This document shows positions 1-64,000 of a stretch of DNA of 64,000 nucleotides, piece after piece. The DNA is from Scilla litardierei. Its lineage: Eukaryota > Streptophyta > Magnoliopsida > Asparagales > Asparagaceae. Each line of letters opens with the position of its first letter. Position 1 is the first letter of the stretch. Below the pieces are notes generated by a model. The model was not told the origin of the DNA. It did no database searches and was given only the letters and a program-made list of their open reading frames with translations. The DNA is taken from NCBI GenBank assembly GCA_030789695.1, contig CM061135.1:111794301-111858300 (forward strand), read 5' to 3'. Made by a program: the position numbers and the translations under genes.

Positions 1-1916
1 CGAGGCCCCAAGCTCCGCACAGCGCCCGCATCGACCCCGCTTGTCGCCCCGCTCCGCACCCCGCACGACCGACCCGTTCCCTCGACCTGACCGACGGAAG
101 CTCTCGCACCCAGCCACACCGCAGCCGCTGCACAGCCCAAACGTAGCAGCCCCCGCATTCTCAGCGCACGACCGACGGATCTCCTCGCATCGGCTGTGTA
201 CGACCGAGAGCCACTCGTCGCAACCCCGCATCCGTCGCACCGCTTGCCTCCGTGGGCCCCCCAAGTTCTCCAGAGTTATTGTGGGTCCCCCAAAGGCCCC
301 TAGGAGTACTGTGGGCCCCACCTAGGTGCTTGCTCTTTGAGGATTCGTCGCGTACGACGTCGTCGCAAGTCGTAGCCCGTCGTCGCACGTGCGAGCTTTG
401 GAATCTGGAATCGTCGCCCCGGTTGATTGCTCTGAAATTTCCAGCGAGGAATCTAATTGGAATCTGGACTTGGAGCGCGATCTTATTATTCCAACCCCCG
501 GCGTCGCTACCCGACGCCGGTGTAGCTTTCGCGTCGTGTTGAGGTAACGTTTTGCACCCCTAGGACCCCCAACCCAATTGCATGCTAATCAAGACTAAAA
601 ATCAGTATTTTAAAGTATTTTAAATGTTTTAGCAATCACTAATCAAGATTAATAAAACGGATGTAGGCCGGTGGACTTGTGCACGTAGGAATCGTGACTT
701 TGGACTCGTTGGACGGTGTTTTCTTGACGTGATAATTGCAGGCAAGTGAAACTTGCCAAACCTTGTTTAGGGCCATGTTTTTAGGCCACTTCCTTGTTTT
801 TAGCGTAAAAGAGACTAGTCAGTGAAATGATAGCTGGCTAGACGCCTACTTGATTTAGTTTGACAACGAAACTAGATCCGTCACCTAATTGATCTAGCTT
901 GACAACGAAGCTAGATCCAACCTTTAAACTTGTTGTTCATGCATACTAAACTGTCACGTTTACTTTCCTTACTTGTACGCCTTACTACTTGTCATGTCAT
1001 GTCATCCATGCATTGAATGTCGCATTGGTAGCACACGCTACAATACTTGTACTTGTACTCCCTTGACTGGCTAGGTGCACCCCTAGACCAGCAAGGCAAA
1101 ACACTTCCTGGCTCGTGATCCAGAAGCGAGCATTCCCGTTCGGGGGTAAGGCCCTGGCTCGATACACGTGGAGGGGTAGGGTTGAGCGACCACTCAGCGT
1201 AAAAGTGTGCCCGTACAGCCTCTTTAGCTGTAAGGCGTGAACTCTGTGCACGAGGTGCTTACTTTTCTTGTCTTGTACTTGTCTTGTGAATGTCATGCCA
1301 TGCTCGTACTTTACTTTACTTTACCTTACTTGCTGCACTCATACTTTAACTGCCATGTCATTGCATCATGCTAGAACTTTTAGGTTGCTCTTACTTGTAC
1401 TTTCAGTTTCACTTGCACAAGTCTTTTTAGACTTGCTGACATGTGCCCCTTGCTCTTTTGGGTGTCACATGTTAGACCCTGAGCCAGAGACAGGTGTTGA
1501 GGACGAGGTCTTTGCTGACGCTGAGCCTGAGCCTACGTTCGTCGAGGAGTACGAGGACACCGGAGACCAGTCTTAGTGGCTGTGGAGTTACTTTTGCTTT
1601 AGCTTGCTGTCAGTTGTCGGTGCTTGCACCATTTCTTTGCTTTCGTACTTTGTACTTTCGTTGGCCATGCTGGGCCTCTTTTAGACTCTTTTATTTTAGC
1701 CTGGTGCCTTTTCTGCGATGTTGAGATTTATTATTATGGATATTCTGAGATGTTTCTTTTGCCTCTTTCGTTATTATTATCTTTGTTTCGTTTCGCGTTG
1801 CAAGGACCTGCAGTTAAATTTGATTGACGCTTATCGGACTTGCAGCTTTGTAGCTTCAAGTCTGAGCGGACCTTCTCACGCTTCGCCTCCACGTTTTTGG
1901 GAAGCGGGGCATGACA
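1..1916 (+). mobile_element. LTR of chromodomain Ty3/gypsy family (truncated by window edge)
   Basis: This stretch is the reverse complement of the LTRs at 17867-20716 and 25506-28354, minus the part lying outside the window. It ends at 1916 with CATGACA, matching the terminal GGCGTGACA of the full element. It is clearly more diverged from those two LTRs than they are from each other, so it is an older insertion in the opposite orientation. No internal gypsy sequence follows at 1917, so this is either the 3' LTR of an element to the left or a solo LTR. The expected 5-bp target copy to look for on the left is CAGTT (1917-1921). Confidence 0.88.
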
Positions 1917-2071
1917 CAGTTAGGTACCATGGTCGAATCATCTTCTTGGAAGTCGCCGGTCTTTAGGGGACTTGTATATCCGGGGTTTATTCACCCCTCT
2001 GAGACGATTCGTTCGATTATCTCTTCGAATGGGACATCGAAGGGGAAGAAGTACATGCCATGAGCTTCAAT

Positions 2072-2434
2072 TCATATGTAGATTCCTTCCGGGATGTTGT
2101 TGGCGTTAGCGTAATATTCCGTCATGAACTCTAAGAGGTGCGATGCAAATGGATCTGCTGACGAGATGAATACTAGCCTGGTGCAACTGGCATGATCCAC
2201 AATGTTATCCAAATCAGTTAGGAGGGATACCTCGTTTGGTTTTTTGCAGAAGTTGGCCTGTGGGACATCCTTGATGCAGAATGAGAGTGTGTCCCCTTTG
2301 ACTCTAATGTATTCATCGTCCGCAAGAGCACCTAAGTTGAATTGTTCTGCGATGAAGTTCAGGATTTCAATTTCGGCTTCGTGAATGGCTTTGACAACTA
2401 AATATCCGACGGATCTCACATAGTCCAACATCAT
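2072..2434 (-). pseudogene. Unrecognised ORF in gag position of Athila-like element
   Basis: A 120-codon frame starts with two ATG codons about 320 bp downstream of the PBS. I do not recognise the protein. It is acidic, with no zinc knuckle, protease or membrane segment visible. After its stop the same frame continues readable for some 50 codons with a further stop, suggesting a longer decayed frame running towards 1917. Its position just inside an Athila-type leader suggests a structural, gag-place product of a non-autonomous element, but this is inference. It could also be a captured host-gene piece. Confidence 0.35.
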
Positions 2435-2674
2435 GTCTAAGGCATATTAAGGATGCTCCCTCCAATATGGATCCTAGGCAAGGAAGACTCGCCAGCACAT
2501 TGGAGTCCTCTGAATATAAGATGCTCGAATGAGGGTAATCTGAGGAGGCACACAGAGAAGAAGCACTCAAGAAAATCGTGGAACTCGTTAGTAAAAAAGA
2601 GAAAATAGCGTAATAAGAGAACAAAAAGAAAAAAATAAAAAGAAGTGGTGGGGTGGTAAGTGTGGATGAAACCA

Positions 2675-2762
2675 ACACTCTCCAACCAAAAACTAAAGCA
2701 AACCGTTGCCTCCCTGGAACACTCTCCAACCAAAAACTAAAGCAAACCGTTGCCTCCCTGGC
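2675..2762. repeat. 44-bp tandem duplication beside PBS
   Basis: Two copies of a 44-bp unit beginning AACACTCTCC and ending CCTCCCTGG lie head to tail, the second running directly into the PBS. It looks like a slippage or template-switch duplication of the first bases downstream of the primer site. Confidence 0.85.
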
Positions 2763-2772
2763 AACTGCGCCA
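2755..2772 (-). other. Primer binding site, Asp-type, of Athila-like element
   Basis: Minus-strand TGGCGCAGTTGCCAGGGA lies 6 bases inside the LTR end ACCAAACA. The TGGCGCC-GTTGCC-GGGGA form is the usual PBS of Athila-lineage gypsy elements; related sites are at 42186 and 56936. Confidence 0.65.
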
Positions 2773-2778
2773 AAAACT

Positions 2779-3432
2779 TGTTTGGTCCCCATGTTTGCAC
2801 CACGGGGGCATGAATCATCGCAAGTGCACGATGCGTTATAGTATAGAAAGATTTTCGAACTCAGGGAGGCGATCGTTTAACTCTTAGCTTTATATGGAAG
2901 GAGGAGAGTATGTGTCGGGGGTTGTCACGAGTGATTGATTGGTTGATTGTGGGAATCGAAAGTTAACTAAAAATTAAACGTCTAAGGCTTTCGAGATTCC
3001 CAGCTAGACCCTTTAGTCATGGATGCTAGGTCAAATGGCCCTACGTTGGACGATGTATTAGGGTAGGAGTGTCACATCCATGGATGAGAACGAGTACTTA
3101 GCTTTCGTTGTTCCTACTCGTCTAACGCATCCCTATGCAAAACCATGCCCTCGCAAGCGGCTTCACACGAGAATGCGTGCATTAAGCTTGACACTTGGTT
3201 TTGCCACGCAGATCCGCATCCACTCTCGTGATCTACGGAATGCGACGCTATCCTATGGTTGGTTCTAGAAATCGACGTGCTCTCACAGTCACCGACTAAA
3301 GGATTGGGGATTCGCGATCACCCCGGCTCTCGTGTCACTCTCGTAATCACAAGCCCTGGAGAACAGCCGCTAAGCCTAAATCGAATCGTGGGGATTCTCC
3401 CCAGGATACAGAGCCACCTTCACGATATCCAG
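2779..3432 (-). mobile_element. Athila-like LTR, 3' (U5-side) part, left of Copia-1
   Basis: The minus-strand reading ends in ACCAAACA directly before the PBS. Within about 100 bp of that end it carries CCTCCCTGAGTTCGA and GCACTTGCG, both also found near the LTR end at 56839-56885, so the two LTRs belong to related families. Copia-1 inserted at 3433 and splits this LTR; the remainder resumes at 11224. Confidence 0.65.
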
Positions 3433-3980
3433 TGTAGGATCCTGACAAAACAAGGACGTTAGGATCGAATAATAAAGTCGAGACTTACGCTTGCGTACGT
3501 GGCACCGTAATCTCGGAACTTCGCCCTCGGATTCGCCACAACGGTCGATACTTCGTCACGGAGGATCGAAGCAGAGTTTCACCGCCTAAATCTCTAACTA
3601 GAAGAGGATTTTAATGGATGGGAGAAGAAGAACATAAGATGCCTTATGCAAACTTATGTCATGGAAAGTGTGGAATGAATGCCTTACCCTTGGGTCTTAT
3701 TTATAGGCTTTAGGGGTGGTTATTGTAGGAAATAACCAATTATAAGCTTATTAGCCTATATTAGCACATTCATTTATCCTCTTCTTCATTCACTTAAGTG
3801 CCTTTATGCACTTATAAAATGACTTTTTCCACTTATCGAGTGGCTTTTTCCACTTATCGAGTGGTCCTTTTCACATGAGAAAAGGTTCCCTTCGTGCATG
3901 CTTTCGTGCACGCGACATCTGAGGTCCGTATACCCTCATACATCCCCTCATGGGTGTATTCATGTCATCCATATCCAACA
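3433..3980 (-). repeat. Copia-1 3' LTR
   Basis: Direct repeat of 10673-11223. A minus-strand TATAAATA promoter element lies at 3698-3706 in the middle of the LTR. Two copies of CCACTTATCGAGTGG-like sequence sit at about 3829-3865, upstream of the TATA in the element's orientation. Confidence 0.95.
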
Positions 3981-3992
3981 TCTCCCACTCAC
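3981..3992 (-). other. Copia-1 polypurine tract
   Basis: Minus-strand GTGAGTGGGAGA abuts the LTR start TGTTGGATATGG. The same tract precedes the LTR of the second copy at 41589-41600. Confidence 0.85.
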
Positions 3993-4994
3993 ACTTGAGG
4001 GGATTGTAAGGAAACATCTTTTCCTTTATCTCTTCTGTTTGTCATACCGAGAAATAGGCCGTGTGACCGTCATGCGCATAGAGTCCGTTATTGTGCACTT
4101 GTTAGAGATACACAACACTCCTCGAGGTGCAAAGTTGAGTAGATCAACACATGCTTTACCCTAGATTATTTCTTCACATTTCTTTTACTTTATATTCAAC
4201 AATTGAATCCCATCTGGATTACAATTGGCTGGCCAGCTTTGAATCTCTAAAGTCCAAATGTGAATATGAAATTAATCTTCCTCTTCTTGCGATCCTTTTG
4301 ATCTGACTTGACTCGCTTTTCTAACATGCCCCGTTGGACCGAATTAACCATAGTCCATAAGCAACATGCTAAGATAGCAATCATCCAGTCAAATCTTAAG
4401 GAACCAATTAGAGTCCATAAGGGTAATGAGTTAAGACCCATGTGGTCTTTGGGTCTCACATAATAGTAAACACAATTACTATTCTAACCCAATGGTCAAA
4501 ATGCATACGTAGTATGAATACGTATTACAACATCACTCCTTTCCCAGGGAGCGTATGTCTTAATGATGTTGTAAGGATGATTACCAGACACCACAATGTC
4601 TGACTTTGAGTCCCTTTTACTACTCAAATAATCTTCTGGACTCACATCCCGCATAAGACAGATAGGATTTCAAAATCCTCTTAGATCTTTTGAAAACATC
4701 CATATGATGCAGATCTTTCATACGACCATTTTGTTTAAGTCATGACTCTAAATAGTCCGTCTGACGATTTTGACTTTAAACAGGTCTCATCTTTATTTTA
4801 CCCGTCTGATAAAATAAAGGCGGTTGCTCATGTGAGAAAGCCAACCTTAATCTGTCTGACATACTAAAATTCAGCTGAGATTTCAAAAATGTACACAAAA
4901 ATTTCTTAAGAAATTCATATGCAATGTTGAAAAGAACTTTATTCTTTTAATAAATTTGATCATTTACAGACATGTGAATTTACATTGGTACAAC

Positions 4995-7900
4995 TCAGCT
5001 CTTACGCAATCCTTGGGATGATAAGTGTTTGTAAAACACATCTCTAGGGATCGCCTTCGTAAGCGGATCCGCTATCATCTCATGCGTAGATATGTACCTT
5101 ATGTCCACCTTCTTGGTCTTATCATAGTCTTTTGCAAATTTGTAGCGGATATCAATGTGTTTGGTCTTACACTGGAATTTAGGATCTTTGACATAGGCTA
5201 TAGATGCTTGACTGTCGCTGTGTATAGGTACAACACTTGAGTCACTTGCATTAATTAGCCTGTCTAAGAACTTCCTAAGCCAAACAGCCTCTTGGACTGC
5301 CATGCTAAATGCTACAAACTCGGCTTCCATAGTTGAAAGTGCGATGCAGGATTGTTTCTTGCTACTCCAGGATATTGCACCAAATCCGAGTAGAAAAACA
5401 TATCCTGAGGTCGATCGTCGCTCATCGAGATCACCCGCCCAATCAGCATCAGTGTAGCCTTCGAGCCTCAAGGCATCTCCTTGATAGCATAAAGCATAGT
5501 CTGCAGTTCCTTTGAGATACCGCAATATCCTCTTAACCGCTTTCCAGTGTACTTGCCCTGTGTTGGATTGGTAACGACTTACCATTACAATGACAAAACA
5601 GATGTCTGGTCTTGTACACATCATAGCGTACATAAGACTACCAACTGCACTGGAATATGAAACTTTTTCCATAATATCCTTTTCCTTTTGGTTCTTTGGA
5701 CATGATTTCAGACATAAATTGTCGCACTTGCTTATAGGAGTATCAATGGACTTGCAGTCCTACATATTAAACCGTTCTAGAACCTTCTTTATATAAGTCT
5801 CTTGTGAAAGAGAAAGAAGTTTCTTCGAACGATTCCTTGAAATCTTAACTCCAAGGATATATGCGGCTTCTCCCATGTCTTTCATCTCAAAAACTGATGA
5901 AAGCCAAGCCTTGATATCCATCACAAAGCCCTTGTCATTTCCGGCTATTAAAATGTCATCTACATATAGAGACATAATAACGTACTTGCTATTAATCCTC
6001 TTGATATATACGCAGTTATCTTCATCAAGCATGGAAAAAACATTTGATAAGACAACTTCTTGAAATCGTATATACCATTGCCTCGAGGATTGTTTAAGAC
6101 CATATATGGATTTACAAAGTTTACAAACCTTATGTTCATTTCCTTCTTTTACAAACCATGTTGGTTGTTCCATATAGATCTCCTCGTTCAATTCTCCATT
6201 GAGAAAGGCAGTCTTTACATCCATCTGATGTAATTCGAGGTCTAAGCAAGCTACCATTGCCAGAATCAGGCGAATCGAGGTAAAACGGACAACAGGTGAG
6301 AAGGTCTCTTCGTAGTCTATCCCTTCCTGTTGCGTAAAACCTTTCGCGACAAGGTGAGCTTTATATCTGTCAATAGAGCCATCAGCCTTATGCTTGATCT
6401 TGAGAACCCATTTGTTCCCAATAGCTCTACGTCCTATGGGTAAGTCAACTAAGTCCCAGACTTGGTTAACTTTCATGGATTCCAACTCTTCCTTCATCGC
6501 TTCCATCCATTTGTCTTTCGCAAGGCATGATACGTCCTGTTTGAAAGTAGCAGGCTCGTCATCATCTTGTAGTAAAGTAATAAAGGTTTGCAGAAATTCA
6601 TCCTCAAATCTTAGAGGAGCCAACCTTGTACGACTACTACGTCGTATTTGAGATTCTTCAAGTCCTTGTTGACTCGAATTTAGATCAATTCTAATATCAC
6701 TCCCACTTGAAATGTCGTTAGAAATGCTCCCACTTGGATCATTATTCCCGTATGGAATAGGATTAGTGTCATTCGTATCATCCATTGGTGAAGTTTGAAA
6801 CGTATTTTCGTCTTCACCAAGAATTCTCCCACTCGAATGAGGTAATCCTTCTTGATCATAAATCTCAAATAGAGATAAGTCCTGACTTATCTCTCCCTGT
6901 CTTGGAAACTCGTTTTCCAAGAAAGTGACATCCCTCGACTCAAACTCAATTAGACCTCCATTGTCTTCTTGACTAACGAAAACATAACCTTTGGAGTTTT
7001 CTGCGTATCGTATAAAGATACATTTCCTTCCCCGTGGTCCAAGTTTGCCATACTTATGGGAGGAAATATGTGCGTAGGATGCACATCCCCAAGGTTTCAA
7101 AATGTCTAAGTCAGGAGACCTTTGGTTCCACAACTCATAAGGAGTGAAGCTAATTGATTTCGAGGGTACGTGGTTCAAGATGAAAGCGGCCGTCAATAAT
7201 GCATCACCCCAAAAGGTGATTGGCAAGTTAGCTTGCACCATCATTGAACGGACCATTTCCATTAAAGTCTTATTTCTCCTTTCTGTAACACCATTTTGTT
7301 GCGGAGTATAAGGCATAGTTACCTGATGTACTATGCCCTTTTCATCACAAAGTTCCTTAAAACTTGTTGATTGATATTCACCGCCCCTATCGGTTCGTAA
7401 GACCTTAATCTTGCGATCTAATTGATTCTCCACTAAACTCATATAGTTCTTAAAGCAGGTTAATGCTTCACTTTTATGGGATATCAAATAGATATGTCCG
7501 AATCGGGTGAAATCATCAATAAAAGTGATGAAATAGGACTTTCCGCGTCTTGTCTTGACATTCATCGGACCACATATGTCCGAATGGATGAGCTGTAATG
7601 GAACCTCGGCCCTTGTGCCGGTTCCAAATGGCTTGCGACAAGATTTCCCTACAAGGCAATGTTCGCAGGTCGACATTTCAACCTTTGAAACATTGGATAG
7701 AAGGCCACGTTTGGCAAGTCTATCCATTCGTGTTGGTCCAATGTGACCAAGCCTTGCATGCCAACAAATTATATCAGAATCATAAGTCGATGAATTTGCA
7801 ACAAGGAAATTTTCATTACAATATGAAGAGTCATACATTGTATTTAATACAATAAATCCTTTAAATACATACCCAGTACCAATTAAGGAATTATTACAAC

Positions 7901-9119
7901 ACAAGTCCATTTTACAATCATGAAAAAACCAGCTATAACCAAGACCCATTAACACGACCACAAATATTATATTCCTACGAATATCTGGAGCGAAGAGAAC
8001 ATCATGAAGTAGGATAGTGCGGCCATTGTCCAAGACTAGCTTGCAAGTCCCAATGCCTTTCACTTCAACACGTGTGTTGTTTCCTACATAGATCCACTTC
8101 GTTCCTTGGGGTATCCGGTGATACTCCACGAAGGACAGTCTGTCCCTTCCTATGTGGTCGGTGGCACCTGAATCAATTATCCAAAATGGATTAGATTCCA
8201 TAAGAAATATTGAACTAGAAACACATATGTAACTAGTATATTTACAAGTTACCTCGTCGCCTCCACTCGTACACGAACGAGCATAGTGACCGAGCTTGTT
8301 GCACTTGTTGCACTTGTTGCACTTGAAGCACTTGATCCTCTTCAAGTCTTTCTTCTTGTGCCATTTCTTGTGCCCACCCTTATGTTTGGGTTTCTTGGTA
8401 GACTCAGGTTGCTTATTACGTTCATTAGTAGATTTCGAATGATCTTTCCGTTTCTTTCCCCCGTGTGAGGAACTAGCAACCATGTGCACTTCTGCACTAG
8501 GCTTGGCAGCCGCAAGCCGCTCTTCCTCTAATTCGAGGTGCTTGGAAACATTGCTTAAGGTCTTGATGCTCTCATTGTGAGTGAGATGCATCTTCATTTG
8601 GTCCCACCCATTTGGTAGGGAACATATGACTGCTTGGATTTGTTGCTCATCAGTGAGCACATGACCTGCGTCCTTTAACTCTGAGATTTGATTTGCCATA
8701 TGTCGCAGATGTTTCCCCATGGAATGATCTGGACGTTTCTTGTATGAATCAGATCTTATAGTTAAGGCGCGAAGTTTGGACACCGATGTGCCACCAAACT
8801 TCTCCTCTAGCTTGGACCATATGTCCATGGCTAGGTCATGCTCTTGGAAGATGCACATTATGTCATCGGCCATACTGCTCAATAACGTAATGCGGGCTAT
8901 CTTATTCTTCTGAGACCAAGCATCAAAAGCTTCCTTGTCTCGTCTGTATTGGGCCGTAGTGCCCAACTCGGGTTCAATCATTACGTTCTTTAGAGTTTCG
9001 AGCACTTCTTGCTCCTCTAAAACGTATTGTATCTTGATGGACCAAAGTTTGTAATTATCGCCGTTGAGTTTTTCACCTCTGTTTAACTCAGCGACGATAT
9101 TCTTTGAATCGGAAGACAT
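4995..9119 (-). pseudogene. Copia-1 gag-pol polyprotein, one nonsense codon
   Basis: The ATG at 9119 opens a frame of 1119 codons to a TAG at 5760-5762; the same frame then runs on to 4995. In order: gag capsid; an expanded zinc knuckle near residue 262-282; aspartic protease motif DSGATD near 314; integrase His-Cys region then catalytic core starting near 505 with a PQQNG motif; RT with YVDD near 1050; after the stop, RNase H with YTDADWAGD and a C-terminus ending in LTKAIPRDVFY. The opposite copy has CAG at the position of the stop, so this is one C-to-T-type change in an otherwise open frame. I place the start at 9119 because the upstream codons lack similarity and this Met begins the typical copia gag. 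Translation products would act in cytoplasmic virus-like particles. Confidence 0.95.
8289..8330 (-). repeat. Tandem CNK codon expansion in the gag zinc knuckle
   Basis: A 9-base unit read as Cys-Asn-Lys occurs three times in a row, so the knuckle reads CFKCNKCNKCNKLGHYARSC instead of the single CX2CX4HX4C form. Adds two extra Cys residues at the metal site. Confidence 0.85.
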
Positions 9120-10658
9120 TTTACTTTTAAAATGCTGCAAAAGACACAAAACCGAAGGTTTGATCAAAAACATTGTATTGAAAATTCTTAAAATATAATT
9201 CCCATTTGACATGATAATAGAATATCCCATTTGGATAGCTCTAATTTCAACTCCCACTTGGAATGATATTTATAATTTGATAAGTTACTTTCGAAAAATA
9301 TTGAAGATGTTACTCTAGAATCGGAAAGGTCACTATATTTCCAATCACCATCTAGAGTAACTTTCAATATTTCCCCATCACTTTATCAAATAAAAGTACT
9401 CTTATAGTACTTTGCAGCAGAAAAGCGTTTTTTGAAAACGTATTTTTCAAAACGTATGAAAAACGTATTTTTCAAAAATTGTATATTTCAACCTAGTACC
9501 CTTATGATACTAGTGAAATATTCGGCACTTCCTGGCCATTTGCTGAGAATGAGCCGTAGCCATGCCAAGGCCGAATTCCCCTTGAGGGGATTTTTCTGCA
9601 AGCCATTGTTGCCGGCTCCCGTATGGATCCAGGCGCTTCCCCCCGTATGGGAGAATTTCGCCGCAGACGACTGTCGTTGGCCCCGTATGGGCTAGTCGAC
9701 ATGTTCGTGTTCGACCAAGGCCTTTTGCCGAATTGGTCGACCAAAACTCCCGGATTGGTCGACCAATACCAATGGTCTGAAACCCCTCCCGGCCAGGGCC
9801 TCTGCCCTGGCCGAGGCTGGCCAAGGGCTGGCCAGGGCCTCTGCCCTGGCCGGCCAGGGGCCCTGGCCCCTCGGCCAGGGCCTCTGCCCTGGTCGAGGCC
9901 AGCCAGGGCCGGCCAGGCCCTGGCAGTGGCCAGGGCGTCGGCCCTGGCCACTGTCGGGGCCGGCCCCTGGCCTTGGCCGAGGCCGGCCAGGGCCCCTTGG
10001 CCCTGGCCTGGCCTCGGCCAGGCCTGGCCTTGGCCACGACCAGGGCCCCCTGGCCCTGGCCGGGGCCGGCCAGGTCCGGCCATGGCCCATATGGCCATGG
10101 CCGGCCACCCCCTTATATGGGGTTATCGCACACCCCGCCGGAGGGGTGGCTGTGGTGGTTATTGGCCGTAGCCAACCCCCTTCGCATGGGGAGGGGGGTG
10201 CATTGCCTTCATAGCCCATTTAGCCATGGTGATCAAGCACCAAAAAGTCATCTTCCCCGATGGGAATAACTACCATCTTCTTCCTCGATGAAGCACTCGT
10301 TCGTCGAGAAAGTAGTTATCCTCTAATGGTCGTGTGCCAAAAATGAAAAATAACATACTTTAAAGTTCGTAAACTACACGCTCCACATGAAGAGAGTTCA
10401 CATTCCCTATGAATGGAGACTCGGCATCCATGAAGAGTGCGAGCTTGACGATATGAACTGTCGGTTCTTCCCGTCACGGAGAGTTCCTGCCATATCCGCA
10501 ATGACAGAAGACCCTAACGTGAAAAGAACAACCACTGTGTTCTCTCCGTCACGAAGCATTCCTACCATATCCATAATGGTAGGATACCCATTTGTGAAGA
10601 GACAACGCCTCGTTCATCGGTTCGACGGGGCGACGGTTTGACCGGGGCGAACCCGTAT
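9120..10658 (-). other. Copia-1 5' leader, long and non-coding
   Basis: Between the PBS and the gag ATG lie about 1.5 kb without a retroviral domain. From the PBS side: imperfect repeats of a GTCACG(A/G)AG-containing block (10460-10600), the GGCCAGGGCC array (9782-10098), several CCCGTATGGG-like words (9617-9690), and an AT-rich stretch with repeated AAAACGTATTTTTC (9427-9480). Open frames inside the array are low-complexity Pro/Gly/Arg and have no sign of coding selection. Confidence 0.7.
9782..10098. repeat. GC-rich GGCCAGGGCC / GGCCCTGGCC array
   Basis: About 320 bp built from short GGCCAGGGCC, CTGGCC and CCTCTGCCCTGGCC words, repeated and inverted, so that both strands can fold on themselves. 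Base composition is extreme next to the AT-rich DNA on both sides. Confidence 0.9.
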
Positions 10659-10671
10659 GGCTTTGATACCA
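10659..10671 (-). other. Copia-1 primer binding site (initiator Met)
   Basis: Minus-strand TGGTATCAAAGCC, one base from the 5' LTR end. It differs by one base from the common plant TGGTATCAGAGC initiator-Met site. Confidence 0.9.
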
Positions 10672-10672
10672 A

Positions 10673-11223
10673 TGTAGGATCCTGACAAAACAAGGATGTT
10701 AGGATCGAATAATAAAGTCGAGACTTACGCTTGCGTACACGGCACCGTAATCTCGGAACTTCGCCCTCGGATTCGCCACAACGGTCGATACTTCGTCACG
10801 GAGGATCGAAGCAGAGTTTCACCGCCTAAATCTCTAACTAGAAGAGGATTTTAATGGATGGGAGAAGAAGAACATAAGATGCCTTATGCAAACTTATGGC
10901 ATGGAAAGTGTGGAATGAATGCCTTACCCTTGGGTCCTATTTATAGGCTTTAGGGGTGGTTATTGTAGGAAATAACCAATTATAAGCTTATTAGCCTATA
11001 TTAGCACATTCATTTATCATCTTCTTCATTCACTTATCAATTGCCTTTATGCACTTATAAAGTGACTTTTTCCACTTATCGAGTGGCTTTTTCCACTTAT
11101 CGAGTGGTCCTTTTCACATGAGAAAAGGTTCCCTTCATGCACGCTTTCGTGCACGAGACATCTGAGGTCCGTATACCCTCATACATCCCCTCATGGGTGT
11201 ATTCATGTCGTCCATATCTAACA
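10673..11223 (-). repeat. Copia-1 5' LTR
   Basis: Direct repeat of 3433-3980 with scattered single-base differences. The minus-strand TATAAATA lies at 10939-10946. Confidence 0.95.
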
Positions 11224-11598
11224 TCCCGATCCTAAGGCCAATCCCCCAAAACCCTTGTTCAAACCTCTATAGGGCAACCCTAGATTGATCCAATGGGGGT
11301 CTAACCTAACTTCCGATCCCTAGGATCCTAGGGATCGTCCCTAAGCCCTAGATACATACTACTCTAGCATGTCAAAAGCTCTAAATATGGTAGCAATAGA
11401 GATATGCATATCTAACCAGTCAAACTGCATGAAATTAATTTCAATAGAGAGAGCAAGAGAAATAAGAGAAATGGTAAAGAAATCAATTAAATTGTTTGCA
11501 AAGAAATAGATTACAAAATAGTTTACCAAAAGAGAACTCCTAACATAGGGTTTAGCTACAGTAAAATCCAGCTTAACCTACTCTAAAAAACGTTCACT

Positions 11599-11606
11599 AT
11601 TTATAC
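11599..11606 (-). promoter_or_regulatory. TATA box of Athila-like LTR
   Basis: Minus-strand TATAAATA inside GGTATAAATAGTG, about 75 bp downstream of the CGCTCGACCGAGCG dyads in transcription direction. Confidence 0.55.
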
Positions 11607-11679
11607 CAAACAATTTAGTTTCGGGTTTTACAAGAAAATCAACCTGAAACCCATAATTTTAAGTCAAATAGGAGTCTAC

Positions 11680-12045
11680 CGACCTAGCGCTCAGCCGAGC
11701 ACAGTGCTCGCTCGGCCAAGCGGTGCCTTGTGTAGTGCTCCTCTTGGCGCTCGAGAAGGGGCCGCTCGGGCGAGCGAGTTGAGTCGCTCTCCCGAACGTC
11801 TTGTCGCTTGGTCGAGCGAATTAAGCTCCAAAAAAATTTAGAGACCAAGTCTTGCATTTATTGGGCTCCTCTGTCGGCTAGCTCAAGCGAGCAGGCTGGT
11901 CGCTCGACCGAGCGAGCTTGTCGCTCGACCGAGCGAGCTTGTCGCTCGACCGAGCGAGCTTGTCGCTCGACCGAGCACCCCAAAGAAGGAGGGTGGCTTG
12001 TCACATCTCGGCCGAGCGTAAGATGCGCTCGGTCGAGCGATCTGG
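11680..12045 (-). repeat. CGCTCG-AC-CGAGCG dyad array
   Basis: Many copies of GCTCG(A/G)(C)CGAGC-type words. The core at 11900-11976 is nearly four exact 21-bp units, TCGCTCGACCGAGCGAGCTTG; looser copies extend on both sides. Each unit contains a perfect 6-bp inverted repeat with a 2-bp centre. Confidence 0.85.
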
Positions 12046-12299
12046 TATGAGCTCTCTCTCTTCTCCATTCTCCTCTTCTTTACTCCTCATCTCTTCTTCT
12101 ACTCCTCTTCTTCGCTTCTTTGGCCTCCTTGGATCGTCGTGGCAAGGCGAGGCGAGCTTTAGCGTCGATGTTGTGCCCAGAACCCCATATCGCTCTGAAT
12201 TGTGTCGAATTCCCTGAAAACACATAAAACATCGAAAGAATCAAGAATATCGAGAAAAGTGGCGATATAATTCGAAAATATGGATTCGGACGATCGAAA

Positions 12300-12910
12300 C
12301 AACATGAGAATGCATGGTAAAAACATCGAAAATCTTGACACAACAGCCACAGAAGGGGTGACCCCCACCACATAACCAATAAGGGAATTGGACCAATGGC
12401 CAGCAGTAGCGTCAACGTTGGTAAGGGGGAGCTCAACAAACTGACCAATATCTGAGGAGGCGGGAGTAAAGAATAGTATCTCACGGTTGGGATTAACAGG
12501 CCTCCTGGAGGCTCAAATGTCGCTGAAGGAGGTGAAGGAGGATGCATAGGAATAATGGGGCACATTGCCAGATTTTGGCCTAGACAAATCATCGAACACC
12601 TGGGAGCACTCGAAGTAGAGGAGGATGGATTGGCCATAAAATTCCTGTCGCTACGTAGGGGATGGGAGGTGGGGAGCCCCCCCATGTTTCAGAACAATCT
12701 GACATCCTATCGAAGCTTGCTCAAGGGGGGAAGGAGCAGAACACCCTTTCCCATCTACCGTCGAGTCTGCACTTTCATCCAGCCATCAGACCCAGTTGCT
12801 CTATCACCATCAATAATAGCAACCCTACCGTCTGTTGTCACCTGCCGCCTAGATTCATCATCGCCCACCAGGGAGCAAGGAGGATCAACAACAGAGCTAG
12901 AGGATGCCAT
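12300..12910 (-). pseudogene. Possible DUF4283-like fragment (LINE ORF1 type)
   Basis: On the minus strand from an ATG at about 12910 a serine-rich, acidic start is readable (ending in a DGWMKVQ-like stretch). Further on, in a different frame, a segment with a VELPLTNVDATAGHW...SLIGYVVG pattern resembles the DUF4283 domain of plant LINE ORF1 and similar proteins. Frames are broken by stops and shifts and I see no reverse transcriptase nearby. It could be a LINE 5' end or a captured gene piece. Confidence 0.35.
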
Positions 12911-13084
12911 GAAACCAAGTAACAAAGGGGGGGAGTAGGGGGTTGGAGAGAGGGAAAACAAGAGGAGCGCAGCCCCAACGCTAGCACTCGGATGCATCCA
13001 GAGGCCACTGGCTAGACCACTAGGCAGTCGCCACACAATCGCCGGCATAGGGACCGAGGGAAGAGAGATATTATTGATAATTAA

Positions 13085-13103
13085 ATGTGTGTGTGTGTGT
13101 GTG
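13085..13103. repeat. (TG)n microsatellite
   Basis: About nine uninterrupted GT units. Other TG runs are at about 62331-62348 and 62698-62719. Confidence 0.9.
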
Positions 13104-13683
13104 ACATGGCAAAATGCGCATGTGCTCGACCTCAGGCACGATTCATGCGCTCGACCGCCTCCCAACCGTCCGATTCGATCCACTGGCTGTTGTTATTATC
13201 GAAACTTTTGGTGCAATTACCATCGTGCCCTTTAAGCCCTTTAAAACACATATTTGAACTTAATTACGATCGATACCACATCTTTTGTTCTCTCGCTCTC
13301 AAATCACAGAAGCTGGAGGTGATCCCCCATTATGCACTAGGTCTTCGATGTCAACAGCCCCATATGATCTCCCCCCCAAATTACTGCCATCACAAGCTTA
13401 ATAATTCACCTCCTCATCTCCCCCATCGATGTAAGGATGGTCAGCCCTAATTTTGCCCATACTTATTTCAAGCACGCACGAATTTAACCAAGATCATACG
13501 CTGAGATATTGCACAACATTCGCTAGGTTTGCACGGTGAATATTTTTTGAGGGAATTACAGAATTTTACGCATTTTTCACGGAGAGTAATTTTCCTATTT
13601 GTAGGAAATTTGCTCAAGGCGCACAACGTTACAGTTAACTTGTTTTACACAGAGAGTAATTTACCTCCTCCTCTATCATCCAC
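13104..13683. other. Unassigned stretch up to assembly gap
   Basis: No gene or known element recognised from 13104 to about 13530. From there GGAGAGTAATT and GGCGCACAACG words appear, the same words that mark the repeat array at 15-37 kb, so the array probably begins just left of the gap. Confidence 0.5.
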
Positions 13684-14183
13684 NNNNNNNNNNNNNNNNN
13701 NNNNNNNNNNNNNNNNNNNNNNNNNNNNNNNNNNNNNNNNNNNNNNNNNNNNNNNNNNNNNNNNNNNNNNNNNNNNNNNNNNNNNNNNNNNNNNNNNNNN
13801 NNNNNNNNNNNNNNNNNNNNNNNNNNNNNNNNNNNNNNNNNNNNNNNNNNNNNNNNNNNNNNNNNNNNNNNNNNNNNNNNNNNNNNNNNNNNNNNNNNNN
13901 NNNNNNNNNNNNNNNNNNNNNNNNNNNNNNNNNNNNNNNNNNNNNNNNNNNNNNNNNNNNNNNNNNNNNNNNNNNNNNNNNNNNNNNNNNNNNNNNNNNN
14001 NNNNNNNNNNNNNNNNNNNNNNNNNNNNNNNNNNNNNNNNNNNNNNNNNNNNNNNNNNNNNNNNNNNNNNNNNNNNNNNNNNNNNNNNNNNNNNNNNNNN
14101 NNNNNNNNNNNNNNNNNNNNNNNNNNNNNNNNNNNNNNNNNNNNNNNNNNNNNNNNNNNNNNNNNNNNNNNNNNNNNNNNNNN
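13684..14183. other. Assembly gap (500 N)
   Basis: Exactly 500 unknown bases; a conventional size, so the real distance is unknown. Any frame drawn across it is meaningless. Confidence 0.99.
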
Positions 14184-15098
14184 CGCCATCCCATTCTCTT
14201 TACAGGCATCTACATCATGAAGGAAATGGTCCACATTGAAATAGCAGGAGTAACTTTCAATTTTATCCTCCATTTACCATGGTATATATCTACATCAAGC
14301 AGAACGAAGCAATGGTTAGAATTTGTCCGGTTAAACTGAGAAACAAATATATTGTAAGAAAAATACGTAGAATACCGTGGCTATACGAGGAAGATCCGAG
14401 AAGCAGAATACTTAGCAGATGTAATTGAAACCGATGTGGCGCGACCTCGGTGGTAATCGCTGTTGCCGGTTGCTCCCAAAGGTTAACACAGCAGCCCCTG
14501 TCCGCGTCTACACTTGGCCAGAGACTTTGGATTTTGCACAGTATAGCTACCCAGGAGAACGGGATGAAGCAAATAAGAATTTTTGGAGGAAGCAATTTTT
14601 CCGTGTATTTTCTTGAGAAAAGCAGTGGGATATAAATAGAGTTCACAAAATAGCTGTTATGAATTCAAACGGTCAAATATTAAACGAGTATTAAAATAGG
14701 CTTTGAATGCTGCGTATTAAAGCGAGGCTTTAACTGCGTATTTATTGAGAGGTTTTGAATCCTGCAATCAAATTAGCAGTTACCAACATTTTAGAATGAG
14801 ACGCCATTTATTATAGACGATTTGGACTGCCCATGGATGAGGATGAGACTACAGTTGATTTACTGTGAGTCATGGAAAGAACCCGTGAGTCTACAGTTGT
14901 TGAGCTCGTGAATATACAGTATATACAGATGTTGCGGTGTGAGTAATTTTTGAGGGTAATCTCAAACACAAAGCGAAATTTTTGAGGGCGTTCACGGTCC
15001 ATTTATAGTGAAATTGACCATTCAAATTGATGAGTATAAGTCCGTTATCCTACAGCGAGCCCTTCATTGCAAACATCTACGTAGACAATCATATGTAT
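14184..15098. other. Unassigned segment before repeat array
   Basis: No recognisable protein. It ends with CAATCATATGTAT directly before the array start motif at 15099, the same junction seen before 31712 and 36899. At 14986-15058 a stretch around TTCACGGTCCATTTATAGTGAAATTG matches the inverted-repeat arms at 17.7 and 28.8 kb. Confidence 0.5.
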
Positions 15099-15407
15099 CA
15101 GTTTGTAAGAGCATAGGCTAATGAATCAGTTTGGGTCTGTATCAGTATGTACATCAATATAGTTGAATTCGATTGAATATGCCTTCAGCTTGAATAAGTA
15201 TCAGATTTAATTTTAAAGTTTGCATGTAGTTTCTGAGTCAGAGTGAATAAGTATCCGGTTTAATCTACAATGTTTCCAGATTGAACAAGTATAATAAGAC
15301 TTAAATCTAAAAGCTTGCATGTAGGCTTGATTGGGATTCAGAATAAGTATGATTAAATTTATTCCCGTGGTCGTGTTGAGAAAATTTGTCATCGATGAAA
15401 CATCAGC

Positions 15408-15450
15408 TTAACGCGCACAACGAGTAAATTTTGCTGGTTGTGCGCGTTAA
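15408..15450. repeat. Hairpin of the GCGCACAAC family
   Basis: Perfect 14-bp arms TTAACGCGCACAAC / GTTGTGCGCGTTAA with a 15-base loop. Confidence 0.85.
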
Positions 15451-16872
15451 ACAATTGTTCATAAAATACCTTAGATGCTCAAAGCGAACAGCTGGCTCTG
15501 GCTGTGCTTGTTGTGCACTTTGCGCAATTAAAGTAACCATTATAAATATGATCAACACGCACAACGGCCATAAATTAGTTGGTACTGGGCGTTGAGCAAT
15601 TATGTAAGAGGCTATTAATTTTTCCAGCTCACGTCCCACCGACTGGTCAAACATTCTTGAGAAATGCACATGTCTGGTATCAATCAGCTGTAGATTTACG
15701 AACAGTCTTTTGTATATTCACGAGAACCCCTCAGTTTGTAAGAGCATAGGCTAATGAATCAGTTTGGATCTGTATCAGTATGTATATCAATATATTTGAA
15801 TGGCTGGGTAATTTTCAAAATGTCATCAATTTGAATATGTATGAGATTTAATCTAAAATTTTGCATGCAGTTTCTGAATTCGATTGAATATGCCTTCAGA
15901 TTGAAAAGGTATCAGATTTATTTTTAAAGTTTGTATGTAGTTTCTGAGTCAAAGTGAACAAGTATCCGGTTTAATCTACAATGTTTTCAGATTGAACAAG
16001 TATAATAAGACTTAAATCTAAAAGTTTGGATGTAGGCGTGGTTGGGATTCAGATTAAGTATGATGAAATTTGGAATTTGATTGATTCACTGCGGTGTCGC
16101 GCAGTGGGAGTAAACTTATAGCATCTCACAAATATGCTTAAAGAGCAAAACGGTCAAATTTATTCCCGTGGGGGCGTTGAGCAAATTTGTCATCGACGCA
16201 ACTATAGAGCTTAACGCGCACAACAGGCATAATTCTCCATGTTGTGCGCTTTGCGCAATTATGTTAGCCATAACAAATTTTCTGAACGCGCACACCGGCT
16301 CAAAGTGAACACCTGGCGATACTTGTTGTGCGCTTTGAGCAATTTTTTAAACCATTAAAAATTTGCTCACAGCGCACAACGGGCATAATTTTGTATATTC
16401 ACGAGCATCCCTCAGTAGCTTGACGGGGTCTTCGATGTAGCCACACAGTAAATATGGTACTGCAGCAGTCACATCCTCATTGACCTATCTGCGTTGCGCG
16501 CATTGAGCAATTCCCGTTTTCCATGCGTTTTGCGCGGTGATCAATTATAATAGTTTCTCTCTTCTGTATTATTTAGCCCGGGGTGCGTGTCGAATAAAAT
16601 GTATTAAAAAATCTTAGTGGAGAGTAGTATTGTTGGGAGTAAGTTTCCTATTAGCATCAATGTTGATCAAGGCGAAAAATCGTTGAGTTTCATTGTTATG
16701 CACGGAGAGTAATTAACCTATTTTGATCCAGATGCTAAAATAATTGGAATTACGCGATTTTCGCGTTGGAATTTCGCGGTTTGCGCGTTGAGTAAATAAT
16801 TGTTGATTCCCGAGATCCATTGCATTACTGTAGGATCAAGGACTTATGATACGCTTCATTTTGATTGCTCCA

Positions 16873-17440
16873 ATTCCCCTATAGCAACTCCAACCCAAAT
16901 CTCTTAAAAACCCCCTTCAAAATGGAATATCTTTAAAATATGCTATTTTTGTGGATGTGCAACTCCAACCCACCATCTTAAAATCCTATTTTCTCTTTGT
17001 TTAAGCATTACTAATGAAAAATATTTATCATTATAATGGGTTAATCTAATACATTGTTTCTGCATGAAAGAAAACTATAAATAATATTATTCTTCAATGT
17101 TAATTTTTTTAATTTTTAAGTATTTAGTATTTCTTGTAATGTTGTAAATATTTTAAAATTTGCTCGAAACATATCCAATATTGGTCTCTAATTGAGATAT
17201 TTCCATCGGTACTAAACTTATTAAATTTGGTCACGTGATTTGTAAAATACATTTGTAATAAATAGCCGTTACCAAGCCATGACGTTAATAAACGCAACAA
17301 AGGGCTGATATCAATTAGCCGTCGTGCGCGTCGTGCGAGGTGGTTAAAAGTCATAGTGTTAATCAATATCCATCCGCTGTACACACACGGTCTCACATCT
17401 GAGGACTCCACATTACACACAAGGGCTTATAGTGGAACCA
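16873..17440. mobile_element. AT-rich insertion in promoter of the array unit (possible MITE)
   Basis: Other unit copies read CCCCTATAAAAATGG (30123, 36087). Here, and at 32941, the text changes after CCCCTATA to GCAACTCCAACCCA and runs into about 500 bp of AT-rich DNA present in both copies. The phrase CAACTCCAACCCA recurs 80 bp inside. A small DNA transposon that destroyed the TATA is plausible, but I could not define its right end or TIRs. Confidence 0.35.
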
Positions 17441-17866
17441 ATTAACCCGCACGCACAACAGAAACAATTTGATTGTTTTTGTTGCGCTGGAAAATAAATA
17501 ATTTTTCGAGTCTTTGACGGAGAGTAATTCAAGGCGCAAAACGGTTCAGTTTCCTTGTCGTGTGGGGAGAGTAAGTTGCCTCTTTTTCAGCTGAGCCTAA
17601 AATACTTAGGATTACTCATTTTTCTCGGTGGGATTACGCGTTGAGTAAATAAGATGTTCATTCCCGAGATCCTTAGCATTACTGTAGGATAACGGACTTA
17701 ATACTCATCAATTTGATCGGTCGTTTTTCACTATAAATGGACCGTGAATGCCGTGAATGCCCTGGAGAAGCGTATGAAATCGGAGGACTACAGGCTGATG
17801 CAGTCACGTCCCGAATATGCTTCTCTCCCTGGTCTGCGAAGAGAAGAATGGCCCCCCGGGCCTTTG

Positions 17867-20716
17867 TGTCACGCCTCGCTTCCCAAAAACGTGGAGGTGA
17901 AGCGTGAGAAGGTCCGCTCAGACTTGAAGCTACAAAGCTGCAAGTCCGATAAGCGTCAATCAAATTTAAACTGCAGGTCCTTGCAACGCGAAACGAAACA
18001 AAGATAATAATAACGAAAAGAGACAAAAGAAACATCTCAGAATATCCATAATAAATCTCAACATCGCAGAAAAAGCCACCAGGCTAAAATAAAAGAGTCT
18101 AAAAGAGGCCCCAGCATGGCCAACAAAAGTACAGAGTATGAAAACAAGGTAATGGTGCAAGCACCGACAACTAACAGCAACCTAAAGCAAAAGCAACTCA
18201 ACAGTCTCTAAGACTGGTCTCCGGTGTCCTCGAACTCCTCAACGAACGTAGGCTCAGGCTCAGCGTCAGCAAACACCTCGTCCTCAACAACTGTCTCTGG
18301 CTCAGGGTCTAACATGTGACACCCAAAAGAGCAAGGGGCACATGTCAGCAAGTCTGGAAGACTTGTGCAAGGAAACTGAAAGTAGGTACAAGTAAAGCAA
18401 CCTAGCAGTTCTAGCATGATGCGATGACATGGCAGTTAAAGTATGAGTGCAACAGGTAAAGTAAAGTAAAGTAAAGTACGAGCATGGCATTTAGACATGG
18501 CATGAATCATTCACAAGACAAGTACAAGACAAGTAAAGTAAGCACCTCGTGCACAGAGATTCCGCCTTTTGGCTAGAGTGGCTGCGCGGGCCAACTCCTA
18601 AGCTCAAGTGACCGTTTATCCCTACCCCTCCATGTGTATCGAGCCAGGGCCTTACCCCAGAACATGGAATGCTCGCTTCTGGAGCACGAGCCAGGAAGTG
18701 TTTTAACAAGTATGGCATAGGGGTGCACCTAGCCGGACAAGGAAGTACGAGTACATGTATTGTAGCGTGTGCTACGAATGCGACATTCAATGCATGGATG
18801 ACATGACATGGCAAGTAGTAAGGCGTACAGGTAAGGAAAGTAAACGTGACAGTTTAGTATGCATGAACAACAAGTTTAAAGGGTTGGACCTAGCTTCGTT
18901 GTCAAGCTAGATCAATTAGGTGACGGATCTAGTTTCGTTGTCAAACTAGATCAAGTAGGCGTCTAGCCAGCTATCATTTCACTGACTAGTCTCTTTTACG
19001 CTAAAAACAAGGAAGTGGCCTAAAAACATGGCCCTAAGCAAGATTTGGCAAGTTTCACTTTCCTGCAAGTATCACGTCAGAGAAACACCGTCCAACGAGT
19101 CCAAAGTCACAATTCCTACGTGCACAAAGTCCACCGGCCTACATCCGTTTTATTAATCTTGATTAGTGATTGCTAAAACATTTAAAATACTTTAAAATAC
19201 TGATTTTTAGTCTTGGTTAGCAAGCAATTGGGTTGGGGGTCCTAGGGGTGCAAAGCGTTACCTCAACACGACGCGAAAGCTACACCGGCGTCGGGTAGCG
19301 ATGCCGGGGGTTGGAATAATAATATCGCGCTCCAAGTCCAGATTCCAATTAGATTCCTCGCTGGAAATTTCAGAGCAATCAACCGGAGCAACGATTCCAG
19401 ATTCCAAAGCTAGCACGTGCGACGACGGCCTACGATGTGTCGCAACGTCGTACGCGACGAATCCTCGAAGAGAAAGCACCTAGGTGGGGCCCACAGTAGT
19501 CCTAGGGACCTATGGGGGACCCACAATACCTCTGGAGAACTTGGAGGGCCCACGGTGGCAAGTGGTACGACGGGTGCGGGGTTGCGACGAGTGGCTCTCG
19601 GTCGTACAGCCTCGGTGCGGGAGATTGGCTCGGTCGGTGCGGGGGAACGGGGCTGTGCAGCAACGGGGGTCGGTCGCAGCAGCGGTGCGGGGGCCTCCTT
19701 CGGTCGGTGCGGGGGAACGGGTCGGTCGGTGCGGGCGGACGAGCGTTGCAACGTTGCAACGTTGCAACGGAGCGGCGAGCGGGCGATGCGGGCGGGCGGC
19801 TCGGTCAGGCACGTGGCGATGCAGGGGAACGAAGCGGGCGACGGCTGCGGTGCGGAGCGGGAGCGTGAGCGGGCCAAGCTCTCGGTCTGACCGAGAGCTT
19901 CTCTCGGTCGAAGCGGGGAACGAAGCGGCGGCTGTGCAGCGGTGCGATGCGGAGCTTGGTGCGGGGCGGGGCTTCGGTCTGAGCGGGGGAACAGAGCTGT
20001 TTTCCTCGGTCGTGCGGCAGAAGTTCGTCGCAACGTTGCGACGATTCGTCGCAACGTCAAATTTGAGTTTTGGAAGAGGCTAGGGTTAATTTCTTGCGAA
20101 AATAGGTCTTCCTAGGGGTTGTTTATATAGTGTAGATGGGTTGACTTGGTCTAGGGCTAAATCTAATAGGATTAGAAGTTCAAAAATATTTAAAATTTGA
20201 ATCTCAACTTCTCCAACTCGCACAAGGATTTGACTCGGTCCAAATGAGCTGGAAATTGGCTCAAAAATTCTTTAATATGTTTAAAACTCAAATAAATTTT
20301 ATTTGGCCGAAAATAATTTAAAAATTAATTATTAAAAATATTATAAACCTTGTTAAAAATATAAAAGTGGTCAAATAAACTCCAAATATTATAAAATAAA
20401 TATCGGGGTGATCGTGATGACGAAAGTGAGCTAACTAAGAAGACGGATCTCAATTTCAACGTCGGACGACGAAACTAAAAATAGAAACGTCTCCCGTCAA
20501 AAGTGAAAATCGCAACGTCTCATCAAATAAGATTAAATTGTGGGAAAGCGACTCGAGAAACGTCGTTCCAAATTAGTGCCACTATTTAATACTCTCAGAG
20601 ACGTTCACAACGGCATATCACACAAAAGTGTTCACAATCAAATAAAGTCTAAAATAAACACGTGCACGGCCAAAAGCACGTGCACGAACAAAGTACAACG
20701 AAAAGTGGTCGTTACA
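17867..20716 (-). repeat. Chromodomain gypsy 3' LTR
   Basis: Copy of 25506-28354. In transcription direction a TATATAAAC element lies at 20121-20130. Downstream come GTTGCAAC palindromes (19744-19769), GTCGCAACGTTGCGAC (20028-20043) and repeated CGGTCGGTGCGGG words. Confidence 0.96.
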
Positions 20717-20728
20717 TCCTCCACACCT
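20717..20728 (-). other. Chromodomain gypsy polypurine tract
   Basis: Minus-strand AGGTGTGGAGGA directly precedes the LTR start TGTAACGACC. Confidence 0.75.
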
Positions 20729-20757
20729 TAGAAATGATTCCGTCCTCGGAATCAACA

Positions 20758-20936
20758 TCAAGCACTGCTCGGGAAAAGGTGCGGGAAGCGCTCTCGCATC
20801 TCATCCTCACGTTCCCAGGTAGACTCACCAGGGGAACCGTGACGCCACTGCACTCGAACCAAGTCGACGGTCTTATTCCTCAGCTGCTTCTGTCGACGAT
20901 CCAGAATCTCAACTGGCTGCTGATCATAAGACAGAT
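20758..20936 (-). pseudogene. Chromodomain, out of frame with integrase
   Basis: About 59 codons, open to a TGA at 20758-20760. Visible chromodomain marks are PVEILDRR at its start, a VQW strand, and STWEREDEM before the C-terminal helix. In this family the domain targets new insertions to particular chromatin. The integrase frame instead ends at 20880 after 18 unrelated residues. Confidence 0.8.
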
Positions 20937-21659
20937 CCGGACCGTAATCTCCGAGAAATCCACAGCGTGGGATGGATCACTAACGTATCGACGTAACTGA
21001 GATACGTGAAATACGTCGTGAACTCCCACAAGCGATGGTGGCAATGCCATGCGATAAGCCACAGCTCCAACTCTCTCCAGGACATCAAACGGTCCAATGT
21101 ACCTCGGACTCAGCTTGCCTCTCTTCCCGAATCGAATAACTCCGTGGTTCGGAGAAATCTTCAGAAAGACATGGTCGCCAGGCTGAAACTCCAAAGGCCT
21201 CCGTCTAGCATCGGCCCAATGCTTGAAACGGTCCTGCGCAATCCTCAGCTTCTCCCGGATGTTCCTCACAACATCCACGACCTCCACGATCATCTCCGGT
21301 CCTAACAGCTCCCGATCTCCAACGCCATCCCAGCTCAGTGGCGATCGACATTTCTTTCCATATAGCGCGGCGAAAGGCGCCATTCCAATACTCGCCTGGT
21401 AGCTGTTATTGTAAGCAAACTCAACGTGATGGAGATGATCCTCCCAAGATCCCTTAAAGTCCAACATGCACGCTCTCAACATATCCTCCAAGATCTGAAT
21501 CGTCCTCTCGGACTGGCCATCCGTCTGCGGGTGGTACGCCGTGCTGAAACTCAGACTCGTACCCAAGCTCTTCTGCAGACTCTGCCAAAACTGAGATGTG
21601 AATCTCGTGTCTCTATCCGACACGATACTCACGGGGACTCCGTGAAGTCGTACGATCTC

Positions 21660-21730
21660 CTGCATGAATCACGTTACATCACTATCTAAACTAGGAAAAG
21701 GAAATAGAAACGGAGAGTAAACGTATTTAC
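21660..21730 (-). other. Intron-like 71-bp insert in integrase
   Basis: On the minus strand the exon text ATGGAG is followed by GTAAATACG and the insert ends CATGCAG before GAGATCG. GT-AG ends, T-rich body, phase 0, length 71 (not a multiple of three, and stops inside). Skipping it puts the two halves of the integrase core exactly in register at a conserved site. Confidence 0.65.
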
Positions 21731-24149
21731 CTCCATGTATCTCCTCGCTAGCGTCTCAGTAGACTGTCCCACTCGGAAGGGAATAAAGTGCGCGGATTTG
21801 GTCAATAGGTCTACGATCACCCAAATTGCGTCGTTCTGCTTCGGACTCCGAGGTAGTCCAGTCACGAAATCCATAGTGATGTGCTGCCACTTCCACTCCG
21901 GAATCGGAAGCGGTTGTAGCAACCCTGTCGTACGCTGATGCTCCGCCTTTACTTGTTGGCAAACCAAACACTTGGCTACACTCCGAGCCACACTCCTCTT
22001 CATACCATGCCACCAAAAGTTCAGACGAAGATCCTTGTGTACCTTGGTCCCACCAGGATGCACAGAATACGGCGAACTGTGTGCCTCCACCAATAATTCC
22101 TCCCTGATGTCTCCAGCTGGCACACACAACCTGGCTCCAAATCTCAACGAACCATCCTCGTGAATCAAAAAGTCAGTCCGCAGACCGGCTTCCACCTGCT
22201 CCCGAATCCTCACAAGCTTAGCATCTCCAGCCTGTCCAGCCTTGATCCTATCCACGATCGTCGACTGTATCTGCATACTCATCAACGAAGAGGTCTCTCC
22301 AGGAAGAATAATCTCGATACCAGTCTCGCAAAAATCCTGCTGCAATCTCCACTGCGAGGTCAACATCATCATCGCTGGAAGTCTGCTCAGCCATCCGGAA
22401 CCACATTCACCTTGCCAGGGTGATACTGCAAGTCAATCTCGTAGTCTGCCATGAGCTCCAACCATCGACGCTGTCGCATGTTGAGCTCCTTCTGTGTAAA
22501 GATATACTTCAAGCTTTTGTGATCGGTGAAAATCTTCACCTTCTCACTCAGCAGGAAGTGCCTCCAAATCTTCAGCGCAAACACAACCGCAGCCAACTCC
22601 AAATCATGTGTCGGGTAATTCTTCTTATGAGCCTTAAGCTGACGAGAAGCATACGCAACCACATGCCCATGCTGATGCAACACACATCCAAGACCCTTGC
22701 CAGAGGCATCGCAAAAGATCTCGAATCCTCCACTCTGATCAGGCACAGCAAGTACAGGGGCAGTCGTCAATCTCTCCTTCAGAATACCAAAAGCCTTCTC
22801 GCACTCATTAGACCAAACATATGGTACATCCTTCCGCGTCAGCCTAGTCATCGGCTCAGCAATCCGGGAAAAGTCCTTAATGAAACGTCGGTAATAGCCT
22901 GCAAGTCCAAGGAAGCTCCGGATCTCAGACGATGACTGCGGAACTGGCCACTCTCTGATAGCCACAATCTTCTCGGGATCCACAGAAATTCCATCACCAG
23001 GCACCACGTGCCCGAGAAAGGCAACTCTATCCAGCTAGAACTCGCACTTGGAATACTTAGCATACAAACGATGCTTCCTCAAAATCTCCAACACTGTCCT
23101 CAAGTGCGAGGCATGCTCTTCCTCCGACTTTGAATAGATCAGGATGTCGTCAATAAAGATAACGACAAACTTGTCTAGAAAGTCATAGAAGATCAAATTC
23201 ATCAGGTTCATAAAGACTGCGGGCGCATTGGTTACACCAAATGGCATAACCACGAACTCGTAGTGACCATACTTCGTCCTGAAGGCTGTCTTCGGGATGT
23301 CGTCCTTCTTCACCTTAAGCTGACGGTAGCCACTCCTCAAATCCAACTTAGAGAACACCCTCGATCCTCCGAGCTGATCAAAGATGTCATCTATCCGAGG
23401 CAAGGGATATTTATTCTTGATAGTCACATCATTCAGCTCCCGGTAATCCACACACATGCGACGCGTACCATCCTTCTTCTTTACCAGCAACACCGGTGCT
23501 CCCCACGGAAACACGCTAGGATTGATGTATCCCTTCTGCAAAAGCTCATCCAGCTGCCTACACAACTCCTCCAACTCTGCTGGAGCCATCCGATATGGCG
23601 CCTTAGAAATAGGCTGCGCTCCCGGCACAAGATCGATCGAAAACTCGAGAGCTCGATCGGGCGGCCGTCCAGACATCTCCTCGGGGAAGACGTCGTCGAA
23701 TTCACGTACCACAGCTGGTCTATCCTGCTCCATCTGCATAGCAACAATCTCCACTGGCTTGGCCCGGAACCTGACAGGACCAAGCGAACTGCTACCACGC
23801 CTGAACTCGAACACTGGATGTCCGGGGATCTCGAACATCACCTTCTTCCTCCGACAATCGATCGTAGCATAGAAGCTCGCAAGCCAATCCATTCCAAGCA
23901 CTGCATCGTAGTTGATGATGTCGTGGACAATAAAGTCAGCGTAAAGCTCATGTCCACAGACCACCAAAGGGCAAGAATTGCACCCACGATGCACCGAGAT
24001 CACGCCATTTCCTGTAACGATATTCCAACTCTTGAGAAGAGGGGAAGTCGTCAAGGAATGCTTCTCCACGAAGCTCCGAGAAATAATGCACATCGATGCA
24101 CCTGAGTCAAAGAGGACTCGTGCAGGAAATGTGCAAACCATAATCACAC

Positions 24150-24265
24150 CTAACAAACAATCTAGCAATCAGACCCTATTCTAACAAACAATCATATGCA
24201 ATCAAACAAACATAAGCCAACAATCAAAACTATCTAAGGAAGGAAACAACTAGTTTAAGAGTTAC
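24150..24265 (-). other. Intron-like 116-bp insert between gag and protease
   Basis: Minus strand: ATCGCAG, then GTAACTC ... TTTGTTAG, then GTGTGATT. GT-AG ends, strongly T-rich 3' half, phase 1, 116 bp, several stops. Skipping it joins the end of the zinc-knuckle region to the protease in one frame, the arrangement normal for this lineage. Confidence 0.65.
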
Positions 24266-25355
24266 CTGCGATAACCTCATCCACAGCCTCGCTCTCCACT
24301 GCCGTCATCAGGTAAGCCTGCCTCCTCGGCTGCATGGCCTGCTGAAAAGCCTGCCTCTGAGGAGCGAGAGGTGCTCCACGACCTGCAGGTACAGGTGCCC
24401 TCTGCTGCAACTGCTGTGCTGCGACGGGATCCTTCCAAGGTAGCTTAGACTTCGGGCACTCCTTCCTAGCATGAGTAGGATCTCCACAAACCAGGCACTG
24501 TCCCAACATCTTCCTACACTGATCCTTGATATGCCCGGTCATGCCACAGAAATGGCAAGTCTTCAGAGTAGGCCCACCTGGCCTCTTGAACTGCACCGTC
24601 TGATTAGGCCTGGTCCCAGGCCTAACCACTCCCCTGACCTGCTCCATAGGCCTCTTCCCAGCTCCAGAAATCAGTCCTCTCTTCTGCCTCGCAATCAGCT
24701 CTTGTCTCCGAGCAGCTACCAGCAACTTCTGATATGACTCCATGTCCGTCGTAGACATCAGACTCTGCAAGTCTATAGAAAGACCCTGCAGAAACCTTTA
24801 AGCCTTCTCCTCAGCATCCTCCACCATCTTCGGCGCGAAGCGACTCAATCTAGTAAACTCCTGGTGGTACTGGTCCACCGTCAGATGCCCCTGCTTCAGC
24901 TCAATGAAGCGCTGCAACATCTCCCTCCTAGCAGCCTTCGGAAAATACTCCTCATCGAACCTGGACTTGAAAGTAGCCCAAGGTATAGGGCTCACCAGCA
25001 ACTCCTCCTCTGCATCCCACCAGTTTCGGGCATTATCCTTAAGCTGCTTCTTCGCCAGATCAACCCATCCAGCCGGGTTGACCTTCGACATCTTCAGATT
25101 ATCCTCAGTGTTCCTGATCCACTCCTCTACAGCCAACGGTCCTTCAGATCCATCAAAGTACGTCGGGCCCAGCTCCCGAAACTGCTTCGCTCCTGGCTCG
25201 TGGCGAGGAGCACTCTGAGTGTTCTGGAGCATGCCCTGCTGTACCTGCATCATCTGATGCATCATCCTCATGATCTCAGCATTGGTGGGCTCTCTATCCG
25301 GTACCTCAGCACGATTGGGCCCACTGCCAGATCGGGTCTGTCGTCGTCCAGCCAT
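24266..25355 (-). pseudogene. Chromodomain gypsy gag with two zinc knuckles
   Basis: The ATG at 25355 lies about 150 bp inside the 5' LTR. A retrotransposon-gag capsid domain fills residues about 60-185 (WIRNTEDNLKM to YHQEFTRLSRFAP). A TAA at 24798-24800 interrupts, then the frame continues to two successive CCHC knuckles, CHFCGMTGHIKDQC and CLVCGDPTHARKEC, near 24545 and 24490. The last codons run into the intron-like segment at 24265. Gag would assemble particles and bind the RNA genome. Confidence 0.93.
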
Positions 25356-25439
25356 CTAAGGACATAGAAAACGAACAAACAAATTAGACTCAAAGCTTAA
25401 TACTTGGATGTTGCAATTTATTTAAGGGATATTCAGTTT

Positions 25440-25505
25440 ATTATCGTTGTTTCATTAGTTCGCAATCGCAAGATAGGAGGACCTGCATGGGCCACCAACA
25501 AAACC
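25440..25505 (-). other. 5' leader of chromodomain gypsy without canonical Met PBS
   Basis: Directly after the 5' LTR end the minus strand reads GGTTTTGTTGGTGGCCCATG. The usual TGGTATCAGAGC of chromoviruses is absent. A candidate PBS starting TGGTGGCCC lies 7-8 bases from the LTR; its tRNA I cannot name. Confidence 0.4.
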
Positions 25506-28354
25506 TGTCACGCCCCGCTTCCCAAAAACGTGGAGGCGAAGCGTGAGAAGGTCCGCTCAGACTTGAAGCTACAAAGCTGCAAGTCCGATAAGCGTCAATC
25601 AAATTTAAACTGCAGGTCCTTGCAACGCGAAACGAAACAAAGATAATAATAACGAAAAGAGACAAAAGAAACATCTCAGAATATCCATAATAAATCTCAA
25701 CATCGCAGAAAAAGCCACCAGGCTAAAATAAAAGAGTCTAAAAGAGGCCCCAGCATGGCCAACAAAAGTACAGAGTATGAAAACAAGGTAATGGTGCAAG
25801 CACCGACAACTAACAGCAACCTAAAGCAAAAGCAACTCAACAGTTTCTAAGACTGGTCTCCGGTGTCCTCGAACTCCTCAACGAACGTAGGCTCAGGCTC
25901 AGCGTCAGCAAACACCTCGTCCTCAACAACTGTCTCTGGCTCAGGGTCTAACATGTGACACCCAAAAGAGCAAGGGGCACATGTCAGCAAGTCTGGAAGA
26001 CTTGTGCAAGGAAACTGAAAGTAGGTACAAGTAAAGCAACCTAGCAGTTCTAGCATGATGCGATGACATGGCAGTTAAAGTATGAGTGCAACAGGTAAAG
26101 TAAAGTAAAGTAAAGTACGAGCATGGCATTTAGACATGGCATGAATCATTCACAAGACAAGTACAAGACAAGTAAAGTAAGCACCTCGTGCACAGAGATT
26201 CCGCCTTTTGGCTAGAGTGGCTGCGCGGGCCAACTCCTAAGCTCAAGTGACCATTTATCCCTACCCCTCCATGTGTATCGAGCCTGGGCCTTACCCCCGA
26301 ACATGGAATGCTCGCTTCTGGAGCACGAGCCAGGAAGTGTTTTAACAAGTATGGCATAGGGGTGCACCTAGCCGGACAAGGAAGTACGAGTACATGTATT
26401 GTAGCGTGTGCTACGAATGCGACATTCAATGCATGGATGACATGACATGGCAAGTAGTAAGGCGTACAGGTAAGGAAAGTAAACGTGCCAGTTTAGTATG
26501 CATGAACAACAAGTTTAAAGGGTTAGACCTAGCTTCGTTGTCAAGCTAGATCAATTAGGTGACGGATCTAGTTTCGTTGTCAAACTAGATCAAGTAGGCG
26601 TCTAGCCAGCTATCATTTCACTGACTAGTCTCTTTTACGCTAAAAACAAGGAAGTGGCCTAAAAACATGGCCCTAAGCAAGATTTGGCAAGTTTCACTTG
26701 CCTGCAAGTATCACGTCAGAGAAACACCGTCCAACGAGTCCAAAGTCACAATTCCTACGTGCACAAAGTCCACCGGCCTACATCCGTTTTATTAATCTTG
26801 ATTAGTGATTGCTAAAACATTTAAAATACTTTAAAATACTGATTTTTAGTCTTGGTTAGCAAGCAATTGGGTTGGGGGTCCTAGGGGTGCAAAGCGTTAC
26901 CTCAACACGACGCGAAAGCTACACCGGCGTCGGGTAGCGACGCCGGGGGTTGGAATAATAATATCGCGCTCCAAGTCCAGATTCCAATTAGATTCCTCGC
27001 TGGAAATTTCAGAGCAATCAACCGGAGCAACGATTCCAGATTCCAAAGCTAGTACGTGCGACGACGGCCTTCGACGTGTCGCAACGTCGTACGCGACGAA
27101 TCCTCGAAGAGAAAGCACCTAGGTGGGGCCCACAGTAGTCCTAGGGACCTATGGGGACCCACAATACCTCTAGAGAACTTGGAGGGCCCACGGTGGCAAG
27201 TGGTGTGACGGGTGCGGGGTTGCGACGAGTGGCTCTCGGTCGTACAGCCTCGGTGCGGGAGATTGGCTCGGTCGGTGCGGGGGAACGGGGCTGTGCAGCA
27301 ACAGGGGTCGGTCGCAGCAGCGGTGCGGGGGCTTCCTTCGGTCGGTGCGGGGGAACGGGCCGGTCGGTGCGGGCGGACGAGCGTTGCAACGTTGCAACGT
27401 TGCAACGGAGCGGCGAGCGGGCGATGCGGGCGGGCGGCTCGGTCAGGCACGGGGCGATGCGGGGGAACGAAGCGGGCGATGGCTGCGGTGCGGAGCGGGA
27501 GCGTGAGCGGGCCAAGCTCTCGGTCTGACCGAGAGCTTCTCTCGGTCGAAGCGGGGAACGGAGTGGCGGCTGTGCAGCGGTGCGATGCGGAGCTTGGTGC
27601 GGGGCGGGGCATCGGTCTGAGCGGGGGAACGGAGCTGTTTTCCTCGGTCGTGCGGCAGAAGTTCGTCGCAACGTTGCGACGATTCGTCGCAACGTCAAAT
27701 TTGAGTTTTGGAAGAGGCTAGGGTTAATTTCTTGCGAAAATAGGTCTTCCTCAGGGTTGTTTATATAGTGTAGATGGGTTGACTTGGTCTAGGGCTAAAT
27801 CTAATAGGATTAGAAGTTCAAAAATATTTAAAATTTGAATCTCAACTTCTCCAACTCACACAAGGATTTGACTCGGTCCAAATGAGCTGGAAATTGGCTC
27901 AAAAATTCTTTAATACGTTTAAAACTCAAATAAATTTTATTTGGCCGAAAATAATTTAAAAATTAATTATTAAAAATATTATAAACCTTGTTAAAAATAT
28001 AAAAGTGGTCAAATAAACTTCAAATATTATAAAATAAATATCGGGGTGATCGTGATGACGAAAGTGAGCTAACTAAGAAGACGGATCTCAATTTCAACGT
28101 CGGACGACGAAACTAAAAATAGAAACGTCTCCCGTCAAAAGTGAAAATCGCAACGTCTCATCAAATAAGATTAAATTGTGGGAAAGCGACTCGAGAAACG
28201 TCGTTCCAAATTAGTGCCACTATTTAATACTCTCAGAGACGTTCACAACGGCATATCACATAAAAGTGTTCACAATCAAATAAAGTCTAAAATAAACACG
28301 TGCACGGCCAAAAGCACGTGCACGAACAAAGTACAACGAAAAGTGGTCGTTACA
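25506..28354 (-). repeat. Chromodomain gypsy 5' LTR
   Basis: Copy of 17867-20716 with few differences. The minus-strand TATATAAAC promoter is at about 27768-27778. Confidence 0.96.
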
Positions 28355-29398
28355 CTTTGCGCCCTGGTTGGCTGCTCTGGGTCAATTAGGTTGGCGGCGC
28401 ATGGCTACCGTCTCTCTAAGGCACAAGCACTCCCTTCTGTTCTTTTCGATCTCTTGGCTCGCAGCCAAATTGGGCAAATCTGACTGTGGATGAAGCAGAT
28501 CATAATTGTCCCTTTCGTCCTGGGGATTTCCAATTTTGGCTGCGAGACAAGAGATCGAAAAGAACAGGAGGGAGTGCTTGTGCCTCAGAAGGCCGGTAGC
28601 CATGCACCGCCAACCTATGTGACCCAGTGCAGACATCCAGAGCGCAAAGGCCAGGGGGGCCATTCATCTCTTCGCAGACCAGGGATAGGAGCATATTCGG
28701 GAGGCGACAACATCAGCTTGTAGTCCTCCGATTTCATACGCTTCTCCAGGGCATTCACGGTCCATTTAGTGTGAAATTGACCATTCAAATTGATGAGTAT
28801 ACTCCGTTATCCTACAGCGAGCCCTAATGCCTGACGCTTACGATAGAAATGGACGATGGAATTCAACCAGTTATCTTTTCACGTTAAGCTAAATGGTTGA
28901 TGTTGGAAACTTATGCAATGGTGGTAATAAACGCAACGAATGGCTATCGTCCATTTATAAACATGCATGCCCGATGAATGCCTTCCATATGTGAGCATTT
29001 CGCCTTCCACTCCTCGACTATACACTCCATATCCATCTCCTCTTTATAAACTCCATCCAAACCATTAAATCCTTCATCATTTCACTATACCTCGTCTATG
29101 ACACACAAACACTCCCTCCTGTCCTTTTCGATCGCGAAGATAAAAAGCTCATTCTATTTGTTATGCAACCATTTGGTGTTGTTCGACGCCTCATGTGAAT
29201 CGGAGTTCCTCGGTGTCTTTGAAATGGCTACATACCCGACTGCAGGTTACACCGACGCATGCTATGTCTACACTCATATCAAGCCGATGATGGCAGAAAA
29301 TCGGCAACGACGGTAATAAACGGAACGAAGATGGTCGCCCGATGAACTCGCGGAAGTTGACGGGGAAGCACGCAGATCACACCGACAATCACATGTTT
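28355..29398 (+). repeat. Array segment right of gypsy insertion
   Basis: Begins with the second target-duplication copy and the remainder of the split left arm, then the inverted right arm to about 28815. From 29173 to 29398 it matches 34771-35000 (starting TTGGTGTTGTTCGACGCC), a second local duplication. Short readable words around AGYTDACY recur at 30889 but I do not recognise a protein. Confidence 0.65.
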
Positions 29399-29531
29399 CA
29401 GTTTGTAAGAACATAGGCTAATGAATCAGTTTGGATCTGTATCAGTATGTACATCAATATATTTGAATGGATGGGTCATTTTCAAAATAACATCAACTAG
29501 AATATATATGAGACTTAATTTAAACTTTAGC

Positions 29532-29575
29532 TAAACGCGCACAACGGGCATAATTCTGCTGGTTGTGCGCGTTTA
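29532..29575. repeat. Hairpin of the GCGCACAAC family
   Basis: Perfect 14-bp arms TAAACGCGCACAAC / GTTGTGCGCGTTTA around a 16-base loop GGGCATAATTCTGCTG. A looser copy follows at about 29720. Confidence 0.85.
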
Positions 29576-30126
29576 AGTATGATGAAATTTGGAATGTGAT
29601 TGATTCACTGCGCTGGTGCGAGGTGGAATTAAAATTATAGCATCTCACAAATATGCTCAAAGCGCAAAACGGTCAAATTTATTCCCGTCGGGGCGTTGAG
29701 CAAATTTGTCATGACTTTAGCTAAATGCGCACAACGGGCATAATTCTGCTGGTTGTGCATGTTTAACAGTTTAAATATGATGAAATTTGGAATTTGATTG
29801 ATTAACTGCGGTGGCGCGCAGTGGGAGTAAAATTATAGCATCTCACAAATATGCTCAAAGCGCAAAACGGGCAAATTTATTCCCGTGGGGGCGTTGAGCA
29901 AATTTGTCATCGACGCAACTTTTGTGTAACGCGCACAACCGGCATAATTCTGCATGTAATTAACCTATTTTGATCCAGATGCTAAAATAATTGGGATTAC
30001 GTGATTTTCGCGTTGGTATTCCGCGGTTTGCGCGTTGAGTAAATAATTGTTGATTCCCGAGATCCATTGCATTACTGTAGGATCAAGGACTTATTATACG
30101 CTTCATTTTGATTGCTCCAATTCCCC

Positions 30127-30135
30127 TATAAAAAT
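30127..30135 (+). promoter_or_regulatory. TATA box of captured promoter, unit A
   Basis: TATAAAAAT within CCCCTATAAAAATGGCG, followed by a leader-like CACAACTTCATC stretch. The same text is at 36091. The conserved upstream block CATTACTGTAGGATCAAGG precedes it in all copies. Confidence 0.55.
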
Positions 30136-30365
30136 GGCGAACAAGGAGCACTCATCTGTTCACAACTTCATCTACTTTCTTCCATCATCTTCTTCTTTAT
30201 TTGCCCCCACAACCTTCCTATTAAAACAGTAAGTCCTTCAGCTGTTCGTGCATGCTTGATATAGATATCAGATATGGACGATAGCATTCATTCAGCTCTT
30301 CGTCCATTTATAATCAGGCATGCCCGAAAAAGGGTTTCCAGATGTGAGGATTTCGCCTTTCACCA

Positions 30366-30720
30366 TGCCCGTGACTCTGTGGTGTCTCTTGTCGAAGATG
30401 AAAGAACTCACCCTCAGAATGCAACCCTACACAACAACCACGTTTTCAATCCTGTCATGCTTGCTGAATAGCTGCCCGAACCTGCAGGATCCAGTCATTG
30501 GAGTAAGTACAAATTTGCTAATTATTTCCTCTGAATAATTCAAAACTACGTATGTATGTATGATGGCATTAAGCATTCTGTTTTGTTACCAGGATGAAAT
30601 GTTTGATTTTCCAGACCCGGAAGCTTCAGCGCTAGAATACTGGGATCAGCAGATGCCTTCGGATTGCATGACAAATACGCTGAGCACGGTAACTATAAAC
30701 GTGGAGGATGTACACCGCAA
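30366..30720 (+). pseudogene. FBD-type F-box gene fragment, copy A
   Basis: Exon 1 (to 30502) encodes an LRR-like CLLNSCPNLQDPVIG end. A 90-bp GT-AG intron (30503-30592, GTAAGT...TTACCAG, phase 0) follows. Exon 2 has the FBD signature: Phe-Asp-Phe start, then EYWDQQMPSDC and a hydrophobic LSTVTINV strand. Similarity ends near 30720. No F-box start and no C-terminal half, so this is a fragment. Plant FBD proteins are thought to be substrate receptors of SCF ubiquitin ligases. The retained intron shows DNA-level copying. Confidence 0.6.
30503..30592 (+). other. Intron in FBD fragment A
   Basis: Donor GTAAGTAC, acceptor TTGTTACCAG, 90 bp. Same size and position in copy B (36454-36543). Confidence 0.7.
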
Positions 30721-31325
30721 GGGCTCGCATCCAATGAAGCATTCTATGACCTCGGGATCGATGGTTACTGGAATTTCACCTTTTTTCATATGACCGTCCC
30801 CGACACTGGGCACCCAGGTCAGCCGCCCAAGAAGTACTGGTCAGGGGGAAATAACCAGCACATTGTGTCAAGTATGATACATACTTGACAGCCGGTTACA
30901 ACGACGCGTGCAATGACGACACTCCTATCATGTTTCACTGTTGCCGACAGTCGGCAACGACGATAATAAACGTAACGACGATGGTCGACCGAGGTAAGTA
31001 GATGGTTATAGATTGTTATGGACGCCTCCCCCAAGCTTTTAACTGATGACTAATTTTTTCATCTCCCTTGCTTCGCCCAAATTCTGAACTAAACCCTAAC
31101 CCTAGATCCATCTACATCTGTCCGATCGAGTTTGCTTGCACTTATGCAATCGATTGATCTGCGCGTCCTTCTTTTTTGTTGAAAGGTATCGATCACAGTT
31201 CATTTTTTTGCTTTTAGCGATCGAGGATCATCTCATCCTTCCTAAGATCATCGAACTTTGTCCGCTCCTTCGGAATACCCTTCAAGATTGAAGCACGAAC
31301 AACGTCCTCGGGCCCAGGAAGTATC

Positions 31326-31549
31326 GAAATTACTGTAACCATTGATCCAGACGTTCTAGAATGCTTCGTTGGATGCGAGCCGTTGCGCCCGCCTATGATC
31401 CAGGTTCAAAAATCCATGTTTTTTTAACTTATTGAAGTTTCAATAAGTTAAAAACACATGGATTTTTGAACCTGGAACATAGGCGGGCGCAACGGCTCGC
31501 ATCCAACGAAGCATTCTAGAACGTCTGGATCAATGGTTACTGTAATTTC
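31326..31549. repeat. Nearly perfect palindrome, 111-bp arms, 2-bp centre
   Basis: Positions x and 62875-x are complementary across 31326-31436 and 31439-31549 with about three mismatches. The centre reads ATTGAAGTTTCAAT. Arms contain a short readable DVLECFVGCEPLR-like stretch, also seen in opposite orientation around 36660-36720. Confidence 0.9.
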
Positions 31550-31711
31550 ACCATATTCCCACTCGATTGTTCTTCATTTTCTTATTCAATTTGGATGCGA
31601 ACCAAGAGATCGAAAACAAAAGGAGGGAGTGCTGTTGCCTCGGAGGGACGGTAGCCATGCACCGCCAACCTATGTGACCAAGGGCCGCCATCCAGGCTTA
31701 ATCATATGTAT

Positions 31712-34700
31712 CAGTTTGTAAGAGCATAGGCTAATGAATCAGTTTGGATCTGTATCAGTCTGTATGTACATCAATATATTTGAATGGCTGGGTAATTTTC
31801 AAAATGTCATCAATTTGAATATGTATGAGATTTAATCTAAAATTTTGCAAGCAGTTTCTGAATTCTATTGAATATGCCTTCAGATTGAAAAGGTATCAGA
31901 TTTATTTTTAAAGTTTGTATGTAGTTCCTGAGTCAGAGTGAATAAGTATCCGGTTTAATCTACAATGTTTTCAGATTGAACAAGTATAATAAGACTTAAA
32001 TCTAAAAGTTTGGATGTAGGCTTGGTTGGAATTCAGACTAAGTATGATGAAATTTGGAATTTGATTGATTCACTGCGGTGGCGCGCAGTGGGAGTAAACT
32101 TATAGCATCTCACAAATATGCTCAAAGCGCAAAACGGGCAAATTTATTCTCGTGGGGGCGTTGAGCAAATTTGTCATCGACGCAACTTTTGCGTAACGCA
32201 CACAACCGGCATAATTCTGCATGTTGTGCGCTTTGCGCCATTATGTTAACCATTACAAATTTTGCTGAACGCGCACACCGGCTCAAAATGAACACCTGAC
32301 GTTACTTGTTGTGCGCTTTGAGCAATTTTTTGGTACTGAACGTTGAGCACTTATGTAATGGCTATAAATTTTTCCACCTTACTTGCCACCGGTCATAAAT
32401 TCTTGGGAAAATCATATGTGTTGTATCAATCAGCTGTAGATTCAGGAGCAGTATTTTCTTATTCACGAGCAACCTTCTGTAGCTTGACGGGGTCTTCGAT
32501 GTAGCCACACAGTAAATATTGTACTGCAGCAGTCACATCCTCATTGACCTATCTGCGTTGCGCGAATTGAGCAATTCCCGTTTTCCATGCGTTTTGCGCG
32601 GTGATCAATTATAATAGTTTCTCTCTTCTGTATTATTTAGCCCGGGGTGCGTGTCGAATAAAATGTATTAAAAAATCTTAGTGGAGAGTAGTATTGTTGG
32701 GAGTAAGTTTCCTATTAGCATCAATGTTGATCAAGGCGAAAAATCGTTGAGTTTCATTGTTATGCGCGGAGAGTAATTAACCTATTTTGATCCAGATGCT
32801 AAAATAATTGGGATTACGCGATTTTCGCGTTGGAATTACGTGGTTTGCGCGTTGAGTAAATAATTGTTGATTCCCGAGATCCATTGCATTACTGTAGGAT
32901 CAAGGACTTATGATACGCTTCATTTTGATTGCTCCAATTCCCCTATAGCAACTCCACCCCAAATCTCTTAAAAACCCCCTTCAAAATGGAATATCTCTAA
33001 AAGATGCTATTTTTATGGATGAGCAACTCCAACCCACCATCTTCAAATCCTATTTTCTCTTTGTTTAAGCATTACTAATGAAAAATATTTATCATTATAA
33101 TGGGTTAATCTAATACATTGTTTCTGCATGAAAGAAAACTATAAATAATATTATTCTTCAATGTTAATTTTTTTAATTTTTAAGTATTTAGTATTTCTTG
33201 TAATGTTGTAAATATTTTAAAATTTGCTCGAAACATATCCAATATTGGTCTCTAATTGAGATATTTCCATCGGTACTAAACTTATTAAATTTGGTCACGT
33301 GATTTGTAAAATACATTTGTAATAAATAGCCGTTACCAAGCCATGACGTTAATAAACGCAACAAAGGGCTGATATCAATTAGCCGTCGTGCGCGTCGTGC
33401 GAGGTGGTTAAAAGTCATAGTGTTAATCAATATCCATCCGCTGTACACACACGGTCTCACATCTGAGGACTCCACATTACACACAAGGGCTTATAGTGGA
33501 ACCAATTAACCCGCACGCACAACAGAAACAATTTGATTGTTTTTGTTGCGCTGGAAAATAAATAATTTTTTGAGTCTTTGACGGAGAGTAATTCAAGGCG
33601 CAAAACGGTTTAGTTTCCTTGTCGTGTGGGGAGAGTAAATTGCCTCTTTTTCAGCTGAGCCTAAAATACTTAGGATTACTCGTTTTTCTCGGTGGGATTA
33701 CGCGTTGAGTAATAAGATGTTCATTCCTGAGATCCCTAGCATTACTGTAGGTTAAATGGATCGTGAATGCCGTGAATGCCCTGGAGAAACGTATGAAATC
33801 GGAGGACTACAGGCTGATGCAGTCGCCTCCCTAATATGCTTCTCTCCCTGGTCTGCGAAGAGAAGAATGCCCCCCCGGGCCTTTGCGCCCTGATTGGCTG
33901 CTCTGGTTCAATTAGGTTGGCGGTGCATGGGTACCGTCTCTCTGAGGCACAAGCACTCCCTCCTTTCTTTTCGATCTCTTGGCTCGCAGGCAAATTGGCC
34001 AAATCTGACTGTGGATGAAGCAGATCATAATTGTCTCATAATGCAGAAGCTGGAAGCCTGGAACTTGTGCGGAAACACAAAAGGCATGGTTGTCTCAGAT
34101 TTCCAGAAAATCAAATGATGTGAAGAGTCACACATCCATTTCCTCGTCCGAACAGATGATGTTGATGATGCTCAAGTAAAGCGACAGAAATTACAAAACG
34201 AGCAGGGAAGTGACTGTAATGACACGCCAATGACGGCATGTCGCGCCTTTGAACTATTTGAATTGGAAAATGTTTTGAACTATTTGAGTCTTTGGATAAT
34301 TATCGGAGGAAGCCATCTTATGAACACTTTTCCTTGTGTATGCGTGTGCGGAGGCCCATGTCCAGTAGTGCACATATCATATTGGTCTCTTATAATAGTC
34401 TCTTACAGGCGGTGAAGATCTTCTCTGGATTAAGCTTTTACTTCACCGATCAGTTCGAGCCTCCTTAAAGGGGCTTCCTCGAAAAGGTGGATCTAGCTGC
34501 CGGTCGAACCGTCCGGAAGAATGTTGACCTGGTGATGGACGCATCAAATGCCAGTGTGTTCTCCGTAGGATCCGCCTTCATTGTCTACAACGAAGATCCT
34601 CCACCTACGTGCGCCTTAGCAGATCTTGAGGAGGTTGTAACGAAGAGATGCGACGAGGTTGGGGCCGTATGCAGTGTTTAGTATTCTCTCACTGGAACAC

Positions 34701-35000
34701 ATCGCCGCATGCAGTTCTGCATCTGAGCTTGTAAGTTGTTCAAAGACCAGCGTTGTTTAGTATTTTGATCTGTTGGTGTTGTTCGACGCCTCATGTGAAT
34801 CGGAGTTTCTCTCGGTGTCTTTGAAACGGCTACATACATGACTGCAGGTTACACCGACGCATGCTATGACTACACTCATATCCAGCCGATGATGGCAGAA
34901 AATCGGCATCGACGGTAATAAACGGAACGAAGATGGTCGCCCGATGAACTCGCGGAAGTTAACGGGGAAGCACGCAGATCACACCGACAATCACATGTTT
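31712..35000 (+). repeat. Array unit B (includes empty target site and BRCT fragment)
   Basis: From 31712 to about 34030 it is collinear with 15732-17866/28355-28490, including the AT-rich promoter insertion at 32947-33500. CTTTG at 33881-33885 is the unoccupied gypsy target. Beyond 34030 it carries the BRCT-like exon and ends with the 34771-35000 duplication of 29173-29398. Confidence 0.8.
34110..34750 (+). pseudogene. BRCT-like gene fragment (BRCA1/BARD1 type)
   Basis: After a T-rich acceptor-like CTCTTACAG at about 34400-34408, the frame reads KIFSGLSFYFTDQF, a stop at 34466-34468, then a Gly/Val-rich stretch, VFSVGSAFIVYNEDPPP, and an acidic helix to a TAG at 34679. In another frame LEHIAACSSASEL follows, as at the end of a second BRCT repeat. 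The order resembles the C-terminal BRCT of plant BARD1/BRCA1-like proteins, which bind phosphopeptides in DNA repair; recognition is from memory of the pattern only. The conserved Trp segment before the last helix is missing, so it is broken. Confidence 0.45.
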
Positions 35001-35133
35001 CCGTTTGTAAGAGCATAGGCTAATGAATCAGTTTGGATCTGTATCAGTATGTACATCAATATATTTGAATGGCTGGGTCATTTTCAAAATAACATCAACT
35101 AGAATATGTATGAGACTTAATTTAAACTTTAGC

Positions 35134-35177
35134 TAAACGCGCACAACGGGCATAATTCTGTTGGTTGTGCGCGTTTA
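35134..35177. repeat. Hairpin of the GCGCACAAC family
   Basis: Perfect 14-bp arms TAAACGCGCACAAC / GTTGTGCGCGTTTA, 16-base loop. Confidence 0.85.
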
Positions 35178-36090
35178 ATTATGATGAAATTTGGAATGTG
35201 ATTGATTCAATGCGCTGGTGCGCGGTGGAATTAAAATTATTGCAATTCACAAATATGCTCAAAGCGCAAAACGGTCAAATTTATTCCCGTGGGGGCGTTG
35301 AGCAAATTTGTCATTGACGCAACTATAGAGCTTAACGCGCACAACGGGCATAATTCTGCATGTTGTGCGCTTTGCGCAATTATGTTAGCCATAACAAATT
35401 TGCTGAACGCGCACACCGGGTCAAAGTGAACATCTGGCGATACTTGTTGTGCGCTTTGAGCAAATTTTTAAACCATTAAAAATTTGCTCACCGCGCACAA
35501 CGGCCAAAATATAAATTTTGCCAGCTCACTTGCCACTGGTCATACATTCTTGGGAAAATCATATGTCTGGTATCAATCAGCTGTAGATTCAGGAGCAGTA
35601 TTTTCTTATTCACGAGCACCCTTCTGTAGCTTGACGGGGTCTTCGATGTAGCCACACAGTTAATATGGTACTGCAGCAGTCACATCCTCATTGACCCATC
35701 TACGTTGTGCGCATTGAGCAATTCCCATTTTTCATGCGTTTTGCGCGAGGATCAATTATAATAGTTTCTCTCTTCTGTATTATTTAGCCCGGGGTGCGTG
35801 TCGAATAAAATGTATTAAAAAATCTTAGTGGAGAGTAGTATTGTTGGGAGTAATTTTCCTATTAGCATCAATGTTGATCAAGGCGAAAAATCGATGAGTT
35901 TCCTTGTTATGCGCGGAGAGTAATTAACCTATTTTGATCCAGATGCTAAAATAATTGGGATTACGTGATTTTCGCGTTGGTATTCCGCGGTTTGCGCGTT
36001 GAGTAAATAATTGTTGATTCCCGAGATCCATTGCATTACTGTAGGATCAAGGACTTATTATACGCTTCATTTTGATTGCTTCAATTCCCC

Positions 36091-36099
36091 TATAAAAAT
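36091..36099 (+). promoter_or_regulatory. TATA box of captured promoter, unit C
   Basis: TATAAAAAT in CCCCTATAAAAATGGCGG, same context as 30127. Confidence 0.55.
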
Positions 36100-36208
36100 G
36101 GCGGATAAGGAGCACTCATCTTCTCACAACTTCATCTACTTTCTTCCATCATCATCTTCTTTATTTCCCCCACAACCTCCGTATGGAAACAGTAAGTCCT
36201 TCAGCTGT

Positions 36209-36325
36209 TCGTGGAAGGCGAAATCCTCACATCTGGAAACCCTTTTTCGGGCATGCCTGATTATAAATGGACGAACAGCTGAATGAATGCTATCATCCAT
36301 ATCAGATATCTATATCATGCACGTT
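36209..36325 (+). other. Micro-inverted block relative to unit A
   Basis: The text between CAGCTGTTCGTG and ACTCTGTGGTGTC is the reverse complement of 30248-30363, while both flanks are in the same orientation as in unit A. Confidence 0.85.
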
Positions 36326-36700
36326 ACTCTGTGGTGTCTCTTGCCAAGATGAAAGAACTCACCCTCAGATGGATACCCTGCACAACAACCACGTTTTCAA
36401 TCCTGTCATGCTTGCTGAATAGCTGCCCGAACCTGGAGGATCTAGTCATTGGAGTAAGTACAAATTTTCTAATTATTTCCTCTGAATAATTCAAAACTAC
36501 GTATGTATGTATGATGTCATTAAGCATTCTGTTTTGTTACCAGGATGAAATGTTTGATTTTCCAGACACGGAAGCTTCAGCGCTAGAATACTGGGATCAG
36601 CAGATGCCTTCGGATTGCATGACAAATACGCTGAGCACGGTAACTGTAAACGTGGTCGATGTACACCGCAAGGGCTCGCATCCAATGAAGCAGTCTAGAA
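36326..36700 (+). pseudogene. FBD-type F-box gene fragment, copy B
   Basis: Paralogue of copy A: exon 1 with CLLNSCPNLEDLVIG, 90-bp GT-AG intron (36454-36543), exon 2 with the same FBD signature (EYWDQQMPSDC). It keeps Leu-Val where copy A has Pro-Val and is closer to a functional LRR end. Its 5' part is cut by the inverted block, so no start codon is preserved. Confidence 0.6.
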
Positions 36701-36898
36701 CCTCTGGATCGATGCTAACATGAATTTCACCTTTTTTTCGTATTCCGACGAGATTCTTCGTCATTATCTTCTTCAATTTGGATGCGAGACAAGAGATCGA
36801 AAACAAAAGGAGGGAGTGCTTGTGCCTCGGAGGTACAGTAGCCATGCACCACCAACCTATGTGACCAAGGGCCGCCATCCAGGCTTAATCATATGTAT

Positions 36899-37196
36899 CA
36901 GTTTGTAAGAGCATAGGCTAATGAATCAGTTTGGATCTGTATCAGTCTGTACATCAATATATTTGAATTCTATTGAATATGTCATCAGATTGGTTGTGCG
37001 CGTTAAACCATTGTCTATAAAATACCTTAGATGCTCAAAGCGAACACATGTTAAAGCGCACAACGACTCAAAGCGTCTACACATGTCGTTTCTTGTTGTT
37101 CGCTATGAGCAATTATTTAAACCATTAAAAATTTGCTCATCGCGCACAACGGCCATAAATTTGTTTGTTCCTAGATTTGTGCAATTATGTTAGCGG
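36899..37196 (+). repeat. Array unit D, truncated at assembly gap
   Basis: Starts with CAGTTTGTAAGAGCATAGGC and shows GCGCACAACG words up to the N run. Confidence 0.7.
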
Positions 37197-37696
37197 NNNN
37201 NNNNNNNNNNNNNNNNNNNNNNNNNNNNNNNNNNNNNNNNNNNNNNNNNNNNNNNNNNNNNNNNNNNNNNNNNNNNNNNNNNNNNNNNNNNNNNNNNNNN
37301 NNNNNNNNNNNNNNNNNNNNNNNNNNNNNNNNNNNNNNNNNNNNNNNNNNNNNNNNNNNNNNNNNNNNNNNNNNNNNNNNNNNNNNNNNNNNNNNNNNNN
37401 NNNNNNNNNNNNNNNNNNNNNNNNNNNNNNNNNNNNNNNNNNNNNNNNNNNNNNNNNNNNNNNNNNNNNNNNNNNNNNNNNNNNNNNNNNNNNNNNNNNN
37501 NNNNNNNNNNNNNNNNNNNNNNNNNNNNNNNNNNNNNNNNNNNNNNNNNNNNNNNNNNNNNNNNNNNNNNNNNNNNNNNNNNNNNNNNNNNNNNNNNNNN
37601 NNNNNNNNNNNNNNNNNNNNNNNNNNNNNNNNNNNNNNNNNNNNNNNNNNNNNNNNNNNNNNNNNNNNNNNNNNNNNNNNNNNNNNNNNNNNNNNN
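37197..37696. other. Assembly gap (500 N)
   Basis: Sits exactly where the 5' half of Copia-2 should begin; a near-identical copy exists at 3433-11223, so collapse of repeats is the likely cause. Confidence 0.99.
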
Positions 37697-40594
37697 AATT
37701 CTTTAATTGGTTCAGGGTATGTTTTCAAAGGATTTGTTGTATTAAATACAATGTATGATTCCTTATTTTATAATGAAAATTTCCTTGTTGCAAATTCATC
37801 AAATTATGAGTCAGATGTAATTTTTTGGCATGCAAGGCTTGGTCACATTGGACCAACACGAATGGATAGACTTGCCAAACGTGGCCTTCTATCCAATGTT
37901 TCAAAGGTCGAAATGTCGACTTGCGAACATTGCCTTGTAGGGAAATCTTATCGCAAGCCGTTTGGAACCGGCACAAGGGCCGATGTTCCATTACAGCTCA
38001 TCCATTCGGACATATGTGGTCCAATGAATGTCAAGACAAGACACGGGAAGTCCTATTTCATCACTTTTATTGATGACTTCACCCGATTCGGTCATATCTA
38101 TTTGATATCCCACAAAAGTGAAGCATTAACCTGCTTTAAAAACTATATGAGTTTGGTGGAAAATCAATTAGATCGCAAGATTAAGGTCTTGCGAACCGAT
38201 AGAGGCGGTGAATACCAATCAACAAGTTTTAAGGAACTTTGTGATGAAAAAGGCATAGTTCATCAGGTAACTATGCCTTATACTCCGCAACAAAATGGTG
38301 TTGCAGAAAGGAGGAATAGGACTTTAATGGAAATGGTCCGTTCAATGATGAAGCAAGCCAACTTGCCAATCAACTTTTGGGGTGATGCATTATTGACGGC
38401 CGCTTTCATTTTAAACCGCGTACCCTCAAAATCAGTTAGCTCCACTCCTTATGAGTTGTGAAACCAAAGGTCTCCTGACTAAAGCATTTTAAAACCTTGG
38501 GGGTGTGCATCCTACGCACATATTTCCTCCCATAAGTATGGCAAACTTGGGCCAAGGGGGAGGAAATGTATCTTTATACGATACGCAGAAAACTCCAAAG
38601 GTTATGTTTTCATTGGTCAAGAAGACAATGGAGGACTAATTGAATTTGAGTTGAGGGATGTCACTTTCTTGGAAAACGAGTTTCCAAGACAGGGCGAGAT
38701 AAGTCAGGACTTATCTCTATTTGAGATTTATGATCAAGAAGGATTACCTCATTCGAGTGGGAGAATTCTTGGTGAAGACGAAAATACGTTTCAACCTTCA
38801 CCAATGGATGATACGAATGATGCGAATCCTATTCCATACGGGAATAATGATCCAAGTGGGAGCATTTCTAACGACATTCCAAGTGGGAGTGATATTAGAA
38901 TTGATCTAAATTCGAGTCAACAAGGACTTGAAGAATCTCAAATACGACGTAGTAGTCGTACAAGGTTAGCTCCTCTAAGATTTGAGGATGAATTCCCACA
39001 AACCTTTATGACTTTACTACAAGAAGATGACGATCCTGCTACTTTCAAACAGGCCGTATCATGCCCTGCAAAAGACAAATGGATAGAAGCGATGAAGGAG
39101 GAATTAGAATCCATGAAAGTTAACCAAGTCTGGGACTTGGTTGACTTACCCAGAGGATGTAGAACTATTGGGAACAAATGGGTTCTCAAGATCAAGCATA
39201 AGGCTGATGGCTCTATAGACAGATATAAAGCTTGCCTTTTCGCAAAAGGTTTTACGCAACAGGAAGGGATAGACTACGAAGAGACCTTCTCACTTGTTGT
39301 GCGTTTTACCTCGATTCGCTTAATTCTGGCTTTGGTAGCTTGCTCAGACCTCGAATTACATCAAATGGGTGTAAAGACTGCCTTTCTCAATGGAGAATTG
39401 GACGAGGAGATCTATATGGAACAACCAACAGGGTTTGTAAAAGAAGGAAACGAACATAAGGTTTGTAAACTTCGTAAGTCCATATATGGTCTTAAACAAT
39501 CCTCGAGGCAATGGTATATACAATTTCAAGAAGTTGTCTTATCAAATGGTTTTTCCATGCTTGATGAAGATAACTATGTATATATCAAGAGGATCAAAAG
39601 CAAGTATGTTATTATGTCTCTATATGTAGATGACATTTTAATAGCCGGAAATGACAAGGGCTTTGTGATGGATATCAAGGCTTGGCTTTCATCAGTTTTT
39701 GAGATGAAAGACATGGGAGAAGCCGCATATATCCTTGGAGTTAAGATTTCAAGGAATCGTTCGAAGAAACTTCTTTCTCTTTCACAAGAGACTTATATAA
39801 AGCAGGTTCTAGAACGTTTTAATATGCAGGAATGTAAGTCTATTGATACTCCTATAAGCAAATGCGATAATATATGTCTGAAAATGTGTCCTAAGAACCA
39901 AAAGGAAAAGGAAATTATGGAAAAAGTTACATATTCCAGTGCAGTTGGTAGTCTTATGTACGCTATGATGTGTGCAAGACCGGACATCTGTTTTGCCGTT
40001 GGAATGGTAAGTCGTTACCAATCCAATCCAGGGAAAACACACTGGAAAGCGGTTAAGAGGATAATGCGGTATCTTAAAGGGACTACGGACTATGCTTTAT
40101 GCTATCAAGGAAATGCCTTGAGGCTCGAAGGCTACACTGATGCTGATTGGGCGGGTGATCTCGATGAGCGACGATCGACCTCAGGACATATTTTTCTACT
40201 CGGATCTGGTGCAATATCCTGGAGTAGCAAGAAACAATCCTGCATCGCACTTTCAACTATGGAAGCCGAATTTGTAGCATTTAGCATGGCGGTCCAAGAA
40301 GCTGTTTGGCTTAGGAAGTTCTTAGACAAGCTAATTGATGCAAGTGACTCAGGTACTGTACCAATATACAGTGACAGTCAAGCATCTATAGCCTATGTCA
40401 AAGATCCAAAATTCCATTGTAAGACCAAACACATTGATATCCGCTACAAATTTGCAAAAGACTATGATAAGAACAAGAAGGTAGACATAAGATACATATC
40501 TACGCATGAGATGATAGCGGATCTGCTTACGAAGGAGATCCCCAGAGATGTGTTTTACAAACACTTATCATCTCAAGGATTGCGTAAGAGCTGA
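37697..40594 (+). pseudogene. Copia-2 pol: integrase, RT, RNase H
   Basis: Opens in frame at the gap edge, passes the integrase His-Cys zinc region (HARLGH, CEHCLVGK), the core with PQQNGVAERR, then meets TGA (38459-38461, a Trp position in Copia-1) and TAA (38480-38482, a Leu position). After that it is open for more than 700 codons through RT (YVDDILIAGND near 39630) and RNase H (YTDADWAGD near 40140) to the stop at 40594. Compared with Copia-1 it lacks the late nonsense codon at 5760, so the two copies died by different mutations. Confidence 0.94.
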
Positions 40595-41588
40595 GTAGTA
40601 TCAATGTGTATTCCCATGTCTATGAAAGATCAATAAAAGAATAAGTTCTTTTTGACATTGCATATGAGTTTCTTGAAAAAGTTTGTGTACATTTCTTTTA
40701 ATCTCAGCTATGTTTTCTTGTATGTCGGACAGATTGAGGTTGGCTCTCTCACATGAGCAACAACCTTTATTCTATCAGACGGATAAGATAAAGATGAGAC
40801 CTGTTTAAAGTCAAAATCGTCAGACGGATGATTTAGAGTCATGACTTAAACAAAATGGTCGTATGAAAGATCTGCATCATATGGATGCTTACAAATCTAA
40901 GAAGATTTTTGAAATCTTATCTGTCTTATGCGAGATATGGGTCCAGGAAATTACTGAGTAGTAAAAGGGACTCAAAGTCAGACATTGTGGTGTCTGATCA
41001 TCATCCTTACAACATCATTAAGACATACGCTCCCTGGGAAAGGAGTGATGTTGTAATACGTATTCATACTATGTATGCATTTGACCTTTGGGTTAGAATA
41101 GTAATTGTGTTTACTATTATGTGAGACCCAAAGACCACATGGGTCTTAACTTCTTACCCTTATAGACTCTAATTGGTTCCTTTAGATTTGACTGGGTGAT
41201 CGCTGTCTTAGCATGTTGCTTATGGACTATGGTAAATTCGGTCCGGCGGGGCATGTAAGAACAGCGAGTCAAGTCAAGATCGAAAGGATCGCAAGAAGAG
41301 GAAGATTAATTTCATATTCACATTCAGACTTTAGAGATTCAAAGCTGGCCAGCCAATTGTAATCCAGATGGGATTCAATTGTTGAATATAAAGTATAAGA
41401 AATGTGAAGAAATAATCTAGGGTAAAACATGTGTTGATTTACTCAACTTTGCACCTGAAGGGGTGTTGTGTATCTCTAACAAGTGCACAACAGCGGACTC
41501 TATTCGCATGACGATCACACGGTCTATTTCTCTGTATGATGAATAGAAGAACTAAAGGAAAAGATGTTTCCTTACAATCCCCTCAAGT
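40595..41588 (+). other. Copia-2 3' untranslated region
   Basis: About 1 kb with no gene, collinear with 4994-3993 of Copia-1. Includes a run of short segments such as CGTCAGACGGATGA and GACATACGCTCCC. Confidence 0.7.
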
Positions 41589-41600
41589 GTGAGTGGGAGA
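41589..41600 (+). other. Copia-2 polypurine tract
   Basis: GTGAGTGGGAGA abuts the 3' LTR start TGTTAGATATGG. Confidence 0.85.
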
Positions 41601-42121
41601 TGTTAGATATGGACGACATGTATACACCCATGAGGGGATGTATGAGGGTATACAGACCTCAGATGTCACGTGCATGAAAGCATGTGCGAAGGGAACCTTT
41701 TCATGTGTGAAAAGGACCACTCGATAAGTGGAAAAAGGCACATTATAAGTGCATAAAGGCACTTGATAAGTGCATGAAGAAGAGGATAAGCAAGGGTATT
41801 AATATAAGCTAATAAGCTTATATATGGTTATTTCCTACAAATAACTACCCCTAAAGCCTATAAATAGGACCCAAGGGTATGGCTTTTAAGGCTAATCCTT
41901 CATGCCATAAGTTTGCATAAGGCAAAACTTTTCCTCTTCTCCCTTCCATTTTGTTCTTCTTCTAAATAGAGATTTAGACGGTGGAAACTTTGCTTCGATC
42001 CTCTGTGACGAAGTATCGACCGTTGTGGCGAATCCGAGGGCAAAATTCAGAGACTACGGCACTGCGTACGCTAACGTAAGTTCTCTTTCGATCCTCCATC
42101 CTCGCGCGACGAGATCCTACA
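41601..42121 (+). repeat. Copia-2 3' LTR
   Basis: 521 bp, homologous to the Copia-1 LTRs but more diverged, with small deletions. TATAAATAGG at 41858-41867. Ends GATCCTACA. Confidence 0.9.
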
Positions 42122-42180
42122 CGAACCGTATAGCGCTACAACTACACCATGCGCTTGCAGTATAAATTTCAAGGACAACA
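42122..42180 (+). repeat. Athila-like LTR tail
   Basis: Contains CCATGCGCTTGCAG, the counterpart of CCATGCACTTGCGG at 56873, and ends before AGTTTTCTAG, the counterpart of AGTTTTTGACG at 56930. Confidence 0.6.
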
Positions 42181-42185
42181 AGTTT

Positions 42186-42204
42186 TCTAGTGTCGTTGCC
42201 AGGG
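42186..42204 (+). other. Degenerate Asp-type PBS
   Basis: CTAGTGTCGTTGCCAGGGAGG region; aligned with TGACGCCGTTGCCGGGGAGG at 56936 with several changes. Confidence 0.5.
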
Positions 42205-42327
42205 AGGCGCGGCTTGATATTGGTTTTGTTCTTTGTTATTAGACTACACATTTTTATTTTTATTTTTGCTTTCTTTTGCTATTATTTTTATGCTATTGAT
42301 ATCCTCTTTTAGTTTTGTCTGTTGCGT

Positions 42328-43080
42328 ATGCAAAGGAGATCACAGGGTATTGAAGACGTGCTTACTTTTGATCCTGAGATTGAAGCTACGGCAAGGTGGC
42401 ACAACAATAAAAGAAGAAGAAGGATAGCACAAGAAACTATGGCGGAAGAAGCACCACCAGAAAAGTCCATCTTGGACTTTTTCATGCCCTTTAATGGATC
42501 GACGTCGAGCATTGCTCTCCCACATGTTAATGTTAATAATTTTAAGCTTAAACCGTCGTTGATTGCTTTTATTCATCAGGACCATTTGGGAGGATCCCCT
42601 ATGGAGAATCCAAACAACCACCTTCATGTCTTCCTGGAAAAGTGTGACACGCTCAAACTGAAGATGTCTCCAAGGAATTTATAAGGCTACGACTCTTCTC
42701 GTTTTCCCTCATGGATAAGGCTAAGGAGTGGCTTAAAAGCCACGACCCTGTCACTTTTACTTCATGTGATTCTTTGTCTCGTGCTTTCCTGACGGAATTT
42801 TTTCCTCCAGGGAAGACTATCAAAATGAGGAATGAAATCCCATCTTTCTTCCAGCTCGACCAAGAATCTCTATATGAAGCATGGGAGAGATTTAAAGATT
42901 TACAAAGACAATGCCCACACCATGGAGTCTCGGATTGTCTCCTTATTCAAACTTTCTACACTGGGCTATCAAGAGAGGTGAAGATATCCATTGACACCGC
43001 CGCCAATGGGGGGATCATGATCAATACTCTGGCAAAAGCAAAGAAGCTGTTGGAGGACATAGCCGCCAACAATTACCACT
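42328..43080 (+). pseudogene. Athila-like gag
   Basis: The ATG at 42328 opens a basic N-terminus, then SSIALPHVNVNNFKLKPSL and NNHLHVFLEKCDTLK, the Athila gag pattern. A frameshift near 42670 moves the rest into the frame that reads DKAKEWLKSH, FPPGKTIKMRNEI, SLYEAWERFKDLQRQCPHHG and ends LLEDIAANNYH at 43080. This is a capsid-like protein of the Ty3/gypsy Athila lineage. The frame continues weakly past 43080. Confidence 0.85.
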
Positions 43081-43139
43081 AGAGCAACTAGAAAGCGACC
43101 TCTAAGAAGGGAGGTAAGTTTGAATTAGACGATGTCACT

Positions 43140-43376
43140 ATGTTATCCTTAAAAATTTTTGTCTTAACAAAACAGTTATCATTGCTTGGAATTGGTGCTA
43201 CTAACCCGCCTATGGCGACGTTGGGTGAGCTTTGTGGTGTACATGGACATTCTAGCATTGACTGCCCATATACTTTTGTAGCACTATTGGGGATGACCAT
43301 AGATCAAGCAAATGCATTATATGGCAATAATACGCCACCAGGAAATCCCTACTCTAGCACCTTCAACCCGCGGTAG
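43140..43376 (+). pseudogene. Athila-like nucleocapsid region with damaged knuckle
   Basis: Reads ELCGVHGHSSIDCPY: the Cys, Gly-His and last Cys of a CX2CX3GHX4C knuckle are there but the first Cys is absent. Element 2 has the intact CETCGMLGHMYYDC form at 57184, which supports the assignment. Confidence 0.55.
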
Positions 43377-43505
43377 AAAAATCACCCCAATTTCTCATAT
43401 AGAAATGCAGGGCAACAGCTTCAACATCCATTCCTATACCAGCATCCCCAACAACCTTATGCTCCACCTTAAAATTTTAATTAAAGGTTGCCTAATCAAA
43501 TTACA

Positions 43506-43530
43506 CCCCCCCCCCCCCCCCCCCCCCCCC
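43506..43530. repeat. Poly-C tract (25 C)
   Basis: Uninterrupted C run; the minus strand is poly-G and prone to quadruplex and to length error in sequencing. Confidence 0.9.
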
Positions 43531-43929
43531 TGTTAAGTCTAATTTGGAGACACTAATGGAAAATTTTATTGTCATGCAAGGGTAGAGAATGACTTCTTCC
43601 AATCATCCATTCATCAGCTCATGTCACCATGCAACAACTTGCCTCGAGCCATAAATCAGTGAAGACCACATCAATTGGCACAACTCTCGAGTCCATAAGG
43701 ATAGCTTCCAGTGCAACTTGAGCCCAACCCCCGAGGCCACGTTAATGCCATTACATTAAGAACTGTGAGGCAGACTGAAGCTCCTGCGATGCAAAATGTG
43801 GAGGAGGGGGAAGTTAGAGCCGAGGTAGAGCCTCATGTACACAGTGAGGTTGAGAATGAGCCTGAGCTAACCTTTCCACCAAGGGAATAACCGAGAGAGA
43901 AGGAAGAAGAGAAAGGGGACAAGTATACT

Positions 43930-44742
43930 TAAAATAAGCCCATGAGAGCTTATATCCCTAAGGTGCACTATCCATCGAGGATGGCTAAGGCCAAAATTGA
44001 AGAGAAGTATGTGAAATTTATGGATTTGTTGAAGTAGCTTCATATCACCATCCCCTTCCTTGATGCCATCTCGAAAATCCCCTCGTACACTAAGTTTTTG
44101 AAGGAAATACCTACCAAGAGAGACAAGATAGAGAAAATTATACTTTCGATGGAGTGAAGTGCAATCCTTCAGAGAAAAATGGTGGAGAAGTTAGAGGATC
44201 CCTGGAGTTTCTCCATCCCTTGTGATGTTGGAAATGTGACCATCAAGAGAGCCTTATGCGACCTTGAAGCAAGTGTGAGCTTGATGCCATTGTCGATAAG
44301 TGAAAGGCTAGGGATTGGAGAGCCAAGGCCCACCAACATGTCTCTCCAACTTCCTGACATGTTAATCAAGTACCCCTTGGGCATAATTGAAGACATACTG
44401 GTGCAAGTGGGGAAAATTCTAGCTACATGTGACTTCGTCATCATGGAATCTAGAGGATGCCCACACGCCAATAATACTTGGCCGTTCATTCTTGGCCACC
44501 GCAGGGGTCCTGATAGATGTTAAAGGGGTGAAGTTATCTCTGAATTTTGGCAAGGAGAAGATGAAATTTGATCTACAAAGGTCGATGAGGATGTTTCTCG
44601 AAGAAGACCAATACCATCACGTGGACCTCCTTGAGCAAGTTATGGAAGAGACATATTTGGAATACATGTTTCTGAGCCCAACTGAAAAGTTTTTATCTGG
44701 AAACTCCAAGTATACGGGCATGTGGAGACTGTGGCATTGGTG
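43930..44742 (+). pseudogene. Athila-like protease region
   Basis: Frames read LHITIPFLDAISKIP, then EDPWSFSIPCDVGN, KRALCDLEASVSLMPLS (the protease site, where the active Gly of DLGAS-type motifs is Glu here) and KYPLGIIEDILVQVG. A frameshift near 44470 is followed by PIILGRSFLATAGVLIDV. At least two nonsense codons lie upstream (44036-44038, 44156-44158). The DLGAS-like site of the family is altered, so no activity is expected. Confidence 0.8.
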
Positions 44743-45095
44743 AGAGCATTCGATGAAGCGCCACCAGATGAAGTCAAAGAAGAAATCTCATAGACGCCAC
44801 CACTTGATCCCGATGAGCAGCGGATAGAGGCGTTATGCAAGGAAATACTTGAGATGAAGAAGCAATATGGAGCAAGAGCGACTTCAATTCTCTCCACCAT
44901 GGATCCACCATGAAAATATAAAAGGGAGTCGAGCTCAAGACTATAAACGAGTGCTTCTTGGGAGGCAACCCAAGTTTTAGATTGCTTTTAGTTTTCATCT
45001 TCATTTTTTAGTTTTAGGTAGATAATATATTTCAATTCAATAAAGAACCTCAAACCCCCAAAATAATTCTAAGTGTTATTCAATGAAGGAGATCT
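44743..45095 (+). other. Remnant between protease and dyad array
   Basis: A broken acidic frame (PDEQRIEALCKEILEMKKQYG) and the post-integrase words GAGTCGAGCTCAAGAC and GGGAGGCAACCCAA. The RT-integrase deletion junction must lie at or just before this stretch. Confidence 0.55.
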
Positions 45096-45099
45096 TGAC

Positions 45100-45665
45100 A
45101 TGACTGCGTGGGACACCCCACGCGGCCACGTGGAAGGGAGCCAAGAAGAACCCCAATGATGCATCAAAAAGTAATTGACGAAACCGCATGGACATATCCC
45201 ACGCGACCGTGTGGGACAGATCAAAAGATGGAGCAAAACGAGCTCAGGAGATGCAAATGACATGACCGTGTAAGGCATCTGATGCGGTCATTTAAAGGGT
45301 ACACAGTCTCTGGAAATTTTCGAGCCTAATTCAAATGGTCGTGTGAAACCCGACGTGACCGTGTTAATCCTAAACTTCCAATGCCAATTTCCATTTAATT
45401 TTCACAATCCATGTAGTCATTTGGAGCAAACGACGCGATCGCATCGAGGGTACCAAGTTACTGGAATTTCAGAGCGAATATCCATGTGGTCACATGGATA
45501 CTAACGTGACCGTGTCGTTTGAGCTCCTAGCCATCCAAAATTTCCAATTGACGCGGTCGAGATGGCAACAACGTAACCGCGTCACTTGACCACATCAACC
45601 CTACTTCCCATTGACCTTTAAGCTTCGTAGAGATGTGGTCCTACCCCGATCGACGTGACCGCATC
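45100..45665 (+). repeat. CGTGGG / CCCACG dyad array
   Basis: Alternating words such as GCGTGGGACACCCCACGC (7-bp arms, 4-bp centre), CCCACGCGACCGTGTGGG, GACGTGACCGTG and GACGCGGTCG about every 30-60 bp. Confidence 0.8.
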
Positions 45666-45673
45666 TACCATCC

Positions 45674-45681
45674 TATAAATA
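45674..45681 (+). promoter_or_regulatory. TATA box before ATHILA ORF-1-like gene
   Basis: TATAAATA in CCATCCTATAAATACCCAT immediately after the dyad array, about 475 bp before the ATG at 46151, followed by a CT-rich leader. Could be an internal promoter or the promoter of a relict LTR. Confidence 0.5.
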
Positions 45682-46150
45682 CCCATAACCCCCAAACAGT
45701 CGAGTTATGCTTTATTTTCCCAGCTGTTTCGATTTCTCTTCTCCAAATCTCTCAATCTCGTCTCTGGCAACCCTAACCCTTCCAACCCATTTCGTTCCTT
45801 CGAAATAGTCATCCCAACCCCCTACATCTTCGACCTCCCTTCCTCCGTCACAATTTCCTCCACTCGGCTACATTTAAAACCTTAAACGCCTGTCGTTTGA
45901 GGGTATTTGCTAGAAATTTCGATGACACGACCACCGCCGCAGCTCGGAGACCTTGGTTTGAAGCTTGGAGCATCATCATCACTGCGAGGGACTTCCATCA
46001 ATTGGGTAAACTCGTTCTTCAACTCCACTTTCATACTTTTGCCGAAATTCTCAATTGCTCGTTGTTTTTAGTAAGTCGTGTGGGAGTCGTTGCTTGCACA
46101 CTTGTTGGTTGCCGTCCACACCATCTTGCACTCACATTCACACCACCACC

Positions 46151-48245
46151 ATGCCTCTACAAACAAATCACTCAAAGCTTCATGCACAACAACAACCGCC
46201 ACCACCACGAGCAAGGGCCACACGTGCACGTACTTCAGTTGTTAAGCCCTCTACATCTACACCAGCTCCACCACCCATCCCACCTCCCCAAATTGACATC
46301 ATCGGGATTATTTTCCTAGATGAGTGCCAGTGCGACACATTTGAATCCCTAGCTCGATGAGCCATCATCCTTACCACATTCCCGAGCATTCTCGCTCTTG
46401 ATTCTTTAGGGCTCGTCGAGGGTGTCCAGACATTATTTTCCAATATATGTGTTGGAATTCCATAATTACATATCTCAATTCCATATGGTTTTGAAATGAC
46501 AAAAATATTACTGTTACTAACTCTTCCTGTGCAGATAACTGGCTACTCAACATTTACATCTTGTACATAATCACTAGTTACTGCTTCCTGCACAAAGACT
46601 TCTCAAATTCAGATGCAGTCATATCTACCGCTTTTATGTAATCAATGTATTTTCCATTTTACAGCTTATTAAGCCTGGTGATGACTTATTTTAGATGACT
46701 ATGGTCTCTCCAAACATTTATCTACAACTAGTCTTTTCAGAATCCTAAAATTCCAATTTTAAAAATTAGCAGACCAATACATTTTTGTTAGCCGACTAAT
46801 TTTTTCTTTTTGAATTTGACCTTGAAATTTGTTGATCAAATCCCCCTTCATATCAGTTCCACGTCAGTAACCTCAAACAATCAAATTTTGTCCTTTCAAA
46901 ATTAGTCGACCAACAAAAATCATTGGCCGATCAATTCTGTTTTTGACTGTTTTTTGCAACTGGTTTGTTCTATCCGTTGGAGACGGTTTTTGTCTGTTGG
47001 AATATGACCGTAATAACTTCCTTTCAGATATATAAATAGATGAGTACCCCCTTTCTCTTCTATTCACTTCATTTTCCAACTTTCTTCTTTAGAACTTAAA
47101 CTCTATCTTCTTCAAGAGAAAGTTCTGCCATTGTTTTCATTTGGAGAAGAAAAATTCTGGTATTTTCTTCATTTGAAAACTGAAATCTTCAAGAGTGTTT
47201 CTTCCATTCAAAATCTAGAAACCTTGAACTTCCATTTACACCTTTTCTTTGAATTCCATTTGAAATTCACATCAAGGCTTTAGGTGTTGTTTCATTCTTT
47301 ACTTTGTAAGTTGAATCTCTTCGTATAGAGATTGTACAAAGTTTGGGACACTGAGAGTGTCGTTTTTTTGTATATTGTTGCTTGCGGGGCAAGTGTTATA
47401 GTGGATTAAAAATCTCTATGGGGTAGAGGACTGGACATAAGATCATGAGGATCCGAACCAGTATAAATTCTTGGTGTTTATGTTTGCTTGGCTGGTTTGC
47501 TTATTTGTTTTGTTTCATTAATTGTGTTAAGTCTTTCACTTCAAGTTATTTATATTTAAAGGAATATACAAGTTACTTTGTATATCTCCTAATTGTTGAC
47601 AATACTACTCATTTCCACTGCTGTGTATTCAATTATCCATATCGACGATCCTTACAATAGAGTAGGATGATTTTCTGGCATGCGAGGCCCAAACATATAG
47701 GAGACTTACTTTAGAGTTTCTTAATTCACTCAGGCACCAGCATTCAGGGTTTTCATTTTGCCTGATGAACAAAGATTAATCCATATCCATCGACTCCCTG
47801 AACACTCTTTTCCATTGGCCCACCGCCATGTTTTGAGATTCCATCAAGCACAACTCCCCATTCCCCGACGAGTTTGATCTTGACATGTTCTTAGAGAAAA
47901 TCACTAGCCTCACCCCCTTTCCTATCACCAGAGCGAAGGCCTCTTCCATTATAAATCATTACCTTCTCCTTGCACATTGCATCATCACCAATTCCATTTT
48001 TTTTGTAGAGAAGAGACAGTCCAAGCCTTACATAATGCGCTCCTTTTCTTATGAGCCATGACACAGCCCTTCACTATTCACGAGGACAATACCTCTTCAT
48101 CATGCGTACTTTTCCATGTCGGTTCTTGGCTGGGTCATCATCTCTTCATACCCTTAGCTGCCCCACTGCTAGGAACTGATATTGAGGGTTTATCACGATC
48201 ATCGACAAGCTCCCTCCCATTTCTCTCCAGATCCCAGATGATATG
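46151..48245 (+). pseudogene. ATHILA ORF-1-like gene, split by solo LTR
   Basis: The ATG at 46151 starts a Pro/Ala-rich, basic N-terminus, then IDIIGIIFLDECQCDTFESLAR and a stop at 46358-46360. Readable conserved pieces continue to LFSNI at 46440. After the inserted LTR the family pattern resumes at about 47664: DDFLACE, TYRRLTLEFLNSL, FSFCLMNKD, DEFDLDMFLEKI, RAKASSIINHYLLLAHCIITNSIF. Several stops are present. This is the region known as ATHILA ORF-1 family (function unknown) in the envelope position. It ends where element 2 inserted at 48270. Confidence 0.65.
46448..47656 (+). mobile_element. Probable solo LTR, copia type
   Basis: 1209 bp starting TGTGTTGGAATTCC and ending CCTTACA, flanked by ATATA (46443-46447) and ATAGA (47657-47661), 4 of 5 matching. 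Inside: TATAAATAGATGAG at 47030, then CTTGCGGGGCAAG and a GGACTGGACATAAG...GAACCAGTATAAATTCTTG block typical of copia LTR 3' thirds. No internal element sequence. It interrupts the ATHILA ORF-1-like gene at a point where the frame is recognisable on both sides. Confidence 0.65.
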
Positions 48246-48514
48246 ATACATGTCCCTGGCCCCACCTCATGACGTGTGTGTATATTTTATATATTCACGC
48301 ATGTCTTCTTTGTGTTTTTCCGTTGTTTTCCATTGTTTTATGTCTGTTCTTTTGTGTTTTTGTATCTTTTCACTTTTTTCATGTTTCTGTGTAAATGCAG
48401 GAGATTTCCAGCGTTGGGGACGTATAAAGAAGATATCATGGGTCCCGGAGCAACGGGAGGAGTCAAGCGTGATGCAGAGGGCCAAACGACGAAGAAATCC
48501 ATATTTCAGCCATC

Positions 48515-49070
48515 AATCGATCGGGTGGACAGAGCCACCCGATTGGTTGATGCATGCGTATCCGACATGGACAGGAGCTGAAGAGAAGAGCAGCTCACCT
48601 AATTAGTTCAGTGATCGGGTGAGATCGACAGAGATCTCTGTCTATTTGAAGATGAATTCCAACCGATCAGGTGACATCTCACCCGATCGGTTCATCTAAA
48701 GCTGAAAATCAACAAACGACGACCCGGTCACGCCACCCGCTCACCTCAGCGTCTGGTTAAAGCTTCTAAAGCACGATGGCCAATGCGACAAGCAGCTCAC
48801 CCGATCGGTTGATGTTTCAACCGATCGGGTGGCCTTTTCTTCTCCTTTCGCGCGCTGCTGATGCATTCATTGAAGACCTGCTATCATTCCAGAGGGATTT
48901 TGGGTGATCTCTTATTTTTCTAGCGTCGGCATCGTCGTTAGCTTTCCAACGATAGATCAACCGATCGGTTGGTGTCCGGGTGGCCGTCCAGGTGAGCCAT
49001 TTTCAGCAGCTGAAGTCTCTGTTTCATTCCACCCGATCGGGTGAACTTCCACACGATCGGGTGGGCCTGT
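48515..49070 (+). repeat. ACCCGATCGGGT dyad array
   Basis: About twelve copies of CACCCGATCGGTT or AACCGATCGGGTG, singly or as facing pairs, e.g. CACCCGATCGGTTGATGTTT then CAACCGATCGGGTG. ACCCGATCGGGT is a perfect 12-bp palindrome (49033). The same array is at 60535-61082. Confidence 0.9.
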
Positions 49071-49134
49071 TTTAACAGTATTAATGGGTTTTCTGGACCC
49101 GAACCGTTGTGGTTGGTGAGGGGTTATTTATATG

Positions 49135-49143
49135 AGTTTGGGG
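49135..49143 (+). promoter_or_regulatory. TATA box of Athila-like element 2 5' LTR
   Basis: TATTTATAT about 65 bp after the last dyad; repeated at 61144-61152. Confidence 0.5.
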
Positions 49144-50509
49144 CATGACTTGGGGAGGATCTCCCCCATTTTTTGAGCAGTTTTTCTCCCCTTTCTTGGG
49201 AGTTTTATGTTAGATTAGATTAGGTTTTATCTTCCAATAAATCTTGTAAAGGATTGATCCGAACGCAAGATAAGTATTTCTTTCTCTTGTTTTCCATTGT
49301 TTTGTATTGTATTTCTTTTGCTTGATGGTGAACGTTTGTATGTCATTTCTGTTGCTTGTTTTTATGTTCTTCACCATTGAGTAGTATTGATGAACCCTAA
49401 TACGGGTTAGAGTAGGATTGATGCTTGGGTTGTTTCATTTGGCTTGGTTGCATGGCATGTGTTCGATGAAATGTGTCAATGGGGATTTCTAGCAATCGGA
49501 GTCCAATTCGTATGGCAACACACTAGTTGTGTTGGGGATTAGGGTCTGGTGTCTTGTCCAGTCAAGATCCACTTCGATGTATTGCTAGAAATCACATTCG
49601 ACCTATTTGGCCATTAGGGTTACGCGGGGGAATTTCATGGTCATTGGCGGGAGAAAGACCACCTCTGACCGTCGGGCCAAGGGGGAATAAACTTGGCGGT
49701 TGACTCCCTAGCCACAACTCACACCCCTAGCATAGACATTGAGTCCTCGCGCGTGGGAACGGGTTGGACGAAGTGTTGGTGTAATGCCCTGCGTAGCTAC
49801 TGCACACGTACTAAGGGGGGTGAATAGTACTTTAAAATAATCAAGTGTGTGTTTCCTAATTATTGTGCAAACATACAAACAACAATGTAGAATGACTACG
49901 ATCAACAAGAATTGAACAATGCAAACATGCGATATAACGGGTTCGGATCCACCCAAGTCTCCCCAACTTGTTACTGGTGATCCTACGTCCCAACCACCCG
50001 GATCCCCTCCAGATACTTAAGTTAGAAACCACTAACCCAAGATTTCCACTATGAAATTCTTGTAGAAAACCTCTACAAGACCAAATCATACACAAATGAA
50101 ATTGTGACTCCCACAACCCGGGATCACAAACTTCTCTCATAACCGAGAGATAAACTCAAATATCAAATGAGATGAAATAATGAAACACTTACCAACAAAA
50201 TCCTACGCCTTGAGTAAACTTACCAATTTAGGGCAAGAAGGATTTTGAGGAAGAAGAAGGCACCAAACCCTAGCTCCACCAAGATGACCAGCAATAGATG
50301 GCTAGGGAGAGATTGGTGACCTTGGATCAAGCTCTTGATTTGAGAGACTCACAATGAAGAGAATCTCTCTTGAGGAAATATGGCTCAAGGAGTTTGGAGA
50401 GATTCTTGTGAGAAGAGAAAGCTTTAGAAATGGAGTTGAATAGCTTCTCTTTGATTTCTCTCAACCTCTAGAATATCAGCCTTGAATACTAGGAAAGAAC
50501 CCCTACAAG

Positions 50510-50517
50510 TATATATA
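50510..50517 (-). promoter_or_regulatory. TATA box of Copia-3 3' LTR
   Basis: Minus-strand TATATATA, about 60 bp after the end of the dyad array; repeated at 55545-55552. Confidence 0.55.
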
Positions 50518-50574
50518 GGATAGAGGAAAGAGAGAAGCAAATTCGTAGCAATTAATGCTCCAACGGCTCTATTC

Positions 50575-51115
50575 TGAAGCAGCTTAATCGGTCAAAGAAG
50601 GATTACTGACCGATTAGTTTCTCAACTAGTCGATCGGTGATTCTACTTGGACCGACTAAGAGGATGACAGCCAATAAAGAAAGTTCAGGAGATATAGAAC
50701 TAGTCGGTCTAAGAAGACTTGCCAACCGACTAGTTTCACAACTAGTCGGTCGGTGAGTGTTCTTTGACCGACTAAGAGTTGAAATACGATAGGCTGTCTA
50801 CAAGGAGAACTAGTCGGTCTAAGAACAAATCTCAACCGGTTAGTTTCTCAACTAGTCGGTTGATGATTGTTCTTTGACCGACTAACGATAAACAGTAGCT
50901 CAGGCTGTGAAAATGAAGATATAACTAGTCGGTCTAAGAAGGATTTCAAACCGACTAGTTTGACAACTAGTCGGTCGGTGAACCTTCTTGGACCGACTAA
51001 TTGGTCAACAGGTAATCAGCTGAATTGAGGTAGGATATCTAGTCGGTTCACGAAGGATTGCCCACCGACTAGATTGCCATCTAGTCGGTTGGTTCTTCTT
51101 CTTGAACCAACTAAG
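50575..51115 (-). repeat. CCGACTAGTT / AACTAGTCGG dyad array
   Basis: Five or six facing pairs, e.g. CCGACTAGTT-TCAC-AACTAGTCGG at 50726-50749, each unit also bearing TTCTTNGACCGACTAA. Spacing between pairs is about 100 bp. The same array is in the other LTR (55620-56150). Confidence 0.9.
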
Positions 51116-51489
51116 ATGCACTAGAAGCCGCGAAATGAAGCGCGAAGCTTCGAAAAAGTTTCTATGGGCTTCTATGATAATCCTAGCTCTAATAATGTAA
51201 GACCTACTCAAGGCTTAACATTCTACAAAAAGAAACTAGAAGACTATAAACTAAACTTGACGAACCGTCTTCAAAGCTTCAATCCGAATCTCTTGACTTC
51301 AATAATGCTCCTTAAGCTTCAACGAAGCTTCAGGCACACGATCACGCGCTTTGAGAAGTCTTGAGACGTCGCTTTAGATGTACGTAGTATTTTGGCGACG
51401 ATCTCCATAACTGCGCTCACAAAGAGTTAGTTCACGATATTTATGTTTGCTTATCATCAAAACCAAATCCGGGGAATCAATACTCAACA

Positions 51490-51506
51490 TTCTCCCCCTT
51501 TTTGGT
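51490..51506 (-). other. Copia-3 polypurine tract
   Basis: Minus-strand CCAAAAAGGGGGAGAA directly before TGTTGAG. Confidence 0.9.
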
Positions 51507-52502
51507 GATGACAAACCAACATAAATAATAATCAATAATAATGATTCAAATGAAATTTACTTACTCCCCCTGCATTGATGACACGTTAGTTCCGTATTCA
51601 ATAATAATCATATGCATCAAGCAGACGAGGAAAGTATAAAATGTGAACCCAATTATTGCAATTTAGGATCTAAATCCATTTTATATCTTAACTCCCCCTG
51701 AATCTAACATATCAAATTAGATTCACGGTATATTGCTTTGAATTATCATTAAGCACAGCGTCATTATTAATTCTCTCCCCCTTTGGCATTAGCAAAAAGA
51801 GCGGGAGGAGATCAACGACAACAACAATGGCTAAAAATAAAAGCACGAGAGTATAAGAATACGACCACGGTCTATATGACACAAATGGAAAATAACGAAG
51901 AAAATCAAAGCGTGCCAACGAGACCATAGTCGAAAAATGAAATCATCAAAACTCAAATCAATTTCACATATTGAGTTATGGAACATACTCTCCAATATCA
52001 ACATTCTTAGTTAATTTAGTGCATGGAAAACAATTCTATGTTTTCATAAAAGCAATTCTATTTAACCAAAATAATCGTCGAGCGACGAAGTCAATATCAG
52101 AGACATAAATACAATATGAAAATCAACTAACAATTTCATGCAAAAGTGTTATGCCAAAAATAGATAGTAACTTCATAAAAACTTATGGCATACACAATTC
52201 TAGTACAAAATGACATCTAAATGCATTCAACACACATGGATACCAAATGTATATCAAATGTAAGAATATACTTACAACATTAAGCTCCCCCTACTTTGGT
52301 GCATCACTTAAGCACCATCAACTCCATTTGAATGAAAAACTTTGCAAGTCAATGAGTTGGTAGGGTTGGTATCCCACGGTGGATTGAACCTAGAAAACAT
52401 AATATGGAGCTAAAATTTGATTTGTTGCTCCTTCTCTTATTCTTGAGTACCTGAAGATAAAATATCATTCCATGGTACCCAAGGACATTAGGTCCTAAGA
52501 GA
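51507..52502 (-). other. Copia-3 3' noncoding region
   Basis: About 1 kb, AT-rich, with several CTCCCCCT words on the plus strand (51565, 51691, 51775, 52286), i.e. repeated purine tracts AGGGGGAG like the PPT. No ORF recognised. Confidence 0.7.
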
Positions 52503-54770
52503 TTAGACCTTTGGAAGCCAAGTCCAATTGGACTTAGACTTCCCAACATAATCATCATTATGCATGACATTCATAAAATATGAATTCATGTATGCTTGTT
52601 TTTCATGCATGTTAGTGTTCTTTGGGCCCCAAATAGTGAATTTCTTGGGAGCCCTATTCCTATTGGGAGCATGCATACGGTGTTGATGTCTACGTGATGC
52701 ATTTGGCCTATGAGGAGGTGGCCTAGGAAATGCATGTCGTGGGTAAGCATATGGCACATGATGAAATGGTAGTGGTGACATATGATATGGTGCATGATGA
52801 TTATTGTTCATATGATAGTAATGTGGATGAACATATGCATGTGGAGGAACACGTGCATGAGTGTGTCTCATATGGTGTGCACGTGCTCGTGGATATGGAG
52901 CATAAAAATCATCATACGTGTGAATATGTTGGGTAGGATGTGTGTTCCTACGTGGCATGGTATTGGTGTACATAAAAGCATGACCCCTCTTTGGAGGTCC
53001 ACCCAAAGCGGGTTTCTTTCCAAAAGGAGGTGTGTACCTAGTGGAAGCACCATTGGTAAATGAACTACCCATGGGGTGTTTACTCCTACTAGTTGAGGCT
53101 TCGGAAGATGGCCTAACAAAGGTCGTGGCCGATTTGGATGAGTCTCCCATCTTACACCCCAAGCCAATGTGATGATTGACCGGAAGTAAGTCATTTAGGA
53201 TATTATCCAAATGGCCCTTACCTTTATTGAATTTATCAATACGGCCTAATGTGCACTCATACTTCTCGGTGAGAGAATGCATAGAAGCATCCAAGGTGAA
53301 CACTTATGATGTGAGTGCATAAACACGAGACTTGAGATTCTCGTTCTCAATACTCAAAGTTGAGTTTTGAGAGGTCAAATCCGCTATTTCGTGTTCATCC
53401 GAAATCTCAATATGAACATGCTCAAGTTGAGATTTGAGATTTACAATCTCATTTCTCAACCCTTCAACAACGGTGTCGTTGTTGATGATGATAGGCTTAG
53501 GTGAGGTTTTGAGACTAGTTAGCTCATTTTTAATCTTAATATATCTACTAGCCAATTTAGAAAACTTAGACCAAAGTTGTTTGTTTGCTAATCTAAGTTC
53601 ATCCATAGTTACCTCATCGCCTTCATCCTCGCTTTCATCAGAAGAGGTCTCTTGATCATGTTCCTCTCTTCCCATGAAGCACATGTGTGCTTTCTCCACT
53701 TTTTCACCATCCGACTCTCCACTAGAGGAGTCCTTGTCGGAGTCGGTGAATGTGCCGACAAATCCTTTCTTGTACCCCTTCTTGTACTTTCTCGACTTGT
53801 CGTACTTGGATGCCTTCCACTTCTCCTTGTGTTTGTTTAGAGGACAATCCGGCTTGATGTGTCCTGGCTTGTTGCATGTATAACACACAGGATCGGAGGC
53901 ATTAGTCGAACTAAATTTTGATTTATTCTTAAACTTACCTTTTCCGAAGAATCGGTTGAACTTCTTTGCCAAATCGGCCAAAGCTTCTATGTCCAACTCG
54001 TCTTCCGATTCTTCATCATCGGTAGATGTAGATGGAGTGGCCTTGAATGCAATCATCTTTTTCTGTGGCTCTTATTGCTTCAAGTACGCCTTCATCTTGT
54101 CCTTCATCTTGATCTTACTATCCTTGCGTACCTCATGAGACATCAAGGTACTCATTAGTTGAACGACGGTATATTTATTCATGGTGTTACCTTCCTCGAT
54201 GGCGTAGGTGCGCTTTTCCCAAGTCGAAGGAAGTCCGTCAATAATCTTCGTGACTTTCTCCTTTTGGGTATAGATCTTCCCAAGGGCTTCCAACTTGTTG
54301 GATATGTCCACGAAGCGAGCATAGTACTCATTCATACTTTCACCCTGTTCCATATGAAATAACTCGAATTCTTTGTTAGCAACAACGAGTTTAGAGTCCT
54401 TTACCCTACTCGTTCCTTCGTGTAAGATGAGGAGTTGGTTCCATATTTGATATGCACTCTTACATGTGCATATCTTGTTGAAGTCTTCGGGCTCCAACGT
54501 GCATTATAAGGCGTTCATTGCCTTGGTATTGTTCACCTCCACGACGACCTCCGCGGTAGTCCACTTCGTGAAGTCTTGTTCGGCGGGCTCAACATACTCT
54601 GTCATCGTGGCTCTACATAGTGACGTGCTCCAGAGGACCGTTTCCATCCGGTATTTCCAGTACCCATAATTGGCACCGTTGAAAGAGGAAGGCCTAGTTG
54701 AGGAGTGTCCTTCCATCACCGAAGAAGCTCCTTCACGAATCTTGAAGACGATGTAGTCGTTGTTTGTCAT
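52503..54770 (-). pseudogene. Copia-3 gag (UBN2-like, CCHC knuckle, His-rich tail)
   Basis: The ATG at 54770 starts MTNNDYIVFKIREG. One reading frame runs to 52503 with three in-frame TAA stops (54504-54506, 54072-54074, 53304-53306) and no frameshift. Parts: N-terminal FNGANYGYWKYRM; UBN2-type helices (AYQIWNQL, ESMNEYYARF, LPSTWEKR; 54450-54200); acidic DDEESEDELDIEALADLAKKF; knuckle CYTCNKPGHIKPDC near 53870; coiled-coil-like 53600-53310; then a His/Tyr/Pro-rich segment (HPHYYHMNNNHHAPYHM, 52800-52600). It ends NWTWLPKV where related elements would enter protease. Gag forms particles; the rest would be supplied in trans. Confidence 0.9.
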
Positions 54771-54783
54771 AGCTATGAACCTT

Positions 54784-54796
54784 GGCTCCGATACCA
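54784..54796 (-). other. Copia-3 primer binding site (initiator Met)
   Basis: Minus-strand TGGTATCGGAGCC, two bases inside the 5' LTR boundary. Confidence 0.9.
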
Positions 54797-54798
54797 AC

Positions 54799-56524
54799 TG
54801 TAATGCCCTGCGTAGCTACTGCACACGTACTAGAGGGGGGGTGAATAGTACTTTAAAATAATCAAGAGTGTTATTCCTAATTATTGTGCAAACATACAAA
54901 CAATAATGCGGAGTGACTACGATCAACAAGAATTGAACAATGCAAACATGCGATATAACGGGTTCGGATCCACCCAAGTCTCCTCGACTTGTTACCAGTG
55001 ATCCTACGTCCCAACCACCCGGATCTCCTCCGGATACTTGAGTTAGAAACCACTAACCCAAGATTTCCACTATGAAATTCTTGTAGAAACCCTCTACAAG
55101 ACCAAATCATACACAAATGAAATTGTGACTCCCACAACCCAGGATCACAAACTTCTCTCGGTTGACTTCTCTCACAACCGAGAGATAAACTCAAATATCA
55201 AATGGGATGAAATAATGAAACACTTACCAACAAAATCCTACGCCTTGAGTAAACTTACCAATTTAGGGCAAGAAGGATTTTGAGGAAGAATAAGGCACCA
55301 AACCCTAGCTCCACCAAGATGACCAGCAATAGATGGCTAGGGAGAGATTGGTGACCTTGGATCAAGCTCTTGGCTTAAGAGGCTCACAATGAAGAGAATC
55401 TCTCTTGAGGAAATATGGCTCAAGGAGTTTGGAGAGATTCTTGTGAGAAGAGAAAGCTTTAGAAATGGAGTTGAATAGCTTCTCTTTGATTTCTCTAAAC
55501 CTCTAGAATATCAGCCTTGAATACTAGGAAAGAACCCCTACAAGTATATATAGGATAGAGGAAAGAGAGAAGCAAATTCGTAGCAATTAATGCTCCAACG
55601 GCTCTATTCTGAAGCAGCTTAATCGGTCAAAGAAGGATCACTGACCGATTAGTTTCTCAACTAGTCGGTCGGTGATTCTTCTTGGACCGACTAAGAGGAT
55701 AACAGCCAATAAAGAAAGTTCAGGAGATATAGAACTAGTCGGTCTAAGAAGACTTGCCAACCGACTAGTTTCACAACTAGTCGGTCGGTGAGTGTTCTTT
55801 GACCGACTAAGAGTTGAAATATGATAGGCTGTCTACAAGGAGAACTAGTCGGTCTAAGAACAAATCTCAACCGATTAGTTTCTCAACTAGTCGGTCGATG
55901 ATTGTTCTTTGACCGACTAACGATAAACAGTAGCTCAGGCTGTGAAAATGAAGATATAACTAGTCCGTCTAAGAAGGATTCCAAACCGACTAGTTTGACA
56001 ACTAGTTGGTCGGTGAACCTTCTTGGACCGACTAATTGGTCAACAGGGAATGAGCTGAATTGAGGTAGGTTATCTAGTCGGTTCACAAAGGATTGCCGAC
56101 CAACTAGATTGCCATCTAGTCGGTTGGTTCTTCTTCTTGAACCAACTAAGATGCACTAGAAGCTGCGAAATGACGCGCGAAGCTTCGAAAAAGTTTCTAT
56201 GGGCTTCTATGATAATCCTAGCTCTAATAATGTAAGACCTACTCAAGGTTTAACATTCTACAAAAAGAAACTAGAAGACTATAAACTAAACTTGACGAAC
56301 CATCTTCAAAGCTTCAATCCGAATCTCTTAACTTCAATAATGCTCCTTAAGCTTCAACGAAGCTTCAGGCACACGATCACGTGCTTTGAGAAGTCTTGAG
56401 ACATCGCTTGAGATGTACGTAGTATTTTGGCGACGATCTCCATAACTGTGCTCACAAAGAGTTAGTTCACGATATTTATGTTTGCTCATCATCAAAACCA
56501 AATCAGGGGAATCAATACTCAACA
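54799..56524 (-). repeat. Copia-3 5' LTR
   Basis: Copy of 49780-51489 with a 15-bp extra GGTTGACTTCTCTCA near 55160 and scattered substitutions. Confidence 0.95.
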
Positions 56525-56929
56525 GTTGGGAGTTATCATTGTGGCCTTAATGCTTCCGGTTGCGAAAGGTGTTAATGGACATGGGAATGCCCACCATCCG
56601 AAACCGGGTAGACCTAGCGTACTAGGCACCGACCAGAATATTGGGCCATGGACGCTAGGTACCACCTTTTGGGGCAATGTCTCACCCTGGGTCAAGTCAA
56701 ATGCCAAGTGTCATGAATGCTCTAGCCCATGTTTCGTGTCTTTTTATTTATTTCTTTGATTTCTACACTTCCACCCACATTGTCCGCGTAGCTAGCACAC
56801 AACCTAGGCGAGGCTAGCAGCCATTCAAGCCATCCACCTCCCTGAGTTCGATAAACCCGCACCCTACACTAACCATGCACTTGCGGTAAAACGACACCGC
56901 GCCCAATACCGTAAACGGGGCGCCGGTCA
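56525..56929 (+). repeat. Athila-like element 2 5' LTR, second part
   Basis: Resumes with GTTGGGAGTTATC after Copia-3 and is matched by 61794-61893. CCTCCCTGAGTTCGATAA and CCATGCACTTGCGG near the end are shared with the LTRs at 2779 and 42122. Confidence 0.85.
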
Positions 56930-56935
56930 AGTTTT

Positions 56936-56953
56936 TGACGCCGTTGCCGGGGA
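56936..56953 (+). other. Asp-type PBS of Athila-like element 2
   Basis: TGACGCCGTTGCCGGGGA, one base off the canonical TGGCGCCGTTGCCGGGGA, 6 bases after the LTR end. Confidence 0.75.
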
Positions 56954-57151
56954 GGCGTTCGGTTTGATATTAGCTTAGCTTGGGTTCGTTAGACTACGCA
57001 AAAAAAATACAATAACCAAGATATTTTTCCCCACCATTATCTTATCTTTCTGTTATTTTTTTTGTACTATTGACGCTCCTCTCTAGTTTTCTTATTTTGT
57101 TGTCCATGTATCTTTGGTGTAACCATGTAGAGATCAAATTGTGATGCTAAG

Positions 57152-58485
57152 ATGGGTGGATACGATACTTATTCAGTTGTGGTTTGTGAGACTTGTGGGA
57201 TGTTAGGGCACATGTATTACGACTGCCCATTTACGCTTGAGAGCCTCCCCCTATACCAAGGCCAAACATTCTCTCACAACCTTAGCCCAAACACCTCCCA
57301 TCCATTTCCTCAACCTTATATCCCTCCACCAACACAAGAAGAATCAAGCCTCGTGTCTCTCCTCGAAAGTGCCATGTTTAACCAAGGCCAACTATTACAA
57401 AACTTGATGGTACCAATCACCGAGCCTACACCAAGGAGAGGGGATGAAGGAGAGGATATACCCACTTTCATGGTTGAGACCACCATCTCATCGGCCACCA
57501 TAGACACATCTCAAGCCGATACCCCAATTTTCCAACACTACCACTTGGATGACGAAGCATTATTTGATGATGATAGTGAGGATGGGGTGATTTCTATAGG
57601 ATCTGTAGGAGAGACTTCTCGTCTTGATTTGGATACCCCACATGAGTCCTATGAGGGCACCGAGGAGTTTACAGAGCTTATGCATACCGTCAAGGAGGAT
57701 GTGCGTGAGGACGACGACACCACGACTACATATGAGGGGTCCACTCCACATCCACCTCTACAGCCATCTCTGTCGTAGCTTCCTCCTCGGTCTGTGGTCA
57801 ACCATGAGGATGTCATTTAGGACATCGGTCAGATGGTGGAGTATGAGCATATCGTCGAGGAGAATGTGCATAAGGGTTTGGATACGATGGTCCACTTCAT
57901 GGAGCCCGAGTCATATCTACCTCTACCGTCAATCTCCACTTCTTCTGCGGCTGAGCACCTACTTGAGCATATTGCCCCTATTCAGGGAGATTTTCATACT
58001 CACTCTTACTCCACTTTTGAGTCTCGCTTTTCACGTCCTATTTCTTTAGACTTATATGTTTTTGACACACCATATCTCTCGCAGGACACAGGATCTATTC
58101 CCTCGAGGTATGCTGCGGTGCGTCACTACCTGGAGAGCCACTTCTCATGGAGAGCGAGAATTCAGTCGTCACTAGTACAGAGGATAGCTACCCATTCTCA
58201 GGGAGTATTCGTCACCCGTTTATTATTTTTCCATCTTATGTTGACGATTATCTCTGGGATACATTTATTTTGGGAAATAATTTCTTGCCATGGACTAATG
58301 CACCTGGTCCTTTGCAGGTCACAGGTGGACACCTACGAGGGATGCTTGGAGGTGCATTCCTTGGGTCCATTGGCACCCGTGTCACATCGCTTCTGGCGGA
58401 GCCACAGAAGGAGCAGTTAGAGCAGCTACCTGCCCCACTCCAGATTCTGGATCCGCCTATGCTCAGGTGTATCCTAATCCAGTAG
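57152..58485 (+). pseudogene. Gag-like ORF of Athila-like element 2
   Basis: The ATG at 57152 is followed within 11 codons by an intact zinc knuckle, CETCGMLGHMYYDC. There follow a Pro-rich stretch, a long acidic region, and in the last third a hydrophobic segment with YPFSGSIRHPFIIFPSYVDD. Stops at 57776-57778 and 57818-57820 and one frameshift near 58140 break it; the last part ends with TAG at 58483. No capsid domain precedes the knuckle, which is odd because the knuckle normally follows it. The remainder is not a protein family I recognise. Confidence 0.6.
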
Positions 58486-60288
58486 TGTAAAAATTTACCG
58501 CTTTCTAGTTTAGATTAAAATAATCTCGTCTCCTCTCATTAGCGAGGGGACCGTATCTACGATTTGCTTTTGCATCATAATAACCCATCATGTCGTGCCC
58601 TTCTATCACTTCTCCCGCCCACACCCCACATCCTATATCGAGGTGGATGAGGAACTTCCTCTTCTGCATTCTGATTTCTTTCTTTTCCGATTTTCCCCCT
58701 AGCATATTTCTGCATCACATTGATCATATCATTTCGCTAGCATTGCCATGTCTAGCTTGGGGAAAATCGACTTTTGTGTGTTTTGTCGTGTGCTGTCATT
58801 GTGTGTCTGTTTATATGTGTCGTTTGGATGTGCTTTTGTTTCTTTTATTCATGTTTTTTTATTTCTTTTTCTTTATTTTTCAGTTTTGTTCGTGTATTTT
58901 TCATGTTTTTCATTTTTTTGTGTCGTATTCCTCCCATTTTCTTTGCCCTCCCGTATTTACTTCTATTGCATTGAGGGCAATGCAAGTTTCAGCTTGGGGG
59001 AGTCACACTTTGTGCGTCATTTGTGCTCTTTTTCTTTGTTTTTGAGTCGTTTTCCATCGTGTTTTTCTTTTTTTCTTCTCGGCTTTTGTTCCCTCTCTCC
59101 TAGAGATGACCCCATATGATGAATTGCCACATGATCACACACACACTTAGGATAGCTTCGATAATCACATTCACTTACCCTAGGAAGCCAAGTCCCTTTG
59201 CATTTCATGCTTCGTGGGTCCACTTTGCTTTTTTGTGAGTCGTTGTCGTGCTTAGCTGTTTGGTGTACTTCTACTTTGTGTTTTGATTTATATACATGTC
59301 CTAGGAATGACCCCTAGATTATCATGCTTTGATTTGAATATGCGATATTTGCTTCCCATGTCTGCTTCTATATGCACGATTATATATATATCGTATGCTT
59401 CATTTCGCATGTGTCGGGATTCCACAATTAGGACTAGGATAACCCATTTAGCCTATGCTCTGATTAGCGGAAAAATTTCCTTTGCCCAAGTGTTTAGAAT
59501 ATGATTTCTTTTTTATTTTACTTGGTGCAAATCCCCTTGTCGTGTACTGTTCTCCCACTTGGGAGAGTACACACTTGTATATACCCCCAAAGCCCAAAAA
59601 TCCAAAAAAAGGAGAAAATAAAAAACCAAAAAGCAAAGAAAGGAAAATATATATATGTATAGCCAAAAACCCAAAAAAAATACATATATCCAAAACCCAA
59701 AAAAGAAAAATGTGTGTGAATATTTCCCTACCTACCGTGAATAAAGGGAAGAAGAGAATTTGCACCGAGTGTTCTTCTCCACATCATCTCAACCCCCATC
59801 GTTTTCGAAAACACTTGGAATTGGGAATTTCTAGCTATTATCTAGGCAATAGTGAGGTGATTTCCTAATTCCTAGCCGTGGAGTTCCTGACACATGATAC
59901 GTTTCGATTCTTACTCTCCTCATGCATGCTTGAGCTATATATTCGCCGCTTATTCTAAATCGAATCGATATTTTTGTCATTTCTTGGATTTGTGTATATG
60001 GAGCTTATTGCACGATGTAGATAGCGACACCGTCTGCTAACACACGACCACACTCACTCGTGCTTCACCGCATGGGCCCACGGTATTTGTATGGACTCGT
60101 TTTCTTTGGTTTAGTGTGGGGATTTGTCGTTTGCTTGCTTGGTGTGGCGTTTTTGATTTTGTTGGCCCGGACGGGCGATTTAGGATTTAGAGTTCTCTTT
60201 TTCTCTCTTTCCCTCTATTTTTTCCCTCCGAGCTCCTACTCTCACTCGTCTTCCTCGAGGACGAGGAAGGGTTCAGGTTGGGGAATTT
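58486..60288 (+). other. T-rich 3' noncoding region of Athila-like element 2
   Basis: Carries the motif GAGGGCAATGCAAGTTTCAG followed by CTTGGGGGAG (58973-59002), common in 3' regions of Athila/Tat elements, an A-rich block of CCCAAAAATCCAAAAAAAGG type (59580-59705), and CTCGAGGACGAGGAAGGGTT with GTTGGGGAATTT at the LTR border (60253-60288). No gene seen. Confidence 0.65.
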
Positions 60289-61893
60289 TGACGTGTGTGT
60301 ATATTTTAGATTTTCATACACGTCTTCTTTGTGTTTTTCCATTGTTTTTCGTTGTTTTATGTCTGTTCTTTTGTGTTTTTGTATCTTTTCACTTTCTTCG
60401 TGTTTCTGTGTAATGTAGGAGATTTCCAGCGTTAGGGATGTATAAAGAAGATATCATGAGTCCCCGGAGCAACGGGAGGAGTCACGCGCGATCCAGAGGG
60501 CCAAACGACGAAGAAATCCATATTTCAGCCCTCAACCGATCAGGTGGACAGAGCCACCCGATCGGTTAATGCATGCGTATCTGACCCGGACAGGAGCTGA
60601 AGAGAAGAGCAGCTCACCCGATCGGTTCAGTGATCGGGTGAGATCGACGGAGCTCTCTGTCTATTAGAAGCTGAATTCCAACCGATCGGGTGACATCTCA
60701 CCCGATCGGTTCATCTGAAGCTGAAAATCAACAAACGACAACCTGGTCACGCCACCCGCTCACCTCAGTGCCCGGTTGAAGATTCTGAAGCACGATGGCC
60801 AATGCGACAAGCAGCTCACCCGATCGGTTGATGTTTCAACCGATCGGGTGGCCTTTTCTTCTCCTTTCGTGCGATGCTAATGCATTCATTGAAGACCTGC
60901 TATCATTCCAGAGGGATTTTGGGTGATCTCTTATTTTTCTGGCGTCGGCATCGTCGTTAGCTTTCCAACGATAGATCAACCGATCGGTTGGTGTCCGGGT
61001 GGCCGTCCGGGTGAGCCATTTTCAACAGCTGAAGTCTATGTTTCATTCCACCTGATCGGGTGAACTTCCACCCGATCGGGTGGGCCTGTTTTGACAGTTT
61101 TAATGGGTTTTCTGGACCCGAACCATTGGGGTTGGTGAGGGGTTATTTATATGAGTTTGGGGCACGAGTTGGGGAGGATCTCCCCCATTTTTTGAGCAGT
61201 TTTTCTCCCCTTTTTGGGAGTTTTAGGTTAGGTTAGATTAGGTTTTATCTTCCAATAAATCTTGTAAAGGATTGATCCGAACGCAAGATAAGTATTTCTT
61301 TCTCTTGTTTTCCATTGTTTTGTATTGTATTTCTTTTGCTTGATGGTGAACATTTGTATGTCGTTTCTGTTGCTTGTTTTTATGTTATTCACCATTGAGT
61401 AGTATTGATGAACCCTAATACGGGTTAGAGTAGGATTGATGCTTGGGTTGTTTCGTTTGGCTTGGTTGCATGGCATGTGTTCAATGAAATGTGTCAATGT
61501 GGATTTCTAGCAATCTGAGTCCAATTCGTATGGCAACACACTAGTTGTGTTGGGAATTGGGGTCCGGTGTCTTGTCCAGTCAAGATCCGCTTCGATGTAT
61601 TGCTAGAAATCACATTCGACCTATTTGGCCATTAGAGTTACGCGGCGGCGTTTCATTATCATTGGCGGGAGAAAGACCGCCTCTGACCGTCGGGCCAAGG
61701 GGGAATAAACTTGGCGGTTGACTCCCTAGCCACAGCTCACACCCCTAGCGTAGACATTGAGTCCCCGCGCGTGGGAACGGCTTGGACGAAGTGCTGGGAG
61801 TTATCATTGTGGCCTTAATGCTCCCGGTTGTGAAAGGTGTTAATGGACATGGGAATGCCCACCGTCCGAAACCGGGTAGACCTAGCGTACTAG
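60289..61893 (+). repeat. Athila-like element 2 3' LTR, truncated
   Basis: 1605 bp collinear with the first 1606 bp of the 5' LTR, then the match stops at CGTACTAG. The last 304 bp (GCACCGACC to GGTCA) are gone and unrelated text follows, so no right-hand target duplication can be seen. Confidence 0.88.
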
Positions 61894-63259
61894 ACCATGA
61901 CTCCTACTCACCCCACCACCACCACCTGGCGATAGCACCTCTTGATGAGATTACTTACCCTCTCCCCCCCATTGCACGTAACTCTCATTTTTATTTCACT
62001 TTCACTTTTAGGACATATTCTTATCCTAGCTTGGGTGAGACTCACCACTATCTCTTCGCCCACACATATTTCCTCATGATTTCACTGCATATTTCATATT
62101 TGAGGACAATGCTCAACTGCAGCTTGGAGGAGGAGCATTTCATGCTTTTCCTTTTTATTTTTCCTCATCGACTTTCACATTTTCACCCATATGTTTATAC
62201 TCCATTCTTCTTTTCTTTCTCTTTTTCTTTTTCCTTTTCTTTTCATGCATCATCTCTTCTTCTTTTAATGCATTCAGAAAAAAGCACTTCGCATTTGCAT
62301 TCCATGCATCTTGCATCTTCATGCATTCATGTGTGTGTGTGTGTGTGGAGAATTTTCCGAGGTCAGGATTTTATATCCATGGTTATCGAACGGATTTTCA
62401 AATTCTATCTTTTTACGCTCGATTTCTCGACATTAGAATATGTGATTAGGATATGCTTTTATTCTCAGACTTCATTTAATATGCTCGTTATGCTCATGCT
62501 AATAGTCCTTAGAATATGAGTACTCGAAACCAACCTAGGTTGAATTTTCTTGGGAATCCATCATATGCATGGATCGTGGAATTATTAGTTGAGGATAATG
62601 GCATATAATCTTTCAGGACTTGAATAACGACATATTCATCTAATACTGAGGAGTGTTATTGCTTAATCTATTCATGCTTTCAAAAAAAGAAAAGAAATGT
62701 GTGTGTGTGTGTGTGTGTAGGAAAAGACATAAAATATGCATCATTCTCCCATCTATGCTAAGTAGCTGGATCCATGTGCCTCAGGAAGCATTGGGGCCTT
62801 ACATCGAAAGGTTTAGCTTAGGAGACTGCATATGAATAATGACTATAGTTGGTTTGAGCTGGTAGGTCCAAGAGGTCCCTCTTTGCATGTTTCCCTAAGG
62901 TCGTTTGACCTGAGAGTCACGTCCCAACGCTCCTTACACAAACCAATTAAAATACCAAAAAATGAAAAATGTTGAAAATATAAGCATGAATAAACCTAGC
63001 GATTTCACGAGTCAAGGAATGGTGACATGTTGTGAGGGCCACTTCCTCGATGGATATGCAGGTCATTATCTAATACTGATCCTTCCCTCCGACCCTTTGC
63101 ATAATTTCGATCCCCATTCCTTCGACCTAGGGCGGGATAGAGGAAATATTCTAGGACTTGAGCATGATCTTGATTGAGTATATTGTTTGATGATTCTTGC
63201 TAGAAATAATGTCCTTTGATTATGTTTTAGTCGATGGAAAGGAATTGGCGTGTTTATAA
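61894..63259 (+). other. Athila-type 3' noncoding DNA, possibly the end of element 1
   Basis: Contains GAGGACAATGCTCAACTGCAG then CTTGGAGGAGGAGC (62103-62137), a divergent form of the motif at 58973, TG microsatellites and T-rich tracts. It fits the stretch after an ATHILA ORF-1 gene, so it may be the far end of the element beginning at 42122; no LTR could be matched. Confidence 0.4.
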
Positions 63260-64000
63260 TGTTGGATGCAACGATCTAGGACCTCTAGTTTGATGACGAC
63301 AAACACATATGAACTATTTAACGTGTGTGCTAAGTGTGTTTCAGGAATGGTAAAGCGATGAATCTTTGAAGAGATGACTAAGTCAATTTGATGGAGGAAA
63401 TTGGCTAATCATTAGCAAAGATGACTTAGTCAAATGGAGAGACAAAAGAGGAGATTAATTCAAATCTAATTTGGATTGGTGCAAATCAATTTCATACCAC
63501 CATCTCCTAATCCACTACATATTTGGTGGAAATCAAATCCCAAATTGGTTGGGTCAAATCTCTAAGTGGTTGGCAAAACCCTATCTCTTGGTATCTTTTC
63601 ATGACCGACCTAAGACCAAAAATACCCCTAACCTATCTCTATAGAAGATCTCATCAAATAGAGAGCTAGGTGTGCGACATACACAAAAATTAGGAGGAAG
63701 GAGAATTCGGCCAAAAAGCTTCATAGTCCCATACCCCTAGCTGAAATATATCAATGCCAAAACCGTAAGTTCTAACCTTCGAGCAATTCTTCTCCATGGT
63801 GTCAAGCCGTAATTATTGACCTGCCTCTCCAAACCAATCTACAAGCCGCAACGTTGTTCTCTCCAAGACAAACAGGGGCGGACCCACGTTGGGCCTGGGG
63901 GGCCCGGGACCCCCCCCCCCCCCCCCCATTTTTCAAAATTTACGAGTGTATATATATGGCATATGCGGAAGAAATCTGTTAAGTAGATAAATTGAATTCA
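63260..64000 (+). mobile_element. Start of a SIRE-like copia LTR (runs out of window)
   Basis: TGTTGGATGCAACGATCTAG followed by TTGATGACGACAAACACATATGA is a typical start of SIRE/Maximus-type copia LTRs. AT-rich continuation with ATGACTTAGTCAA repeats. No partner in the window. Confidence 0.45.
63873..64000 (+). mobile_element. Putative hAT-like transposon terminus
   Basis: CAGGGGCGGACCCACGTTGG followed by G/C-rich text and an 18-C run (63910-63927) resembles hAT terminal inverted repeats of the CAGGGGCGGA type. The other end is outside the window. Confidence 0.4.

What the first reader, a model, noticed from the sequence alone, without database searches (positions are those of the whole stretch)
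21660..24265. Two GT-AG intron-like segments in a chromodomain gypsy element, both frame-restoring
At 24150-24265 (116 bp, between the zinc knuckles and protease) and 21660-21730 (71 bp, inside the integrase core) the minus strand shows GT...AG segments, T-rich, with stops and lengths not divisible by three. Skipping each one brings the flanking conserved domains precisely into one frame at sites where this lineage is normally continuous. Splicing is established for Ogre/Tat elements. I cannot confirm it as described for a chromovirus with introns at these two places. If spliced, the unspliced RNA would be the genome and the spliced one the mRNA, a way to separate gag from gag-pol output.
Basis: partly seen in the sequence, partly recalled or inferred. 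Interest (0 to 1): 0.75.

Follow-up and report, generated by a model that had tools for sequence, protein, structure and literature searches.

The report
Two-intron plant chromovirus retrotransposon
A very common plant jumping gene carries two real introns in its protein-coding region, and the same genome holds hundreds of copies in which one of them has been removed at exactly the predicted splice points, the footprint expected from RNA splicing.

Summary
On the minus strand, 24265-24150 (116 bp) and 21730-21660 (71 bp) are GT...AG, T-rich segments with stops and frame-breaking lengths, at the gag/protease boundary and inside the integrase core of a Ty3/gypsy chromodomain element (28354-17867; LTRs 98.8% identical; 5-bp target duplication).

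They are almost certainly spliceosomal introns. GT and AG stand in 40 of 40 copies read for intron 1 and 31 of 31 that have intron 2. The genome holds 4408 matches to the intron-2 donor junction and 721 to the exact exon-exon junction; for intron 1 the figures are 6676 and 20. All four combinations of presence and absence occur, and intron-2 state changes at least five times on a 52-copy tree. Other families in the same genome have introns at the same positions and phase; intron-1 bodies of three families are no more alike than shuffled sequence.

My reading: unspliced RNA encodes Gag only and serves as genome; splicing intron 1 opens Gag-Pol; splicing intron 2 completes integrase. No RNA evidence was available, so this role is inferred. 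Splicing of plant LTR elements is known (Ogre, CRR, BARE1, EVADE); this arrangement appears to be a new variant.

The parts
17867..28354 (-). Ty3/gypsy chromodomain LTR retrotransposon, 10,488 bp; CAAAG flanks it at 28359-28355 and 17866-17862
25506..28354 (-). 5' LTR, 2849 bp
   Evidence: 98.84% identical to the 3' LTR
24266..25355 (-). exon 1, gag with zinc knuckles; stop inside it in this copy
24150..24265 (-). intron 1, 116 bp, phase 1, GT-AG
21731..24149 (-). exon 2: protease, RT, RNase H, first part of integrase; stop and frame break in this copy
21660..21730 (-). intron 2, 71 bp, phase 0, GT-AG, inside the integrase core
20761..21659 (-). exon 3: second part of integrase and chromodomain (20761-20949), frame break between them in this copy
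17867..20716 (-). 3' LTR, 2850 bp

Best explanation
The two segments are spliceosomal introns of a large plant chromovirus lineage. SHOWN from DNA: conserved place, phase and GT-AG; exact losses; introns at the same places in diverged families of the same genome. INFERRED: the full-length RNA escapes splicing often enough to be the genome. Read without splicing it makes Gag and stops inside intron 1. Removal of intron 1 fuses Gag to protease-RT-RNase H; removal of intron 2 as well completes integrase and chromodomain. The splicing efficiency of intron 1 would thus set the Gag to Gag-Pol ratio, the job that frameshifting does in other elements. Spliced RNAs are now and then packaged and reverse transcribed, which leaves exactly intronless copies; loss of intron 2 is tolerated and spreads, loss of intron 1 seldom does.
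For: GT and AG in 40 of 40 copies for intron 1 (probe covers it, so partly ascertained) and 31 of 31 with intron 2. Exact exon-exon junctions: 721 against 4408 retained for intron 2, 20 against 6676 for intron 1; reversed controls 0 in each. All four intron states exist. At least 5 changes of intron-2 state on a tree of 52 copies. Codon constraint in exon 2: diversity 0.034, 0.022, 0.086 at positions 1, 2, 3. Same places and phase in other families, one of them (family E) also with an exact intron-1 loss; intron-1 bodies at shuffle level, z 0.7 to 1.0. Open-frame lengths of 127 related integrase matches cluster at 303-320 (57) and 1112-1137 aa (49). Retained intron 1 ends the gag frame in 59 of 59 copies.
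Against: No RNA data. Copy counts are not event counts, and recombination among copies can move intron states. The patterns allow only 3 mismatches, so diverged copies are missed and the counts are lower bounds. A shifted-junction control did not complete. Family E and P0242 lack intron 2, so it is not essential. T-richness is not general: family B intron 2 has only 32% T. Rarity of intron-1 loss could mean poor splicing rather than function.
Confidence: 0.82

Rival explanations
1. Real introns, but passive: spliced from translated RNA with no regulatory role. They persist only because packaged RNA leaves the nucleus unspliced.
For: Intron 2 is lost in 721 copies and absent from family E, so at least one intron is dispensable. 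Most plant relatives do without both.
Against: Intron 1 is hardly ever lost (20 against 6676), is shared by families A, B and E, and ends the gag frame when retained in 59 of 59 copies.
Confidence: 0.3
2. Introns are real, but most exact losses were passed on by recombination or template switching with intronless copies, not by fresh reverse transcription of spliced RNA.
For: Intronless subfamilies exist and intron states are mosaic on the trees.
Against: It still needs a first precise loss. Intron-1 losses fall in at least three places among copies that have it (8 of 20 placed), and family E shows its own exact loss (L119).
Confidence: 0.15
3. The segments are insertions of small transposons, or chance GT-AG stretches in a decayed copy.
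For: This copy is decayed. Intron 1 has AGGT on both sides.
Against: Thousands of copies carry them at one place, with exact absence and no footprint, unrelated intron-1 bodies at the same site, and codon constraint in the exons.
Confidence: 0.02

Closest known systems
Ogre (Ty3/gypsy, Tat lineage; pea, Medicago)
   Same: Partly spliced intron that has to go for the whole polyprotein to be translated (PMC6317226, passages)
   Different: Not a chromovirus; [quoted passage not shown] Here protease and RT share one exon, intron 1 lies before the protease, and a second intron lies inside integrase.
CRR (centromeric chromovirus of rice)
   Same: A chromovirus whose transcripts are spliced (PMC3735527, passages)
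   Different: [quoted passage not shown] here it joins conserved domains. CRR belongs to the CRM clade (recalled).
BARE1 and EVADE (Ty1/copia)
   Same: Small intron near the end of gag sets Gag against Pol output (PMC3735527; PMC12786077; passages)
   Different: There splicing gives the Gag-only mRNA and unspliced RNA encodes Gag-Pol; here it is reversed. For BARE1 the paper says DNA copies of spliced RNA cannot be amplified; here they are common.
Single-ORF plant chromoviruses such as LORE1
   Same: Chromodomain element with the same kind of polyprotein
   Different: LORE1 is described with one long ORF (PMC2832683, passages); relatives from Cucumis melo are annotated as gag-pol proteins of up to 1400 aa.

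Membership tests
Plant chromovirus (Ty3/gypsy) | Pol order protease, RT, RNase H, integrase, with C-terminal chromodomain | tested here: met
Plant chromovirus (Ty3/gypsy) | LTRs and short target-site duplication | tested here: met
Tekay/Del clade | Place in the clade on an RT or integrase tree with named reference elements | not tested
   clade name is recalled from the look of the proteins; no tree with references was made
Spliceosomal intron | GT...AG ends with conserved place and phase, bodies freer than exons | tested here: met
   bodies less alike than flanking exons in 9 of 9 cross-family comparisons (one downstream flank only barely, 0.47 against 0.44)
Spliceosomal intron | Exact removal, as in reverse-transcribed spliced RNA | tested here: met
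Spliceosomal intron | Junction reads in RNA | not testable with these tools
   no RNA data are held
Ogre-type element | Intron between the protease and RT | tested here: not met
   protease and RT lie in one ORF, 24168-23035
BARE1/EVADE-type short-GAG splicing | Spliced RNA encodes Gag only | tested here: not met
   by sequence the retained form ends after gag (59 of 59) and the joined form opens pol
Small transposon insertion | Terminal inverted repeats and target duplication | tested here: inconclusive
   read by eye only: AGGT repeats at intron 1, only AG/G at intron 2; no formal inverted-repeat search

The most novel reading that the evidence does not exclude
Intron 1 works as a licence: only RNA that keeps it is packaged efficiently, so that genome and mRNA are kept apart as in retroviruses, while intron 2 makes active integrase depend on a second splicing step. 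The thousands of copies in this genome, in all four intron states, are then a standing record of which RNA isoforms were reverse transcribed.
Probability: 0.35. Interest if true: 0.78.

Novelty: new variant of a known kind. Interest (0 to 1): 0.66.

Why it matters
Introns inside retrotransposons should vanish through reverse transcription. Here two have persisted in thousands of copies and in several diverged families while exact losses pile up beside them: 16.4% of the retained number for intron 2 (721 against 4408) but 0.3% for intron 1 (20 against 6676). That is a DNA-only readout of how often spliced RNA is packaged and of which intron is protected, in copies, not events. It also offers a splicing-based alternative to frameshifting for the Gag to Gag-Pol ratio in chromoviruses, and it warns that such elements look broken to annotation by open frames.

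Tried and rejected
Scans of viral contigs found no relatives. The first scan of genome contigs found none; the second gave six loci in contigs labelled bacterial or archaeal, all continuous at the intron-2 site; L109 is only 35% identical. N-termini of protease-RT hits did not help for intron 1: many begin at natural methionines. P0242 reads VITG, then unrelated residues, then the protease, perhaps a read-through of intron 1, but its acceptor could not be placed. The host was not identified; a guess from 13 large contigs and 3.68 Gb (Asarum, recalled) found no support in one paper search. A shifted-junction control for intron 2 did not complete. A first cross-family identity measure ignored gaps and showed no contrast between bodies and exons; it was replaced. 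The paper on Ogre splicing (PMC2596294) is not held. That these introns are not in print rests on search listings and on passages, not whole texts, of eight papers; subscription journals are mostly not held.

Full report
Check of the observation. The minus strand was read from 27000 to 19000. Segment 1 (24265-24150, 116 bp) begins GTAACT and ends TGTTAG; segment 2 (21730-21660, 71 bp) begins GTAAAT and ends ATGCAG. Pfam places gag upstream, protease and RT directly after segment 1, the H2C2 integrase domain before segment 2 and an SH3-like domain after it; the rve core is matched only below its cut-off, in exon 3. The chromodomain lies at 20761-20949. The element runs from 28354 to 17867, with LTRs of 2849 and 2850 bp, 98.84% identical, and CAAAG on both sides. 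This copy has further damage in gag, RT, the RNase H/integrase linker and before the chromodomain.

Copies in the same genome. The window lies in an unnamed 3.68-Gb assembly with 13 very large contigs. A 401-bp probe over segment 1 gave 5165 candidates, of which 40 were scored, the window among them, 96-100% identical. I fetched the other 39. Segment 1 is present with GT and AG in all 40; since the probe covers it, that is partly ascertainment. Eight of the 39 do not reach segment 2. Of the 31 that do, 30 have it; with the window that makes 31 of 31 with GT and AG. One, L019, lacks exactly 71 bp there; in these 31 copies only two other deletions of 10 bp or more were seen over 3.4 kb. Diversity in exon 2 is 0.034, 0.022 and 0.086 at codon positions 1, 2 and 3 in 32 rows, so the family was under protein constraint while carrying the segments. 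Exon 2 has no in-frame stop in 6 of 32 rows.

Exact losses. Exon-exon junction patterns were searched in the whole genome with up to 3 mismatches; reversed controls were 0 in each case. Junction 2 without the intron: 383 + 338 = 721; donor junction with it: 2207 + 2201 = 4408. Junction 1 without: 11 + 9 = 20; with: 3316 + 3360 = 6676. Intron 1 is retained in 19 of these; L075 cannot be read there. Its donor is GT in 19 of 19 and its acceptor AG in 18 of 19. Of the 20 junction-1 losses, the 8 loci read there break at the predicted points in 8 of 8; at intron 2, 14 of the 20 keep it, 3 lack it exactly, 3 are unreadable. Loss copies read straight across the conserved motifs, 23 of 23 printed for junction 2 (one of them, L059, with other damage nearby) and 8 of 8 for junction 1. 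On a tree of 52 copies (31 with, 21 without intron 2) the state needs at least 5 changes, 9 if only losses are allowed; shuffled labels need 11 or more. So losses are inherited but recurrent. Eight of the 20 intron-1-less copies were put on a second tree, read by eye: they fall in at least three places, and L076 on a long branch is not reliable. Recombination between copies may inflate the number of events.

Other families. A protein relative, P0011, searched in the same genome gave 127 scored matches out of 83,799 candidates, 73-77% identical. Open-frame lengths were 303-320 aa in 57, 1112-1137 aa in 49, 1505 aa in one and scattered in 20. These are about the lengths expected if intron 2 bounds the frame, if only intron 1 does, or if neither is present. 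Eleven short stretches were read and sorted by eye into families. Intron 2 stands at the same codon boundary in L110 to L114 (families B, C, D) and is absent from L115 and L116 (family E). Intron 1 stands at the same phase-1 site in L120 (B), L117 and L118 (E), and is exactly absent from L119, which resembles E. Intron-1 bodies of A (the window), B and E are no more alike than shuffled sequence (z 0.7 to 1.0); intron-2 bodies of A to D keep some likeness (z 2.0 to 5.4), below that of the flanking exons in 6 of 6 pairs. Against a simple picture: family B intron 2 is only 32% T.

Relatives elsewhere. Three residues before junction 2, 86 of 86 continuous proteins of one list have Y or F, and 104 of 105 of another list have Y (one V) (lists best each of about 8000). 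P0001, P0010, P0011 and P0012 depart from this: they begin there with short tails ending in Q just before the conserved EIV, as an intron ending in CAG would give. P0005 and P0007 are continuous, as are six loci in contigs labelled bacterial or archaeal. So intron 2 is not general among chromoviruses.

Mechanism. Shown: the DNA patterns above. Inferred: retention of intron 1 ends translation soon after Gag; a stop lies in frame inside intron 1 in 59 of 59 copies (one row of 60, L075, dropped because it does not cover the site), and inside intron 2 in 31 of 31. Removal of intron 1 opens protease-RT-RNase H; removal of intron 2 restores the integrase core, which it interrupts between the first and second catalytic aspartates (motif assignment recalled). 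Relative to retained copies, exact loss is 0.3% for intron 1 and 16.4% for intron 2. Either RNA spliced at intron 1 is rarely packaged, or copies without intron 1 multiply poorly, or intron 1 is simply spliced less often; DNA alone does not decide.

Known systems. Spliced plant LTR elements in papers whose passages I saw: Ogre (PMC6317226), BARE1, Bagy2 and CRR (PMC3735527), EVADE (PMC12786077) and two sunflower elements (PMC7730604). None is described with this arrangement. LORE1, a chromovirus, is described with one long ORF (PMC2832683). No whole text was read.

Noticed in passing
4995-9269 (-) and 37700-40594 (+): Two Ty1/copia-like elements with long frames (1169 and 254 aa; 428 and 703 aa), each broken at one place. 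Assignment to copia is from the look of the proteins.
   Followed up: no
50585-51130 and 55620-56165: Two arrays of five units about 115 bp apart, built on TAGTCGGT motifs, 4580 bp apart and near-identical.
   Followed up: no
15000-17600, 29200-33650, 34800-37200: Several direct-repeat families shared by three regions of the window, 60-98% alike.
   Followed up: no
about 13650-14200 and 37190-37700: Runs of N in the window (read as X).
   Followed up: no
L104-L109: Contigs labelled as bacterial or archaeal genomes that encode Ty3/gypsy integrase, probably eukaryotic contamination.
   Followed up: partly
P0242: A 1151-aa relative, 72% identical to exon 2, whose N-terminus may read through an intron at the intron-1 site.
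   Followed up: partly
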